NCBI GenBank assembly: GCA_950295325.1 | Contig: OX485803.1 | Coordinates: 54,759,554 to 54,823,553 of the forward strand | From: Polytrichum commune | Lineage: Eukaryota; Streptophyta; Polytrichopsida; Polytrichales; Polytrichaceae | Length of the DNA: 64,000 nucleotides | Reading direction: 5' to 3' | In this document: positions 1-64,000 of the stretch, in pieces | How the letters are laid out: the number at the start of each line of letters is the position of its first letter | Position numbering within the stretch: position 1 is the stretch's first letter | Position numbers and translations under genes: made by a program | Notes under the pieces: model-generated | The model's database searches: none | Told to the model about the DNA's origin: nothing | The model's input: only the letters and a program-made list of their open reading frames with translations

Positions 1-644
1 GGTTCACATATAAACTCGCAACTTATAATCAAATTGAAGCGTCTCATCCTCTCTCCCTCTACCTCTCCCTCTTGTTCTTGCACCCAAACAAATCCCTAAT
101 CATAGAAGACCACACACATTCTAAAGTTGACGAAATTAGTACTATTTGCCATACTTTTGTCTCCTCTACCCCATCCTCTTACATGTCCCTCCTATGAATT
201 TGTCGTGTTCTTGCCTTGTCCCGCGTTATTTTGTCTTCTTTTGTATTATTCTCTCTTACCGGATAACCTAAAATATGGTACCATGGTTCAATCAAGGTAT
301 ATGAGCTTGGGTGTCCACTTTGGGCCTCGAGATGTCATATGGAGGTGATTAAGACTACTAACTACAATTTTGGATTGATGACGTGAAACGGAAACCATCT
401 AAAAATAGTTTTACATTAGATTCCATTCATCCAATTGTACCAACATATAATAGTAGTGTAGAAATTAAGGAGCACGTACATAAGAAATAGATAAAGGGTT
501 GAGCTCGTATAAGTGACTTACATCCAAATATATACCATGTCTATCTTGTGAATCGATGTCACATATTGACCATTATCATTATTTTATTTTATTTTTCTAG
601 AAAGTCGTTTTAAATATGTCTTTAGTCTAAAAAATTCAAAAACT
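1..644. other. Left flank, no gene recognised
   Basis: AT-rich sequence with short pyrimidine-rich stretches. I see no ORF with recognisable protein features and no RNA gene. It ends at the GA tract that borders the retroelement. Confidence 0.5.
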
Positions 645-672
645 AGAGAGAGAGAGAGAGAGAGAGAGAGAG
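645..672. repeat. (AG)14 microsatellite at left outer edge of retroelement
   Basis: An uninterrupted AG tract directly before the left terminal repeat. The right terminal repeat is preceded by only four AG units (5912-5919). The tract may be the insertion target or may have been generated on insertion. Confidence 0.9.
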
Positions 673-1630
673 CTGGGCATTTCTTGGTAAGAGCTAAGCT
701 TGTATTCAAGCATAGTCCTATTCAGAAAACATCCTCCATATGGTGGCCATTCCATTCATATACATATCTTTGTACTATTTAGCAAAAACCCGGGTGGGTG
801 GGTGGGATCCCTCCTCATATCAGTACAATACATGTCTTAGTAGGTCTACTATAAGGTGTAACCATGGTTTGACACCTTCTCTTGCATACAACTCATATTC
901 AACTAACCCTATATACCTTGCATTTCTTTGAAGTTACTATGTATATACTATACAACTCCTTAGTCAAAAACTAGGAAGGACCATTGTCATCATGTGCACT
1001 TCAAAATATAACCCAATAATCAATATATGTGTAAGTATTCATCATCTCCATCAAGGAATACATACAATATATGAGCACTAAGTGTATGAATCCAAAAAGG
1101 TAAACAAACTCTAAGGATGTCGTTCAAAATTGTGAAGGGTCTGCCTCACCTGTGCCCATGCAACCAACCAACAAAAAATGAGGATTAGTCACGTACCCGA
1201 GGTGAATAACAGCAGAACCCAATTGTTATCTATGTCACACAATCAAACAACAATACATCTATTGATTTTGCATTACCACATACTCCGTAAGAGAGTATTT
1301 TACCTGTTCCTTTGCCATTGAAGTTTCTTGTGGGGTCAGATTGAAGCACTTAGCCTAAATCACCCACTAGTTAACTTCCTCTGCCCTAATCACAGAGTTT
1401 ACCAAAGATAACCGTTTAGTGTGGTTCAACCTTTGAGTGAAAAGGAACTTTCTCAGGTCCTTGCTCTTGATATATGATTAGGTTTACAATCTTGTCCGTA
1501 GATGCCATGAGTAGAATCTATGGTGGACAGTAGTTAGGTAGAGTTCTTCTAACCCTAAGGTACTTATCCTTTAAAGATTAGATTTACAGATCTCAGTAAT
1601 TTATGTTTGGCAAAGTAAAAACAGAGTATA
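673..1630. repeat. Left direct terminal repeat of retroelement (958 bp)
   Basis: Collinear with 5920-6877 at a constant offset of 5247 bases with no indel. By eye the only difference is T744 versus A5991. In the minus-strand orientation of the element this is the 3' repeat. It is followed inward by a short GA tract (1631-1647) and about 200 bases of noncoding sequence before the RT stop codon. Confidence 0.93.
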
Positions 1631-1846
1631 GAGAGAGAGAGAGAGAGGCCCGCCACCAAAAAACCCCTGGTATGTATAATATTTGGATCTCGGGAGTACA
1701 TACTAATGCTTGGTTAAACAAGGATTACACTAGTATGTATCCACTATCGGCTTACATACCAGTCCCCTTATTTTTAACTCAACTCTGCTCTCGTTAGTAG
1801 CCTATTAATCAGGCATGTCTTGCTCTCTTCTAAACTCAGATTCATG

Positions 1847-4051
1847 CTAAAAAGTGCCTGGGTTGCCGGTAAGCTTACCTTGAAATGCCGTGATTAAATC
1901 CTTAACCTCGAATCTGACAGCAGGGTAGTTAGTTTTGGAGATGGTTGCTATTACCAGTTGTAGAAGCTTCTGTTTGCGGAATCCGTTGCTGGTTAAAGTA
2001 GAAATCAGTTTACCAAGTTCTTGCTTAGCCATATTCATATCATTAGACAAATACAATATGGGTATTGTCTGTGATACGATGACATTGTACGCTTGTTTTA
2101 CTGGTCTGTTAGAGCAAAATTTAATATACTGCGTATATAAGAATGGGAGTTCTCTCCGTTTATCATATTTCTGGAGTGTGAATTCACCATCATCTTCATT
2201 GGTGATTGAAACCAACACATTCATAAAATGTGCCTTGATCCCAAGAGTAGGGTTAATTATGGAAAAGCATGCCACTTCCGTTTTGATTTCCAAAATATGT
2301 AAAGGATATATCCAAAACGGGTTGGATGATGTCCTGGGTTGTTGTGGGTCAAGGAAAATACTTGCATTACCATTGTTGATCCAACAAAGATCATCAATGT
2401 ATCGGAATGCATGCATAAATTTTCCCATTAAGTCAACCCTCCCAAGTTTAGCTAGTCTTTGCATAAACTTGATCTCGTATGACATTAGGTACAGGTTACA
2501 CCAAAGAGGGGAGCAGGAAAATCCCATTGGAATACCCAATACTTGCTTCCATACCCTATTCCCTAGTCTCACATAGCAGTTTGTTGTAAGCCACTTGTGT
2601 AACATCAAGAATTCACTCACTGATATTTGTAGCCATTTGCCGTAGCTTGGGCAAGTAGATGCCCAAACTACTCTAGTAGTTACACCCATAGCATTGACTT
2701 TGACCCAAGCTCTTGGTTCCGATCTAGGATATTTACGTTTGAAATTTTTGATCCCTAAAGAAGTAATAAATTCCATAGCTTCAAATAGGGTATCTTGGCC
2801 ATTTATTGGTATAGTCTCAAAGCATCTTGTAATGTCCGCCACATATATGTTGTGGACTTTTTGTGGGATGTTGAGACAAAACTCATTGATGGAATCAATG
2901 ACCCAATATACGGATGTATCAATTCCGAGGAAATTTTTGTAACCTATGACTGTGGTTTTAGCCCATTGTTTAACCTCCTCAAGGAGAGCCATAGTAGCTA
3001 CCGTTACAAGGGTAGCCATGTTGACATAGATGGATCCAAAAGCATTTGTGATCCATCTATATTTTTTCTTGTGGAATTTGTAGATAGCCATGATATATGG
3101 TAATTCATGGCTATCATTATGTAGTTCCGGTAGGAGTTCATGTATAGTCCCTTGCAGGTATTTGATAATTTCCTCAATGGACTGCCATTTGTCACCGTCT
3201 TTGCAAGGTAGGAAGTCTCGACTACTTAGCCTTTCCAATGCTTGTTGTCTAATATGATTTATGCATATAAAACATGCATTATTAGACGCCTTATCCAAAC
3301 CGGACACATATACATGCTTGAGGAGCCAGTTAAGCTCATCCATTACAGGTTTAACTGTAAACAAGTAAGGTTGAGAATACCTGAATCCAAACTTGTTGAG
3401 CTTGTACGCATTAAGTAGAATCCCCCTGCTTCTCTGGCGTACCTCCTTTGTGGCCTCGTTTATGTCCAACAATTGCTCCACATTGAGTACATGGCATACT
3501 TGTAAGAAGGTATCATATATGACTTGGATCGCTTCATGTATGGCCGTAGGTCTCAAAGGTATGTGGTTGAGCCCCATTTGAATGGCATTTCTCAAACCCT
3601 TATGTTGAATAATGGATATATCCATTGTTCTAACATGTCCTTTACTCTTTTCCTCATTGTGTTCATCCAATGTATCCTTGTCAAGGAATTTGTAGAATCT
3701 TTTAGAGGATTGACATATGCACATGTCCTCTAGATTCAATTCTTCAGGAATTTCAAACTCTTTAAAGACCATGCTTGGTTTGTAACAATACTTAGAAATG
3801 TTTGGATGGTAACTCCATGCAAACATTATATTAAGTAATGCAGGTATGACCTGCGGTATGGAGAAGAACATGAAAATTTCAGAGAAGAATTTTTTCATGT
3901 TGATCCATTCCAAAGCCCTATTGCAGTAAAACACATGTACAATACCGGTATACTCCGATTTTTTGCTTTTGGTAATAACTTTTCTGCCTATAGAGTTGTT
4001 TTTGACCTGCCGTATATCACCTGGTTCAAAAATATATATATATTCAGCCAT
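1847..4051 (-). CDS. Reverse transcriptase, Penelope-like (734 aa)
   Basis: Predicted RNA-directed DNA polymerase of the retroelement. The frame is open for 734 codons from an ATG. Visible RT motifs in order: a P-x(5)-Y-K-F-H-K region at about residues 318-328; motif A, VADITRCFETIP, at about 404-415, with the catalytic Asp at 406; motif B, GIPMGFSCSPLWCNLYL, at about 506-522; motif C, RYIDDL, at 550-555, with Asp553 and Asp554. After the palm, a segment with YDKR at 629-632, then CSNRP and a GFRKQKLL stretch, resembles the thumb region of Penelope-type RTs. The first 300 residues contain a conserved-looking HVRTMDISII...GLNHIPLRP block that I do not recognise as a nuclease. No GIY-YIG endonuclease is visible. 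All catalytic residues are present, so the enzyme could be active. Confidence 0.88.
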   Translation of the reverse strand: MAEYIYIFEPGDIRQVKNNSIGRKVITKSKKSEYTGIVHVFYCNRALEWINMKKFFSEIFMFFSIPQVIPALLNIMFAWSYHPNISKYCYKPSMVFKEFEIPEELNLEDMCICQSSKRFYKFLDKDTLDEHNEEKSKGHVRTMDISIIQHKGLRNAIQMGLNHIPLRPTAIHEAIQVIYDTFLQVCHVLNVEQLLDINEATKEVRQRSRGILLNAYKLNKFGFRYSQPYLFTVKPVMDELNWLLKHVYVSGLDKASNNACFICINHIRQQALERLSSRDFLPCKDGDKWQSIEEIIKYLQGTIHELLPELHNDSHELPYIMAIYKFHKKKYRWITNAFGSIYVNMATLVTVATMALLEEVKQWAKTTVIGYKNFLGIDTSVYWVIDSINEFCLNIPQKVHNIYVADITRCFETIPINGQDTLFEAMEFITSLGIKNFKRKYPRSEPRAWVKVNAMGVTTRVVWASTCPSYGKWLQISVSEFLMLHKWLTTNCYVRLGNRVWKQVLGIPMGFSCSPLWCNLYLMSYEIKFMQRLAKLGRVDLMGKFMHAFRYIDDLCWINNGNASIFLDPQQPRTSSNPFWIYPLHILEIKTEVACFSIINPTLGIKAHFMNVLVSITNEDDGEFTLQKYDKRRELPFLYTQYIKFCSNRPVKQAYNVIVSQTIPILYLSNDMNMAKQELGKLISTLTSNGFRKQKLLQLVIATISKTNYPAVRFEVKDLITAFQGKLTGNPGTF

Positions 4052-4180
4052 ACAAACTATTTAAAGATCTGTCAGCATTGCAGATGAACATATTAGCTAG
4101 GTAAACTGGCTTATAGCAGCTAATGAATTACAAATGCCCACATTAGCCACTGCCTAGTTGTATCCTATCCCTGGTATTCA

Positions 4181-5848
4181 CTAGATATCCTCCTCCCATA
4201 GTAAAACTCGAGCCTTTAGTGGGGACGACAGCTGGTGGCGTGCTGTAGTTCCCGTTCGGGCGCCTGGGGTACTGTCAGTTGTGCTGGGTGACCCTAGGCC
4301 TGTCTCGCAGGTGTTAGCCGTTCGCCCATGAGCGTTGAGGTTAGGGTTACGAAACCCTGACCTTCCACCTCCGCGGCCTCTCCAACTTCTGCCGCCTCTC
4401 TGCGCTGGGCTGCTACCCCGCATTGAAGGACTGCTCCGACCTCTTCCTCCCGCATAGTTTCTCTCAGAGGGGGAAGAATTGAGATTGATTTTCTGCTTTT
4501 TGAATGGTGATGGTGCTTTACTAGGAGATCCTGGATGGGCGAGAGAGAACTTTGGTCCTTTGAGTAGTCTCTCTATCTTGCTAGCGATTGGAGTATCCGC
4601 GATATCCTTAAGTAGTCTTTGACTAGGATCCTCGGATAATTGAGTCGCTGCTTTGATCATTTGCTCTCTCCCTATTTGAAACACAATGGCGGCTTTCACT
4701 GCCACTCTAGCTGACTCATGCATCCAAATCATGAAAGCTGCTAGTATAGCAACAGTAGTAGGATAGTTTGGGAAAAAGATCTCCAGCTTGTTGATCATGG
4801 TCCACACGGCGTGATCAAACCAAATGATTGATCCTTTGCATCCACTTGTTGCTCTAGGGTTGCAAAGGCATCTCATGTATGGGCGCTGGACATTTCACAT
4901 CTCTGATAAATGTGAATCCTTCCTATTGTGCCCTGTAGGTAGATCTTGCTTTGTGTGTAGTTTGACCTCCTCTGTAGTGCACTTTGAATGATCAAACATA
5001 TTAAGTGGGAAAGCATGCATCAAATCCATTGGTGCCCTTAGCACACCAATGTTGTTGAATGCTTGCTTTTTGAAATTTTCCACTTCTTGATCTGAAAATC
5101 CTGCCCAAGCCTTCCACATGGGGATGGATATTGGGGCTATGAGGTTTGTATTCCCTATTGCCCACATTCTATGCTGAAAATCTGCAACTAGTAGCTCCAC
5201 ACTTCTAGTTGGTTTGATTGGGACTACTGGTCCTTTACTTGCAATCATTGTATTTTTGTGTTTCTCGGCTTGGGAAAGTTGAATACCATCACTGAAATCC
5301 TCTAAAGCTGATAAATCTTCGGCTGAGATTGCCAGCTTCGCAAGCAGTGGATGTGTAACAGAACCAGTGTTGTTACCGGAGTCTATTCCAACTACTGTAC
5401 TGGCTGACTCTGGATTAAGCTCATCTGCATTAGCTAGCTTGAGAATAGCTTCTACTTTCTGTGCTAGTTGATCAGCCTTCTCGGCATCAACTTCGTCCTC
5501 AGCTAGCAACTCTGGTAACTTATCCTGTGCAGATTTGAGCCTAGCAATGGCTTTCGGTGGATCTGCGGTAGCAAGGACAAACAACGATGTCCACGCCGCT
5601 AAGTCTAGAGAATCCAACAGAAGGGGGGAATGCAGACCTTCTTCGTCTGTATCGCTGATAGCAGCGAGATCTGCTTCCTGTAGGCTTGTATGAAACTCCG
5701 GGATGTTGATAGCGGCGATAGTAGACTGTACTGCCGGTATCGGTGCTGGCAACGGGTGTGCATACCCGAGCTTCACCAGATCCTCACACCATGCCTGAGT
5801 CTTTTGTTTAGACTGTGTCACATATTATGCATTAACACAGTCAGACAT
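4181..5848 (-). pseudogene. Retroelement ORF1 (Gag-like, RG-rich C-terminus) with two in-frame stops
   Basis: One continuous minus-strand frame upstream of the RT. An ATG at 5848-5846 is followed by a TAA at codon 8 (5827-5825). The frame then stays open for more than 300 codons to a TGA (4897-4895), and continues in the same frame to a TAG at 4183-4181. The 927-base middle portion has no early ATG of its own. The C-terminal part has a KKQK basic stretch and an RG/RGG-rich block (for example GGRSWRGRGGGRSG), typical of nucleic-acid-binding proteins. The order ORF1-RT and the RG box suggest a Gag-like RNA-binding protein. Long open stretches around both stops argue that they are recent, or that they are bypassed. 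I do not recognise a capsid fold. A spliced or non-AUG start is possible. Confidence 0.6.
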
Positions 5849-5919
5849 TAAGTACTAAAGATATGTACTAGAATGGATGGTAGCAGTTTCCATGCTGCTA
5901 ATGGGTGTTCTAGAGAGAG

Positions 5920-6873
5920 CTGGGCATTTCTTGGTAAGAGCTAAGCTTGTATTCAAGCATAGTCCTATTCAGAAAACATCCTCCATATGGAGGCCATTCC
6001 ATTCATATACATATCTTTGTACTATTTAGCAAAAACCCGGGTGGGTGGGTGGGATCCCTCCTCATATCAGTACAATACATGTCTTAGTAGGTCTACTATA
6101 AGGTGTAACCATGGTTTGACACCTTCTCTTGCATACAACTCATATTCAACTAACCCTATATACCTTGCATTTCTTTGAAGTTACTATGTATATACTATAC
6201 AACTCCTTAGTCAAAAACTAGGAAGGACCATTGTCATCATGTGCACTTCAAAATATAACCCAATAATCAATATATGTGTAAGTATTCATCATCTCCATCA
6301 AGGAATACATACAATATATGAGCACTAAGTGTATGAATCCAAAAAGGTAAACAAACTCTAAGGATGTCGTTCAAAATTGTGAAGGGTCTGCCTCACCTGT
6401 GCCCATGCAACCAACCAACAAAAAATGAGGATTAGTCACGTACCCGAGGTGAATAACAGCAGAACCCAATTGTTATCTATGTCACACAATCAAACAACAA
6501 TACATCTATTGATTTTGCATTACCACATACTCCGTAAGAGAGTATTTTACCTGTTCCTTTGCCATTGAAGTTTCTTGTGGGGTCAGATTGAAGCACTTAG
6601 CCTAAATCACCCACTAGTTAACTTCCTCTGCCCTAATCACAGAGTTTACCAAAGATAACCGTTTAGTGTGGTTCAACCTTTGAGTGAAAAGGAACTTTCT
6701 CAGGTCCTTGCTCTTGATATATGATTAGGTTTACAATCTTGTCCGTAGATGCCATGAGTAGAATCTATGGTGGACAGTAGTTAGGTAGAGTTCTTCTAAC
6801 CCTAAGGTACTTATCCTTTAAAGATTAGATTTACAGATCTCAGTAATTTATGTTTGGCAAAGTAAAAACAGAG

Positions 6874-6877
<4 letters not shown>
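5920..6877. repeat. Right direct terminal repeat of retroelement (958 bp)
   Basis: Partner of 673-1630, with one substitution in 958 bases. It lies about 70 bases upstream of the ORF1 ATG in the element's orientation, so it is the 5' repeat and should carry the promoter. I looked by eye for a hammerhead ribozyme core, known from some Penelope-like repeats, and found none. Confidence 0.93.

Positions 6878-6929
<52 letters not shown>
6878..6929. repeat. (GA)26 microsatellite at right outer edge of retroelement
   Basis: An uninterrupted GA tract immediately beyond the right terminal repeat. The same junction after the left repeat (1631-1647) has only about nine units. Confidence 0.92.
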
Positions 6930-6931
<2 letters not shown>

Positions 6932-7626
6932 TGAATGAGGGATGCTTGTCCCCTGACACTAAACATCAATATTGAGAGCTTGTGCAAACTTCCAATCTGC
7001 TATGCAACAATAACTTGAAACTTTTAGGTTAAGTTTTTGTAAAAAAAAGAAAATGCATATCTTTGAGGCTTGAAATCATGATAATTTCCTCACAAAAATC
7101 AAATTGGTTTTGGTTGTTGTGGTCTAGCCCTAAGCGAATGAGAGACATGTTGAGGTTGATTGCAAATCATTATGCTTTGCTTGCTCTTGAAAGTTGTCAA
7201 TAAGACGTATGTGCATAACATTCTTCATTGAGATCAACACGTTCACTTCTTGGAGAATTGAGATAGGCAAATGTTGGGATGAAGATAGTTAGATGCTAGA
7301 ATATGAAGTGGCAAAGAGGGAGGAACTATGTTCAACCAAATATAGAAAGAGAACAATTGAGCTAGCTCAAGGATTTTATGTAAAAATACTCCATAAGTAC
7401 AATGACAACATAAGAAAGGAGAGGAGAGTAGAGGAGAGTAGAGGAGAGGCAAGTGACGAGTCAATTGTGATGCCCTAACCCTAACACACTCCTTGCACAC
7501 CTCCTTACTTTCTCACATTCCAACCCCCTTGAAATCCTAGGAGACATCTCACAAGTGACTTCATCTATCCTTTATTCTTCACAAAAAAATCAACCATTAT
7601 TCAACCATTCTCCATAATTGAAGTGC

Positions 7627-7630
<4 letters not shown>

Positions 7631-7672
<42 letters not shown>
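7631..7672. repeat. (TA)n(CA)n microsatellite
   Basis: About 16 TA units followed directly by about five CA units. Confidence 0.9.
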
Positions 7673-8034
7673 TAATTATTTATTCATATCTAGCCCTTTA
7701 TGTCCATGGTATCTTATATGTACCACTTAGGTAATTTTATGATGTTATGCCAAATGCCATATTACATATAACCATGTTATGCACACCTAGAGCACCCTAA
7801 ATTATATGTAATTATGTTTAAAATAACCATAATTAATATATGAGACCCTATATTTTATTGTATTTAAAAATTTCAATAAAAACATGTAACCTCTTACATG
7901 GATTATTCCAAAGTTTTCGAGTTAGATCTATAAAAAAAAATTGTTTGCATGCACGTTTGCATGCAATATTTCCCTCTCACCCCAAGTAGATCTTGTTTCC
8001 CAACACCTACCATAGGGGGTGGGGTAAAAACATA

Positions 8035-8620
8035 GCAAAACATCATTTTCATCCTCCCCCTTAGTAGGTGCTGCAAAACATCACTCATCCCAAGAGATAG
8101 GCACTTAGGTGTTCAGAAACAATTTGGTTTCCTAATTAACACATACTGAAGGGGTAATAATGAAGACTTGCCCCTTATAGATTGGTTATTGATTCATCCC
8201 AAATTAAGCTCATTGGACTAATTTGAGGTCTCTAATCTTGATTTAGGATTTAAATTATCTTAAATACTATACCCCATACTCTATACTAGTAATCATTATT
8301 TTCACCCTCCCCCCCCCCTCAGTAGGTGGTGTGAACATTCACCCATTGGGAATCACCGACACCCACTCCCATCGTCAACCTCTCATGTACACCAAAAAGG
8401 TCTTGTCCTTGACTTGTAAATAAAGTTGTGCCCACCAATTGAATCCTTTTGCACACATGGCCTTTGTGAAAAATTGTGCATGATAGAGATAGTGACAGGG
8501 AACTATCACATATAAGTGTACCTCTCATCCATTCAACATAAAAATTAACCCCCTATAGGGTAGTTGCTAATTCATCTCAATTGACCTTGAGTAGACTAAT
8601 TTGGGGTCTCTAAAGCTACA
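8035..8620. repeat. Diverged direct duplication
   Basis: Two stretches share order and wording: each has a TTTTCA(T/C)CCTCCCCC...TCAGTAGGTG-like start (near 8045 and 8298) and ends with GACTAATTTG(A/G)GGTCTCTAA (near 8216 and 8594). The copies differ by many substitutions and indels. Origin unknown. Confidence 0.5.
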
Positions 8621-10057
8621 GTAGTTATTCCAATTAGTGTGTGTTACTATTCGGGGTTATTCAATGCAATAATATTGTAATCATGAATTCAGTATTTGCT
8701 AGCAAAGTTCAATGGGTTGTTTGGACATTATAGAACATAAAATGGCTTTGCTTGGTAAAATTTTACATTCAAATTCAATGGTTACAACTTTGTGTAAGTC
8801 CATATAGTAAAACAAGCTAATTAGGAAAATCATTGTAGTTATGGTGTTTAGTGAACTAAATGAATATACCTTCAAGATTCATACTATTTAAAGGCTTTTG
8901 TGTTGATGAATGAGAAGTACGCTCGTATACGATAATTCCCTCTCTTCGACTGAGATGGGGACAATGACTCGGACTCCTCATAAAAATTGTATTACATGTG
9001 GCCCTTCTGTCATTTAGAATCAAGCCTTAACCATTCAACATGGTTTCAAGCTACCATTGCATGATCTATGTCATAATTTACAACAACCCAACAATTCATG
9101 GAGTCAATTTTCATTTCATCTACGAGATGATATTGAACAAACTTATTACAAAGAGGAGGTGAAAATATGATCATTTGTGACAATGGTGATCAAATATACA
9201 TGGTTAGGATATAGATGTAAGTCATTTGTACAAGAACTCGAATCATTGTGTTTTCCTTTTATACATACACCGGTTCAATGGAATAATTCCAAAATTTGGT
9301 GGGATCACTTTTGACATCATTGACTAGACTTTATAGTAAGAAGCTTGTACCACCTTTGCATGATGCCTTGAGGTGCATAATAGGTCTATGAAACTTTTCA
9401 ACCCTAACCATATAAACCCTTAGATGTGTGTGTAGAACGACACTAAATATGATATTTAGTGTCACTTACTATTTGGAATTACACAATGCTCTATCTATAT
9501 ATTAACTGTACATCTCATATTTAACCAACAAATGTCAAATTGGTTGTTTGATCATTATAGAACATCAACAACGTTACTTGGTGAAAAGGTACATCAATAA
9601 TAGAAAGATGTAGCACCGTGTAACTTCAAATAGTACATGCACTTAGCAATACAGCTTGTTGTGGGTCTAATGCAAGTGAAAACAAAAAGTACACACCAAT
9701 AATGAGCATGGATATAGGGGTATCAACTTCGTGTGTATCATAATCTTTGATTGGGACATGAAGGTATGTTGATGGATACACATCATTCTACTCTAGACGG
9801 TCTAATTTGATAAAGTTTATCACAAAGACGTACATACAATTTCAATGATAAAAATACAAGTGAGAATATATATACTTACAAAAAAATTACATTTGTATCT
9901 AGTCATTAACATAAGTATACAAATACTTTGAATAATAATGAACCCCTATCATATTTATAATGTAAAATGCTACTATTCGATGATGAAGTCATTGAAGAGT
10001 TTTTCATCCCCTGGATGTAAGTCATAAGCATCTAAGTCTACAATTTATGTCATAGAA

Positions 10058-11025
10058 TCAAATATAATTTTTGTTTCTACATCTATCATCAAATAATCCG
10101 TAAGATTGTAAGTCCACTTGTTGTTGGTTTGGTGAAGGTGGGATTGAATATTCGTGTGAGTCTTTCTCATTCCAATATTTTGCAAAGGGCTCATCGATGG
10201 GCACGTTTTTGTATAGAGAAGCATTTGGGTGTAAACTTTCCACGGTATACTATTTCACATGTACAAGAGTGGGCAATTCTACCTGAATCCAACATGGATT
10301 GTTCCGTTGAGCTCGGCCGCTATGGATATTAGGAGGGCAACTTCAAAATGGAAGATCATGATGAATCCCCATGATGTTGAGATAGAAAACATCTCCAAAT
10401 TTCTTTTGATACGGTGTTGGGTGTAACGAACACGAGGTATTTTAAATCTCGGCAAATAACGCTTGAACGTGGAGTTGAAGAGCATGAAATCAATCGTGCT
10501 CTTCATGCCGATTGTATTGCGGGTTTGGATGGGGAGGCGAGGGATCTGCATGCGCATTTGCTCGAAGACGACGAACTCGAAGGCGTTGCCGAGGGATTGA
10601 GCGCATGTTTCAATGTAGTTAGGTCCATGTTGCATGCATTCAGGGGTCGACGTCAACATTCAATGCACGTTGGATATGCTCAACGTTCGATGACTTGTGC
10701 GTCTCATGGCGGGGAGGTTGCTAGCCACAACCACCATTGCACGGGCTCAACGTCCTCTGCAGACTCTGATCGTGGGTCACGTCATGGGTCTAGTGGAGCT
10801 ACATCTAGGGTCCCTCTCTACATGCTCGTCAAAAACTTGAAGGATGGCACTACCGATGAGGTTGTTCAAGATGTATATATAAACATTAATACGACAATAA
10901 AGTATAATGACGGTTATGGAAAGTTGACATGGCTTCTTGTGGAACTTCCTTTAGTGGCTTGTGGGATAACCCCCCACACCCCTAAATTGATCAAAATCCC
11001 AATAGCATATCAATATATAGCTTAG
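10058..11025. other. Unrecognised open-frame cluster of raised GC
   Basis: The plus strand is open from 10414 to 11025 (203 codons, first codon ATG), and the minus strand is open over 10279-10659 and 10058-10243. The stretch 10490-10840 is clearly richer in GC than its surroundings. The predicted plus-strand product has a His/Ser-rich middle and no domain I recognise. It could be a decayed transposase, with the true frame on either strand, or a lineage-specific gene. Confidence 0.25.
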
Positions 11026-12360
11026 TCGAGGTCATTTGAAATGAACCAAACCTATAGGAAGTCTCTCTCTCTCCCTATAGGTTTATATTTATGTTGGATG
11101 GATGACTCTCTCTCTCTCTCCTAACTCAATTTCAGCCATTGGGTCTTTTTGTAAGTACTACAAGTGCATTGTCTACAAAGGACTCCACTAAATTTGCACT
11201 CAGCAAAGCAAAGCTTCGTGAGCCTTAAGAAAGATGGACTCACCTTATTACTATACTTTAAATCGTTGGCTTTCGTTTTCCATGTACTGCTGTGCCCCTT
11301 GGTTATTGCTTTCATGGAAGCTGGGGCGTTCGCCAAATGATTGTGCATGGGCTTGCAAGTAACTTACTTATGGGGAGACGAATGTCCTTCAAGGGATAAG
11401 CACGATCACCCCTAAACACTACTCATATGTAGGCCGCTTCACCACGGGACATGGAATTTTCTTGGCACAATGTCCTATTTAATTTGGGTTTTTCTTACAA
11501 AATAAACAATACTAAACCTGAATTTTTGTAACATTACTAAGCATCTACATGATGATTTATGTTTGAAGTAAGAGAATGTGTTTTAGATTGTTTGGTGATT
11601 TACATACGATTGTCGAGAAGTTCACAACACAGAACATGAGTGCTCCCCATAAACGGGGAGTTCTGAAATCAAAAGAGAATTATGTGCATGTGATACCTGG
11701 TCCCATGGATCAAAGCCAATGAGATGTGTTCAATGTTGTACACTTCATGACATTAAACTAACATGTTCACAACCCGGGTTCAACATTCGATTTCAGTTTC
11801 CCACAACTTTACGTTTTTGATTGTTGAAATCTAAGATGATCGTTGACGATGGACCTCATGGGATAGCTGACACCTGCCACGTAGGTTGTAGCTAGGAATA
11901 ATGACACGGATGTCCGGCCTATAGCCGGCCTCTTGCTTTGTTGTCCCTATTTAGAAAGGGAGCAACAATGAGAGGTTGAGTAATGTTATGTCCGCCACCT
12001 AATGATCTTCACAAATGAATAGCTTGAATAGGTAAACTTCTCATTATAACATGATATGGTAATCTTATTGCTATTTACAATACCTATTCAATTCCACTCC
12101 TATCGAGGTAAGTGCGCATGAAATGGACACTTTTAGCTCAACATCCACTTCTTCCATGGTATTAAACATGAGATCAATATTAGATAAGGTTGTCACCAAT
12201 TTCCTCATAATTTTTCACATGCCTTCCCTCTACCAATATTATCATCCAGTTTGTTGGGATTAGTGTATAGATCAATATATTTTCTAATTCCACTATCACA
12301 AAAATCATGGCAAACTACACTCCTTTTATCTCCCGCATCAACAATTAGTCTAGAAAGCTC

Positions 12361-12700
12361 AACCCCCCCCCCCCCCCACACACACACACCAAACACACAC
12401 TCATTGCCAAAGAATGAGAGGCTATTCACAATGCATTCATCAAATTGCCATTCAAATACACAACATTCTCGATTTAAGATCAATGGAAGCTCTATAGTTT
12501 TAAAATGCATGTGCTTATGGATTAGCCCCCCCCACACACACACTAAACACACACTCATTGCCAAAGAATGAGAGGCTATTCACAGTGCATTCATCAAATT
12601 GCCATTCAAATACACAACATTCTCGATTTAAGATCAATGGAAGCTCTATAATTTCAAAATGCATGTGCTTCTGGATTAGCCCTCCCCCCTCTCCCTTCAT
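12361..12700. repeat. Tandem duplication, 154-bp unit, two copies
   Basis: The block starting TCATTGCCAAAGAATGAG at 12401 recurs at 12555 with few changes, so the period is 154 bases. Each copy is preceded by a poly-C plus (CA)n stretch. No gene function is evident. Confidence 0.85.
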
Positions 12701-14659
12701 ATAAACCTATCACTCTTTAATCACCTAGTTGTGTGAGTTTTTTGAAACCAAATGACACTTACTTTAGCCCTCTATATTGTGTGGGTAATGAGGAACAACC
12801 TTCCACTCAACCTTATCTATTTTCTACCTATTAGGCATACATAGGTACTAACGCATGTTTTAAACCTAGACATGTCCCTCCAATGGCTAACTCCATGGCT
12901 ATGTATGAGAATGAACAAGCAATCACATTGTATAAAATTGACATTCATAATAATAATAACAACAATAACAACTACAACAATAATACATATAAATATTGTT
13001 CTAAATTGCTCTCTATATACACGGGCAATGAGTACTTTGAAAATGCTACATGATGGCCCCTTCAAATTGATATATTTCAAACTACAAACCTTCATATAGA
13101 ATTCTTCAGTTCAATGAACCCTTGTGAATAAAGCTAAGAACTCTCAATTTGCAATTTTTTTTTTAATTTTTAATTTTTTAAAAAAATCTTGAGACTTGGA
13201 CCCTAAATCCTAGAGTCCACAAAATAAGGCACTGATAAAACAAGTAAGTACATTAAACATATGATTTAGGTTTGGTATTGAAAGTGGTTTGCCATGTTGA
13301 TTGGAGTGGTATTCATGACTTGTGACACCTCTCTGATTGCCACCACCTAGTGATTGCTAGACAATCTTGGGGAAGAGGGGGGGGGGGGATTACTCTTTAC
13401 TTTGGGGGAGATAGGTGACAACTGGCTTGTCAATGTCCGTTCAAGGTACTCACCTTCGAAAGGAGGCAATAATCGTCGGGGTCTCTCTGATTCTTGTAAT
13501 GCACATTTTGGGATTACATATAGATTTAGACCAACTCGAAATTAAAGTGACACCATAATTCACGCCTATGGCAACATTGGAGGCATCTTTCTTTTTCTTT
13601 TTCTTTATTTCTTTATGAGAGAATGAGAATGTTGGCCTCCCCTAGGAGCAACTATTTTCATCCAAAACAATTGGATGTTTGGTCATTACATCCTTGTGTT
13701 CTTCATCCAAAGGCATATTGAGTGGCAACAAACAAAGCATCCTATTAAATAGAAATTTCCCACCCACATTTAATTTATGGCATAGTACCTCTAACAATGT
13801 TAGACTAGACATAGTTTAAAGGTAGCCTTATGGTACTTATACATGGTATCTGGAAATTCACCCGATGCTTACATATATATATCTACGTTAAGTATAATTT
13901 TGATGTCAAATGAATATTAAATACCCTATAGCTAATATCATGTAGATTTCTACCATAATTATGTGCTCTCCCTGAGAAGAGAATTAGGGTGGGTTTTCAT
14001 TAGAGTCTAGGTCTAAGAAAGTTGGGGTCCCAAACACCTCTTCATGAATCTTACTGTCAGACAACTGACATTTAAGTATATTTAGAGAAACCATATGTCC
14101 AAAACTAATAAGGGATGTGCACTTGTGGGGACAAAACTCGGGGGGGCAGTGTGTTAGAAAGTTAAGGATATAGGTGCGAACAACCATTATTTTATAGGGG
14201 GGTATTACTTTCAATTTTTTTTTTCACATGCTATCATTATGTAAATTTCTACTTTGGGTTAATAGAAAACTGGCTTGCATTACTTATAATTCCAAATTCC
14301 CTATTATTCCATACCCTATAGTACTTTAAAGATGTCCAGTGCCAATTTTTTGATACCCTATATTACTCTTAAGTCCAATTATAAAATTTTGCCCCCATGT
14401 TTTTAAAATACCCTATCATTTGTTCGCACGTATATTGCTACTCCAAATAATGACTACCCCCCCCGAGGGACAAAAACATTAAACATCAAACATCAAACGG
14501 CAACAACAAAAGCAACAACCATAACAACCACAACTTTTAATGTTTATATTCCATGTTTGCAAATCACCATATTTGTGTGGTTTTGCGATTTAGTGTATGT
14601 CATATCGGCTGTTGGAATTATCCAAACTTTATGCATAAACTCAAATATACTTAAATCTT

Positions 14660-15205
14660 ACTTAGACTCGAGATAGGACCCAAGATCAAGGATTGGTTTC
14701 TCAAACATGGAGGAGTATATTCTTTGACCAAACTACTGATATTTGGCATGAAAGTGGTGCTACATTAGGGCCACTTTAGTTTTTCATATCGTGGGTTCAA
14801 ACCATGCTGTAAACTCTTTGGGTCCAAAGTTAATGCTCATGACCAATAAGATCGCTTGATTTTAGAGTTTCTTTGGTCTTGGACCCAAGTGTAAATCCAC
14901 CCACTTGAGGGTTACAGTCCAAGAAACTTGAGATCCAAAACACCCCTTAATGAACCTTACTTTATGAATTCAAGATTGGACCCAAGCTTGAAGACTGGTC
15001 TCTCAAACCATAAGAAGTAATTTCTTGAGTGGGGACTGTTGAAATTTGGTGGAAAAGTGATGCCATATTAATACCACTTCATTTTTTAAACCTGGGACTT
15101 GGGCCCTAGTGTAAATTCCTTGGTCCACAAAAATTCTCTTGACCAATATCACTCGATTTTGGAGTTGCTTTGATCTTGGCCTCTAGTGTAAACCCACCCT
15201 TATTA
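14660..15205. repeat. Diverged tandem duplication of about 310 bp
   Basis: Shared landmarks in the same order: GGACCCAAG (14677, 14988), GGT(T/C)TCTCAAAC (14694, 14998), CTTGACCAA/CATGACCAA (14838, 15144) and AGTGTAAA(T/C)CCACCC near each end (14889, 15188). The copies are clearly related but diverged. It lies directly upstream of the capping-enzyme gene. Confidence 0.65.
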
Positions 15206-15338
15206 AGTTAGTGTGGGTCGATGATGAATTGAGAATGGGCCACACTACATCAGGTATTTAGTGTGGCCCTCCAGTTAGTTAGTTACTAAACTACCGGAGC
15301 CTCCTGTCACAAAGGGAGGAGCCTCAACTGCCTTCCAG

Positions 15339-15360
15339 GGTTTAGGGTTTTAGGGTTTTC
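15339..15360 (+). promoter_or_regulatory. Telo-box-like motif upstream of the capping-enzyme gene
   Basis: Two overlapping TTTAGGGTTTT repeats, close to the plant telo-box AAACCCTAA in reverse. Such motifs are common near transcription starts of plant genes for RNA and ribosome biogenesis. A noncoding first exon probably follows, with a possible GT donor near 15577 (CACGAG/GTATAC). Assignment to this gene is inference. Confidence 0.4.
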
Positions 15361-15979
15361 GAGCCCTCTCCACTTAAACCCGCGGGACGTGAAGGATTTT
15401 GAATTTGCATCGGTGATACAGTATCAAAACTGTTTTTCAAGACAAATTGAACCATTACAGAAGTGGCAGAAACCTCGGTACTTCGTTTTCTCAGGGTTTA
15501 AGGCTTAGGGTTGATTGAAAATCCTCTCAAATTGGATTCCTGATGCTCTTCCATATTACATGTAGCGATCCACGAGGTATACTCTGCTCTTCCACGAGGT
15601 TTGCACTTACGCCTTACATCATTGTTTTCATTCTCTAGTAGATTCAGCTAGCTATTTGGGTTGCATTCTTGAAACATTCAGCCAGTACTTCAGGCATGGT
15701 CAGTTCATGCCGAATTTTAAAAGCATGATCTGTTCTATCTCCAGTTCTGGGGTCAGAAAAGTCAGATGTGGTAAACATGATCACATATGATTTTCTGTTG
15801 TCCTTATGTGTAATGTGTTGTTTAATCTTGGTGCTTGTCTCTCAATGAAGTCCGCAATAAGACCTTAGACGGGAATTGGTTTTTAAGGAACTTGACCGAA
15901 GTTAGTGCTTGTTGACTGGTGATTGAATGCAGGGCTGCTGTGAGTCGAATAGACATTTGGAAGATATCACTCGGGCTTA

Positions 15980-16590
15980 GTCCTGTCCTGAAAACATCAA
16001 GGTACATAATATGGTGAGGTTTCCGTCAACTCTGTGCAGCCTAACGTACATAGTTGTGCTACTTATGGGATTCGAAACAGTTAGAACAGATGGAATTCGT
16101 TATTGCAATAGCCATTTGCTGCAATATTATGACTGAGAAGCACTTTTCAAATCTCGGTTAGAACAGGACGCTGTCTACAAAATGTCTCAAATGATAAGGT
16201 TATCTAATTTGATGTCTGTTTCGGATTGATACGATGGTTAGTGTTTTGCAAATGTCTCAATGTATTCTTGTTGTCAATTTGATGAATGGATCCTGAAAGC
16301 ATCAAGGGACATGATAATCTTGAGGTTTCAGTAAAATCTTACAGCATAACTCACATAACTCTGCTACTTATTGGCAGTCAAAACATATGAAATTTGGTGT
16401 TGTAGCAGCCATTTACTGCAGCATTTTGCCTGACAAGCACTTTATGAACCTCGATTTGAGCAAGGCGTTGTCTACAAAATGGCTCAACTGATAAGGCCAT
16501 CTGAATTGATGTCTGTTTGAGATTTGTATGATAGTTAGTGTTTCACAAATGTCTCAATGAATTCTTGTTGTCAAATTAGGGCACCTGTTG
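15980..16590 (+). repeat. Tandem duplication (about 305 bp) inside the 5' leader intron
   Basis: The block beginning GTCCTGAAAACATCAAGG (15982) recurs from about 16289 with the same series of landmarks: GCTACTTAT, AAGCACTTT, GTCTACAAAATG, TTGATGTCTGTTT and CTCAATG(T/A)ATTCTTGTTGTC. It lies just upstream of the acceptor used by the first coding exon, so it probably sits in a leader intron. Confidence 0.75.
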
Positions 16591-16639
16591 TTGATATGGA
16601 GTTGTTTCAATATTATTTCAGGGGCCTCTTGAATCTGAG

Positions 16640-19600
16640 ATGATGGATGCTGAAAATCCTACAGAACAGGACTCAAAGAAACGACAAAGATGTGACTCCC
16701 AACATGATTCTTCTGCTGGTGAAGTGGGTGCTAAAGGGGGTCAGTTGCAAAACTCATCCAATCAGGATGCACTGGTCAATAACAACAGAAAAAAGAAATG
16801 GAAAACAATTTATCCGTATGGGAATTACAATCGCTACTACAATTACCGGGTACTGTTATGACTTCCATCCTTATGCCCTTGGTTTAATTTGATCTAATTG
16901 AGGTTCTAGGTTTAGTGCTTCCTTGAAGCACTTTCACTGCTACTATAGTACATAAATCTATGCTTCACATTGAGCAGTAAATTATTGGACTTATCAGAAA
17001 ACAAATTACCTTACACGAGGTAAAATGTGTTGTCATCTAGAGAGGAATTTTGAACAAGATGGCAACATCAATTCAAAGAATGTGGGTTGCTAAGCTTGAA
17101 TATAAGGCAATGGTTAAGGCTAGGCATGTTTGCATTCAGAATGTGGTTTTGTTGACACTCAATTTGTTTCCCAAGAGGGTTAAATTGGAAAAATAGACAT
17201 CTTCATTATGACGACACTTTTGAGTTGGTCTATGTGAAATCGTCATAATAATATGGATGTAAGTACTCTGTAGTTTGTAATTTTCCCAGAATTTCCTACC
17301 CTTTGTGCATATGATATTTGTGCTAAAGGAATTACATAGTCTTGTCTCATGAGAATCATCACTCTTCCACTGTGGTCTATGACATGTAGCTTTGTGATGG
17401 AATCAGCAATTCTTGAGGACTTGATTAGATGTTACACCTTTTGAAAAGAGTTTTAGTATGCTGGGACTTTTTTCTGCAAGGGTGCACTAACTTCGAGTGT
17501 CGGTTGCTTTGCAAAGGTTGCACGAACTCTTGATGCAGATCCTCGAATGAAAGTAATGCAGAAGATTTGGTTTGAAGATAAAGACGTTTTTGACATTGGC
17601 TGTAATGAAGGGCATGTTACTATTTCTCTGGGTATATTGACATTTTCCTACTACCTGAATTTGGAGACAGTGTAAGAATTGTAATTGCCCATTCAAATTA
17701 GAAATCAGAGAATAGAGGTTGAAGACAAGAGGTAATTGGTAGAAGATGATGAGGAAGATGCCACAAATATAAACACTAATTTGAAACTGGAAAACTGTGA
17801 TTCTCACAAGGATTCTTAATAGAGTAGGTGAAAAGGTTAGACCTCCCATCTGTTTGGAAAGCTCACATGAGAAACCATGGTTGGTTGGCAGTCCAGAAGT
17901 ACCGAGTACGAAGTATGTGTGGTGTAGATATTGATCCAGGTAGGTGTATTCTGAACCTTGTTCCCAAATTTGTATCAGGAAAATGTTAAACCAAATTCCC
18001 ACACTGTAGGGAATGGAAACAAAGACTTGTCAGATACCTTAAATATTTTGAGAAAATGTATAAATTTGACTTGTGCATTCTGGTTTATTTGAGTTTAGCG
18101 TGTTTCAGGTTGTTGTAGAATGTGTCACATTTGTATTGGCTGGTACAAGATTCAAACCCTAGTGCAGGCCTTTCTACGCTCTTGGGTTTTAGTAGATTTT
18201 AACACATGCTTGCTTTTTAAAGGTTGAACCAGATCTAAATTCGAATCTATCAATGTAATTATAACTTCCTGAACTGAAACCGGCTTATGCTTATTGTGTT
18301 AACAGGACTGATTAACAAAGCGTGGAGAAACCTGTACTGTGAGTCTGGAGTACCGGAAAAAGATACACCACAAAGCCTCTATGAATGGATTGACTATGTA
18401 CGTGAGAGAGGGGATGCTGATAATGAAGACGAAGATTTCACACATGGGGTTGCAGGAGATCAATTACAGGTCAGCACCAGTGATACAGACATTGGTCTAC
18501 AGGGGAAGGAATTACTTGAGAGAGTAATCTTCAAAAATGCAAACATTCTTCACTGTGATCTGCGCAGCAACATGTTAGATACCGTGCTATGGTAAACTCT
18601 GAGACCTTTCAATGGGTCAGCAAGCTGTGTTATGATTATCTTCTTTGTGTAGCATTTCTTTTCTTTGCATGTGTATGGTGTTTTCTTAAATAATAGAGTT
18701 ATCCTTCATTTTAACAAGTCCTTTGGGTGCAAGTTGGTTGTTTAGGTTTGTGTGGTAGTGTGGAGGTTTGAACAAAGAACATTCTATATCAGATCATTGA
18801 GGGTCAAACTGATTTTCTCATGCTAAGGGGTGCTAAAATGAGTTTAACCCCCAATGAACTGAAATAGGTTGCTCTTCATTTCAATTCAAAGACTACCTCT
18901 GAGTATGCACCAAAAGTAGAAAGTACTTTATTGGTTTTGCATCCAAAACAACCAATGTGAGATGATCATAGGGGACCAACTTATGACTAAAATTCCCATT
19001 CAATTTAAGGATAACTCTAATGTTGAAGGCATTTTTGAGGATATTTGAATTGGATAAATGTGTATTTAGAGCATTCCAAAGATATGTTGAGCCTGCTTTT
19101 TAAGTTGACTTTATTATTATTTGCTCAAAGGGATAATTGACTGAAGTTGTAGGTTGCAGTTGGATGCATTGATGAGATCAAAGTCCATGTTGACATTTGT
19201 GCTCATTGTTTTGTGCAATTGTTACGGTTGCTAAAGTATCAAGTTTTGTTGCAGTTTGAGTGTGGTAAAATGGATACATCTCAACTGGGGTGATGAAGGC
19301 CTTCTTGAGCTTTTTATTAAAATTTATCGAATTCTCCGCCAGGTATGGCATCTCTATGAATCTCTGATCTTGTTGTACATCCTGTATCTAGTACTTGGAA
19401 GGCTGTTTGGAAGGTTGTTTGGAAGGTAGTGTATACCAGACCACCAGCAACTCTCACCTGCCACCTTTTTATTTTATCAGAGGCAAGTGTTTGATGAATG
19501 GTTGCATGTTAATCATGTACTGATATCCATTAGCAGTTTCTGATTTATAGCCAATACCTTGGAATCTGAACACTAGGCGAGAACCTGAATATAATATTCT

Positions 19601-20877
19601 TTGTGAAACCACCACTTCTGTTAAACTTGGTAGATTTTCAAGTGTATTGTTGTGATGATGTTCCCTTCAATTCTAACTATCGGATGTTTTATGATGTCTC
19701 ATGTTTCCATCTCAAAAGTATTTGCACCACTAATCCAGCTTTGCACTTCTGTTTGATTCTTTTAGCTTTGTATATTCTGAGGCCATTTAATTTGATTGTA
19801 ATTTGGTTGAGTCTCTTCGATTCATGTCAGTCTATCTCCCTTGATTGGATGCTGGTGTCATATCTCCTCTCTGGTTATTTGATTGTGTCATATTTTTTAT
19901 GTTGAAGGTTGTAATGTAAAAAGAATCATCTTACCTGCTACAAAACCATGACTGTGCACATGTGTGCCATGAAACAGGGAGGAGTGTTGATCCTGGAGCC
20001 TCAACCGTGGTCATCCTATGTGAGGAAGCACTGGGTATCTGAGGTAAGGGCACACCCAACAGTGATTGTTTGTGAGCCATTAAGAAAATCGGAATCAGTT
20101 GTTGTCTTATGATTAAATTTATGTTTGTCTACACAAATCTGAGGGAAATATTGGCATGTTTTACTGTGGAATGCTTTCTGTAGTTGAGATTAGTGGCTCT
20201 AATGGGTCTTGCAGGTTTGCCGCACGAACTACAAAAATTGTGTCATACGACCAGAGCACTTCCCGGGAATTCTTCTTGAACAGGTTATTTAAGCCTTTAA
20301 ATTCTTCTACCTTATGTACACTTGTGACTGTTACTCAAGATTTCTTTTCCATCTTTCTGTTATGAATCTTTGAAGTCAAGGTATAGTGACTGTGGACAAA
20401 GTTTCAAGAACTCAGATTTTCTCCTATGACCTCCAATCCTTACCAATCAAGTTACATGGTGGGTATTTCTTGATGCTGCTGGCATTTATGTACCTCAAAC
20501 CTGCAGTAATGGCCAATAGATAATTCAGAGTAACTAAAGCTGAATGAATCAAATTCTATTTTCTGCTTGTTGAGTCTCTTGACAAGTGTCCTTTGGTTAT
20601 TTCAACGAATGTCAAAAGAAATATCACACTCAAAGAATCATTATAATCACTTTTTTAATGGTCTTAAGTGATAGCAGCCATTCCTACGTGTAATGTTTAT
20701 TCACAAATCGAGGAGTGACATTGGATCAAACTTTAAGAACTGGAGGCAAACGTGTAATTTGAAACTAAAGACTGTATGTGATTGCAGATTGGATTCAAGT
20801 CATGTGAGCAGATCACGCTTGAGGTTCCTGAAAGCACAAAAGGCTTCAGCCGCCCTGTCTACTTGTACACTAAGTGA
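16640..20877 (+). CDS. RNA 5'-gamma-phosphate methyltransferase, MEPCE/Bin3 (BMT) family
   Basis: Predicted SAM-dependent capping enzyme that methylates the 5' phosphate of small nuclear RNAs of the 7SK/U6 type, probably nuclear. Exons, all GT-AG: 16640-16849, 17517-17631, 17892-17939, 18306-18591, 19255-19342, 19978-20043, 20215-20283, 20788-20877. They join in phase to 323 codons, close to the roughly 318 aa of the Arabidopsis homologue At5g51130. Signature elements: YPYGNYNRYYNYR at 58-70; SAM motif FDIGCNEGH at 95-103; GVDID at 119-123; then CLSVVKWIHLNWGDEGL, GGVLILEPQPWSSY and GFSRPVYLYTK at the C-terminus, all diagnostic of the Bin3 domain. The N-terminus is basic and polar (KKRQR), a possible nuclear signal. 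The ATG lies 18 bases after an acceptor (AG at 16620-16621), so the 5' UTR is probably spliced. Exon 3 is only 48 bases and its acceptor is chosen by phase. Confidence 0.9.
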
Positions 20878-22473
20878 TGTACTACTACTTGTGTCAGTGA
20901 CAATAACCCGATAAATATTTCCTTAATAAAGATATATAAATCAAGGATGATAACAGTGACATTTTGTGGTCCATTGATCACTCACTCAACATAAGGAAAG
21001 ACATAGTGGAAGGACTGCACTGCCAAACTTTGTGAGTCAGCAATGGCTGGAGTCAGCCTCTGCCAATTCAAATGATTTTGGTTGCCACAGTTCAGCATAA
21101 CCAAATTTTATCATTGGGAAAGGGATTGGTTCTTTCATTAACAAAAGTTGATTTGTGATGTGGTCTGCCTGTGCAATGGGTTATTGTTCATGCATCTGAA
21201 CTACCGGATAGTGACCAGGTGTAGACACGCTATTTTGTTAAGGATCTCTGGGCCTCTTGATGTGATGACTAGTTTTGATGAGCCAATTCATACATGAAAA
21301 AACTCATTATGTTTAAGCTAAACCTATGATCCAAATTGTAGAAATGGAAGTTTCCTCAGATGGAGCACTAACATTCCTACATTTCCCTCGTGTAGTTCAG
21401 ACAAGCATTGTCGGGGCACGAAGGCTTGGTGTTTTCTTAGTGTCCAGCCTTAATCACAAAGCTTACCATATTCCCCTCAAAAATAGGCATCCAATTGACA
21501 AGAGTGACCACATAAGACCCACATCCCTTGGATGATATCTGGTAGCATACATGATCAAACTGGTGACAACACTAAGACTGCTCTGCCTCCAACTTGTCAT
21601 GGATTGTGCAAGGAACAGCCTGTAATGCATGTCAACATCAGAATTTATTACCTGTGAACTCTACTCTTTGATGGGTTTGATGGGCTTGAAATTTTGATAC
21701 ACAACACAGCATAGAAAGGCAGGTTTTCGGTAGTAGCAACTTTCTTACTAGGTGAATTTGTGAGGACCATCTTGGGCACATTACATGACAGCTAGTAGTA
21801 TACATCGAAAAGGCTACGACACTGAGACTGTGCTGCCTCAGACTCATTATGGGTTGCATATAGGACAACACAGAATGGACATTGATATCTGAGTTTATAA
21901 GAGAATGACACATCCTGTGTCACTGATCAATAAAATGAAAATCTATTATACTAATGGGGATGCTTCACGTGACTAAGGCAAGCTGATATGTGCGGTCACC
22001 AAAGATAAAATAATGAATAGAATATTTTACTACATAAAAAATAGAAAGTGAAATTAGTGTTCAATAAAGGTGATATATCTGAGTTGCATCGCAATGGGTC
22101 ACAATGCTACAAATTTATTGGCAAGCTGCAGGCTTCAAATGACTATATGATCAGCAATGGGAATCTATAACCTGGGCATGACAATCTCCTCTTTGATAGG
22201 TTTAAAATCACATAAGCAGCTACGGCATAGAGAGGACTCCTTTCAGTAGTACAACTTCCTTATTAGGTGAATTGTGGGGACTATCTATTTCATATTATAA
22301 GCACATACGTAATGCATGTCGGTATCAGAGTTTATAGGTAAAACACACATTCTGCGCCACTGATCCATACAATAATGATGCAAATTTAATGGCAGCTGTG
22401 GACTTCAAAAGAATATATGAATGAATATATGAAGCAACATAACAATGGGAGTTTGTCACATGGACATGATGAT
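20878..22473. other. Intergenic interval between convergent genes
   Basis: The 3' flanks of the capping-enzyme gene (plus strand) and the methyltransferase gene (minus strand) meet here. The only structure I can name is the decayed copies of the methyltransferase 3' end listed separately. Confidence 0.5.
21655..22270 (-). pseudogene. Two decayed copies of the 3' end of the downstream methyltransferase gene
   Basis: The last codons of the methyltransferase gene read on the plus strand as CTACTCTTTGATGGGCTTG...GCATAGAAAGGATCC (22473-22529). Related sequence recurs at about 21660-21720 (CTCTTTGATGGGTTTGATGG...GCATAGAAAGGC) and about 22188-22237 (CTCTTTGATAGGTTT...GCATAGAGAGG). Each copy is followed by shared 3' flank with landmarks TTAGGTGAATT and GAGTTTATA. 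In both, the reading frame is lost. They look like tandem copies of the gene's end, not separate genes. Confidence 0.7.
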
Positions 22474-24118
22474 CTACTCTTTGATGGGCTTGAAATTACG
22501 ATACGCAATAACTGCATAGAAAGGATCCTTGCCTGCAGACTGGAACAAATTGGTAATAAATGACAAAGGACCTGAAGCTTGGGTACCCTTGGCTGATGGA
22601 GATTTCTTCACCACTTCAGGTTGTGTGAACCCAGCCACGCACTGAAAATACTGCACAACAAGTTGAGTTCGGCTGTACTCACTTCCATCTCGCCATGCAG
22701 CCACGGCTTTGTCATAAAACATCCGGTTGCTGAAACTTACAATGCAAATTCCGCCGGGACGAAGAACGCGGTAGATTTCTGCAAACACCTTCTCGGGTTG
22801 CTCTAAATATTGAACACTGACAGTGCAGAGTACAGCGTCGAACGATCCGTCTGCGTTTTCAAGCTTGGGCTCAACATTCAGGTCTTTTACAAAGAACTGG
22901 TCTAGCTGCCGGTTGCGAGAGAGCTCTTGTGCGTTGAGGCCATGACCAACCACGCGCTTGTACTTCTTGTCACCTAGAAATTGATATATTTTTGTTGTAA
23001 GTATTGAGGTTCAGACCAATGTTGGACTTGTTCATAGGTGAAAGCATGGTACCAATACTCAATTTCAATAAATGATATCAAAAAACCTACCCGACTGGAA
23101 TCGAAATTGTAATGCGAGTCAAATATCGATACTTGGTGGACATCACAAGACGGAAGGATCTTTGTACACCAGGATTATTTGGGTCGATACCAGCTTATTA
23201 CCATATGATACTAAGATATTTTTACCTCGGTATGAAGGTTCTTGCATGGTCTATAGACTTGAATGGTACAAAAAACAATAACATCCCTGCATACCCATAC
23301 CCTACATGTATGAGAGAATGAAAAAATCTCATTACATACACCCAAGTAATGTCAAAGAAAGATGATGGGCCAGTCCGACACTGGTTCAGACAATACTTGG
23401 AGATCCTTATCTTGAGTTTTTTCTGCTACTGATCTCCAGATGTAACGGGAAGACTCAAGCCTAATTGTTGTATAGCATGTGTACTAAGACCTCAATTTCA
23501 ACACAAGAAAACGAGGAGAGATCAGACGGAGCCAAACCTTGGCCCCAAAACATCATGAACAAATATGACTTTCTTTTGGTTGTACACCCAGTGATTCCTT
23601 AATGGTGAGGGAAGCACTTAACATATACTTAAGAATGCTATGAATTCTCCAAACCCTAATCGGCATAGCTCGAGACAATATAAGTTAGAAGAGACAATTT
23701 TACCTGGCAAATGGCTGACCCAAGAGCTCATCAGATCCAAAACATCTGCATTCTCGGGTACGCGGTCGCGGTAAAGATCGGTGAGCGTGGCGAGAAATTG
23801 ATCATCCACATGAGTCACCAACCTTGGTGAAGAGTAGAAGCTGCGGTCGGACGAAGGGTTTAGCTTTGTCCTGCCCTCATTGCTGAGAACTTGACGCTGG
23901 ATTCGCCCTCCCTGAATTCCGGCCATGTCACTGCTACTGCTGCTGCTGCTGCATTGAGGTTCTGCCATAGCCGAATGCTTGACTGCTCTATGAAATGCTG
24001 AACGTGGCGCAGGAAAGAGCAAGCGAGTTTGGGGGTTTAACACATCCGAGGATGACAGTGACAGTGGACGAGCGGTTTGTGAGATGATTGTTGGCAACGT
24101 GGCACGAGTTGCCGCCAT
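22474..24118 (-). CDS. Class I SAM-dependent methyltransferase (Methyltransf_11 type), probably plastid-targeted
   Basis: Two exons on the minus strand: 24118-23704 and 22973-22474. Donor GT is at 23703-23702 and acceptor AG at 22975-22974. Together they give 304 codons, with the junction reading SHLP-G-DKKYKRVVGHG in phase. I chose the ATG at 24118 (context GCTATGGCGGC). An in-frame ATG at 24151 would add 11 residues. The first 60 residues are rich in Ser, Thr, Ala and Arg, like a plastid transit peptide. The conserved core follows: FYSSPRLVTHVDD, VLDLMSSWVSHLP (motif I region), RVVGHGLNAQEL, DGSFDAVLCTVSVQYL and RVLRPGGICIVSFSNRMF. It matches a conserved plant protein family whose substrate I do not know. 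The intron (23703-22974) is 730 bases. Confidence 0.88.
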
Positions 24119-24183
24119 AGCTGGTGTCACCTGCACATGTAGATGGAACACGGGTTTATGTCATGTCAATTGTATCCTTTCTA

Positions 24184-24942
24184 TTTCGGAGGTCTTATGC
24201 ATTCTTCATTTCCACCTAACTCTTCGTCACGGTTGTTGAAAATTTTCGGCATGAATAGACTGACTCAATGTACATTCCGTTAACTACCAACCACAAACAT
24301 CGAACAATCTCTCAAGATGTAACCAGCCTAATGGACTAGCTGCTTACGTGTAAGTAGTGGTTTTCATGGAAGACCCTCACAGTAAGATATCTCTTGTAAC
24401 TTTGTATCAAAGGTAACTTCTATCCTTAATGTTTTGGAGGACTTCGGCATTCTTCATTTCAACCTAACCCTCCGCCGTTGTTGCATTGATCGACATGAAT
24501 AGACTGACTCAATCTACAATCCGGTAACTACCAACCACAAACAGCAAATAATCTTACAGACGTAACTAACCGGCCTAACGAAACCTATGTTCATAATTCT
24601 TGATCAGGAGACGCCTTCAAACTTTTCATACTCTGGATGAAGTCCATGTTTGAGACCACCCTTCAGTACCAGACTGAAAACTTGACTCGCCACCTTTCAA
24701 TCCAGAAAGTCACTCGAACAAGAACCTCGACATAATTAGAACTCAATGTGCAACCCAAGCTCTTTAAAAGCTAGGTGAACTAGATGTCATGCGACATGTC
24801 TCCACTGCATGGACTCAAACATGGACTTAAGCTAGACTAAGGAAAGTTTGAAGGCGTCTTCTGACCACGAATGTATGACCAAGTATCCCCTTAGGTTGTT
24901 TACGTCTTAAGAGATTGCTTGGTATTTGTGGTTGGCAGTTAC
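24184..24942. repeat. Direct duplication plus foldback sequence
   Basis: A block at about 24205-24340 (CATTCTTCATTTC...CATGAATAGACTGACTCAAT...AACTACCAACCACAAAC) recurs at about 24450-24585. The second block also forms the left arm of an inverted repeat: 24524-24655 pairs imperfectly with 24810-24942 (for example AGACGCCTTCAAACTTT at 24609 against AAAGTTTGAAGGCGTCTT at 24843, and CCAACCACAAA against TTTGTGGTTGG). It is probably a degenerate inverted-repeat transposon. No target duplication was identified. Confidence 0.65.
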
Positions 24943-25013
24943 GAGGTGTGGACATCAATCCTCCTCCTTCATGTGCACAGCTAATCTGTTAAAATTTTGT
25001 GGGAGGAGCAGAG

Positions 25014-25241
25014 CCCTGTAATGCTCAAAACCTCGTTGAGTGATTTTAATCTCGGGCATAACATACATTTGAAGGAAATGTTGGGGTAAGGCTTAACCTA
25101 TGGTCTTCCCCACCATGCTGAACCAAGAATTTGAGATGATGGTTGAGAAGACCACAGGTTAATCCCTACCCCACACAATTCCCTAAATGGATGTTATGTC
25201 AGTAATTAAAATCACTCAATAAGGGTTTGAGCATTACAGGG
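25014..25241. mobile_element. Foldback MITE, 228 bp
   Basis: Perfect 16-bp terminal inverted repeats (CCCTGTAATGCTCAAA and its complement). The two halves stay complementary almost to the centre, including GAGTGATTTTAAT and the (G/A)GTCTTC...CCACC(A/G) regions. The transcript would fold into a hairpin with arms of about 105 bases. I could not fix a target-site duplication, so the superfamily is open. A young microRNA-like or siRNA hairpin is the alternative reading. Confidence 0.7.
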
Positions 25242-25358
25242 AAAATTCGAGCAGATGTGAAGTGTACAAGGATGAGCGAGTCTGATACTCTCGCCGCAGG
25301 ATGCTCTCTCCCCGCCAGCTTATCCAATGCATACAAGATTGTCACGAATTTCTAGACT

Positions 25359-25658
25359 ATGTATACCAATTTCAATCTGCTCCGGAAATTTCCTCATAAC
25401 CCCTCTGCCAAATTTTCAAAATCCCTCTCTCACCTTACAAGGATATCATCAGCATTCCAGGCTCCTTCCAACCGCAGCTTCAAAGCTCCCCCTCCTGCCG
25501 GAGAACCAAAAAGAACAGCAACCCACAGGTCCTTGAAGCTCCAAATTGGAAACGAATCCAGCTCCAGCAATGAAACCCAACTTCCAAATCCCCCAATTAT
25601 TCCATTGCCGATCAAATTACAGTGCAGAGCACAATTATCCGTCGTACCCACAACTTGA
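25359..25658 (+). other. Orphan exon-like frame with transit-peptide-like composition
   Basis: A 100-codon open frame rich in Ser, Pro, Arg and Lys with almost no acidic residues in its first half (NFNLLRKFPHNPSAKFSKSL...), as in plastid or mitochondrial transit peptides. The apparent first codon is ATG. No downstream exon of a recognisable mature protein follows before the Harbinger-like element at 25934. It could be a stranded first exon of a broken gene, or chance. Confidence 0.25.
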
Positions 25659-25933
25659 ACACAGTCCTGAAGCAAATCTATCTATTCTAAAATCGGCGTG
25701 GTGTTCTCAGGGAGATCCAGAGTGGCCGGCCTCGCTGCTGACACGTGTCTCTATTACAAAGTCAACTTACTTCACCTGCTGAGTTTCTTAAAGTACAAAA
25801 CATCAATCTTAAGGTTTTCTCTTTGAAAATTTCTGCAATTTTATCTTCTGACATTTTATTTTTCTTAGCAAAATGAAAACCTCAGCCTAGATATATCATA
25901 TTTAAGGTTGCATCATTAGAGCAGGGTCACTCA

Positions 25934-26485
25934 GGCCTGGTTTACACCATGGACCATGAAGTTGGACCATGGAAGATCATGGTCCGACTTCCATGATCTG
26001 ATTTCTTAAAAATTCAATTTACAAAGCTTTTGGACCTCTCACTAGGTGTAAATTGGATGTGGACCAAGAGGAATGATCATGCATCAAAAGTAAATGTGTT
26101 GATTTTTTTAACATATGTCCAAAAAGGGTTGTTTGGAAAAAAAATAAAAATCAAGTTTGACCATTCCTTTGTCTTCTCTTGTCTTCATCTTCTCTTCCCC
26201 GAAAAAATTTCATTCAAATTTAATTATAACATCGTTTCTCTGCCATTGGCCCCTCTCTTTTTCTACAAGAGCACTTCATTTGCCTCTCCCACTGCAAAAT
26301 CCGTTGGACTATGTCAGTGGATAATGTAGGCCCAAAAAAATGTCTTTTGGGGACCTCAAACTTCATGGTCACTCTGACAATCTTTCTTTGTTGTAAATTG
26401 AAGTGCACCTGGACGAGTTCAACAACCAATCACAGATTTTACAGGACCTTGAGACGACTTTGTGGTCCATGGTGTAAACAATCCC
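25934..26485. mobile_element. Nonautonomous Harbinger-like element, 552 bp
   Basis: Ends: GGCCTGGTTTACACCATGG on the left and the complement of GGGATTGTTTACACCATGG on the right. A TCA trinucleotide is repeated on both sides (25931-25933, 26486-26488). A GG-starting terminal repeat with a 3-bp target duplication fits PIF/Harbinger, although TCA is not the canonical TWA. The inner GTTTACAC motif is shared with the elements at 32362 and, more weakly, 37477. Confidence 0.7.
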
Positions 26486-27826
26486 TCATTCTCCATCTAC
26501 GTGTGCATTTGTGTTTTTTCCATGGGAAATGCAAATGTAGGAAGTGACCCCACTGGTTTCTACAAATGGGCTTTCGGATGAAATAGTTTTATAGTATGGT
26601 AGGCCTCGCTTTACATGCGCTTGATATGCATGAAGAGTTGCAATTCATAAGACACCTACTTTGATTATATTTATGGTCGAACTTTTATTGTGAATCTTCC
26701 AACCTCAATATAGGATATCATCAAATTTATGAACCCAATTACTAACACACTTTATTCATTAAGTAATAGCAACAATTGTGATATAACACCCTCTATAATT
26801 GCCAACCAATGATTGCAAGATAATTTTTGTGGGGTCGTAACGACTCTAGTGTGGGCCAAATTAATCTAAGTTGTTAAATCATGAGTTTAGTGCGTTGATG
26901 ATTGGAACTAAAGGTGAATATCAAAAACCAAGATAGAATGTAGATAATTAGGAACTCCAAAATCTATAGCTTGAACCATCACAATATTTTGTAACGATAA
27001 TAGTTAAGTCATCAAGATACATAACATATGAAATAATATGAAATCTATTCACAAATGCAAAATGTCATAGTACCCATTATTCTCCAAAAAAAAATAGCAT
27101 TCACATTCTCATTGCAAAAACGAACAAAATTTTCAATTGAATATGAAATCATCATATTTCTGTAACTAGTGCACGTATTTATGGACACATACATATTAGA
27201 ATGTCTCATCTAAGATGCATCATCATTCAATCTCAACTGAAGCGTTCCATATAAACTAGGACCTCTTGTTAGATCTTTTTGCCCCCTTCCTTGTTCTTTT
27301 CCACTAGAGGTATCAATGTTGAAGGTGGGATTTACTTTCCACAAATTTGCGACATGTTTATGCAGTGGCAAAAAACATGTTATCCTCTAACCCAAAATAT
27401 TATTGTGAAAGATCATCATTTGGATGGCTATATTGAGCTCCCAAGCAAAGCGAGGCAAGATAAGGAAAATGGTGCTATCTATCTCATTAAACTAAGTATA
27501 TATCACTATGTAGTTGGCTGAATTTGGAGACCCAAGGGACTCGTGATGTTCAATGTTGATTAATGACATGTATATGTTGCTCAATGTTGCTATAGGAGAA
27601 GCAATGACACGGAATACATCACAAGGAACTAAGATGCACATTTTTTGTCACTAAATTACAAAAAAAAAATGGTAGACGTCACTACAATTATGTGGATAAA
27701 CACATATACATCATTGGGACACAATATTTCTACGAATGAAGTTTAAGAGATATACTAGCATTACCTTATTTTATAGTGTGAAAACAAATACACAATAACG
27801 ATGCTAATATAAATTCTACATTCAAT
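26486..27826. other. Intergenic interval, no gene recognised
   Basis: AT-rich sequence with homopolymer runs. The longest open frame (about 27279-27521) has no recognisable features. Confidence 0.5.
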
Positions 27827-28531
27827 CAGTGGTGATTTTTCACAAGGTCCCTAACATGTCCAGGGACATGTTCATAAAAAAAAACATTTCCAATGGACAT
27901 GTTCTTAGAAAATGAACCGATTTTTGGACGTGTCAAATTCACTTTGGACGGGTTCTTAAAATAACGATTTGTTTGATAATTTTTTCCAAAAAAAATAAAT
28001 GGTATAAATATCAGTTACATTATGTCATATATGACATGTGAATATAAGCATAATGCAATCAAACCACTAATACCCAATCAATATATCAATCTTGAAGTGC
28101 TTGATTCACCTGCATACATTAATTCATCAACCACAAAATTTAGAATTGGGTTTACTGGAAAGATGAGAATTGACAACAAAAGACAGACAACTGACGAACA
28201 TTGAAGGCATAATTTGTCAAGATCCTATTGTTTCCAAGTGCAACCAGTCACATGTTGACATCTTTCGGTTTTTTTGTTTTGTTTGTTTTGTTTTTTTTTC
28301 TTCTAATTTTTTACCAACATTGTAAGAGACTTCTTGTAATTTTATACCTCTTGCAGGACGGGTATTTTCATTTTCAAACTGGTTTTGGGACGGGTTATTT
28401 TTTCTTTAACCTTTCCATGGACATGTTGGTTTAGAAATTACCGGTTTTGGGACGGGTTGCAATTTTTTTTGCCTTTCAATTCAAGGTTTTTGGACATGGA
28501 CGGGCAAAAACTTTTTGAAAAATTAGCCCTG
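27827..28531. mobile_element. Nonautonomous hAT-like element, 705 bp
   Basis: An 8-bp direct repeat CATTCAAT (27819-27826 and 28532-28539) flanks imperfect inverted ends CAGTGGTGATTTTTCACAAG and CAGGGCTAATTTTTCAAAAAG (right end, complemented). The 8-bp duplication and the CAG-starting ends are typical of the hAT superfamily. Both subterminal parts carry reiterated GGACGGGTT/GGACATG motifs, possible transposase binding sites. No transposase is encoded. Confidence 0.78.
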
Positions 28532-28574
28532 CATTCAATAGCTAACACAATTGAGTCAGCTTATGTGATCCTTA

Positions 28575-29001
28575 GGGCGTCCCCAGCAGCCTCGCCATGG
28601 GGCATGCCAACGCCAAAAATGGGGCATCCCAGGTTCTTAGGTGGCGGTACCGGCATAAATTGAGCCCCACCAATGTCCGGTCCGGCATAATTTAGAACCG
28701 GCCCGGGTATAGTAAAGGCCTTCCAACGCCATAAATGGTTCATATGGCGACCCTCCTCCGGCCCGCCAAGAGATTACTTTAATATCAGATACTCCGATAT
28801 CCTACTTTATCCCATGTCAGATAATAGGTGTCGTTGTCTTATTGATTGCTTCCTAATTATACCGGGGGTATGCCTAGGCTTTGGTGGGCTCTGACTCAAG
28901 ATGAGCTGCCCCGCCCAAGATGGAGGGCTCCCCAAACACCCTAAACACCATATAATATATTATTTTTGGCGGGTTGCTTACTATCTCTCCTGGGCATGCC
29001 C
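28575..29001. mobile_element. Nonautonomous Harbinger/Tourist-like element, 427 bp
   Basis: TTA is duplicated on both sides (28572-28574, 29002-29004). Inverted ends are GGGCGTCCCCAGCAG and, complemented, GGGCATGCCCAGGAG. These resemble the GGGCATCTCCA-type ends of plant Tourist elements. The element is GC-rich compared with its surroundings. Confidence 0.75.
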
Positions 29002-29363
29002 TTATGAGAAAGACAACAATATCTTCACCATTTACTTTGTTAATTGTTTCATTCCTATTTTGATTATGAAACTATAAATGAAAATTATCCTAATTTTATA
29101 TTTCAACTGAATAACATAACCACTTTTTTTGTGTCATTTAAAATAAAATCATCGCGTGTCCACGTCAATTTTGAGGAATCGTCACGAATGACATGCTGAC
29201 ATGTGGCACGCTACGGTCTGGAAGAATCTATTTACGTCCAGGTCATTCTAACCCGCCGCAGGGTAGACTGGACCTCGTTTGGGAACTCAAGTTCAGACCC
29301 TCGATTAAGACCTCCTTTGGGATCTGGAGGGTTACCAGGACCTGGGTGTCGCTAAAGAGCGCC

Positions 29364-29372
29364 AAACCCTAA
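29364..29372 (+). promoter_or_regulatory. Telo-box upstream of RPS23
   Basis: AAACCCTAA, 137 bases before the RPS23 ATG. The telo-box is a known promoter or leader element of plant ribosomal protein genes, which supports co-regulation with other translation genes. Confidence 0.7.
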
Positions 29373-29508
29373 TAACTCCTTCTTTTGGCGGGCGCTCCTC
29401 CCCCTTCGCAGGCCGACCTCGTCGTCTCCTCCATCGCCGTTCAGCGATCCTCCTCCCCTCCTTGCTCATCGACGTCGGCCTTTGTGCCTGCTTCACAAGC
29501 CGCTCACC

Positions 29509-31417
<1,909 letters not shown>

Positions 31418-31779
31418 AAAGTGATCATGGATGTATCATTTTTATCTTAGAGTTGATGTAGAGTGCAGGGCATGTGACGAGATGAAAATGTTATCCTTGT
31501 TTCAGAGATGAGCAAGTTATTGAGTTGGTTTTTGGTGGCAAACCCTGCATCATGACATTATTAGATTGTGTTGTCCTGTTTCAAATTCAGAGCAAGCTGT
31601 GCTGGTTTGGCAATCTTAAAATTGAGAAGTTCACTGCCCATAATTGTGTGAGACTTTCATTTTTTGTACTGGTGCATATACTGAATTTGTCAGGAGGATC
31701 ATATTAAAGTTCATATTCAAGGGTATCCTGTCCATGCTTGTCTTTGTCGATTGATTGGTCAGATCGAATTTGTTGAGTT

Positions 31780-32150
31780 GTTTTCCGGCTACAAGACTTG
31801 ACAAACTCAAGGCTGGGGCAGCCCATCAGATGCTTGGAATAATATGCTCCATTGAAGCACAGCGATCAATCTTGCAATATCGAATCCGGTCAAACAAAGA
31901 CCACATTAGATTGAAACGAACAAAATGTTGAAGTTCCAGAACTTCGCAATATTGTATAATAAAATACTGCACTGGCTAGATTCATCTAAAGCTAATCGAC
32001 TTAGCTAGACTACAAAACTGTGGCGAGCATTGTGCATACATGAGCTGGAGCTGCTTAGTGTTAATCAGCAGTGTGCTACTAAAACAATTCATCACCTGCT
32101 TTTCCAACTTCTAGCCCAACTCCGCATTGTTTGGCAACCTTTGAGAGCTT
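31780..32150. repeat. RPS23 3' flank segment shared with the zinc-finger array
   Basis: From CTACAAGACTTGACAAACTC (31789) onward, this region aligns in order with the segment that follows each zinc-finger ORF in the array (for example from 48693). Shared landmarks: ATTGAAGCACA(G/A)CGATCAA, TCCGGTCAAACAAAGACC, GTTGAAGTT, ACTTCGCA, CTGGCTAGA and CATACATG. Here the roughly 77-bp CAAGACTTG unit occurs once, whereas each array unit has at least three. Confidence 0.72.
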
Positions 32151-32300
32151 AGAGAGTTTGTGCTTGCATGCAAAGGTTACATGGAGTCTCTCAATAGCAA
32201 ACAAACCTTGCCGTTCTGGAGAGGTGTAGCTTGTATGGTGCCACGTGAGTGTACAATGGATATTTTCACTTACAAAGTAAATATATGTGAGGGGTTTCAC
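32079..32300 (-). pseudogene. Unrecognised 3' gene fragment on the minus strand
   Basis: A 73-codon frame ending KQCGVGLEVGKAGDELF with coding-like composition. The corresponding stretch in the array units (for example around 52715-52680) is recognisably homologous at DNA level, but reads in a different or broken frame. It may be the last exon of a gene whose other exons are preserved, in decayed form, only in the array. I do not recognise the family. Confidence 0.3.
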
Positions 32301-32361
32301 CCAGTTTTATACAAATAAATTGGGTACCATGAATTTTGGGGGAGAGGTGAGCATACCCTAA

Positions 32362-33036
32362 GGGCCGGTTTACACTACGGTGGAGAAGGCCTCCGGTCGG
32401 TCAAGAATGCTTGGCCAAGACATGGTTATATGAGGCAAATGGTGGATGTGCCGGAGAAGAATTAAAGGCAATAAAATATTTCTTAAGGAATCTTGACCGG
32501 TTGAAGTCTAAACACCTAGAGGAGAAGTTTAGCGGAGAAGTCCACCGGTGAAGAGAAATTCACCTAATGGTGAAGATTTTTTGTGATAAAAAACCATAAT
32601 TCTCTACATTCACATTGTATCAAAATATTTCAACAAGAATTGTGTTCATAAGAATTGTGTAATATAATGTTCAATTTTATTCAAAAGATAATGAAAATTG
32701 CCAAATTGCCAATTGTCAAGTTTGGCCCATGTAGGAAATAAATGTCTCCTTGGGTGTTTAAGAATGAAGAGGGGAAAACCCATACACATTGGACAAAACA
32801 CTACTCTTTGGTATTATTTAAGACATGCTCTCCTCTTAATCATCCTCATCAATTTCTCTCTTCTTATCTTTGATCTTCAATCATGGATAATCGAAGAAGA
32901 GAGATTTTCGAGGGCTCAAAATAATTCTCACTACCAATGAGGTCATCCTCATCTTGGCTACTACCAAACTGAAATTGTGAGTAACCAGCCATTGCGAAAA
33001 AAAATTGCACAAAAAAAAATCGCTAAGGAGCTACTA

Positions 33037-33077
<41 letters not shown>

Positions 33078-33407
33078 CTTGCCAACACCTTAGGCTTTGA
33101 AAAAAACAAGATATGAAATCTACGATCCAGATCTGTTTTTGAAAATTAATTCTTTATTGAGTTGGGCTTCTCCGGCCTCTTGAGGCCGGACAAGAAACTC
33201 CTCCTCCGGAGAGGCCCAACTCCAAAAAGTGCCGCCATGTAGGCGGCCATGTCATTTTATCATCCATGAGAAAAGTTCACCACCATTGTTTTCTTCACCT
33301 AGTGTAAACACCCACCGGTCAACAGTTGCATTTTCGACCAATCGCAATTGAGAAACGCCCTTTTTTTCACGACCGGTGGACTTCTCCACCGTAGTGTAAA
33401 CCGGCCC
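32362..33407. mobile_element. Nonautonomous Harbinger-like element, 1046 bp
   Basis: Perfect inverted ends of 27 bases beginning GGGCCGGTTTACACTACGG, flanked by a TAA duplication (32359-32361, 33408-33410). TAA/TTA target duplications and GG-starting ends define PIF/Harbinger. Subterminal CACCGGT and GTGAAGA motifs recur near both ends. An (AG)n tract (33043-33073) lies inside. No transposase ORF is present. Confidence 0.85.
33043..33073. repeat. (AG)n microsatellite
   Basis: About 15 AG units inside the Harbinger-like element. Confidence 0.85.
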
Positions 33408-35764
33408 TAAGGCCCCTTGAGGTTTCTCACAAGATGAATATGTTTCATCCAAATTTACATTCTACCCCCCAAAAGTTCACATGTGCTAATGCATATGGCA
33501 ATATTTATCATTCCCTTGTGTCATATTTCAATGAAGTTGTCAATACAAAATAGTTTAGAGCAAGCTCATTCATTCCAACATCTGCATCTCCATTTGGGAG
33601 TGGAAGATGGCCTTGCTCCCGAGTGAAGATGCAAATGTAGGCCATTCCCACACTCATCGTGCACTCCATCCCTTTCCATTTACCAATGTTGCATTAACTT
33701 TTAGAGTGATGGCCACAATGCAGCTTTTGGTTTTATGGATTGTACTGGACGATTATTTCACCCCCTTACAATTAACTGGAAAATTCAAATTGGCAATTAC
33801 TTGTAAGTAAACAATGAACATTGACAATTGGAATAAGATAATTTAAAAAACATGATTTCTAAATATCATTGTTATCATAATAACAACAATTGGTTGTAAT
33901 GTATATCTTTAATATCATAAATACATAGATTAATTGTGACAAGACTTATTCTAACTTGGAATAATTCTACCTAGTAGGTACATTGATATGTGCAATTAAG
34001 CAAACAAGTTTAATTCAATTATTTTCTTTAATCATACATCTATATTTGAGTGGTATGTGGTTTGGTGTGACTTCAAAAATGGATACCAAATATACATGTT
34101 CTTAAAAGGGATTGGCAAACCAATAAGGTATGTGGGTGCTACTTGGTTCCTTTTTCATGTTCTCCAACTTCTACCTATTAGATGTACACAACAAAACTCA
34201 TGTTGCATTAGCAAATCTACAATGAAACATATGCAAATACCGGGTTGAAAATCAAACTCCCTTGATTTAGTTTAGGGTTATTGAAAGTGCATGATTGTTG
34301 ATTTCTTAGTTGGATACACAGGTCCTCCCAATGGTGTCATTGTTGAGTATAGAGTAGTTATTATTATTTGAAGATGTAGTTCAACCTCTTTTAAACATTG
34401 CATCTTACATGTGTTTGCTCTTTGATCCTCACTAAACCACACACCAATCAAGTATAGGGGTCCAATTAAGAGAACAAGCCACTTAAGACCCATCTACCTT
34501 ATTAATCCACCACCCCCAAAATGTGGACACGCGTATTTGAGTGGTGTGTGCATGTAAGAATGGGCACCTAAAAGAACATGTGTCTAAAAGAGATTGGAGT
34601 ATATATGTGCTCAAAACATGTTAACCATTTCAGGCTCAACAATCAACATAATGGGAGGAGGGGGGGGGGTTTGACCTATATTCATAAGAATGTCATAAGG
34701 AAAATGGTTGCATATACGATTTAGATTTCTAATGGGTGTAGAGAGAGAAGTGTCCTCTTAAGGTCACTTACCTTATGTAAACTCATCCTTTGTAAATGGA
34801 ATGACTCTATAAAAAAACAAGTCTTTACAAGTTGAGGCTCATTCCATTCCAAATGAATACCACTAAATTAGCAATGGGTCTCTTATTCTGTTTATGAAGT
34901 CATATTAGCCATGTTTAGTAAACCCACTATGGGTTGACATATGAGGTCACAACTATGATCAAGGTGAAGCTCCCTCATTCACGCCAACACCAAAGGTTGT
35001 CATCGTCTCTCTTTGGAGTCACATTGTCTTTAAATAGAACATTCTTATTATTAAATAGTTTCACATTTTGACCAATGTTGGATGAATATCATCTTTAATT
35101 TTATACTATTTAGGTGTCTATAATGAGGATTTCTTCAAACCAAGTTGGGTATTAATATTTGAGAATTTCTTTTGTTTTATAAACCATTTTGGTCAAAATA
35201 CATGATGCAAGAATCTTCATACCTAGGTAGAATTGCCATGGTATCAATATGGTTTAAAATGGTATTGATCCAAATAATAACTTGGGTATACAAAGATTCT
35301 CTCACCTTAAGACACCCACTGAATATCAATATTGGATTGGCATTACAATTTTGACACCCATGGGTGGATAAGTTCGTTGATACCATTGTGGATGTTGATT
35401 TTTGACTAATGATACCCATGTATTCACCTATGTACGGGTCCAACATTGCTTCTGACCTCCCTAGTGGAAATGTTTACGAAGACATCACAAACCCTAACCG
35501 AGACACACGTCATATATAAGGCAAATGTGTCTAATTTAGTGTTTGACCTTAAATGGACAACTATATTTGAGTGGTGTGTGTTTGAATGTGAATCTAAAAA
35601 TGGACATAAAACATGTGTTGAACACATAGTGCACTGTGTGTTCAAAAATTTCCTAACCATTGTAGATGCATATAGTCAAAATATTTGGGGGGGGGGGGGG
35701 ACCTTTATGATCATATAATAACTCAAAGAATCTTCACTTTGACAATGAACATGATATTCATATG

Positions 35765-36883
35765 GGGGGACGTTGAAGTTCCCCCAACGAACTTATAGAG
35801 GAGGTAGATTCGGGCAAGGGCAGCCGCCCGCCCAAAAATTTTAGATTTTTTGGACCCGACCGAAAATTGTTGCCCACCCGCCCGACTTCAAAAAAACCAT
35901 TGCCCTTGCATTCTTGAAGACCACTTATCCACAAATCCCATATTGAAAGCATTTCACCTTCAAGGTCCAAAATCCAATATATATGTTCACTTCCATTGAG
36001 TAGATAAGCGATTGACTGGGATTTCATTTTCAAAATGAAATCGCCAATAAAGCATGTAAATAACTAGGAAGTCAAAAATATTATAAAACCCTCATTAGCA
36101 CCGAGGTTATGATTTTTGTGACTTGCCATTGCAAGGGTCTTTGTCATTCTTAAAATGGAACTAAATTTTGCAGATTTATTTTTAGTATATTCAGTATTAT
36201 AGTCGAGTTAATACCTTCTACTTTCACAAAGTTTCCATACACATTTAAAATAATTAAGTGTGATTGAATGTAATTAAGTCTAGTTAATTTTGATTAATCC
36301 TAATTAAGACCAATTAAATCAGAAAGTATGCCTACCAAATTAATTAAGCCTTATTAATGATAAAATAGACTTACTAGAATTAATCACACTTAATTAATTT
36401 AAATGCATATGAATACTTTGTGAAAGTAGAAGGTATTAACTCGACTATAATACTGAATATACTAAAAATAAATCTGCAAAATTTAGTTCCATTTTAAGAA
36501 TGACAAAGACCCTTGCAATGGCAAGTCACAAAAATCATAACCTCGGTGCTAATGAGGGTTTTATAATATTTTTGACTTCCTAGTTATTTACATGCTTTAT
36601 TGGCGATTTCATTTTGAAAATGAAATCCTACTCAATCGCTTATTTACTCAATGGAAGTGAACATATATATTGGATTTTGGACCTTGAAGGTGAAATGCAC
36701 TCAATATGGGATTTGTGGATACGTGGTCTTCAAAAATGCAAGGGCAATGGTTTTTTTGAAGTCGGGCGGGCGGGCAACAGTTTTCGGTCGGGTCCAGAAA
36801 ATCTAAAATTTTTGGGCGGGCGGTTGCCCCTGCCCGAATCTACCTCCCCTATAAGTTCGTTTGGGGGAACTTTAACGTCCCCC
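35765..36883. mobile_element. Foldback Mutator-like element, 1119 bp, with 9-bp target duplication
   Basis: ATTCATATG is repeated exactly at 35756-35764 and 36884-36892. The element starts GGGGGACGTT(G/A)AAGTTCCCC, and its right end is the exact complement apart from one base. Inverted arms of about 490 bases (35765-36255 and 36395-36883) are nearly identical, leaving an AT-rich loop of about 140 bases that is itself partly palindromic. Long inverted repeats with a 9-bp duplication are the hallmark of Mutator-like (MULE) elements. The two mirror-image open frames in the arms are a by-product of the symmetry, not genes. Confidence 0.85.
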
Positions 36884-37476
36884 ATTCATATGAGCTCCAA
36901 CCAATCATGAGGAAAGCAACTACAGGTGCAGCTTGGATTTGCAAATGATTTTGCAATTTTTGGGTGTTTCCTATCTTTCATGAAGTGGGTGTAGAGAGTG
37001 AAGCCTTCCTTTACATACTCGGCTACTACCATAGTGGGCTATCTATTTTGACAAAATACACCTTTTCCCCTGAAGTCATGCCATATGTCAATCCTACATT
37101 GGTTGAAACCTCTCAAATCCTACATGGACACTACATTCCGGCACCCCTAAAGATGAAATAGAGCGCCTTCTAGTGTATACAACACGTGGATAAAGTACTA
37201 TTTATTAAGATAGGGATGGCAAGCTCGGTGTGGATATGACCAACCAAGGCATATATTCTTGGGTAGGCCCACCGGCCCATTTGATTCTATGCCCATCCAT
37301 GTAAGTTAGGCTATTTGTATCCATGCCGATGAGCTTCACGATCCTTGAAGATGATCAAAGCTTATTGCTCTCGGTGCTTAGCAACTTGTAAGGCGTACTA
37401 GTAGGGGCTCGCACAACATTCACCCTTGACTTATTCCAACAATGTGATATGGCATGCATCATAATAGGTATTCTTA

Positions 37477-37897
37477 GGGCCGGTTTAACTTACGGTGAAG
37501 AAGTGCACTAGTCAAGAAATTTTAAGGGAATGGAGCAATATGATTCGATTTAAAATGGGTTCTTCACTGGCTGGGATTTACGCTACATCCAAGACTTTTC
37601 TAGGGGAGAACTTCAAGCATGGATTAAAAAGAATGGCATGGTTGTCAACATGGTAGACAATTTTTTGCTAGGGGAGTTCTCCGGAGGTCAAGTTTCTTGA
37701 GGTCAAGTCAACCTCAAACCCTCAGACAAGGAACTTGGCCTCTGGAGGACTCCAACTTGAGGCATTTAAAAATAAAATAAAATAGAATTGTTTCTTCCAT
37801 CTTGTCCATCATACCAACCGATGTCTCAAACAATCTTGACTTCGGCTGAAATTCTTGATTGACCACTGCACTTCTCCACAATAGTCCAAATTGACCC
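37477..37897. mobile_element. Nonautonomous Harbinger-like element, 421 bp
   Basis: TTA is duplicated at 37474-37476 and 37898-37900. The left end is GGGCCGGTTTAACTTACGG and the right end (complemented) GGGTCAATTTGGACTATTG. Both are followed by GTG(A/G)AGAAGTGCA. It is a diverged relative of the element at 32362. Confidence 0.75.
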
Positions 37898-39434
37898 TTA
37901 ATTTTGGATTGTCAACTACTAGGGGGATTTAACCATGTTGTCATATAGGGTTATTTACTTAGCTCTAAGGGCCTTATGCGGTCACTCTTATAGATGCTAA
38001 TATGGATGCTTATATATATGAGTGGTACGTGGCTTGCAGTCAAGAATGGTAGCTTTCATGGATGTTTAATAAGCATGTTCATCATATATGGAACCTATGA
38101 CACAAGGTAGGCATGCTTAATTCGGTTATTTTTGTCATTAGGCCACCTATATTTGAGTGATTAGTGGTTTGGTGTGGCTCCAAGAATGGATACCAAAAAG
38201 GCATCATGTGTTTAAAAGTGATTGGACTTTGTGTTTAAAATATGATAACCATTCCAAACTCAATAGTTAACATAATTGGGGGGGGGGGGGGACTTATATG
38301 ACCATTCAATGAGCACAAGTATCTTCACTTTAGTAATGAATATTATGAGCCCCAAAGAACATGGGGAAAGTGGTTGGAACCTCGATTTGGATTTGCCAAC
38401 CATCTTGTACTAATTGTGTGTTTCATATCCTAAGAGGAGTGGGCTAGTCAAAAATAAATAACCATTTAGGACCCATCTACCTTATTTTAAGATGCATTGA
38501 ATCAAATGATCACATGTATAGATTGCGAACAACAATTATTGATGAAACTAAGACTTTGTCTTTTAGTTCACCAATATAAAGATGTCATGCTTTCTATTTT
38601 TGATTTAGAATTTATATTCTATTTATAATGTTGCATACTTAAGCATCTTGATGTCAAAAGTACCAAAATTTTGATCAAACACGACATATATAACACTCAT
38701 TGATTTATAATGCTCAAAAATTAAGTTTTTTTTCATGAATACAATGATTCCATAGGAAAATGATTCTCCAATTGAATGACTAGCTATAACCTATGGTTCA
38801 AAGGTACATAACATTATCTAGGCCCCATGGTGAGTTGGGTGGGCCATGGGCTTTGCATATATATGAGATGCAAAGAATGTAACGTTAATTACCTCATAAA
38901 CGAGACCAATGCCAACATGATCTTAGGCAAACGTTGAAAGTGAGCTCTTATGATGACTATGGTAGATGGGTCATAAGTGGCTCTTATTCTTAATCGTACC
39001 CCTATAGTTGATTGGTATGTGGTTCAGTGAGGATTAAAGAGCAAACATCATAGAGACACAATGTTTAAAAAAGATTGGACTACGTTTTCAAATATCAATC
39101 ATTACTCTACACTCATTAGTGAACACAATTGGGAGGACCTATGTATTCAATTAAGAAATCAACAAATATGCACTTCTGATAACCATAACCAAATTAGAGG
39201 AGATTCAATATTCAACCCGGTTTGTAGATGTTCCATCACATATTTGCTAATGCAACATACCTTAATGTTACGTATCAAAGGAACACTTGAAGAACGAGAA
39301 GTAAATTAATGGCTGGGTAATAACATCGTGAAGAGCGAGGCCGAATTTCCCTTTTGTAATCTGAGGTACCCTTACTTTGCACGGTGTTCTTATTTCCCAT
39401 AATGCACTCCTCCGATGCATCACCTATGACATCA

Positions 39435-39805
39435 TCATCCATGCTTTTGCAGTCCGATTTGCAGCTCCAAGTTCAGACAGACGACTCATCACTCCACAGC
39501 AGGGACACAAACCCAATGCCACTAGCTTCGGCTCATCCCACATCAATCCTCATCCCACACTTGAACCTCCCAAACAAAAAGCACCCTAACTTAGTTAACA
39601 TTGAACTTCATCCTAAGTAAGTAGCTCACCTCCTGAATCTACTTAACACCTTTTGGTTGACGAATGTCTGCTCATGGGTGTGATTTTGCCTCCTACCGAG
39701 GCACACGGAGGGAACATTATCAGGATCTGACCTACAAATTATAAGTTAGTATTATGTGCACCCAAAAAACACAGATACAGATGACTCGGAGTCAGTGGAC
39801 AACGG
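39435..39805. repeat. Left arm of an inverted repeat flanking the AIR carboxylase gene
   Basis: Pairs in inverse orientation with about 46685-47310. Shared stretches: TTTTGCAGTCC (39448), GTTAACATTGAA(C/G)TTCATCCTAA (39595), GAATCTACTTAAC, AATGT(C/T)TGCTCATGG, CCTCCTAC, and CAGATGACTCGGAGTCAG (39778). The arms are diverged and broken by indels. In addition, the TTTTGCAGTCCGA...CAGAC segment at 39448-39495 recurs directly at 39876-39920, just before the gene's ATG. Confidence 0.65.
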
Positions 39806-39932
39806 AGGAAGATGAAATAAAGTTAAGAAAGCCCCAGTAGTTTTAAGATAAGTCTGTTGTTGTTGTTGTTGTTGTTTTGCAGTCCGAATTGGAGCTTCCA
39901 AGCACAGACGGACAGACAAGTAGGGGATTGAC

Positions 39933-42900
39933 ATGGGCGTCCTTCTCCGCCCATCGCCAGCCGCCCTCCTCGCCCCGCCCCTGGCCACACGGGGATCTCT
40001 ACATGGTCATCAGCGACATTCGAAGCTCGTGGGCAGCTTTAGGAACGAGGTTCTGGGTGGCCAAGGCTTAAGGAGCTTGAAGGCATCCACCGTAGGGTTT
40101 AAGGGTTTAAGGGTTATGATGCCTCCCGTTGTGGATGCACAAGAGGTGGAGCATCAGGAGGTTATGGAGGACGAAGAAAGAGAAAGATTAGGAGGAGAAG
40201 GATTTGTGAAAGATTTGGAGCGTATGGATTTGTGTGGGACTTCGAGGGGTTTGTGTGACACGGTAATAGGTGTGCTGGGCGGAGGGCAGCTGGGGCGAAT
40301 GCTGTGTCAAGCAGGCTCTCCTATGGGAGTGAAAGTTGCAGTTCTGGACCCCTTGCCCGACTGCCCTGCATCCCGAATTGCGTTCCGGCACCAAGTGGGG
40401 AGCTTCCGTGACACGGAGGCGGTGAGGGAATTCGCGAAAGATTGTGGTGCGTTGACCGTGGAGATCGAGCATGTGGACGTGGAGACGCTTGAGGCTCTGG
40501 CGAGGGAGGGTGTGGATGTGGAGCCTAAACCCTCCACCATCCGTGTCATTCAGGTAGGTTTAGTGCATTGTATTCTTAGCATTCGTTCCTTGTTCTTGCG
40601 TGCTTTTGCAGTGGTGTATGTGCACCATCTTTCTCCTGCCTCTCTTCATTTCACTCTATCCCTAAGCACCTGGTTGGATGTTCCTTGATCTTTCTCCCCA
40701 GCATTGTAACCATGGCTGTTTGTGCATTTCATGAAGATTCTGCCAATTTTCTCCATAGCCTATCCTTGTGTGGGTAGCCATAGTGAAAACGCGATAGGAA
40801 ATCATTAAGGTTTAGATTGAAATCCTCGCACCTGCCCTCTTCGTTCCTATCCTGGAGCACCTGGTTGGGTGTTTCTTTGGTTTTTTTGGTTCCAGGATAG
40901 TGACCACGACTTGTTGATAAAAGAGTCTCCCACTTTTCTCATAGCCCCTTCTTGTATGACTACCCATTGTGAAAGTTAGTCTGAATTCTCCCAATCCTGC
41001 CTCTCTTTCATTCAATCCTGAAGCACCTGGTTTGGTGTTTTTTGGCTCCATTTTTCTCAACGTTACAACCACCACGACTCTTTGTGCATTTTCATAAAGT
41101 GTTTGCCAAGTTTCATCATACTCTGTTCTCGTATGACTAGCCATTGTGAAAAGTATTCTGATTTCTTTCGATCCTGCCTCTCTTTCACCCAATCCTGAAG
41201 CACCCACTCTTGCATGACTAGCAATTGGGAAAAGAACTCGGGTCATGTTCACAACAGGGAATTATTCAGATTAGGCTGAATTCCTGCATCTGCGCTCTTC
41301 GGCCCTTGTTCTTGCGTGCTTTTATTGTAATGCATCTGCACCACCTTCTTCCTGGCTCTCTCTTTCACCTAATCCTGGAGCACTTGGTTGGGTATTTCTT
41401 GGTTCCTGTTTTCCCAGCATTGTAGTTACGACTCTTTGTGTATTTGATAAACATCGTGCCATTTTTCCCATAGCCTATCCTTATAGGAGGATTCACTGTG
41501 AGATGAATTCTGAGAATCCTCTCAAAGAGTCTGTGCATCGGAATCGTATCTCCACCATCATCTTCCTGCCTCTCTTTCACCCAGTCCCGAAGCACCTGGG
41601 TGGATGTTTCTTGGTTTTTTTTCCAACATTGTAACCATGAAAACTTGTGTCGTATATAAAGATTCTGCCAATTGTTTATAAAGCCTATCTTTATATCGCT
41701 ACCCCTTGGGAAAAGAATTCAGGTCATGTACATAACAGGGAATCTTTTAGATTAGTCCGAGATCCCTTTCACCTGTGCTCTTTATTCCTTGTTTTTAACC
41801 GTGCTTTGCAGTAGTGCATCTGCACCACCTTCTTTGTGCCTCTCTGCAACCCAATCTTGAAGCCCCTAGTTGGGTGTTTCCTGGTTTTGTTTCCAGCATT
41901 GTAACCTCGAGTCTTAGTGTATTTCATAAAGAGTCTGCCAATTTTTTCCATAGCCTATCTTCATATGATTGGGTCATTGTGAAAAGATACAGGTCTTGTA
42001 CACAACAGGGAATCATTCAGATTAGTCTAAATTCCTTGCACCTGCACTCTTTGCTCCTTGTTCTTGCTTGTTTTTGCAGTGTATCTACACCATTTTCTTC
42101 CTGCCTCCCATTTTTTCCATAGCCTATCCTTATATGACTAGCCATTGTGAAAACAAGACTGGGAGTTGTTGAGGTTATATTGAATCCCTTGCATATGTGC
42201 TCTTCGTTCCTTGTTTTTTGGTGCTTTTGCAGTAGTGTATCTGCACCATCATCTTCCTGCCTCTCTTTCACCAAATCCCAAAGCCCCCCCAGTAGGGCTT
42301 TTTGTGGTTCCTGTTTTCCCAGGATTGTAGCCACAACTCTCTGTATTTCATAAAGATTCTACCAATTGTTTCCATAGCCTATCCTTATATCATCAGCCAT
42401 TTTGAATAGAATTCAGGTCCTGTTCACGGCAGGAAATCCTTTTAAAGAGTCCCTGCACTGGAATTGTTCCAGTCTTGGGAACAGAGTTTCTGAAGGTCGC
42501 ATTAATTTGTTCATTATATCTTGCTGGATTTAGGAATCAAGTCTGGATGTTATGTGTGCTTCAGTTGGGAAGACATTCTCATCTTACTCTGCTATAGATT
42601 GATAGTGGATGGTGACATGGTATCCTATGTGCATTGTAGAGGTGATGCTTTGATGCTTGTAGGGCATAGACTGTGTGTAGGACTTTTCTGTGTGCTTTTG
42701 CAGTATATCTGCACCACCATCTTCCTGCTCCACTTGCACCCTATTCTGAAGCACCTGTTGGTTGTTTCTTGGATTTTTTTTGTTTCAACATTGTAACCAT
42801 GACTCTTTGTGTATCGCATAAAGAGTCTGCCAGTTTTTTCCATGGCGTAATCCTATTTCGTTTATGTCTAGCCATTGTGAGAAGAATTAAAGTCATGTAC

Positions 42901-45514
42901 ATGACAGGAAATCATTCAGGTTGAGTCTGAATTCCTTGCTCTTTGTTCCTTGTTCTTGCGTGCTTTTGCAGTATTATATCTGCAGCATCCTCTTCATGAT
43001 TTTCTTTCACCCAATCTCAAAAGCAACTGGTTGGGTATTTCTTGGTTCTTATTTTCCAGCATTTGTAACCACAACTCTTCATGTAATTCATAGAGTTTGC
43101 CAAACTTATTCCATAGCTTACCCTTACATGACTAGCCATTGTGATTTTTATTGTTCCAGTCTTATGAACAGAGTTCTCAAGGCCACAGTAATTTGTTCGT
43201 GAGATACTTCTGCATTTAGGGTTCAAGTCTGGACATTGGGTGTCCTTTAAAGAGGTGATGCTCTCAATCTTGTAGGGTACGACTGCATGTGGGAATCTCT
43301 GTTGGGAACTCTAGAAGAATTTTTTACTTACTGGACATCATCATTCAAAGATCTCACAATGTGCTCTACTTGCTGGCTGATTTTGATAGCATAAACATTA
43401 CTATCATCATCATCGTTCATCTGACTCACACCTCATACATACACCTCCAGGACAAGTACCTTCAGAAGATGCATTTCAAGCAGCATGGGGTTGCGCTTCC
43501 AGAATTCATGAAGATTGACAGCCTAAGTGCTGCTGTGGAAGCAGGGATGATATTTGGGTACCCCCTCATGCTGAAGAGCAGGCGACTCGCTTATGACGGG
43601 CGAGGGAATGCAGTAGCCAAATCAGAAGAGGTTCTCCCCGTTGCCATTGCGGCTCTAGGAGGCATTGAACGAGGTTTATATGTGGAGAAGTGGGCTCCTT
43701 TTGTAAAAGAATTGGCCGTGATTGTGGCTCGTGGCAGAAACGCATGTATATGCTCTTTTCCAGTGGTGGAAACAACACACAAAGACAGCATCTGCCACAC
43801 AGTCGTCTCTCCTGCGCAGGTTGCCCCAGACATTGCAGAAGCTGCGATGCAAGTCGCAGAGAGAGCTGTAGGATCACTTTCAGGCGCGGGAATCTTTGGT
43901 GTTGAGCTCTTCCTTCTTGAAGATGGGAAAGTGCTATTAAATGAAGTCGCGCCGCGGCCGCACAACAGCGGCCATCACACCATTGAAGCATGCTATGTTT
44001 CGCAGTACGAGCAGCATTTGAGATGTATTCTTGGGCTTCCTCTTGGCGATCCTGCAATGAGGGTCCCTGCAGCCATGATGTACAACCTGTTGGGCGAAGC
44101 TGAGGGTGAGGAAGGGTTTGCCATAGCCCATGAGACGATGATGAGGGCGATGTCTGTGCCGGGAGCAAGCGTGCATTGGTACGAAAAGCCGGAGATTCGG
44201 AAACAACGGAAGATGGGACACATAACAGTCGTCGGACCATCGATGGAAGTTGTACGCACTCGGATGAACTGGATCGTCAATGGGAAAGATCGGAGCCAAT
44301 TCAAAGATGAGCCTCTCCAAACACCACCTCGTGGTTCCTCGCTCCCCGTGTTTGCGGTTTCTCCGACAACAGACGGTGGCAGTTCTGCTGCGTCCGGGCC
44401 GCCTGTCAGCATAATCATGGGCTCTGACTCCGATTTGCCAGTGATGAAGAGTGCTGCAGAGGTTCTTCAATCGTTCAACATTCCATATGAGCTTACGGTT
44501 GTCTCCGCACATCGAACCCCAGAACGAATGGCCCAGTTTGCTCAAAATGCTCATAAGCGTGGAGTCAAAGTCATCATTGCGGGTGCAGGCGGAGCAGCTC
44601 ACCTCCCGGGGATGGTGGCCTCAATGACACCACTTCCTGTTATTGGTGTGCCTGTGAAAGGCACATCAACAGATGGGCTGGACTCTTTGTTGTCGATTGC
44701 TCAGATGCCAAGAGGGATCCCTGTGGCAACGGTTGCCATTCAGAATGCGACAAATGCAGGACTTACAGCAGTACGCATGCTGGGTGTCGAGAGTCCGGAG
44801 CTTGATAAGAAAATGACTGAATATCAAAATGGCTTGAAAGAGATGGTGCTTGAGAAAGCAGAGAGGCTGGAAAGAGTTGGCTGGCAAGAGTACCTAAACA
44901 AGAAGTATGAAAGCGAGCCTCTCCAAACACCACCTCGTGATGGTTCTGCACTCCCCATGTTTGCGGATTCTCCGATGACAGACAGCAGTTCCACCGTGTC
45001 TGTGCCACCCATTGGCATAATTATGGGTTCTGACTCTGACTTGCCGGTGATGATGCATGCAGCCGAGATTCTTCAATTGTTCAACATTCCGTATGAGCTC
45101 ACTGTTATCTCCGCACATCGAACTCCTGAAAGAATGGTTCAGTATGCTCAAAATGCTCGTAAGCGCGGAGTGAAAGTGATCATTGCGGGTGCAGGCGGAG
45201 CAGCTCACCTCCCTGGGATGGTGGCCTCAATGACCTCATGTCCAGTTATCGGCGTGCCTGTGAAAGGCTCATCAACAGATGGGCTGGACTCTTTGTTGTC
45301 AATTGTTCAGATGCCGAAAGGGATCCCTGTGGCAACAGTTGCCATTCAGAATGCGACAAATGCAGGACTTCTGGCAGTGCGAGTACTGGGTGTGGAGAAT
45401 CCAGAGCTGGTTAAGAAAATGATTGAGTACCAGAATGGGTTGAAAGAGATGGTGCTTGAGACAGCAGAGAGGCTGGAAAGAGTTGGCTGGCAAGAATACC
45501 TAAACACGAAGTGA
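39933..45514 (+). CDS. Phosphoribosylaminoimidazole carboxylase, PurK-PurE-PurE fusion, plastid-type
   Basis: De novo purine synthesis: converts aminoimidazole ribonucleotide to its carboxylated form, probably in plastids. Two exons (39933-40553, 43451-45514) join in phase to 894 codons. Residues 1 to about 70 resemble a transit peptide. The PurK (ATP-grasp) part starts [18 protein letters not shown], crosses the intron at [12 protein letters not shown] and includes [21 protein letters not shown] and [17 protein letters not shown]. The first PurE domain (about 523-684) has [22 protein letters not shown] and [18 protein letters not shown] second, complete PurE domain (about 726-887) repeats all of these motifs plus the linker EPLQTPPR, with a 606-base (202-residue) period. 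Plant homologues normally have one PurE and about 645 residues. The second copy reads [11 protein letters not shown] where [11 protein letters not shown] is usual. Both copies keep the active-site Ser, His and Arg motifs. The stop is TGA at 45512. Confidence 0.93.
40554..43450 (+). repeat. Intron 1 of the AIR carboxylase gene, built of degenerate tandem repeats
   Basis: A 2.9-kb GT-AG intron. A CCTGAAGCACCTGGTTGGGT-like element recurs about ten times (near 40664, 40853, 41015, 41195, 41375, 41586, 41854, 42283, 42745 and 43014). It is followed by (G/C)CATTGTAACCA, CATAAAGAGTCTGCCA, CATAGCCTATCCTTAT and GACTAGCCATTGTGAAAA blocks. Several units also contain TGCTTTTGCAGT, which looks like a 3' splice site (40601, 41801, 42065, 42221, 42691, 42961). 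The spacing of units varies from about 160 to 430 bases. Confidence 0.85.
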
Positions 45515-46680
45515 TCCCATACTGGCTATATCTGCAACTTTTTGGCAATAGGTAGATTGGATTTAGCTTTAGTAGACAACCCTAGGTTGATTTATATCAA
45601 ACACATGAACTACCCTGCGAGAAACCTTGCCAGGAGAGTGCACGGACAGCAAGACAGAAGAATATGTGAGTATTGCAAGAGTTTTGGGGACCATTTTGGC
45701 ACTGCAATGGGAGCTGGCCACATGTCACTGGGTCTTAAAGCTATTTTTCTTGAATGCTCAGGAGTACAACATCCTGAAATGCATCACTGAAATGTGTAAG
45801 AGGGAGAATGCCCCTTAATTTTTTGAGGACCTGCAGTCTAGACACACTCAAACCAACCATATCTTTCTTTTGATTTGACCAGGTTCACCCTCAAGCCTCT
45901 TTGGGTTTTTAGTCATTTTAATCAACTTCTGTAGGATAGCCAAGGTTATACACATCAAGCTTTCAGTACTTCACATATCCACTTGTCAGTCATTCAACTG
46001 TTGTTGATCACAAGCTGGGACTATACTGAAGTTTGTTTTCCCATGAGACTTCTCTACTGATTATTAATGGTAGGCAGTCCATGTTGAAGTGGATTACAGA
46101 CACAATGTCATCGCAGCCATGAAGATTGGCTGGCATGAAAGTGGAGAGATAAAAATCCACACCATGACATAAATGAGTGGAGACTCCAATGTAGGGAAGG
46201 CTATGGATCTGCCAATTTCACACTTCAATGAACTCTATATAAGACATTGGAAGCAAGTGTGGTGTCACATTCTCACAATCATGGTGCCAGGCTATTTCAC
46301 AAGTATCCAAACTTGCCATGGTGTCCATACTATTGTAGAAGACGTCCGTGTAAATTCTTTACTTTCCTCATAGTTTTTGCAGGCCGTATGAATATCCTAG
46401 TCATTGTCAAAGTGAAGATGCTCTAAGTTATTATATGACCATATAGTCACCACCACCACCACCACCAAATTATGTTGACTATTGTGTCTAGAATGGTTAC
46501 AAGATTTTGAATGCATAGTCCAATCTCTTTTCAACACATGTTTTTTTTGGTGCCCATTTATACCCAACCATACACCAAGCAAATATAGGTGTCCATTTCA
46601 GATCAAACATCGGATTAGGCACATCTACCTTACTATTGAGGCTCTCAATCTTCACTATACTAAACTTATTTTATCCTCCC
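45515..46680 (+). other. 3' flank of the AIR carboxylase gene, partly shared with the array
   Basis: From about 45885 to 46155 this region matches the sequence downstream of each PurE fragment in the array. Landmarks: AACTTCTGTAGGATAGCCAAGG, GATCACAAG(C/T)TGGGACT, TTTGTTTTCCCATGAGA, GAAGTGGATTACAGACACAAT and CATGAAGATTGGCTGGCATG. No further gene is recognised. Short open frames at 45542-45818 have no identifiable domain. Confidence 0.6.
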
Positions 46681-46684
46681 ACGT

Positions 46685-47310
46685 TGTCCTCTGACTCCGA
46701 GTCATCTGTGTCTGTGTGTGTTGTGTGTAGGAGGTAATATCACTTTTGTAAACTAAAGAAACTCACAAGCATATCACTTCTACAACAATCTACATGACAA
46801 ACATATATTTCACAAAAGCATAATACAATCTTATTAACTATAATATATTATCTGCAACTAACACTTGGTAGTGACTGTCAGTGTTCAAGTAGCTTCTAGA
46901 AACATCTACGATTATCTCCTCTCAACATACTAATCCTAAACTAAAACTAACTAACTAACTAACAACAAACTAATCCAAAAATCACACCATGAGCAAACAT
47001 TCCTCAACGAAAAGGATGAAGTTAAGTAGATTATTAGGATGACTTCAATGTTAACTAATAAGTTTAGAGTGTTTTTGTTGGGGAGGTTTAAGTGTCGGAT
47101 GAGTTGAAGTGAGGTTAGTGCCACTGCTCGGCTGGGGCGAACCAACCCATACATTGGTTCCTTGGAGGCAAAGGTTAGGCATCCAACAAGGAATGAGTGT
47201 ATGGGTTGGGTTGGCCCAAATCGCACTGTTGGCTATGCGTCTCTGTTGTGGAGAGGCTTGTGTGAGCTCACAGCTCTGCAAAGTGGACTGCAAAAGGAGG
47301 GATGGTGATA
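46685..47310. repeat. Right arm of the inverted repeat flanking the AIR carboxylase gene
   Basis: Inverse partner of 39435-39805. It begins with CTGACTCCGAGTCATCTGTG (46691) and ends with GGACTGCAAAAGGAGGG (47288). It is interrupted by a stretch absent from the left arm (about 46745-46970) and by a small inverted-repeat element at about 47128-47226. Confidence 0.65.
47128..47226. mobile_element. Small MITE (about 97 bp), copy 1
   Basis: A short element with inverted ends: GGCGAACCAACCCATACA against the complement of TGTATGGGTTGGGTTGGCC. A second copy sits at 63747-63843. Flanking CACTG on both sides may be the target duplication. Comparison with the left arm at 39519 shows the uninterrupted sequence. 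Confidence 0.7.
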
Positions 47311-47329
47311 TTCTCACCTAGCACTATCT

Positions 47330-48205
47330 TAAAACTTCTAACTTACTCATTCACATCTTCATGTGGTAGTAGGCACCCAATCTACCATTTAAGTTTGTGA
47401 AGTTAGGTGCTTGTTAAATCGATGAGAGGGAGTTGTTGCGCATGTGAGCGTATTTCTCATCCGTCCATCATATATTGACACTCAATCCTCAAAGCCTGCT
47501 TTTCTACAAAGCATCATTCTTCAAAAGAAACTTATATGATGAATTAATACTTGCATTATAAATATACACGAACATTGGATTTATCTAGCCTTTATCTCAA
47601 TTTAAGTCTTATTATACAAATTTAATTGTAAAATATAAATATATCATTTTTGCTTCGATGTCCGTAGATCTAACATTAACATGATTGCCTATGCAATTAA
47701 AAAAAAACAAACAATAGAACACCCATACATTGATGAACTACAAAAACAAATTTTTAATATCATCAACAGTTGTTGCTTGCAATTTGTACTTATATTCTAT
47801 GAAGAAAACTCGAACTTCAAAATGTCATATATCTACAAATAATGAACATGCAAGCAAAGCATCCAAGAAAGTTGATGACATCTCCAATAAATATATACAT
47901 ATTATAATACATATTATAATATTGCATATTATATATGAAAATTAAAAGTTTATATTTTATATTTATTAATAATTAATAATTCAAATATTCTCAAATATTA
48001 TTATGCACAAAAATAGATTACTGTACTTTAATGTAGGTTAATACTTGTTGTAATGTTGTACTCAAACATTTGTTGAAATGTGTTTTGAATACCTTACTGA
48101 ATTAGGGCTTCGTTGGCATTTAACTTGTTGGAAGTTTCCGTATGGTTCCAAAAAGTAAAAGTGGAAGATTCTGAATGGTTCCAAAAAGTAAAAGTAGAAA
48201 TTACA
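47330..48205. repeat. Left flank of array unit 1, duplicated at 62940-63745
   Basis: Shared blocks include TTCATGTGGTAGT, CATTTAAGTTTGTGAAGTTAGGTG, CATCATATATTGA, TCTAACATT(A/G)ACATGATTGCC, GCAA(G/A)(C/A)A(A/T)AGCATCCAAGAAAGTTGATG, and GTACTTTAATGTAGGTTGAT(A/T). Units 2-4 have a different left flank (TACATTTGAAC...TTGCAATGAAGAGTCCACCCC), so the array has two kinds of left junction. Confidence 0.75.
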
Positions 48206-48208
48206 CCA

Positions 48209-48215
48209 TATAAAT
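48209..48215 (+). promoter_or_regulatory. TATA box of zinc-finger unit 1
   Basis: TATAAAT, 156 bases before the ATG. The same motif precedes the ORF in every unit (51771, 55502, 59005, 63852), inside conserved sequence ending AAATGGCAAGCAGTATTCACC, the likely transcription start region. Leader length differs between units by multiples of about 23 bases. Confidence 0.65.
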
Positions 48216-48364
48216 GAAGCAAATGGCGCGCAGTATTCACCATTTCCTTTCCTCCTCTTGGAAGCACGCCCGACTTCCTCCTGCAAGCACGTCCGCCTTC
48301 CTCTTCCACGCACGTCCGCCTTCCTCTTGCAAGCTCCATCGTCCTCTTGTTGGCAACCATCACC

Positions 48365-48667
48365 ATGGCTTCCGATCCCATGGACGTAGACTCCATTGGC
48401 GGCGTGCCCATCAAAGAACGTCACCTGCTCGGCTGCGAACATCCATCTCAAACCTCAAGGTTGGTGTCTTCTTGTAACGAGGAAAGGAAGGATGCAAAAT
48501 ATGTTGAGAGGCTCCAAGTAACTCTGCATACGAGCACAAACTCTCCAAGCTTTCGAAGGCCGCCTCCTTCGCGAATTCCGGAAACATGCCGGTTTTGGTT
48601 GAGAGGGACATGCAACCGAGGTGCCCAGTGCCTCTTCCTACACGGCGGCGACTCCATGAAGGAGTAA
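48365..48667 (+). CDS. Small single CCCH zinc-finger protein, array unit 1 (100 aa)
   Basis: Predicted RNA- or nucleic-acid-binding protein. An acidic N-terminus (MASDPMDVDSIGG) is followed by a Ser/Pro/Arg-rich middle and one zinc finger, CRFWLRGTCNRGAQCLFLHG, with the C-x7-C-x5-C-x3-H spacing of classical CCCH fingers (residues about 74-92). The ATG is in good context (ACCATGG). The ORF is complete without introns, a TATA box lies 156 bases upstream, and the same length is kept in all four full units. The finger resembles those of plant C3H proteins, which usually carry more than one finger or further domains, so this may be a truncated derivative. Its partner and role are unknown. This copy has SRLVSSCNEE where the others read VSHCDED. 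Confidence 0.7.
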   Translation: MASDPMDVDSIGGVPIKERHLLGCEHPSQTSRLVSSCNEERKDAKYVERLQVTLHTSTNSPSFRRPPPSRIPETCRFWLRGTCNRGAQCLFLHGGDSMKE

Positions 48668-48693
48668 CTCAAAAATAAGTTGGGTTTCCGCCT

Positions 48694-48935
48694 ACAAGAC
48701 TTGGCAAACTCAAAGCCCCGAGGAAAACTCAGCAAATGCTACAAATAATCTGTGCCATGGAACCACAATGATACAAGACTTGACAAAATCAAAGCCGAAG
48801 CAAATTCAGCAAATGCTACAAATGATCTGTGCCATGGAAGCACAATGATACAAGACTTGACCAAATCAAAGCCGAGGCAAACTCAGCAAATGCTACAAAT
48901 GATCTGTGCCATTGAAGCACAACGATCAACCTTGT
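48694..48935. repeat. 77-79 bp tandem repeats after zinc-finger ORF, unit 1
   Basis: Three units starting ACAAGACTTG at 48694, 48773 and 48850, each ending ATCTGTGCCATGGAA-like. Equivalent arrays follow the ORF in units 2 (from 52233), 3 (from 55940) and 4 (from 59467). Confidence 0.85.
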
Positions 48936-49125
48936 AATTCCCAATCCAGTCAAGCAAAGACCGTGTACATATTGAATCAAACAAATTATTGAAGTTGCAC
49001 AACTTCGCATTGTTCAATTTGAAACTGTCGCATTGGCTAGACTTATCAAAAGATAGCCGATAGCAAGACTACAAAATTGTAGTCGAACATTGTACATACA
49101 TGCACTGAAGCTGGTTTACCAGCAA

Positions 49126-49823
49126 TCAGGAAAGTGCTATAAAGAATTGCATTATCTCTGCTAATTGCCCAATCTCTTCCCAACTCTGCACGTTTTGGCT
49201 CTCTGCATGTTTTGGCTCTCTGGATGTGTTGTTCATGTCATCTCCTAAATTCGTGGCTATCACCAATCTATTGACATCCCACAGGTGACATGTATCACCT
49301 GATTCACCATGAATGTGTCTATTCATTTCCTGTGCAGATCCTACTCTTTCCGTGGAGTAATATTGTAGCTGTTGTACATAAGTCTAGATGGGCAGAGCAA
49401 CAATCTTGAATTAGATCGCACTTGACTTTCAAGAATTGCATAGGTGTAACGAGGTGATCTGCAGATGGAGACGATGTGTATGGATATAATGTTACAATGT
49501 GAACAATAGTATGAAGCATGCGAGGCAACTGTAGGTATCCACTTTCAAGGAATACAACCTCTAGCGACTCTGAGAATATGGAATCGGTGCTCCTGAAATG
49601 GTGTGTAGTCCAGATATCATGAGCGTGGGAAAGCATCCAAAAATTCACTAACCACAAAATACAAGACCTGTGAAAAAGTGTGGGATACCCGTGGGAACAA
49701 TTCAAATTGAATAAGTAACTTGTTGCTATTCAGCAGATCCAAAGTGTACATGAGGCAGTTTGACACGGAGATGCTAAGTCTAATAACGCTCAGAAGTTGA
49801 TCACATGTTCCACCGCCAGCCAA
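49126..49823 (-). pseudogene. Decayed minus-strand gene fragment, unit 1
   Basis: Three overlapping minus-strand frames with coding-like content: MAGGGTCDQLLSVIRLSISV... (49823-49617), then a frame containing GYLQLPRMLHTIVHIVTLYP (49705-49319), then MNRHIHGESGDTCHLWDVN... (49326-49126). Equivalent frames occur in units 2-4. Frame changes between the parts may be introns or decay. I do not recognise the family. The 3' part is homologous to the fragment at 32079-32300 beside RPS23. Confidence 0.4.
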
Positions 49824-50127
49824 GGCTACTGTAGAATCTCTAAAAACAACGTAATCTCATTTTTCATCACTTAAGTCTCCAAGCGAAAGAGTAGTTTCAG
49901 CCAGTTCTGTAACAAAGAAGGCCTCTGACATCTTAGTCCTCAAGAAATACTCTGGGAGTGGACAACCCATCAACCATCCTGGAGTATCGATTGAGCCACG
50001 AGCCTCAATTTGGCAGGAAACTTATCCAGTCACATAATCCCATAATTTGCATCCACCATAAGGCTGGGAATAATCAGAGCTATAAGCACACTCGACATTG
50101 CATTTGTTCTTTTGTTTTTCCTCAGTA

Positions 50128-50250
50128 GGGTTTCTGACTCCGACTTGCCGTTGGTTATGCGTGTAGCCGAGATTCTTCACTTGTTCCACTTTCCGTATGA
50201 CCTCACTGTCGCCTCCGCACATCAAACTCCCGAAAGAATGGTGCATTAAT
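50128..50250 (+). pseudogene. PurE fragment of AIR carboxylase, unit 1
   Basis: About 40 codons related to the second PurE domain: a SDSDLP stretch, a frame slip, then VAEILHLFHFPYDLTVASAHQTPERM and a stop. It lacks everything after the first active-site loop. The Arg of the SAHRTP motif is replaced by Gln, so it cannot be functional. Sequence from the 3' flank of the AIR carboxylase gene follows directly. Confidence 0.88.
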
Positions 50251-50559
50251 GGTAGGTTTAGTTTAAATCCTTTTTGGGTTCTTTGCGATTTTGATTAACT
50301 TTTGTAGGGTAGCCAAGGTAGAGACATAATACACATTCAGGTTTCAGAATTTCCCATACTACCAACCCGTGACCCATCGAATCGTTAGTGATCACAAGTT
50401 GGGACTGCATGCACTGCACTTTGTTTTCCCACGAGAATTGCCCACTAATCACCCAGGGTAGGTAACTGCATATTGAAGTGGATCACAGACACAATATCAT
50501 TGCGACCATGAAGATTGGCTGGCATGTTAGTGGAGAGATACTAAGAATCCCTCTGGACA

Positions 50560-51640
50560 ATTGAAAAGATTACCTGCAGTCTTGGTGGTGGAGTCTTGGT
50601 GGTAATTACACACTATATTCGTTAGTTTGAGACTTTCTCTTGTCTCAAATTAATATATGGACCACAACAACATGGTGGAATGTTTGGGTTGTCCTACCTA
50701 AATCATCTTGATATATGTTCTTAATTGGGTTCTTGATATGAACACCCGCTTCAAAATATTTGTATCTTATAAGATTCTACAATATATGTGTGATTTTATC
50801 CATGTTCTTATATTTATAACTGTTTCAAAATGCGGAAAAAGTCCCAAATTAACGAATACATTGATAATATGGTAAGTGCTTAAAGTGAAAGTTTTAGGAC
50901 CATCTACATTTGAACGTAGTGGACAGGCCTAGAATTAAGAGCAACTACAATAACTGTTCAATCACATCCTTGGAAGCATGGGGAATGTGCAAGTCCTTTA
51001 CAAGTTCCTAAACCTATGATGACCCTTGCCATGATTCTCATGAAGGATTTTGAAGTTCATGAACATGCATACAAATAGCCTAACTTGTGAAGAGTGCCAA
51101 TTCATTAATTCAATGTCAATGTTCTAATTTATTATACACAAAACTAGATTATTGCAAATATGTTGTGATTTAATGTAGATTGATACTTGTAGTCTTGGGG
51201 GATGGACTCTTCATACCATGTACAAAGCAACGTGAGTGTAGAAAGCGTTTAATTTTAGGCATTACCGTACATAATACATAAGGAAGAGGTATTGTTTCTC
51301 ATCAACGTGTACATTGAAAATGATTATTAAGATTTTTGAAGTAAAGGCATACATACAAAATGGGACCCTAAGGTTTAGAAAAGAAATGACAATATAATCC
51401 CTTAATGACTTGTATATTTAATAAAGGCATGTTCATTTCATGATTTGTATTTCGTGTATTTAGTGGGGGAATTTATCACATTAAATTGAAAGCCTAAGTA
51501 TGAATATACAAGTCTATTTCTAGCCTATCATTAGTACGTATACATTTTTTCCCTTTATTAAATTCTCTTATATTTGGTGCTTTATTTCATAGCCACCCAC
51601 ACACATCATTTACGTTTGCAATGAAGAGTCCACCCCCGGG
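50560..51640. other. AT-rich spacer of unit 1, no gene recognised
   Basis: Noncoding spacer shared with unit 3 (57800-58870), and with units 2 and 4 from a GGTAAGTGCTTAAA(A/G)TGA(A/G)AGTTTTAGG block onward. Confidence 0.6.
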
Positions 51641-51770
51641 CTTGTAGTATTGTTGTCCTCAAACATTTGTACAAATGCCTTTTCAATACATTGTCGAATT
51701 AGGGCTTGGTTGGCATAACTTGTCGTGCAAGTTTCCTTATGGTTCAGAAAGCAAAAGTAGAATTACGCCT

Positions 51771-51778
51771 TATAAATA
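51771..51778 (+). promoter_or_regulatory. TATA box of zinc-finger unit 2
   Basis: TATAAATA, 133 bases before the ATG at 51904. Confidence 0.65.
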
Positions 51779-51903
51779 AGGCAAATGGAAAGCAGTATTC
51801 ACCATTTTCTTTCTTCCGCTTGCAAGCAGGCCCGACTTCCTCTTGCAAGCACGTCCGCCTTCCTCTTGCAAGCTCCATCGTCCTCTTGTTGGCAACCATC
51901 ACC

Positions 51904-52206
51904 ATGGCTTCCGATCCCATGGACGTAGACTCCATTGGCGGTGTGCCCATCAAAGAATGTCACCAGGTCGGCCGCAAACATCCATCTCAAACCTCAAGGT
52001 TTGTGTCTCATTGTGACGAGGACAGGAAGGATGCAAAATATGTTGAGAGGCCCCAAGTAACTCTGCATACGAGCACCAACTCTCCAAGCTTTCGAAGGCC
52101 GCCTTCTTCGCGAATTACGGAAACATGCCGGTTTTGGTTGAGAGGGACATGCAACCGAGGTGCCCAGTGCCTCTTCCTACACGGCGGCGACTCCATGAAG
52201 GAGTAA
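51904..52206 (+). CDS. Small single CCCH zinc-finger protein, array unit 2 (100 aa)
   Basis: Same length and layout as unit 1, with all four zinc ligands kept (CRFWLRGTCNRGAQCLFLHG). Substitutions relative to unit 3 include IKECHQV for IKERHQV, VERPQV for VERLQV, and SSRITET for PSRIPET. The open frame continues upstream without a stop to about 51706, but the ACCATGG start is the one shared by all units and lies at the expected distance from the TATA box. Confidence 0.7.
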   Translation: MASDPMDVDSIGGVPIKECHQVGRKHPSQTSRFVSHCDEDRKDAKYVERPQVTLHTSTNSPSFRRPPSSRITETCRFWLRGTCNRGAQCLFLHGGDSMKE

Positions 52207-52609
52207 CTCAAAAATAAGTTGGGTTTCCGCCTACAAGACTTGGCAAACTCAAAGCCCCGAGGAAAACTCATCAAATGCTACAAATGATCTGTGCCGTGGA
52301 ACCACAATTATACAAGACTTGGCAAAATGAAAGCCCCGAGGAAAACTCAGCAAATGCTTTAAATGATCTGTGCCATGGAAGCACAATGATACAAGACTTG
52401 GCCAAATCAAAGCCGAGGCAAACTCAGCAAATGCTACAAATGATCTGTGCCATTGAAGCACAACGATCAACCTTGCAATTCCCAGTCCGGTCAAGCAAAG
52501 ACCGTGTACATATTGAATCCAACAAATTATTGAACTTGCACAACTTCGCGTTGTTCAATTTGAAACTGTCGCATTGGCTAGACTTATCAAAAGATAGCCG
52601 ATAGCAAGA

Positions 52610-53350
52610 CTACAAAATTGTAGTCGAACATTGTACATACATCACTGAAGCTGGTTTACCAGCAATCAGGAAAGTGCTATAAAGAATTGCATTATCTCTG
52701 CTAATTGCCCAATTTCTTCCCAACTCTGCATATTTTGGCTCTCTGCATGTGTTGTTCATGTCATCTCCTAAATTCGTGGCTATCACCAAACTATTGACAT
52801 CCCACGTACAGGTGACATGTATCACCTGATTCACCATGAATGTGTGTATTCATTTCCTGTGCAAATCCTACTCCTTCCGTTGAGTAACATTATAACTGTT
52901 GTACATAACTCTAGATGGGCAGAGTAACAATGTTGAATTAGATCACAGTTGACTTTGAAGAATTGCATAGGTGTAACGAGGTGATCTGGAGATGGAGACG
53001 ATGTGTATGGATAAAATGTTACAATGTTGACAATAGTATGAAGCATGCGAGGCAACTGTAGGTATTCACTTTGAAGGAATACAACGTCGAGCGACTCTAA
53101 GAATATGGAATCGGTGCTCCTGAAATGGTGTGTAGTCCAGCTATCATGAGCGTGGGAAAGCATGCAAAACTTCACTAACTACAAAATACAAGACCTGGGA
53201 AAAAGTGTGGGATACCCGTGGGAACAATTCAAATTGAATAAGTAACTTGTTGCTATTCAGCAGATCCAAAGTGTACATGAGGCAGTTTGACATGGAGATG
53301 CCAAGGCTAATAACGCTCAGAAGTTTATCACATATTCCACCGCCAGCCAA
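52610..53350 (-). pseudogene. Decayed minus-strand gene fragment, unit 2
   Basis: Equivalent of 49126-49823 with the same three frame segments (53350-53144, 53175-52831, 52837-52610). Here the first reads MAGGGICDKLLSVISLGISM. Confidence 0.4.
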
Positions 53351-53653
53351 GGCTACTGTAGAATCTCTAAAAACAACGTAATCTCATTTTTCATCACTTA
53401 AGTCTCGAAGCAAAGAGTAGTTTCAGCCAGTTCTGTTCCAAAGAAGGCCTCTGAGATCTTAGTCCTCAAGAAATACTCTGGGAGTGGATAACCCATCAAC
53501 CATCCTGGAGTGTCGATTGAGCCACGAGCCTCAATTTGACACGAAACTTATCCAGTCACATAATCCCATAATTTGCATCCACCATAAGGCTGGGAATAAT
53601 CAGAGCTACAAGCACACTCGACGTTGCATTTCTTCTTTTGTTTTTCCTCAGTA

Positions 53654-53776
53654 GGGGTTCTGACTCCGACTTGCCGTAAGTGATGCGTGCAGGCGAGATT
53701 CTTCAGTTGTTCCACTTTCCGTATGACCTCACTGTCACCTCCGCACATCAAACTCCCGAAAGAATGGTGCATTAAT
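53654..53776 (+). pseudogene. PurE fragment of AIR carboxylase, unit 2
   Basis: Like the unit 1 fragment but of the B type (GCAGGCGAGATTCTTCAGTTG). It is truncated after TPERM, with a frame slip after SDSDLP. Confidence 0.88.
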
Positions 53777-54084
53777 GGTAGGTTTAGTTTAAATCCTTTT
53801 TGGGCTCTTAGCGATTTTGGTTAACTTCTGTAGGACAGCCAAGGTAGAGACATAATACATATTCAGCTTTCAGAATTTCCCATACTACGAACCCGTCAGC
53901 CATCGAATCGTTAGTGATCACAAGTTCAGACTGCACTGCACTTTGTTATCCCATGGGAATTGCCCACTACTCACCCAGGGTAGGTAACTGCATATTGAAG
54001 TGGATCACAGACACAATATCATTGCAACCATGAAGATTGGCTGGCATGTTAGTGGAGAGATACTAAGAATCCCTCTGCACTTGA

Positions 54085-55370
54085 AAAGATTACCTGCAGT
54101 CTTGGTGGTTGTAGAAGGATTTAGGGTTTAGGGTTAAAGGTGCTATTTGATCATTTACTATGTTCACAATGGTCACTTTCATAATAAAATAATTATTCAT
54201 GTGAGCTCCAAAAATGACAAGGAAAATGACTACGGACTTGATTGGATTGGATTGGATTCGATAATCATCTAGTACTAGTCATGTGTTTCATATTTCAAGA
54301 GAAGTGGATCCAAAGCATTTATTTCGAGCCCACTTATTGTAAGGGAGAGCACAATCACATCAACACCCTACAATCTTGCTTAATCAGGTACGCTCTTATG
54401 TTCATTCTAAGTCATCTACCAATTAATATTTGAACCCTTATGGTTTTTGCATATGAAATTCAAATAATGCATACTTAATTAAGTTAAGATCCCTTCCACC
54501 TGCAAATAAGAAAACATTTAAAAGAAAGGAAAAGAAAGAAACTATTAATAGAGTTTTAGTACATATGGTAAGTGCTTAAAATGAGAGTTTTAGGGCCATC
54601 TACATTTGAACTTAGTTGATAGGCCTAGAATTAAGAGTAACTACAATAATTGTTAAATCACATCGTTGGAAGCATGGGGAATGTGCAAGTCCTCTACAAG
54701 TTCCTAAACCTATGACAAGCCTTGCACCGATTCTCATGAAGGATTTTGAAGTTCATGACCATGCATACAAATAGACTAACTTGTAAAGAGTGGCATTTCA
54801 TTAATTGCATGTCAATGTTGTAATTTATTATCCACAAAACTAGATTATTGTAAATATGTTGTAATTTAATGTAGATTGATACTTGTAGTCTTTGGGGATG
54901 CACTCTTCATATCATGTACAAAGTAACGTAAGTGCAGAAAGCGTTTAATTTGACGCATTACCGTACATAATATACATAACGACGAGGTATTGTTTTTCAT
55001 CAATGTGTACATTCAGAATGGCTATTAAGAACTTTGAAGTAAAGGTAGAAATACAAAACGGGGCCCTAAGGTATAGGAAAGAAATGATTATATAGTCCCC
55101 CAATCACTTGTATATTTAATTCACAAGTCATTCAATGATGTAATCAATGTTGTAATCATGTTCATTCAATGCTTTGTATCTTGTGTATTTACTGGGAGAA
55201 TTTATCATATGAAATTGAAAACCTAAATAAAAATACACAAGTCTATTTCTAACCTACCATTAGTACGTATACATTTTTTTTCCTTTATTAAATTCTTGTG
55301 TATTGGGTGCTATTTTTCATAGCCACCCACCCACGTCATTTACGTTTGCAATGAAGAGTCCACCCCTGGG
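54085..55370. other. B-type spacer of unit 2, no gene recognised
   Basis: Contains a GGATTTAGGGTTTAGGGTT stretch (54118) that resembles plant telomere repeats and also occurs in unit 4 (61349). Then comes sequence related to the dispersed family of the 34-39 kb region (CATGTGAGCTCCAAAAATGAC), followed by the common AT-rich spacer. Confidence 0.55.
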
Positions 55371-55501
55371 CTTGTAGTATTGTTGTCCTCAAACATATGT
55401 ACAAATGCCTTTTGAATACATTGTCGAATTAGGGCTTCGTTGGCATAACTTGTTGTGCAAGTTTCCTTATGGTTCAGAAAAGCAAAAGTAGAATTACGCT
55501 T

Positions 55502-55509
55502 TATAAATA
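55502..55509 (+). promoter_or_regulatory. TATA box of zinc-finger unit 3
   Basis: TATAAATA, 110 bases before the ATG at 55612. Confidence 0.65.
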
Positions 55510-55611
55510 AGGCAAATGGCAAGCAGTATTTACCATTTTCTTTCTTCCGCTTGGAAGCACGCCCGACTTCCTCTTGCAAGCTCCATCGTCCTCTTGTTGG
55601 CAACCATCACC

Positions 55612-55914
55612 ATGGCATCCGATCCCATGGACGTAGACTCCATTGGCGGTGTGCCCATCAAAGAACGTCACCAGGTCGGCCGCAAACATCCATCTCAAAC
55701 CTCAAGGTTTGTGTCTCATTGTGACGAGGACAGGAAGGATGCAAAATATGTTGAGAGGCTCCAAGTAACTCTGCATACGAGCACAAACTCTCCAAGCTTT
55801 CGAAGGCCGCCTCCTTCGCGAATTCCGGAAACATGCCGGTTTTGGTTGAGAGGGACATGCAACCGAGGTGCCCAGTGCCTCTTCCTACACGGCGGCGACT
55901 CCATGAAGGAATAA
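55612..55914 (+). CDS. Small single CCCH zinc-finger protein, array unit 3 (100 aa)
   Basis: Same length and finger as units 1, 2 and 4. It reads IKERHQVGRKHP...VERLQV...PPPSRIPET and seems closest to a consensus of the four. The stop codon is TAA at 55912. No feature suggests decay. Confidence 0.7.
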   Translation: MASDPMDVDSIGGVPIKERHQVGRKHPSQTSRFVSHCDEDRKDAKYVERLQVTLHTSTNSPSFRRPPPSRIPETCRFWLRGTCNRGAQCLFLHGGDSMKE

Positions 55915-56292
55915 CTCAAAAATAAGTTGGGTTTCCCCCTACAAGACTTGGCAAACTCAAAGCCCCGAGGAAAACTCAGCAAATGCTACAAATAATCTGT
56001 GCCATGGAACCACAATGATACAAGACTTGACAAAATCAAAGCCGAAGCAAATTCAGCAAATGCTACAAATGATCTGTGCCATTGAAGCACAATGATACAA
56101 GACTTGACCAAATCAAAGCCGAGGCAAACTCAGCAAATGCTACAAATGATCTGTGCCATTGAATCACAACGATCAACCTTGTAATTCCCAATCCGGTCAA
56201 GCAAAGACCGTGTACATATTGAATCAAACAAATTATTGAAGTTGCACAACTTCGCATTGTTCAATTTGAAACTGTCGCATTGGCTAGACTTA

Positions 56293-57053
56293 TCAAAAGA
56301 TAGCCGATAGCAAGACTACAAAATTGTAGTCGAACATTGTACATACATGCACTGAAGCTGGTTTACCAACAATCAGGAAAGTGCTATAAGGAATTGCATT
56401 ATCTCTGCTAATTGCCCAATTTCTTATCAACTCTGCATATTTTGGCTCTCTGCATGTGTTGTTCATGTCATCTCCTAAGTTCGTGGCTATCACCAATCTA
56501 TTGACATCCCACAGGTGACATGTATCACCTGATTCACCATGAATGTGTCTATTCATTTCCTGGGCAAATCCTACTCTTTCCGTGGAGTAATATTGTAGCT
56601 GTTGTGCATAAGACTAGATGGGCAGAGCAACAATGTTGAATTAGATCGCACTTGACTTTCAAGAATTGCATAGGTGTAACGAGGTGATCTGCAGATGGAG
56701 ACGATGTGTATGGATATAATGTTACAATGTGAACAATAGTATGAAGCATGCGAGGCAACTGTAGGTATCCACTTTCAAGGAATACAGCCTCGAGCGACTC
56801 TAAGAATATGGAATCGGTGCTCCTGAAATGGTGTGTAGTCCAGATATCATGAGCGTGGCAAAGCATCCAAAAATTCACTAACCACTAAATACAATACCTG
56901 GGAAAAAGTGTGGGATACCCGTGGGAACAATTCAAATTGAATAAGTAACTTGTTGCTATTCAGCAGATCCAAAGTGTACATGAGGCAGTTTGACACGGAG
57001 ATGCTAAGTCTAATAAAGCTCAGAAGCTGGTAACATGTTCCACCGCCAGCCAA
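56293..57053 (-). pseudogene. Decayed minus-strand gene fragment, unit 3
   Basis: Equivalent of 49126-49823 (frames 57053-56847, 56878-56549, 56556-56293). The last frame is longer here and ends FDYNFVVLLSAIF. Confidence 0.4.
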
Positions 57054-57360
57054 GGATACTGTAGAATCTCTTAAAACAACCGCGCAATCTCATTCTTCAT
57101 CAATTAAGTCTCCAAGCAAAAGAGTAGTTTCAGCGAGTTCTGTACCAAAGAAGGCCTCTGAGATCTTAGTCCTCAAGAAATACTCTGGGAGTGGACAACC
57201 CATCAACCATCCTGGAGTATCGATTGAGCCACGAGCCTCAATTTGGCAGGAAACTTATCCAGTCACATAATCCCATAATTTGCATCCACCATAAGGCTGG
57301 GAATAATCAGAGCTATAAGCACACTCGACGTTGCATTTGTTCTTTTGTTTTTCCTCAGTA

Positions 57361-57483
57361 GGGTTTCTGACTCCGACTTGCCGTTGGTTATGCGTGTAGC
57401 CGAGATTCTTCACTTGTTCCACTTTCCGTATGACCTCACTGTCGCCTCCGCACATCAAACTCCCGAAAGAATGGTGCATTAAT
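57361..57483 (+). pseudogene. PurE fragment of AIR carboxylase, unit 3
   Basis: Near-identical to the unit 1 (A-type) fragment, with the same frame slip, the SAHQTP change and truncation after TPERM. Confidence 0.88.
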
Positions 57484-57799
57484 GGTAGGTTTAGTTTAAA
57501 TCCTTTTTGGGTTCTTTGCGATTTTGATTAACTTTTGTAGGGTAGCCAAGGTAGAGACATAATACACATTCAGGTTTCAGAATTTCCCATACTACCAACC
57601 CGTGACCCATCGAATCGTTAGTGATCACAAGTTGGGACTGCATGCACTGCACTTTGTTTTCCCATGAGAATTGCCCACTAATCACCCAGGGTAGGTAACT
57701 GCATATTGAAGTGGATCACAGACACAATATCATTGCGACCATGAAGATTGGTTGGCATGTTAGTGGAGAGATACTAAGAATCCTTCTGGACTTGAAAAG

Positions 57800-58870
57800 A
57801 TTACCTGCAGTCTTGGTGGTGGAGTCTTGGTGGTAATTACACACTATATTCGTTCGTTTGAGACTTTCTCTTGTCTCAAATTAATATATGGCCCACAACA
57901 ACATAGTCTAATGTTTGGGTCGTCCTACCTAAATCATTTTGATATATGTTCTTAATTGGGTTCTTGATATGAACACCCGCTTCAAAGTATTTGCATCTTA
58001 TAAGATTCTACAATATATGTGTGATTTTATCCATGTTCTTATATTTGTGACTGTTTCAAAATGCCAAAAAAGTCCCAAATTAACGAATATATTGATAATA
58101 TGGTAAGTACTTGAAATGAGAGTTTTAGGACCATCTACATTTGAACGTAGTTCACAGGCCTAGAATTAAGAGCAACTACAATAACTGCTAAATCACATCA
58201 TTGGAAGCATGGGGAATGTGCAAATCCTTTAGAAGTTCCTAAAGCTATGATGACCCTTGCCATGATTCTCATGAAGGATTTTGAAGTTCATGAGCATGCA
58301 TACAAATAACCTAACTTGTAAAGAGTGCCAATTCATTAATTCAATGTCAATGTTCTAATTTATTATACACAAAACTAGATTATTGCAAATATGTTGCAAT
58401 TTAATGTAGATTGATACTTGTAGTCTTGGGGGATGGACTCTTCATACCATGTACAAAGCAACGTCAGTGTAGAAAGCGTTTAATTTTAGGTATTACCGTA
58501 CATAATATACATAAGGAAGAGGTATTGTTTCTCATCAACGTGTACATTTAAAATGATTACTAAGATTTTTGAAGTAAAGACATACATACAAAATGGGACC
58601 CTAAGGTTTAGGAAAGAAATGACAATATAATCCCTTAATGACTTGTATATGTAATAAAGGCATGTTTATTTCATGAATTGTATTTCGTGTATATGGTGGG
58701 AGAATTTATCAGATTAAATTGAAAATCTAAGCATGAATACACAAGTCTATTTCGAGCATACCATTAGTAAATAACATTTTTTTTCTTTTATTAAATTCTT
58801 GTGTATTGGGTGCTATTTTTCATAGCCACCCACCCACGTCATTTACGTTTGCAATGAAGAGTCCACCCCT
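57800..58870. other. AT-rich spacer of unit 3, no gene recognised
   Basis: Near-copy of the spacer of unit 1, including ACACTATATTCGTT(A/C)GTTTGAGAC. Confidence 0.6.
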
Positions 58871-59004
58871 GGGCTTGTAGTATTGTTGTCCTCAAACATA
58901 TGTACAAATGCCTTTTGAATACATTGTCGAATTAGGGCTTCGCTGGCATAACTTGTCGTGCAAGTTTCCTTATGGTTCACAAAAGAAAAAGTAGAATTAC
59001 GCTT

Positions 59005-59012
59005 TATAAATA
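59005..59012 (+). promoter_or_regulatory. TATA box of zinc-finger unit 4
   Basis: TATAAATA, 133 bases before the ATG at 59138. Confidence 0.65.
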
Positions 59013-59137
59013 AGGCAAATGGCAAGCAGTATTCACCATTTTCTTTCTTCCGCTTGCAAGCAGGCCCGACTTCCTCTTGCAAGCACGTCCAAGTTCCTCT
59101 TGCAAGCTCCATCGTCCTCTTGTTGGCAACCATCACC

Positions 59138-59440
59138 ATGGCTTCCGATCCCATGGACGTAGACTCCATTGGCGGCGTGCCCATCAAAGAACATCACCTG
59201 CCCGGCCGCAAACATCCATCTCAAACCTCAAGGTCTGTGTCTCATTGTGACGAGGACAGGAAGGATGCAAAATATGTTGAGAGGCCCCAAGTAACTCTGC
59301 ATACGAGCACCAACTCTCCAAGCTTTCGAAGGCCGCATCCTTCGCGAATTCCGGAAACATGCCGGTTTTGGTTGAGAGGGACATGCAACCGAGGTGCCCA
59401 GTGCCTCTTCCTACACGGCGGCGACTCCATGAAGGAGTAA
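59138..59440 (+). CDS. Small single CCCH zinc-finger protein, array unit 4 (100 aa)
   Basis: Same length and finger as the others. Differences include IKEHHLPGRKHP, SRSVSHCDED and RRPHPSRIPET. As in unit 2, the frame is open upstream of the shared ATG (to about 58958), which may be chance. Confidence 0.7.
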   Translation: MASDPMDVDSIGGVPIKEHHLPGRKHPSQTSRSVSHCDEDRKDAKYVERPQVTLHTSTNSPSFRRPHPSRIPETCRFWLRGTCNRGAQCLFLHGGDSMKE

Positions 59441-59820
59441 CTCAAAAATAAGTTGGGTTTCCGCCTACAAGACTTGGCAAACTCAAAGCCCCGAGGAAAA
59501 CTCAGCAAATGCTACAAATGATCTGTGCCATCAAAGCACAATTATACAAGACTTGGCAAACTCAAAGCCCCGAGGAAAACTTAGCAAATGCTACAAATGA
59601 TCTGTGCCATGGAAGCACAATGATACAAGACTTGACCAAATCAAAGCCGAGGCAAACTCAGCAAATGCTACAAATGATCTGTGCCATTGAAGCACAACGA
59701 TCAACCTTGTAATTCCCAGTCCGGTCAAGCAAAGACCGTGTACATATTCAATTCAACAAATTATTGAACTTGCACAACTTCGCGTTGTTCAATTTGAAAC
59801 TGTTGCATTGGCTAGACTTA

Positions 59821-60573
59821 TCAAAAGATAGCCGATAGCAAGACTACAAAATTGTAGTCGAACATTGTACATACATGCACTGAAGCTGGTTTACCAGCAA
59901 TTAGGAAAGTGCTATAAGGAATTGCATTATCTCTGCTAATTGCCCAATTTCTTCCCAACTCTGCATGTTTTGGCTCTCTGCATGTGTTGTTCATGTCATC
60001 TCCTAAATTCGTGGCTATCACCAAACTATTGACATCCCACAGGTGACATGTATCACCTGATTCACCATGAATGTGTCTATTCATTTCCTGTGCAAATCCT
60101 ACTCTTTCCGTGGAGTAATATTGTAGTTGTTGTGCATTAGTCTAGATGGGCAGAGCAACAATGTTGAATTAGATCACAGTTGACTTTGAAGAATTGCATA
60201 GGTGTAACGAGGTGATCTGCAGATGGAGACGATGTGTATGGATAAAATGTTACAATGTTGACAATAGTATGAAGCATGCGAGGCAACTGTATGTATCCAC
60301 TTTCAAGGAATACAACCTCGAGCGACTCTAAGAATATGGAATCGGTGTTCCTTTGTAGTCCAGATATCATGAGCGTGGGAAAGCATGCAAAACTTCACTA
60401 ACAACAAAATACAATACCTGGGAAAAAGTGTGGGATACCCGTGGGAACAATTCAAATTGAATAAGTAACTTGTTGCTATTCAGCAGATCCAAAGTGTACA
60501 TGAGGCAGTTTGACACGGAGATGCTAAGTCTAATAAGGCTCAGAAGTTGATAACATGTTCCACCGCCAGCCAA
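59821..60573 (-). pseudogene. Decayed minus-strand gene fragment, unit 4
   Basis: Equivalent of 49126-49823 (frames 60573-60367, 60370-60137, 60084-59821). The middle frame is shortened by a small deletion near 60354 (GGTGTTCCTTTGTAGTCC where the other units have about ten more bases). Confidence 0.4.
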
Positions 60574-60880
60574 GGCTACTGTAGAATCTCTAAAAACAAC
60601 CGCGCAATCTCATTTTTCATCAATTAAGTCTTGAAGCAAAAGCGTAGTTCAGCCAGTTCTGTACCAAAGAAGGCCTCTGAGATCTTAGTCCTCAGGAAAT
60701 ACTCTGGGAGTGGACAACCCATCAACCATCCTGGAGTATCGATTGAGCCACGAGCCTCAATTTGACAGGAAATTTATGCAGTCACATAATCCCATAATTT
60801 GCATCCACTATAAGGCTGGGAATAATCAGAGTTCTAAGCACACTCGATGTTGCATTTCTCCTTTTGCTTTCCCTCAGTAG

Positions 60881-61003
60881 GGGTTCTGACTCCGACTTGC
60901 CGTTGGTCATGCGTGCAGGTGAGATTCTTCAGTTGTTCCACTTTCCATATGACCTCACTGTCGCCTCCGCACATCAAACTCCCGAAAGAATGGTGTATTA
61001 ATG
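60881..61003 (+). pseudogene. PurE fragment of AIR carboxylase, unit 4
   Basis: B-type fragment, truncated after TPERM. The same SDSDLP slip and the SAHQTP substitution are present. Confidence 0.88.
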
Positions 61004-61309
61004 GTAGGTTTAGTTTAAATCCTCTTTGGGTTCTTAGCGATTTTGATTAACTTCTGTAGGACAGCCAAGGTAGAGACATAATACACATTAAGCTTTCAGT
61101 ATTTCACATTCTATCAACCCGTCAGTCATCCTATTGTTAGTGATCACAAGTTGGGATTGCACTGCACTTTGTTTTCCCATGAGTGCCCACTACTCACCCA
61201 GGGTAGGTAACTTCATATTGAAGTGGATCACAGACACAATTTCATTGCGGCCATGAAGATTGGCGGGCATGCTAGTGGAGAGATACTATGAATCCTTCTG
61301 GACGTCAAA

Positions 61310-62930
61310 AGATTACCTGCAAAGTTGGTGGTGGTGGTGGTGGAAGATTTAGGGTTTAGGGTGTTATTGGATCGTTTACGAAGTTCACAATTGTTTAGTT
61401 TGACAATGACATAGATATTCATGTGAGCTCCAAACATTACAAGGAAAATGACTATGGGCTTGACTGGATTACGAAATCATCTACTGCTGATCCCGTGTTT
61501 CATAGCTCAAGCGAAGTAGGTTCAAAGCAACTATTTGAGGCCCACTTATCTTAAGGGAGACCAAGTTCATACCCACATGCTACAATCTTGCACTATCAAG
61601 CAAGTTTCTATATTAGTTCTAAATCATCTCCCGATAAATATTTGAATCCTTATAGTTTTTGCATTTATATTATAAGAACGCATACTTAAGTAAGTTGGAA
61701 TCCCCTTTCAAATGCAAACGATAAACATTGAAAAAATCTATTAATATAGTTGTAATAGAGAGAGAAGAGAGAAGAAACGTTGGTCCTTATGGGATCAGCG
61801 TGATTGAAATGCCCGTTCGACCCACCCTTGGTATTATGCCCACTGGGAATAATAACAGTGGTGCAGGACTACTAACCCCTCTCGGGGTGGGCACTATAAT
61901 AACCAGGGTAACCAAGGTGACCATGGAAACTTAGTGATTGGATGATTTTTGTATTGGTGATGTTAATGTGGTTGTGACGTTTATAAGGGTGTGTGTTTTG
62001 TGTTTCTTCGTGTGGTGGTCTGCGAGTGGGCTACTTATTGGTTCTTTAAATTTGGGGGTTATTAGCACCAGTTTAGTGGTTCGGGTTCAATTCTTGATGG
62101 CCTCTTACGAGCATTGTATTGTGATGTAAGTAACTTGGCGTATGCTATGTGAGTTTACTTGGTGGAGCATATGGCCATCAGCCCTTGCCGTGGGTTGTAA
62201 CAATTCTTTGGCTCTTTTTGGCATTTTATTATTCTCTTTTAATCTTGATTATTTATTTTTTGGTGGGTATTTGGGGTTGTTATGTAGTTTGTGTCTTTGT
62301 GTCTTTGTTGGTAGTGGTTCGTTATTTTCTATTCTCCTTTTGTGTAGGATTATGGACATAGTTGTAGTACATATGGTAAGTGCTTAAAATGAGAGTTTTA
62401 GGATCATCTACATTTGAACTAGGTTCACAAGTCCAGAATTCAGAGTACCTTGGATAAATGTCAAATCACATCGTTGGAAGCATGGGGAACGTGTGAGTCC
62501 CGAACAAGTTTCTAAAGCTTTGATGAGCCTTGCAATGGTACTCATGAAGGATTTTGAAGTTCATGAGCATACTAACAAAAGCCTAACTTGTAAAGAGTGG
62601 CATTTCATTAATTGAATGTCAATGTTCTAAATTATTATACATAAAACTATATTATTATAAATTTATTGCAATTGAATGTAGGTTGATACTTGTAGTCCCA
62701 GAGGGTGGACTCTTCATACCATGTATGAAGTAACATGAGTGTAGAAAAGGGTTTAATTTGAGGCATTACCATACATAATATACATAAGGGAGAGATATTG
62801 TTTTTCATCAACGTGTACATTTAAAATGGCTATTGAGAGTTTTGTTGTAAAGGTAGACATACAAAAGGGGGCCATAAGGTTTAGGAAAGAAATGGCAATA
62901 TAGTCCCCAATGACTATATGCAGACCTCTA
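61310..62930. other. Spacer of unit 4 with extra inserted sequence, no gene recognised
   Basis: Longer than the other spacers. 61730-62365 has no counterpart in units 1-3. It starts with a GAGAGAGAAGAGAGAAGAAACG stretch, has several short open frames (for example 62142-62387, hydrophobic) and ends where the common GTAAGTGCTTAAAATGAGAG block resumes (62376). It may be an inserted element or a captured fragment. Confidence 0.5.
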
Positions 62931-62939
62931 ATTTACTAA

Positions 62940-63745
62940 TTCAGTTGTTCATGTGGTAGTGGGGCACCCAATCAACCATTTAAGTTTGTGAAGTTAGGTG
63001 CACGTTGAATGGCCGAGAGGTAGTTGTTGTGCATGTGAGTGTATTTCTCATCCATCCATCATATATTGAGTTTCAATCCTCAAAGGTTGTTTTTCTCCAA
63101 AGAACCTTTATATAGATAGATAGATAGATAGATAGATTGATTGATGCTTGGATTTATCTAGCTTTGTTCTCAATTTAATTTTCTTATACAAATTTAAACA
63201 TGTCGTTTTTTTTTCGATGTTGGTATATCTAACATTGACATGATTGCCTATGCAATCAAAAGAATTAACTATATAACGCCCATTTACTGATGAAGTACAA
63301 AGGCAAATTGTTAATGTCATCAATAGTTGTTGGTTGCAATCTATACTTATATTCCAAAAAAACAATCTAGAACTTTAATTTGTCTTCTATCTACATATAG
63401 TGAACATGCAAGAAAAACATCCAAGAAAGTTGATGTCATCTCCACTTTTTTTTAATTTATTATTTATATGTATGTATATATGTGTGTGTGTGTGTGGGCG
63501 CGTGCATGTATGTATATGTATGTATTTCTAATTTCAATTTCAATTGTTGTCAAATATTATTATGCACAAAACTAGCTTATTGTACTTTAATGTAGGTTGA
63601 TTCTTGTTGTAATGTTGTAGTCAAACATTTGTTCAAACGTGTTTTAAATACCTTTTTGAATTAGGGTTTCATTGGCATTATACTTACTTGTTGGAAGCTT
63701 CTGTATGGTTCCAAAAAGTAAAAGTAGAAGTTTCCAAATGGTTGC
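62940..63745. repeat. Left flank of array unit 5, copy of 47330-48205
   Basis: Joins the common spacer near 62930 to the same left flank that precedes unit 1. It includes a (TAGA)n tract (63115-63136) and a (TG)n tract (63482-63497) that differ from the unit 1 copy. Confidence 0.75.
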
Positions 63746-63746
63746 A

Positions 63747-63843
63747 CGGCTTGGGCAGACCAACCCGTACATTGGTTCCTTGGAGGCAAGGGTTTAGGCA
63801 TCCAACAAGGAACGAGTGTATGGGTTGGTTCGCCCAAATCGAG
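63747..63843. mobile_element. Small MITE (about 97 bp), copy 2, in the promoter of unit 5
   Basis: Copy of the element at 47128-47226 with CCAACCCGTACATTGG and GAGTGTATGGGTTGG ends. It sits immediately upstream of the TATA box of unit 5, where units 1-4 have only ATTAC(A/G)C. Confidence 0.75.
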
Positions 63844-63938
63844 GTACACCATATAAATAAGGCAAATGGCAAGCAGTATTCACCATTTCCATTCCTCCTC
63901 TTGCAAGCTCCATCGTCCTCTTGTTGGCAACCATCACC

Positions 63939-64000
63939 ATGGCTTCCGATCCCATGGACAGACTCCATTGGTGGCATGCCCATCAAAGAATGTCACATGC
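63939..64000 (+). pseudogene. CCCH zinc-finger ORF, array unit 5 (frameshifted, cut by window end)
   Basis: The ATG and first codons match the other units (TATA box at 63852, 87 bases upstream). Two bases (GT) are missing in GGACAGACTCC compared with GGACGTAGACTCC, which shifts the frame at codon 8. The rest lies outside the window. Confidence 0.75.

Follow-up and report, generated by a model that had tools for sequence, protein, structure and literature searches.

Among Penelope-like elements (PLEs), the closest described systems to the element reported here include the endonuclease-deficient, or EN(-), ones, namely Athena and the Terminons of bdelloid rotifers, Coprina of fungi and the EN(-) PLEs of Selaginella and conifers, which are associated with telomeres, carry telomeric repeats and contain hammerhead motifs. 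The endonuclease-containing PLEs (Penelope/Poseidon, Dryad and Naiad/Chlamys) have a GIY-YIG domain. In Naiad/Chlamys, PLEs of the green lineage from work attributed to Craig in 2021, this endonuclease is said to be N-terminal, and Chlamys reportedly inserts in (CA)n repeats. According to a review, the hammerhead motif is carried by all available PLEs, and introns are reported within the pseudo-LTRs (pLTRs) of PLEs (PMC11722881). In a vertebrate PLE, reverse transcription begins inside the RNA of the element, which determines the genomic 3' end, and the start site there shares no homology with the target (PMC11167929).

The present element is a two-ORF retroelement on the minus strand at 645-6929 of the window, by which we mean the whole 64,000-nt stretch of Polytrichum commune DNA that was analysed, and its initial observation is confirmed. 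The best explanation, which we consider probable, is that of a Penelope-like retrotransposon deficient in endonuclease, which has been active recently in its plant genome, uses CT/GA microsatellites as insertion sites by the cycle proposed below and carries a conserved RNA in its pLTR. Its features, in the order of the sense strand, are as follows.

6878-6929, minus strand: (CT)26 tract (in sense) at the 5' junction; the microsatellite that was targeted, to whose length the element may have added
5912-6877, minus strand: 5' pLTR of 966 nt, CT tract excluded
6374-6492, minus strand: conserved structured RNA core of the 5' pLTR (covariance model, 146.6 bits; pair counts)
5912-5922, minus strand: CAGCTCTCTCT, the pLTR end according to the junctions and the putative internal start site of reverse transcription
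4181-5821, minus strand: ORF1, with a C-x-C...C...H motif, an RG-rich C-terminus and an in-frame stop at 4895-4897
1847-4051, minus strand: ORF2, reverse transcriptase (RT) of 734 aa, with D406, YIDD at 551-554 and no GIY-YIG match
1630-1647, minus strand: internal (CT)9 tract, between the body-end GGCGGGC and the 3' pLTR
665-1630, minus strand: 3' pLTR
1127-1245, minus strand: conserved structured RNA core of the 3' pLTR (covariance model; pair counts)
645-672, minus strand: CT tract at the 3' junction

The sequence-only reading had claimed terminal repeats of 958 bases with one mismatch; the direct repeats at 665-1647 and 5912-6894 are in fact 983 nt long with one mismatch (744 versus 5991) and no gaps, their unique part being 966 nt once the GA tract is excluded, and this near identity supports the recent insertion that was proposed from it. 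The pLTR pair of the window is beyond chance, since the genome holds at least 63 RT places (a lower bound) and at each of eight further loci, in different flanks, there is a separate pLTR pair, 840-1601 nt in length and 99.7-100% identical. The layout, with CT at the 5' end and again between the body and the second pLTR, was found in 10 of 10 inspected copies, and the pLTR pairs within nine of these ten are 99.7-100% identical, while pLTRs of sister copies are less alike than that (98.98% for the window copy and L006, 93.7% for L010 and L012); the pLTRs are regenerated. The exception is L013, which has no identical pair (86% over 179 nt), and L008 is surrounded by an odd 172-nt direct repeat. 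The PLE trait of pLTRs derived from a full or partial tandem arrangement is thus seen in nine of ten pairs and in 26 full-length solo pLTRs. The pLTR core occurs at 458 places in the genome, and the 100 of these that are listed are all on C1, where they lie between 1.86 and 74.31 Mb on a length of 77.85 Mb; the window copy lies at 54.76 Mb. The element is dispersed and not telomeric, and its junctions carry CT repeats instead of telomeric ones. At L028 there is plant-like rDNA, the 5.8S part of which is of the type of non-seed plants.

ORF2 contains motif A (D406), GIPMG and YIDD, as expected from the earlier claim of an RT with its catalytic motifs. Pfam RVT_1 matches the window ORF2 weakly (E 3.4e-5, 24.1 bits, with a curated cut-off of 29.6), and a match to it was found in all eight members of the ORF2 alignment. 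The separate RG-rich ORF1 had also been described correctly (5821 to 4181), without mention of the single stop that interrupts it in the window copy, and the CT/GA target, the hundreds of pLTR cores at other places and the structured RNA had likewise gone unnoticed; ORF1 is open in six of nine other copies, and copies with both ORFs open are present in the genome. With dN/dS of 0.06-0.35, purifying selection acts on both ORFs. No relatives of ORF2 were found in the PDB, viral contigs or prokaryote genomes, the three PDB matches of the ORF1 profile (E 0.87-1.9) were taken as chance, and an AlphaFold2 model of ORF2 made without an alignment had a mean pLDDT of 34. Conserved residues to which we assign no role are present in the ORF2 N-terminus and in ORF1 (C-x-C...C...H). 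The name Penelope-like, given from the window alone, stands on the pLTR layout and on the motif order GLN-IP, DK-, K-HK, motif A, GIPMG, YIDD, which fits PLEs; membership by descent is presumed.

A CT tract is present at the 5' junction of all ten inspected full copies and of all 26 full-length solo pLTRs (9-101 nt), and 24 of the latter also have CTCT at the 3' junction, the two others being L025 and L031. At empty sites of the repeat targeted by L007, L035 and L040, a CT tract was found in 19 of 19 (0 in the reversed control), three of these tracts being interrupted by odd bases. For the L036 site, 6/6 empty paralogues contain CTCTC or longer, several of them only CTCTC, and for the L020 site a TTTC/CT tract is present in 7/7; for the L019 target, CT was found in 0/5, with AC or AT tracts instead. 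In the inspected junctions there was no target duplication outside the CT tract. CT/GA tracts are the insertion target of this element. It seems unlikely that the element makes the tracts itself, its RT slipping or adding repeats, with a genomic target of a few matching bases; this would agree with the internal CT tract of 16-40 nt, which is part of the element, and with the L036 paralogues that have only CTCTC, but the tracts at all 19 empty sites and in all seven L020 paralogues argue against it, and given such empty sites a purely element-made tract is unsupported. With CT/GA tracts retained as the target, the 5' CT tract may still be partly element-made.

In the insertion cycle that we propose, the RT would take as its primer a 3' DNA end in GA, left where a CT/GA tract is broken or nicked, and would anneal it inside the element RNA at the pLTR-terminal CUCUCU (CAGCUCUCU). 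The RT would then copy the pLTR back to the 5' (CU)n tract, where pairing of (GA)n with (CU)n could carry it into a further unit (a second RNA, a tandem RNA or a circular RNA), after which ORF2, ORF1 and the pLTR would be copied up to a stop at (CU)n, with (CT)n-pLTR-ORF1-ORF2-(CT)n-pLTR as the product, while a halt after the first step would leave a solo pLTR. We infer both the priming step and the template jump; priming on the CUCUCU of its own RNA is probably the route of the element into CT/GA tracts. The internal start of the vertebrate PLE, with its effect on the genomic 3' end, speaks for this model, and the start site of that PLE, being unlike its target, counts against the proposed annealing step (PMC11167929).

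That no endonuclease is visible was borne out, as GIY-YIG (PF01541) had no match in eight ORF2 sequences (E<=1) and five ORF1 sequences (E<=5), and GIY-YIG frames of the genome lie at least 207 kb from any RT place among those listed, this list being a lower bound. The element presumably lacks any nuclease, and a diverged one may be present. We rather doubt that this PLE cuts its own CT/GA targets, whether by an endonuclease of the ORF2 N-terminus or of ORF1 that escapes recognition or has diverged strongly, or by a host or trans-acting nuclease, with an enzymatic choice of target and not annealing to exposed ends. Targets that are internal and specific would suit such cutting, as would the above conserved residues of ORF2 and ORF1; however, neither GIY-YIG nor any other nuclease family matched the same eight ORF2 and five ORF1 sequences, and the distance of the GIY-YIG frames from the RT places in that lower-bound list also speaks against it.

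A structured RNA of about 120 nt is present in the pLTRs of all four inspected families (A-D), down to 42% RT identity, and although synonymous sites are mostly saturated between the families, this core shows compensatory changes. The core model was built on the nearer families, followed by a search for the distant one, and it resolved P2, which had escaped RNAalifold in a MAFFT alignment where the distant family was out of register; with the covariance model from families A-C, every one of the five cores of family D is recovered (E 8e-12 to 3e-9). Pairs changed on both sides number 11, whereas shuffles gave 6.1 and slid versions no more than 6. The compensatory changes are in P1, P2 and P4, those of P1 and P2 tracing for the most part to a single split between A-C and D, and P3 has a double change in none of its nine pairs. 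For all eight cores, folding is better than for shuffled sequences (z -2.35 to -4.32). The RNA fold is conserved.

Rfam gave no match in the window at the gathering score, only HOTAIRM1_3 far below the cut-off for the window element, and none at E<=1 for loci L006, L007, L008, L010 and L014; with cores alone, HOTAIRM1_3 on the opposite strand (15.8 bits versus 37) for the window and two matches below the cut-off for L014 are at chance level. In contrast to the hammerhead that PLEs generally have in the pLTR, the pattern CUGANGA...GAAA was absent from the pLTRs of ten copies, save for one permuted arrangement in L013; on these Rfam and pattern results, a hammerhead or other known ribozyme is rejected here. 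Away from the pLTRs, within ORF1 or close to it, the pattern occurs in six copies, where shuffling expects 0.29 per strand. The core is probably a signal by which the RT or ORF1 recognises or processes the element RNA, and it is a candidate new RNA family, possibly a ribozyme or RT-recognition element. More speculatively, and against the odds in our estimate, the usual pLTR hammerhead could have been replaced in this PLE lineage by a new, perhaps protein-assisted, class of self-cleaving RNA that would supply templates of unit length or in circular form; combined with the annealing of CUCUCU to DNA ends in GA, this would let an endonuclease-less retrotransposon spread through internal microsatellites.

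Less probable still is a role of the core as a DNA or splicing signal, such as the 3' end of a spliceosomal intron, and not as a functional folded RNA of the mobility cycle. Its conserved ACUAAY followed by CACAG|GUGAGG is similar to the consensus of a branch point with its splice site. The introns reported in PLE pLTRs (PMC11722881) would fit as well, but the compensatory changes in P1, P2 and P4, the folding of all eight cores and the length of the GUACG-to-CACAG stretch, only about 45-50 nt, argue against an intron. Finally, long near-identical direct repeats could suggest a duplication in the assembly or an LTR retrotransposon of the ordinary kind, both of which we reject with hardly any reservation, the duplication because the same structure occurs at eight other loci in different flanks, and the LTR element because no integrase, protease or RNase H matched in the window, eight ORF2 or five ORF1 sequences, the repeat ends are not TG...CA, and the inspected junctions have no target duplication beyond the CT tract.

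The preferred reading, that of an endonuclease-deficient PLE in CT/GA microsatellites, touches the open questions of how endonuclease-less retroelements reach non-telomeric DNA ends and by what route PLEs form pLTRs, and presents the element as an agent inserting into microsatellites of a plant genome. The system offers a defined dinucleotide target, of which the genome also holds many empty sites, as well as copies in which both ORFs are open and an RNA with clear helices, and therefore both questions are testable in vitro. In the literature searched, of which coverage was partial and which leaves absence in print unproven, no description of a CT-microsatellite-targeted EN-less PLE or of this pLTR RNA core was found.

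Compared with known systems, the GIY-YIG domain of the endonuclease-containing PLEs has no match here, and the N-terminal one reported for Naiad/Chlamys found no counterpart. Microsatellite-specific non-LTR retrotransposons such as Togen belong to another RT class, encode an endonuclease and are not known to have pLTRs. Togen, in (TG)n, likewise inserts in a dinucleotide microsatellite (PMC4640811). Poseidon/Penelope elements, e.g., PAc of Anolis (PMC11167929), are alike in their tandem-derived pLTRs and in an internal start that sets the 3' end; unlike the present element, in which ORF1 is separate, GIY-YIG finds no match and the putative start site matches the target, PAc-type PLEs have a C-terminal GIY-YIG, a hammerhead, a cut in AT-rich DNA and a start site unlike the target (PMC11167929). 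From the telomere-associated EN(-) PLEs, the present element differs in being dispersed, in its CT/GA tracts and in the different RNA of its pLTR.

The sequence-only reading had described near-identical long terminal direct repeats in the element under study, and these pseudo-LTRs (pLTRs) are real, matching over 983 nt with one mismatch. The element lies entirely on the minus strand, with its parts arranged as 5' (CT)26 - pLTR - ORF1 - ORF2 - GGCGGGC - (CT)9 - pLTR - CAGCT(CT)n 3'. The features of the window (contig C1, 54,759,554-54,823,553, of a 408-Mb assembly in 64 contigs) are as follows.

645-6929, minus strand: two-ORF retroelement
665-1647 and 5912-6894, minus strand: its pLTRs
35762-36885: inverted repeat, 511-nt arms 94% complementary, spacer 102 nt
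39933-45514, plus strand: AIR carboxylase gene, a PurK-like part with ATP-grasp, then AIRC
44379-44678 and 44985-45284: two AIRC domains in the last exon of that gene, an internal tandem duplication (85%)
48200-62900: unit of about 3.5-3.7 kb in four tandem copies, mostly 75-99% alike
51706-52206 and 58958-59440: similar frames of the tandem unit, the second matching a CCCH zinc finger

The reverse transcriptase (RT) with its catalytic motifs is also supported. ORF2 of the window copy (734 aa) is an RT; its Pfam RVT_1 match (E 3.4e-5) is under that family's curated cut-off, and RVT_1 was matched in all eight members of the ORF2 alignment. In the window copy the RG-rich ORF1 is cut by a single in-frame stop; of the nine other inspected copies, six (L006, L007, L009, L010, L011 and L014) have it open. 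In L008 the open frame spans 480 aa before an early end, in L012 it is interrupted, and L013 has no remaining long ORF1 frame. The earlier remark that no endonuclease (EN) is visible was borne out, since searches of eight ORF2 and five ORF1 sequences gave no GIY-YIG domain. The genome has 13 GIY-YIG places, each at least 207 kb from the RT places listed (at least 63). As a separate observation, contig C9, perhaps an organelle, holds three GIY-YIG frames inside 30 kb; this contig and locus L027 (C22, 20 kb), whose rDNA we take to be fungal in appearance, are possible contaminants or symbionts in the assembly.

The element is present in multiple near-full copies: the genome search with the RT gave at least 63 matches (134 candidates, 61 scored), with identities of 100% (the window itself), 98% and falling to 39%, and nine further near-full copies were fetched, so that ten were inspected. 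They form four families.

Family A: window copy, L006, L007
Family B: L008
Family C: L009-L012
Family D: L013, L014

Families A and D have 42-43% of RT residues in common. The pLTR pairs are 99.7-100% identical in nine of the ten copies (in L008 for 840 nt, with divergence beyond), the exception being L013, whose two pLTR regions are only 86% identical over 179 nt. Judged from sequence, the clade is recently active, because L010 and L011, on separate chromosomes, are 99.87% identical across 6.3 kb. The dN/dS values, 0.06-0.35 for ORF2 and 0.07-0.16 for ORF1, refer to pairs with computable dS, some of them near saturation; in most between-family comparisons dS was not computable because of saturation.

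Between families the pLTRs are mostly 30-60% identical (50-column steps), except for a core of about 120 nt, which reaches 80-97% identity when A is compared with B or C and 57-67% when A is compared with D; a second, weaker conserved patch, in A vs C, is close to the pLTR 3' end. Each of the ten copies has the 14-base string GGGCACAGGTGAGG, with its flanking sequence, in its pLTRs, and the exact 18-mer GCATGGGCACAGGTGAGG was found at 458 genome places (reversed control 0), far above the RT place count (at least 63). When nine cores from families A-C and related pLTRs were used to build a covariance model, it recovered all five family-D cores (45-55 bits, E 8e-12 to 3e-9), with 53 matches in total in the 40 sources searched. 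In the model-fitted alignment (38 distinct rows), pairing is present in 95.5% of cells, and two-sided changes affect 11 pairs and 56 cells (shuffles 6.1 and 9.3; slid versions at most 6 and at most 21), although independent events are fewer than changed cells because the alignment was fitted to the structure and many cells come from the one A-C/D split. All double changes in this alignment are confined to helices P1 and P2, with none in P3. When P2 was paired by hand, 8/8 pairs were formed in the window copy, L010, L014, L013 and L026, and 7/8 in L009; five of the eight differ between A and D with pairing kept. There is also a fourth helix, P4, which comprises 10 pairs in each of four A-C type sequences; for four D sequences the numbers are 9, 10, 5 and 10. 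Bulges are excluded from these counts, and P4 includes double changes. All eight cores folded more stably than shuffles (z -2.35 to -4.32), the best folds of L008 and L026 being without P1. Across the 38 rows, 12 of 15 columns of the internal loop UGACAUnGAUAACAA and all four of the bulge AUGG are invariant.

No Rfam family reached its cut-off in the element loci and cores, and a hammerhead was not found in the pLTRs by Rfam and pattern searches, despite the statement in a review that all available PLEs (Penelope-like elements) carry one (PMC6155905). The simplest function of the core would be RNA recognition or processing by the RT. It may instead be a self-cleaving RNA of a new kind, and a rival explanation is that it marks the end of an intron.

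The genome search with the window pLTR gave at least 46 places (807 candidates, 40 scored): six from the three family-A elements, 26 full-length solo pLTRs, whose junctions do not continue into an element body, and 14 partial pieces left out of junction inspection. Every one of the 26 solo pLTRs is preceded at its 5' junction by a CT tract (9-101 nt), and in 24 of them the 3' junction shows CTCT, whereas L025 and L031 continue into AT repeats. The CT strand is the sense strand in all 26 and in the ten full copies; the remaining 57 kb of the window contain three GA/CT tracts of at least 10 nt. One dispersed repeat holds the insertions L007, L035 and L040, and a pattern spanning the site, with 2-30 free bases between the flanks, found 19 empty places (reversed control 0), all with a CT tract, three of them broken by odd bases. 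The joined-flank search for ten other insertions gave empty paralogues for three: CTCTC or longer in 6/6 fetched for L036, a TTTC/CT pyrimidine tract in 7/7 for L020 (CTCT itself in six), and CT in 0/5 for L019, where AC or AT tracts are present instead. Therefore, the support for insertion into pre-existing CT/GA tracts is good at one repeat and present at two more, but lacking at the fourth. Even a tract of only CTCTC may suffice as a target, and the element itself may add CT units.

Copies seem to insert head-to-tail into one another's CT ends, because five solo pLTRs (L017, L024, L031, L032 and L034) start directly behind sequence like that at another pLTR's end (GAAAAGTCAG, or GACAA before a CT tract); in L017 and L024 a further core is present roughly 1 kb upstream. 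In addition, the element of locus L008 (C3:28156000-28164800) is flanked by a 172-nt direct repeat (sense positions 1431-1602 and 7715-7886). This repeat comprises 71 nt and some 50 CT units, and is either a long duplication of the target or the product of a template switch into the end of a neighbouring pLTR.

In each cycle a single template seems to give rise to both pLTRs of a copy, because they resemble each other more closely than do 5' pLTRs compared between sister copies (99.9% within the window copy vs 98.98% between it and L006; 99.7% within L012 vs 93.7% between L012 and L010). We propose that reverse transcription would begin at CUCUCU inside the element RNA, after which the pLTR would be copied and copying would carry on through (CU)n into a further unit. 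Such a course would explain the part order, the internal CT tract, the pLTR identity and the solo pLTRs, for which recombination between pLTRs could be an alternative source. Within the internal-start proposal, three points are inferences: the jump between templates, the condition of the DNA end, and the absence of any nuclease.

We describe the element as an EN-less PLE, a new variant, whose membership rests on layout and on motifs that fit PLEs, and keep it apart from Athena and Coprina. Chlamys PLEs show microsatellite targeting. In the literature searched, which lies outside the main PLE papers, there was no precedent for a PLE clade that lacks an EN, occupies CT microsatellites and carries a conserved pLTR RNA other than a hammerhead. 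Plant EN(-) PLEs are recorded in Selaginella and conifers (PMC9033089), those of Selaginella being telomere-associated (PMC12477314), and microsatellite targeting is already recorded for endonuclease-bearing non-LTR elements (PMC4640811). A vertebrate PLE study shows that reverse transcription starts within the RNA and that the start site fixes the genomic 3' end, with no target homology at that site (PMC11167929), unlike the CUCUCU start proposed for the moss element. In rotifers, telomeric PLEs make use of RNA repeats with complementarity to the DNA end (PMC6431247).
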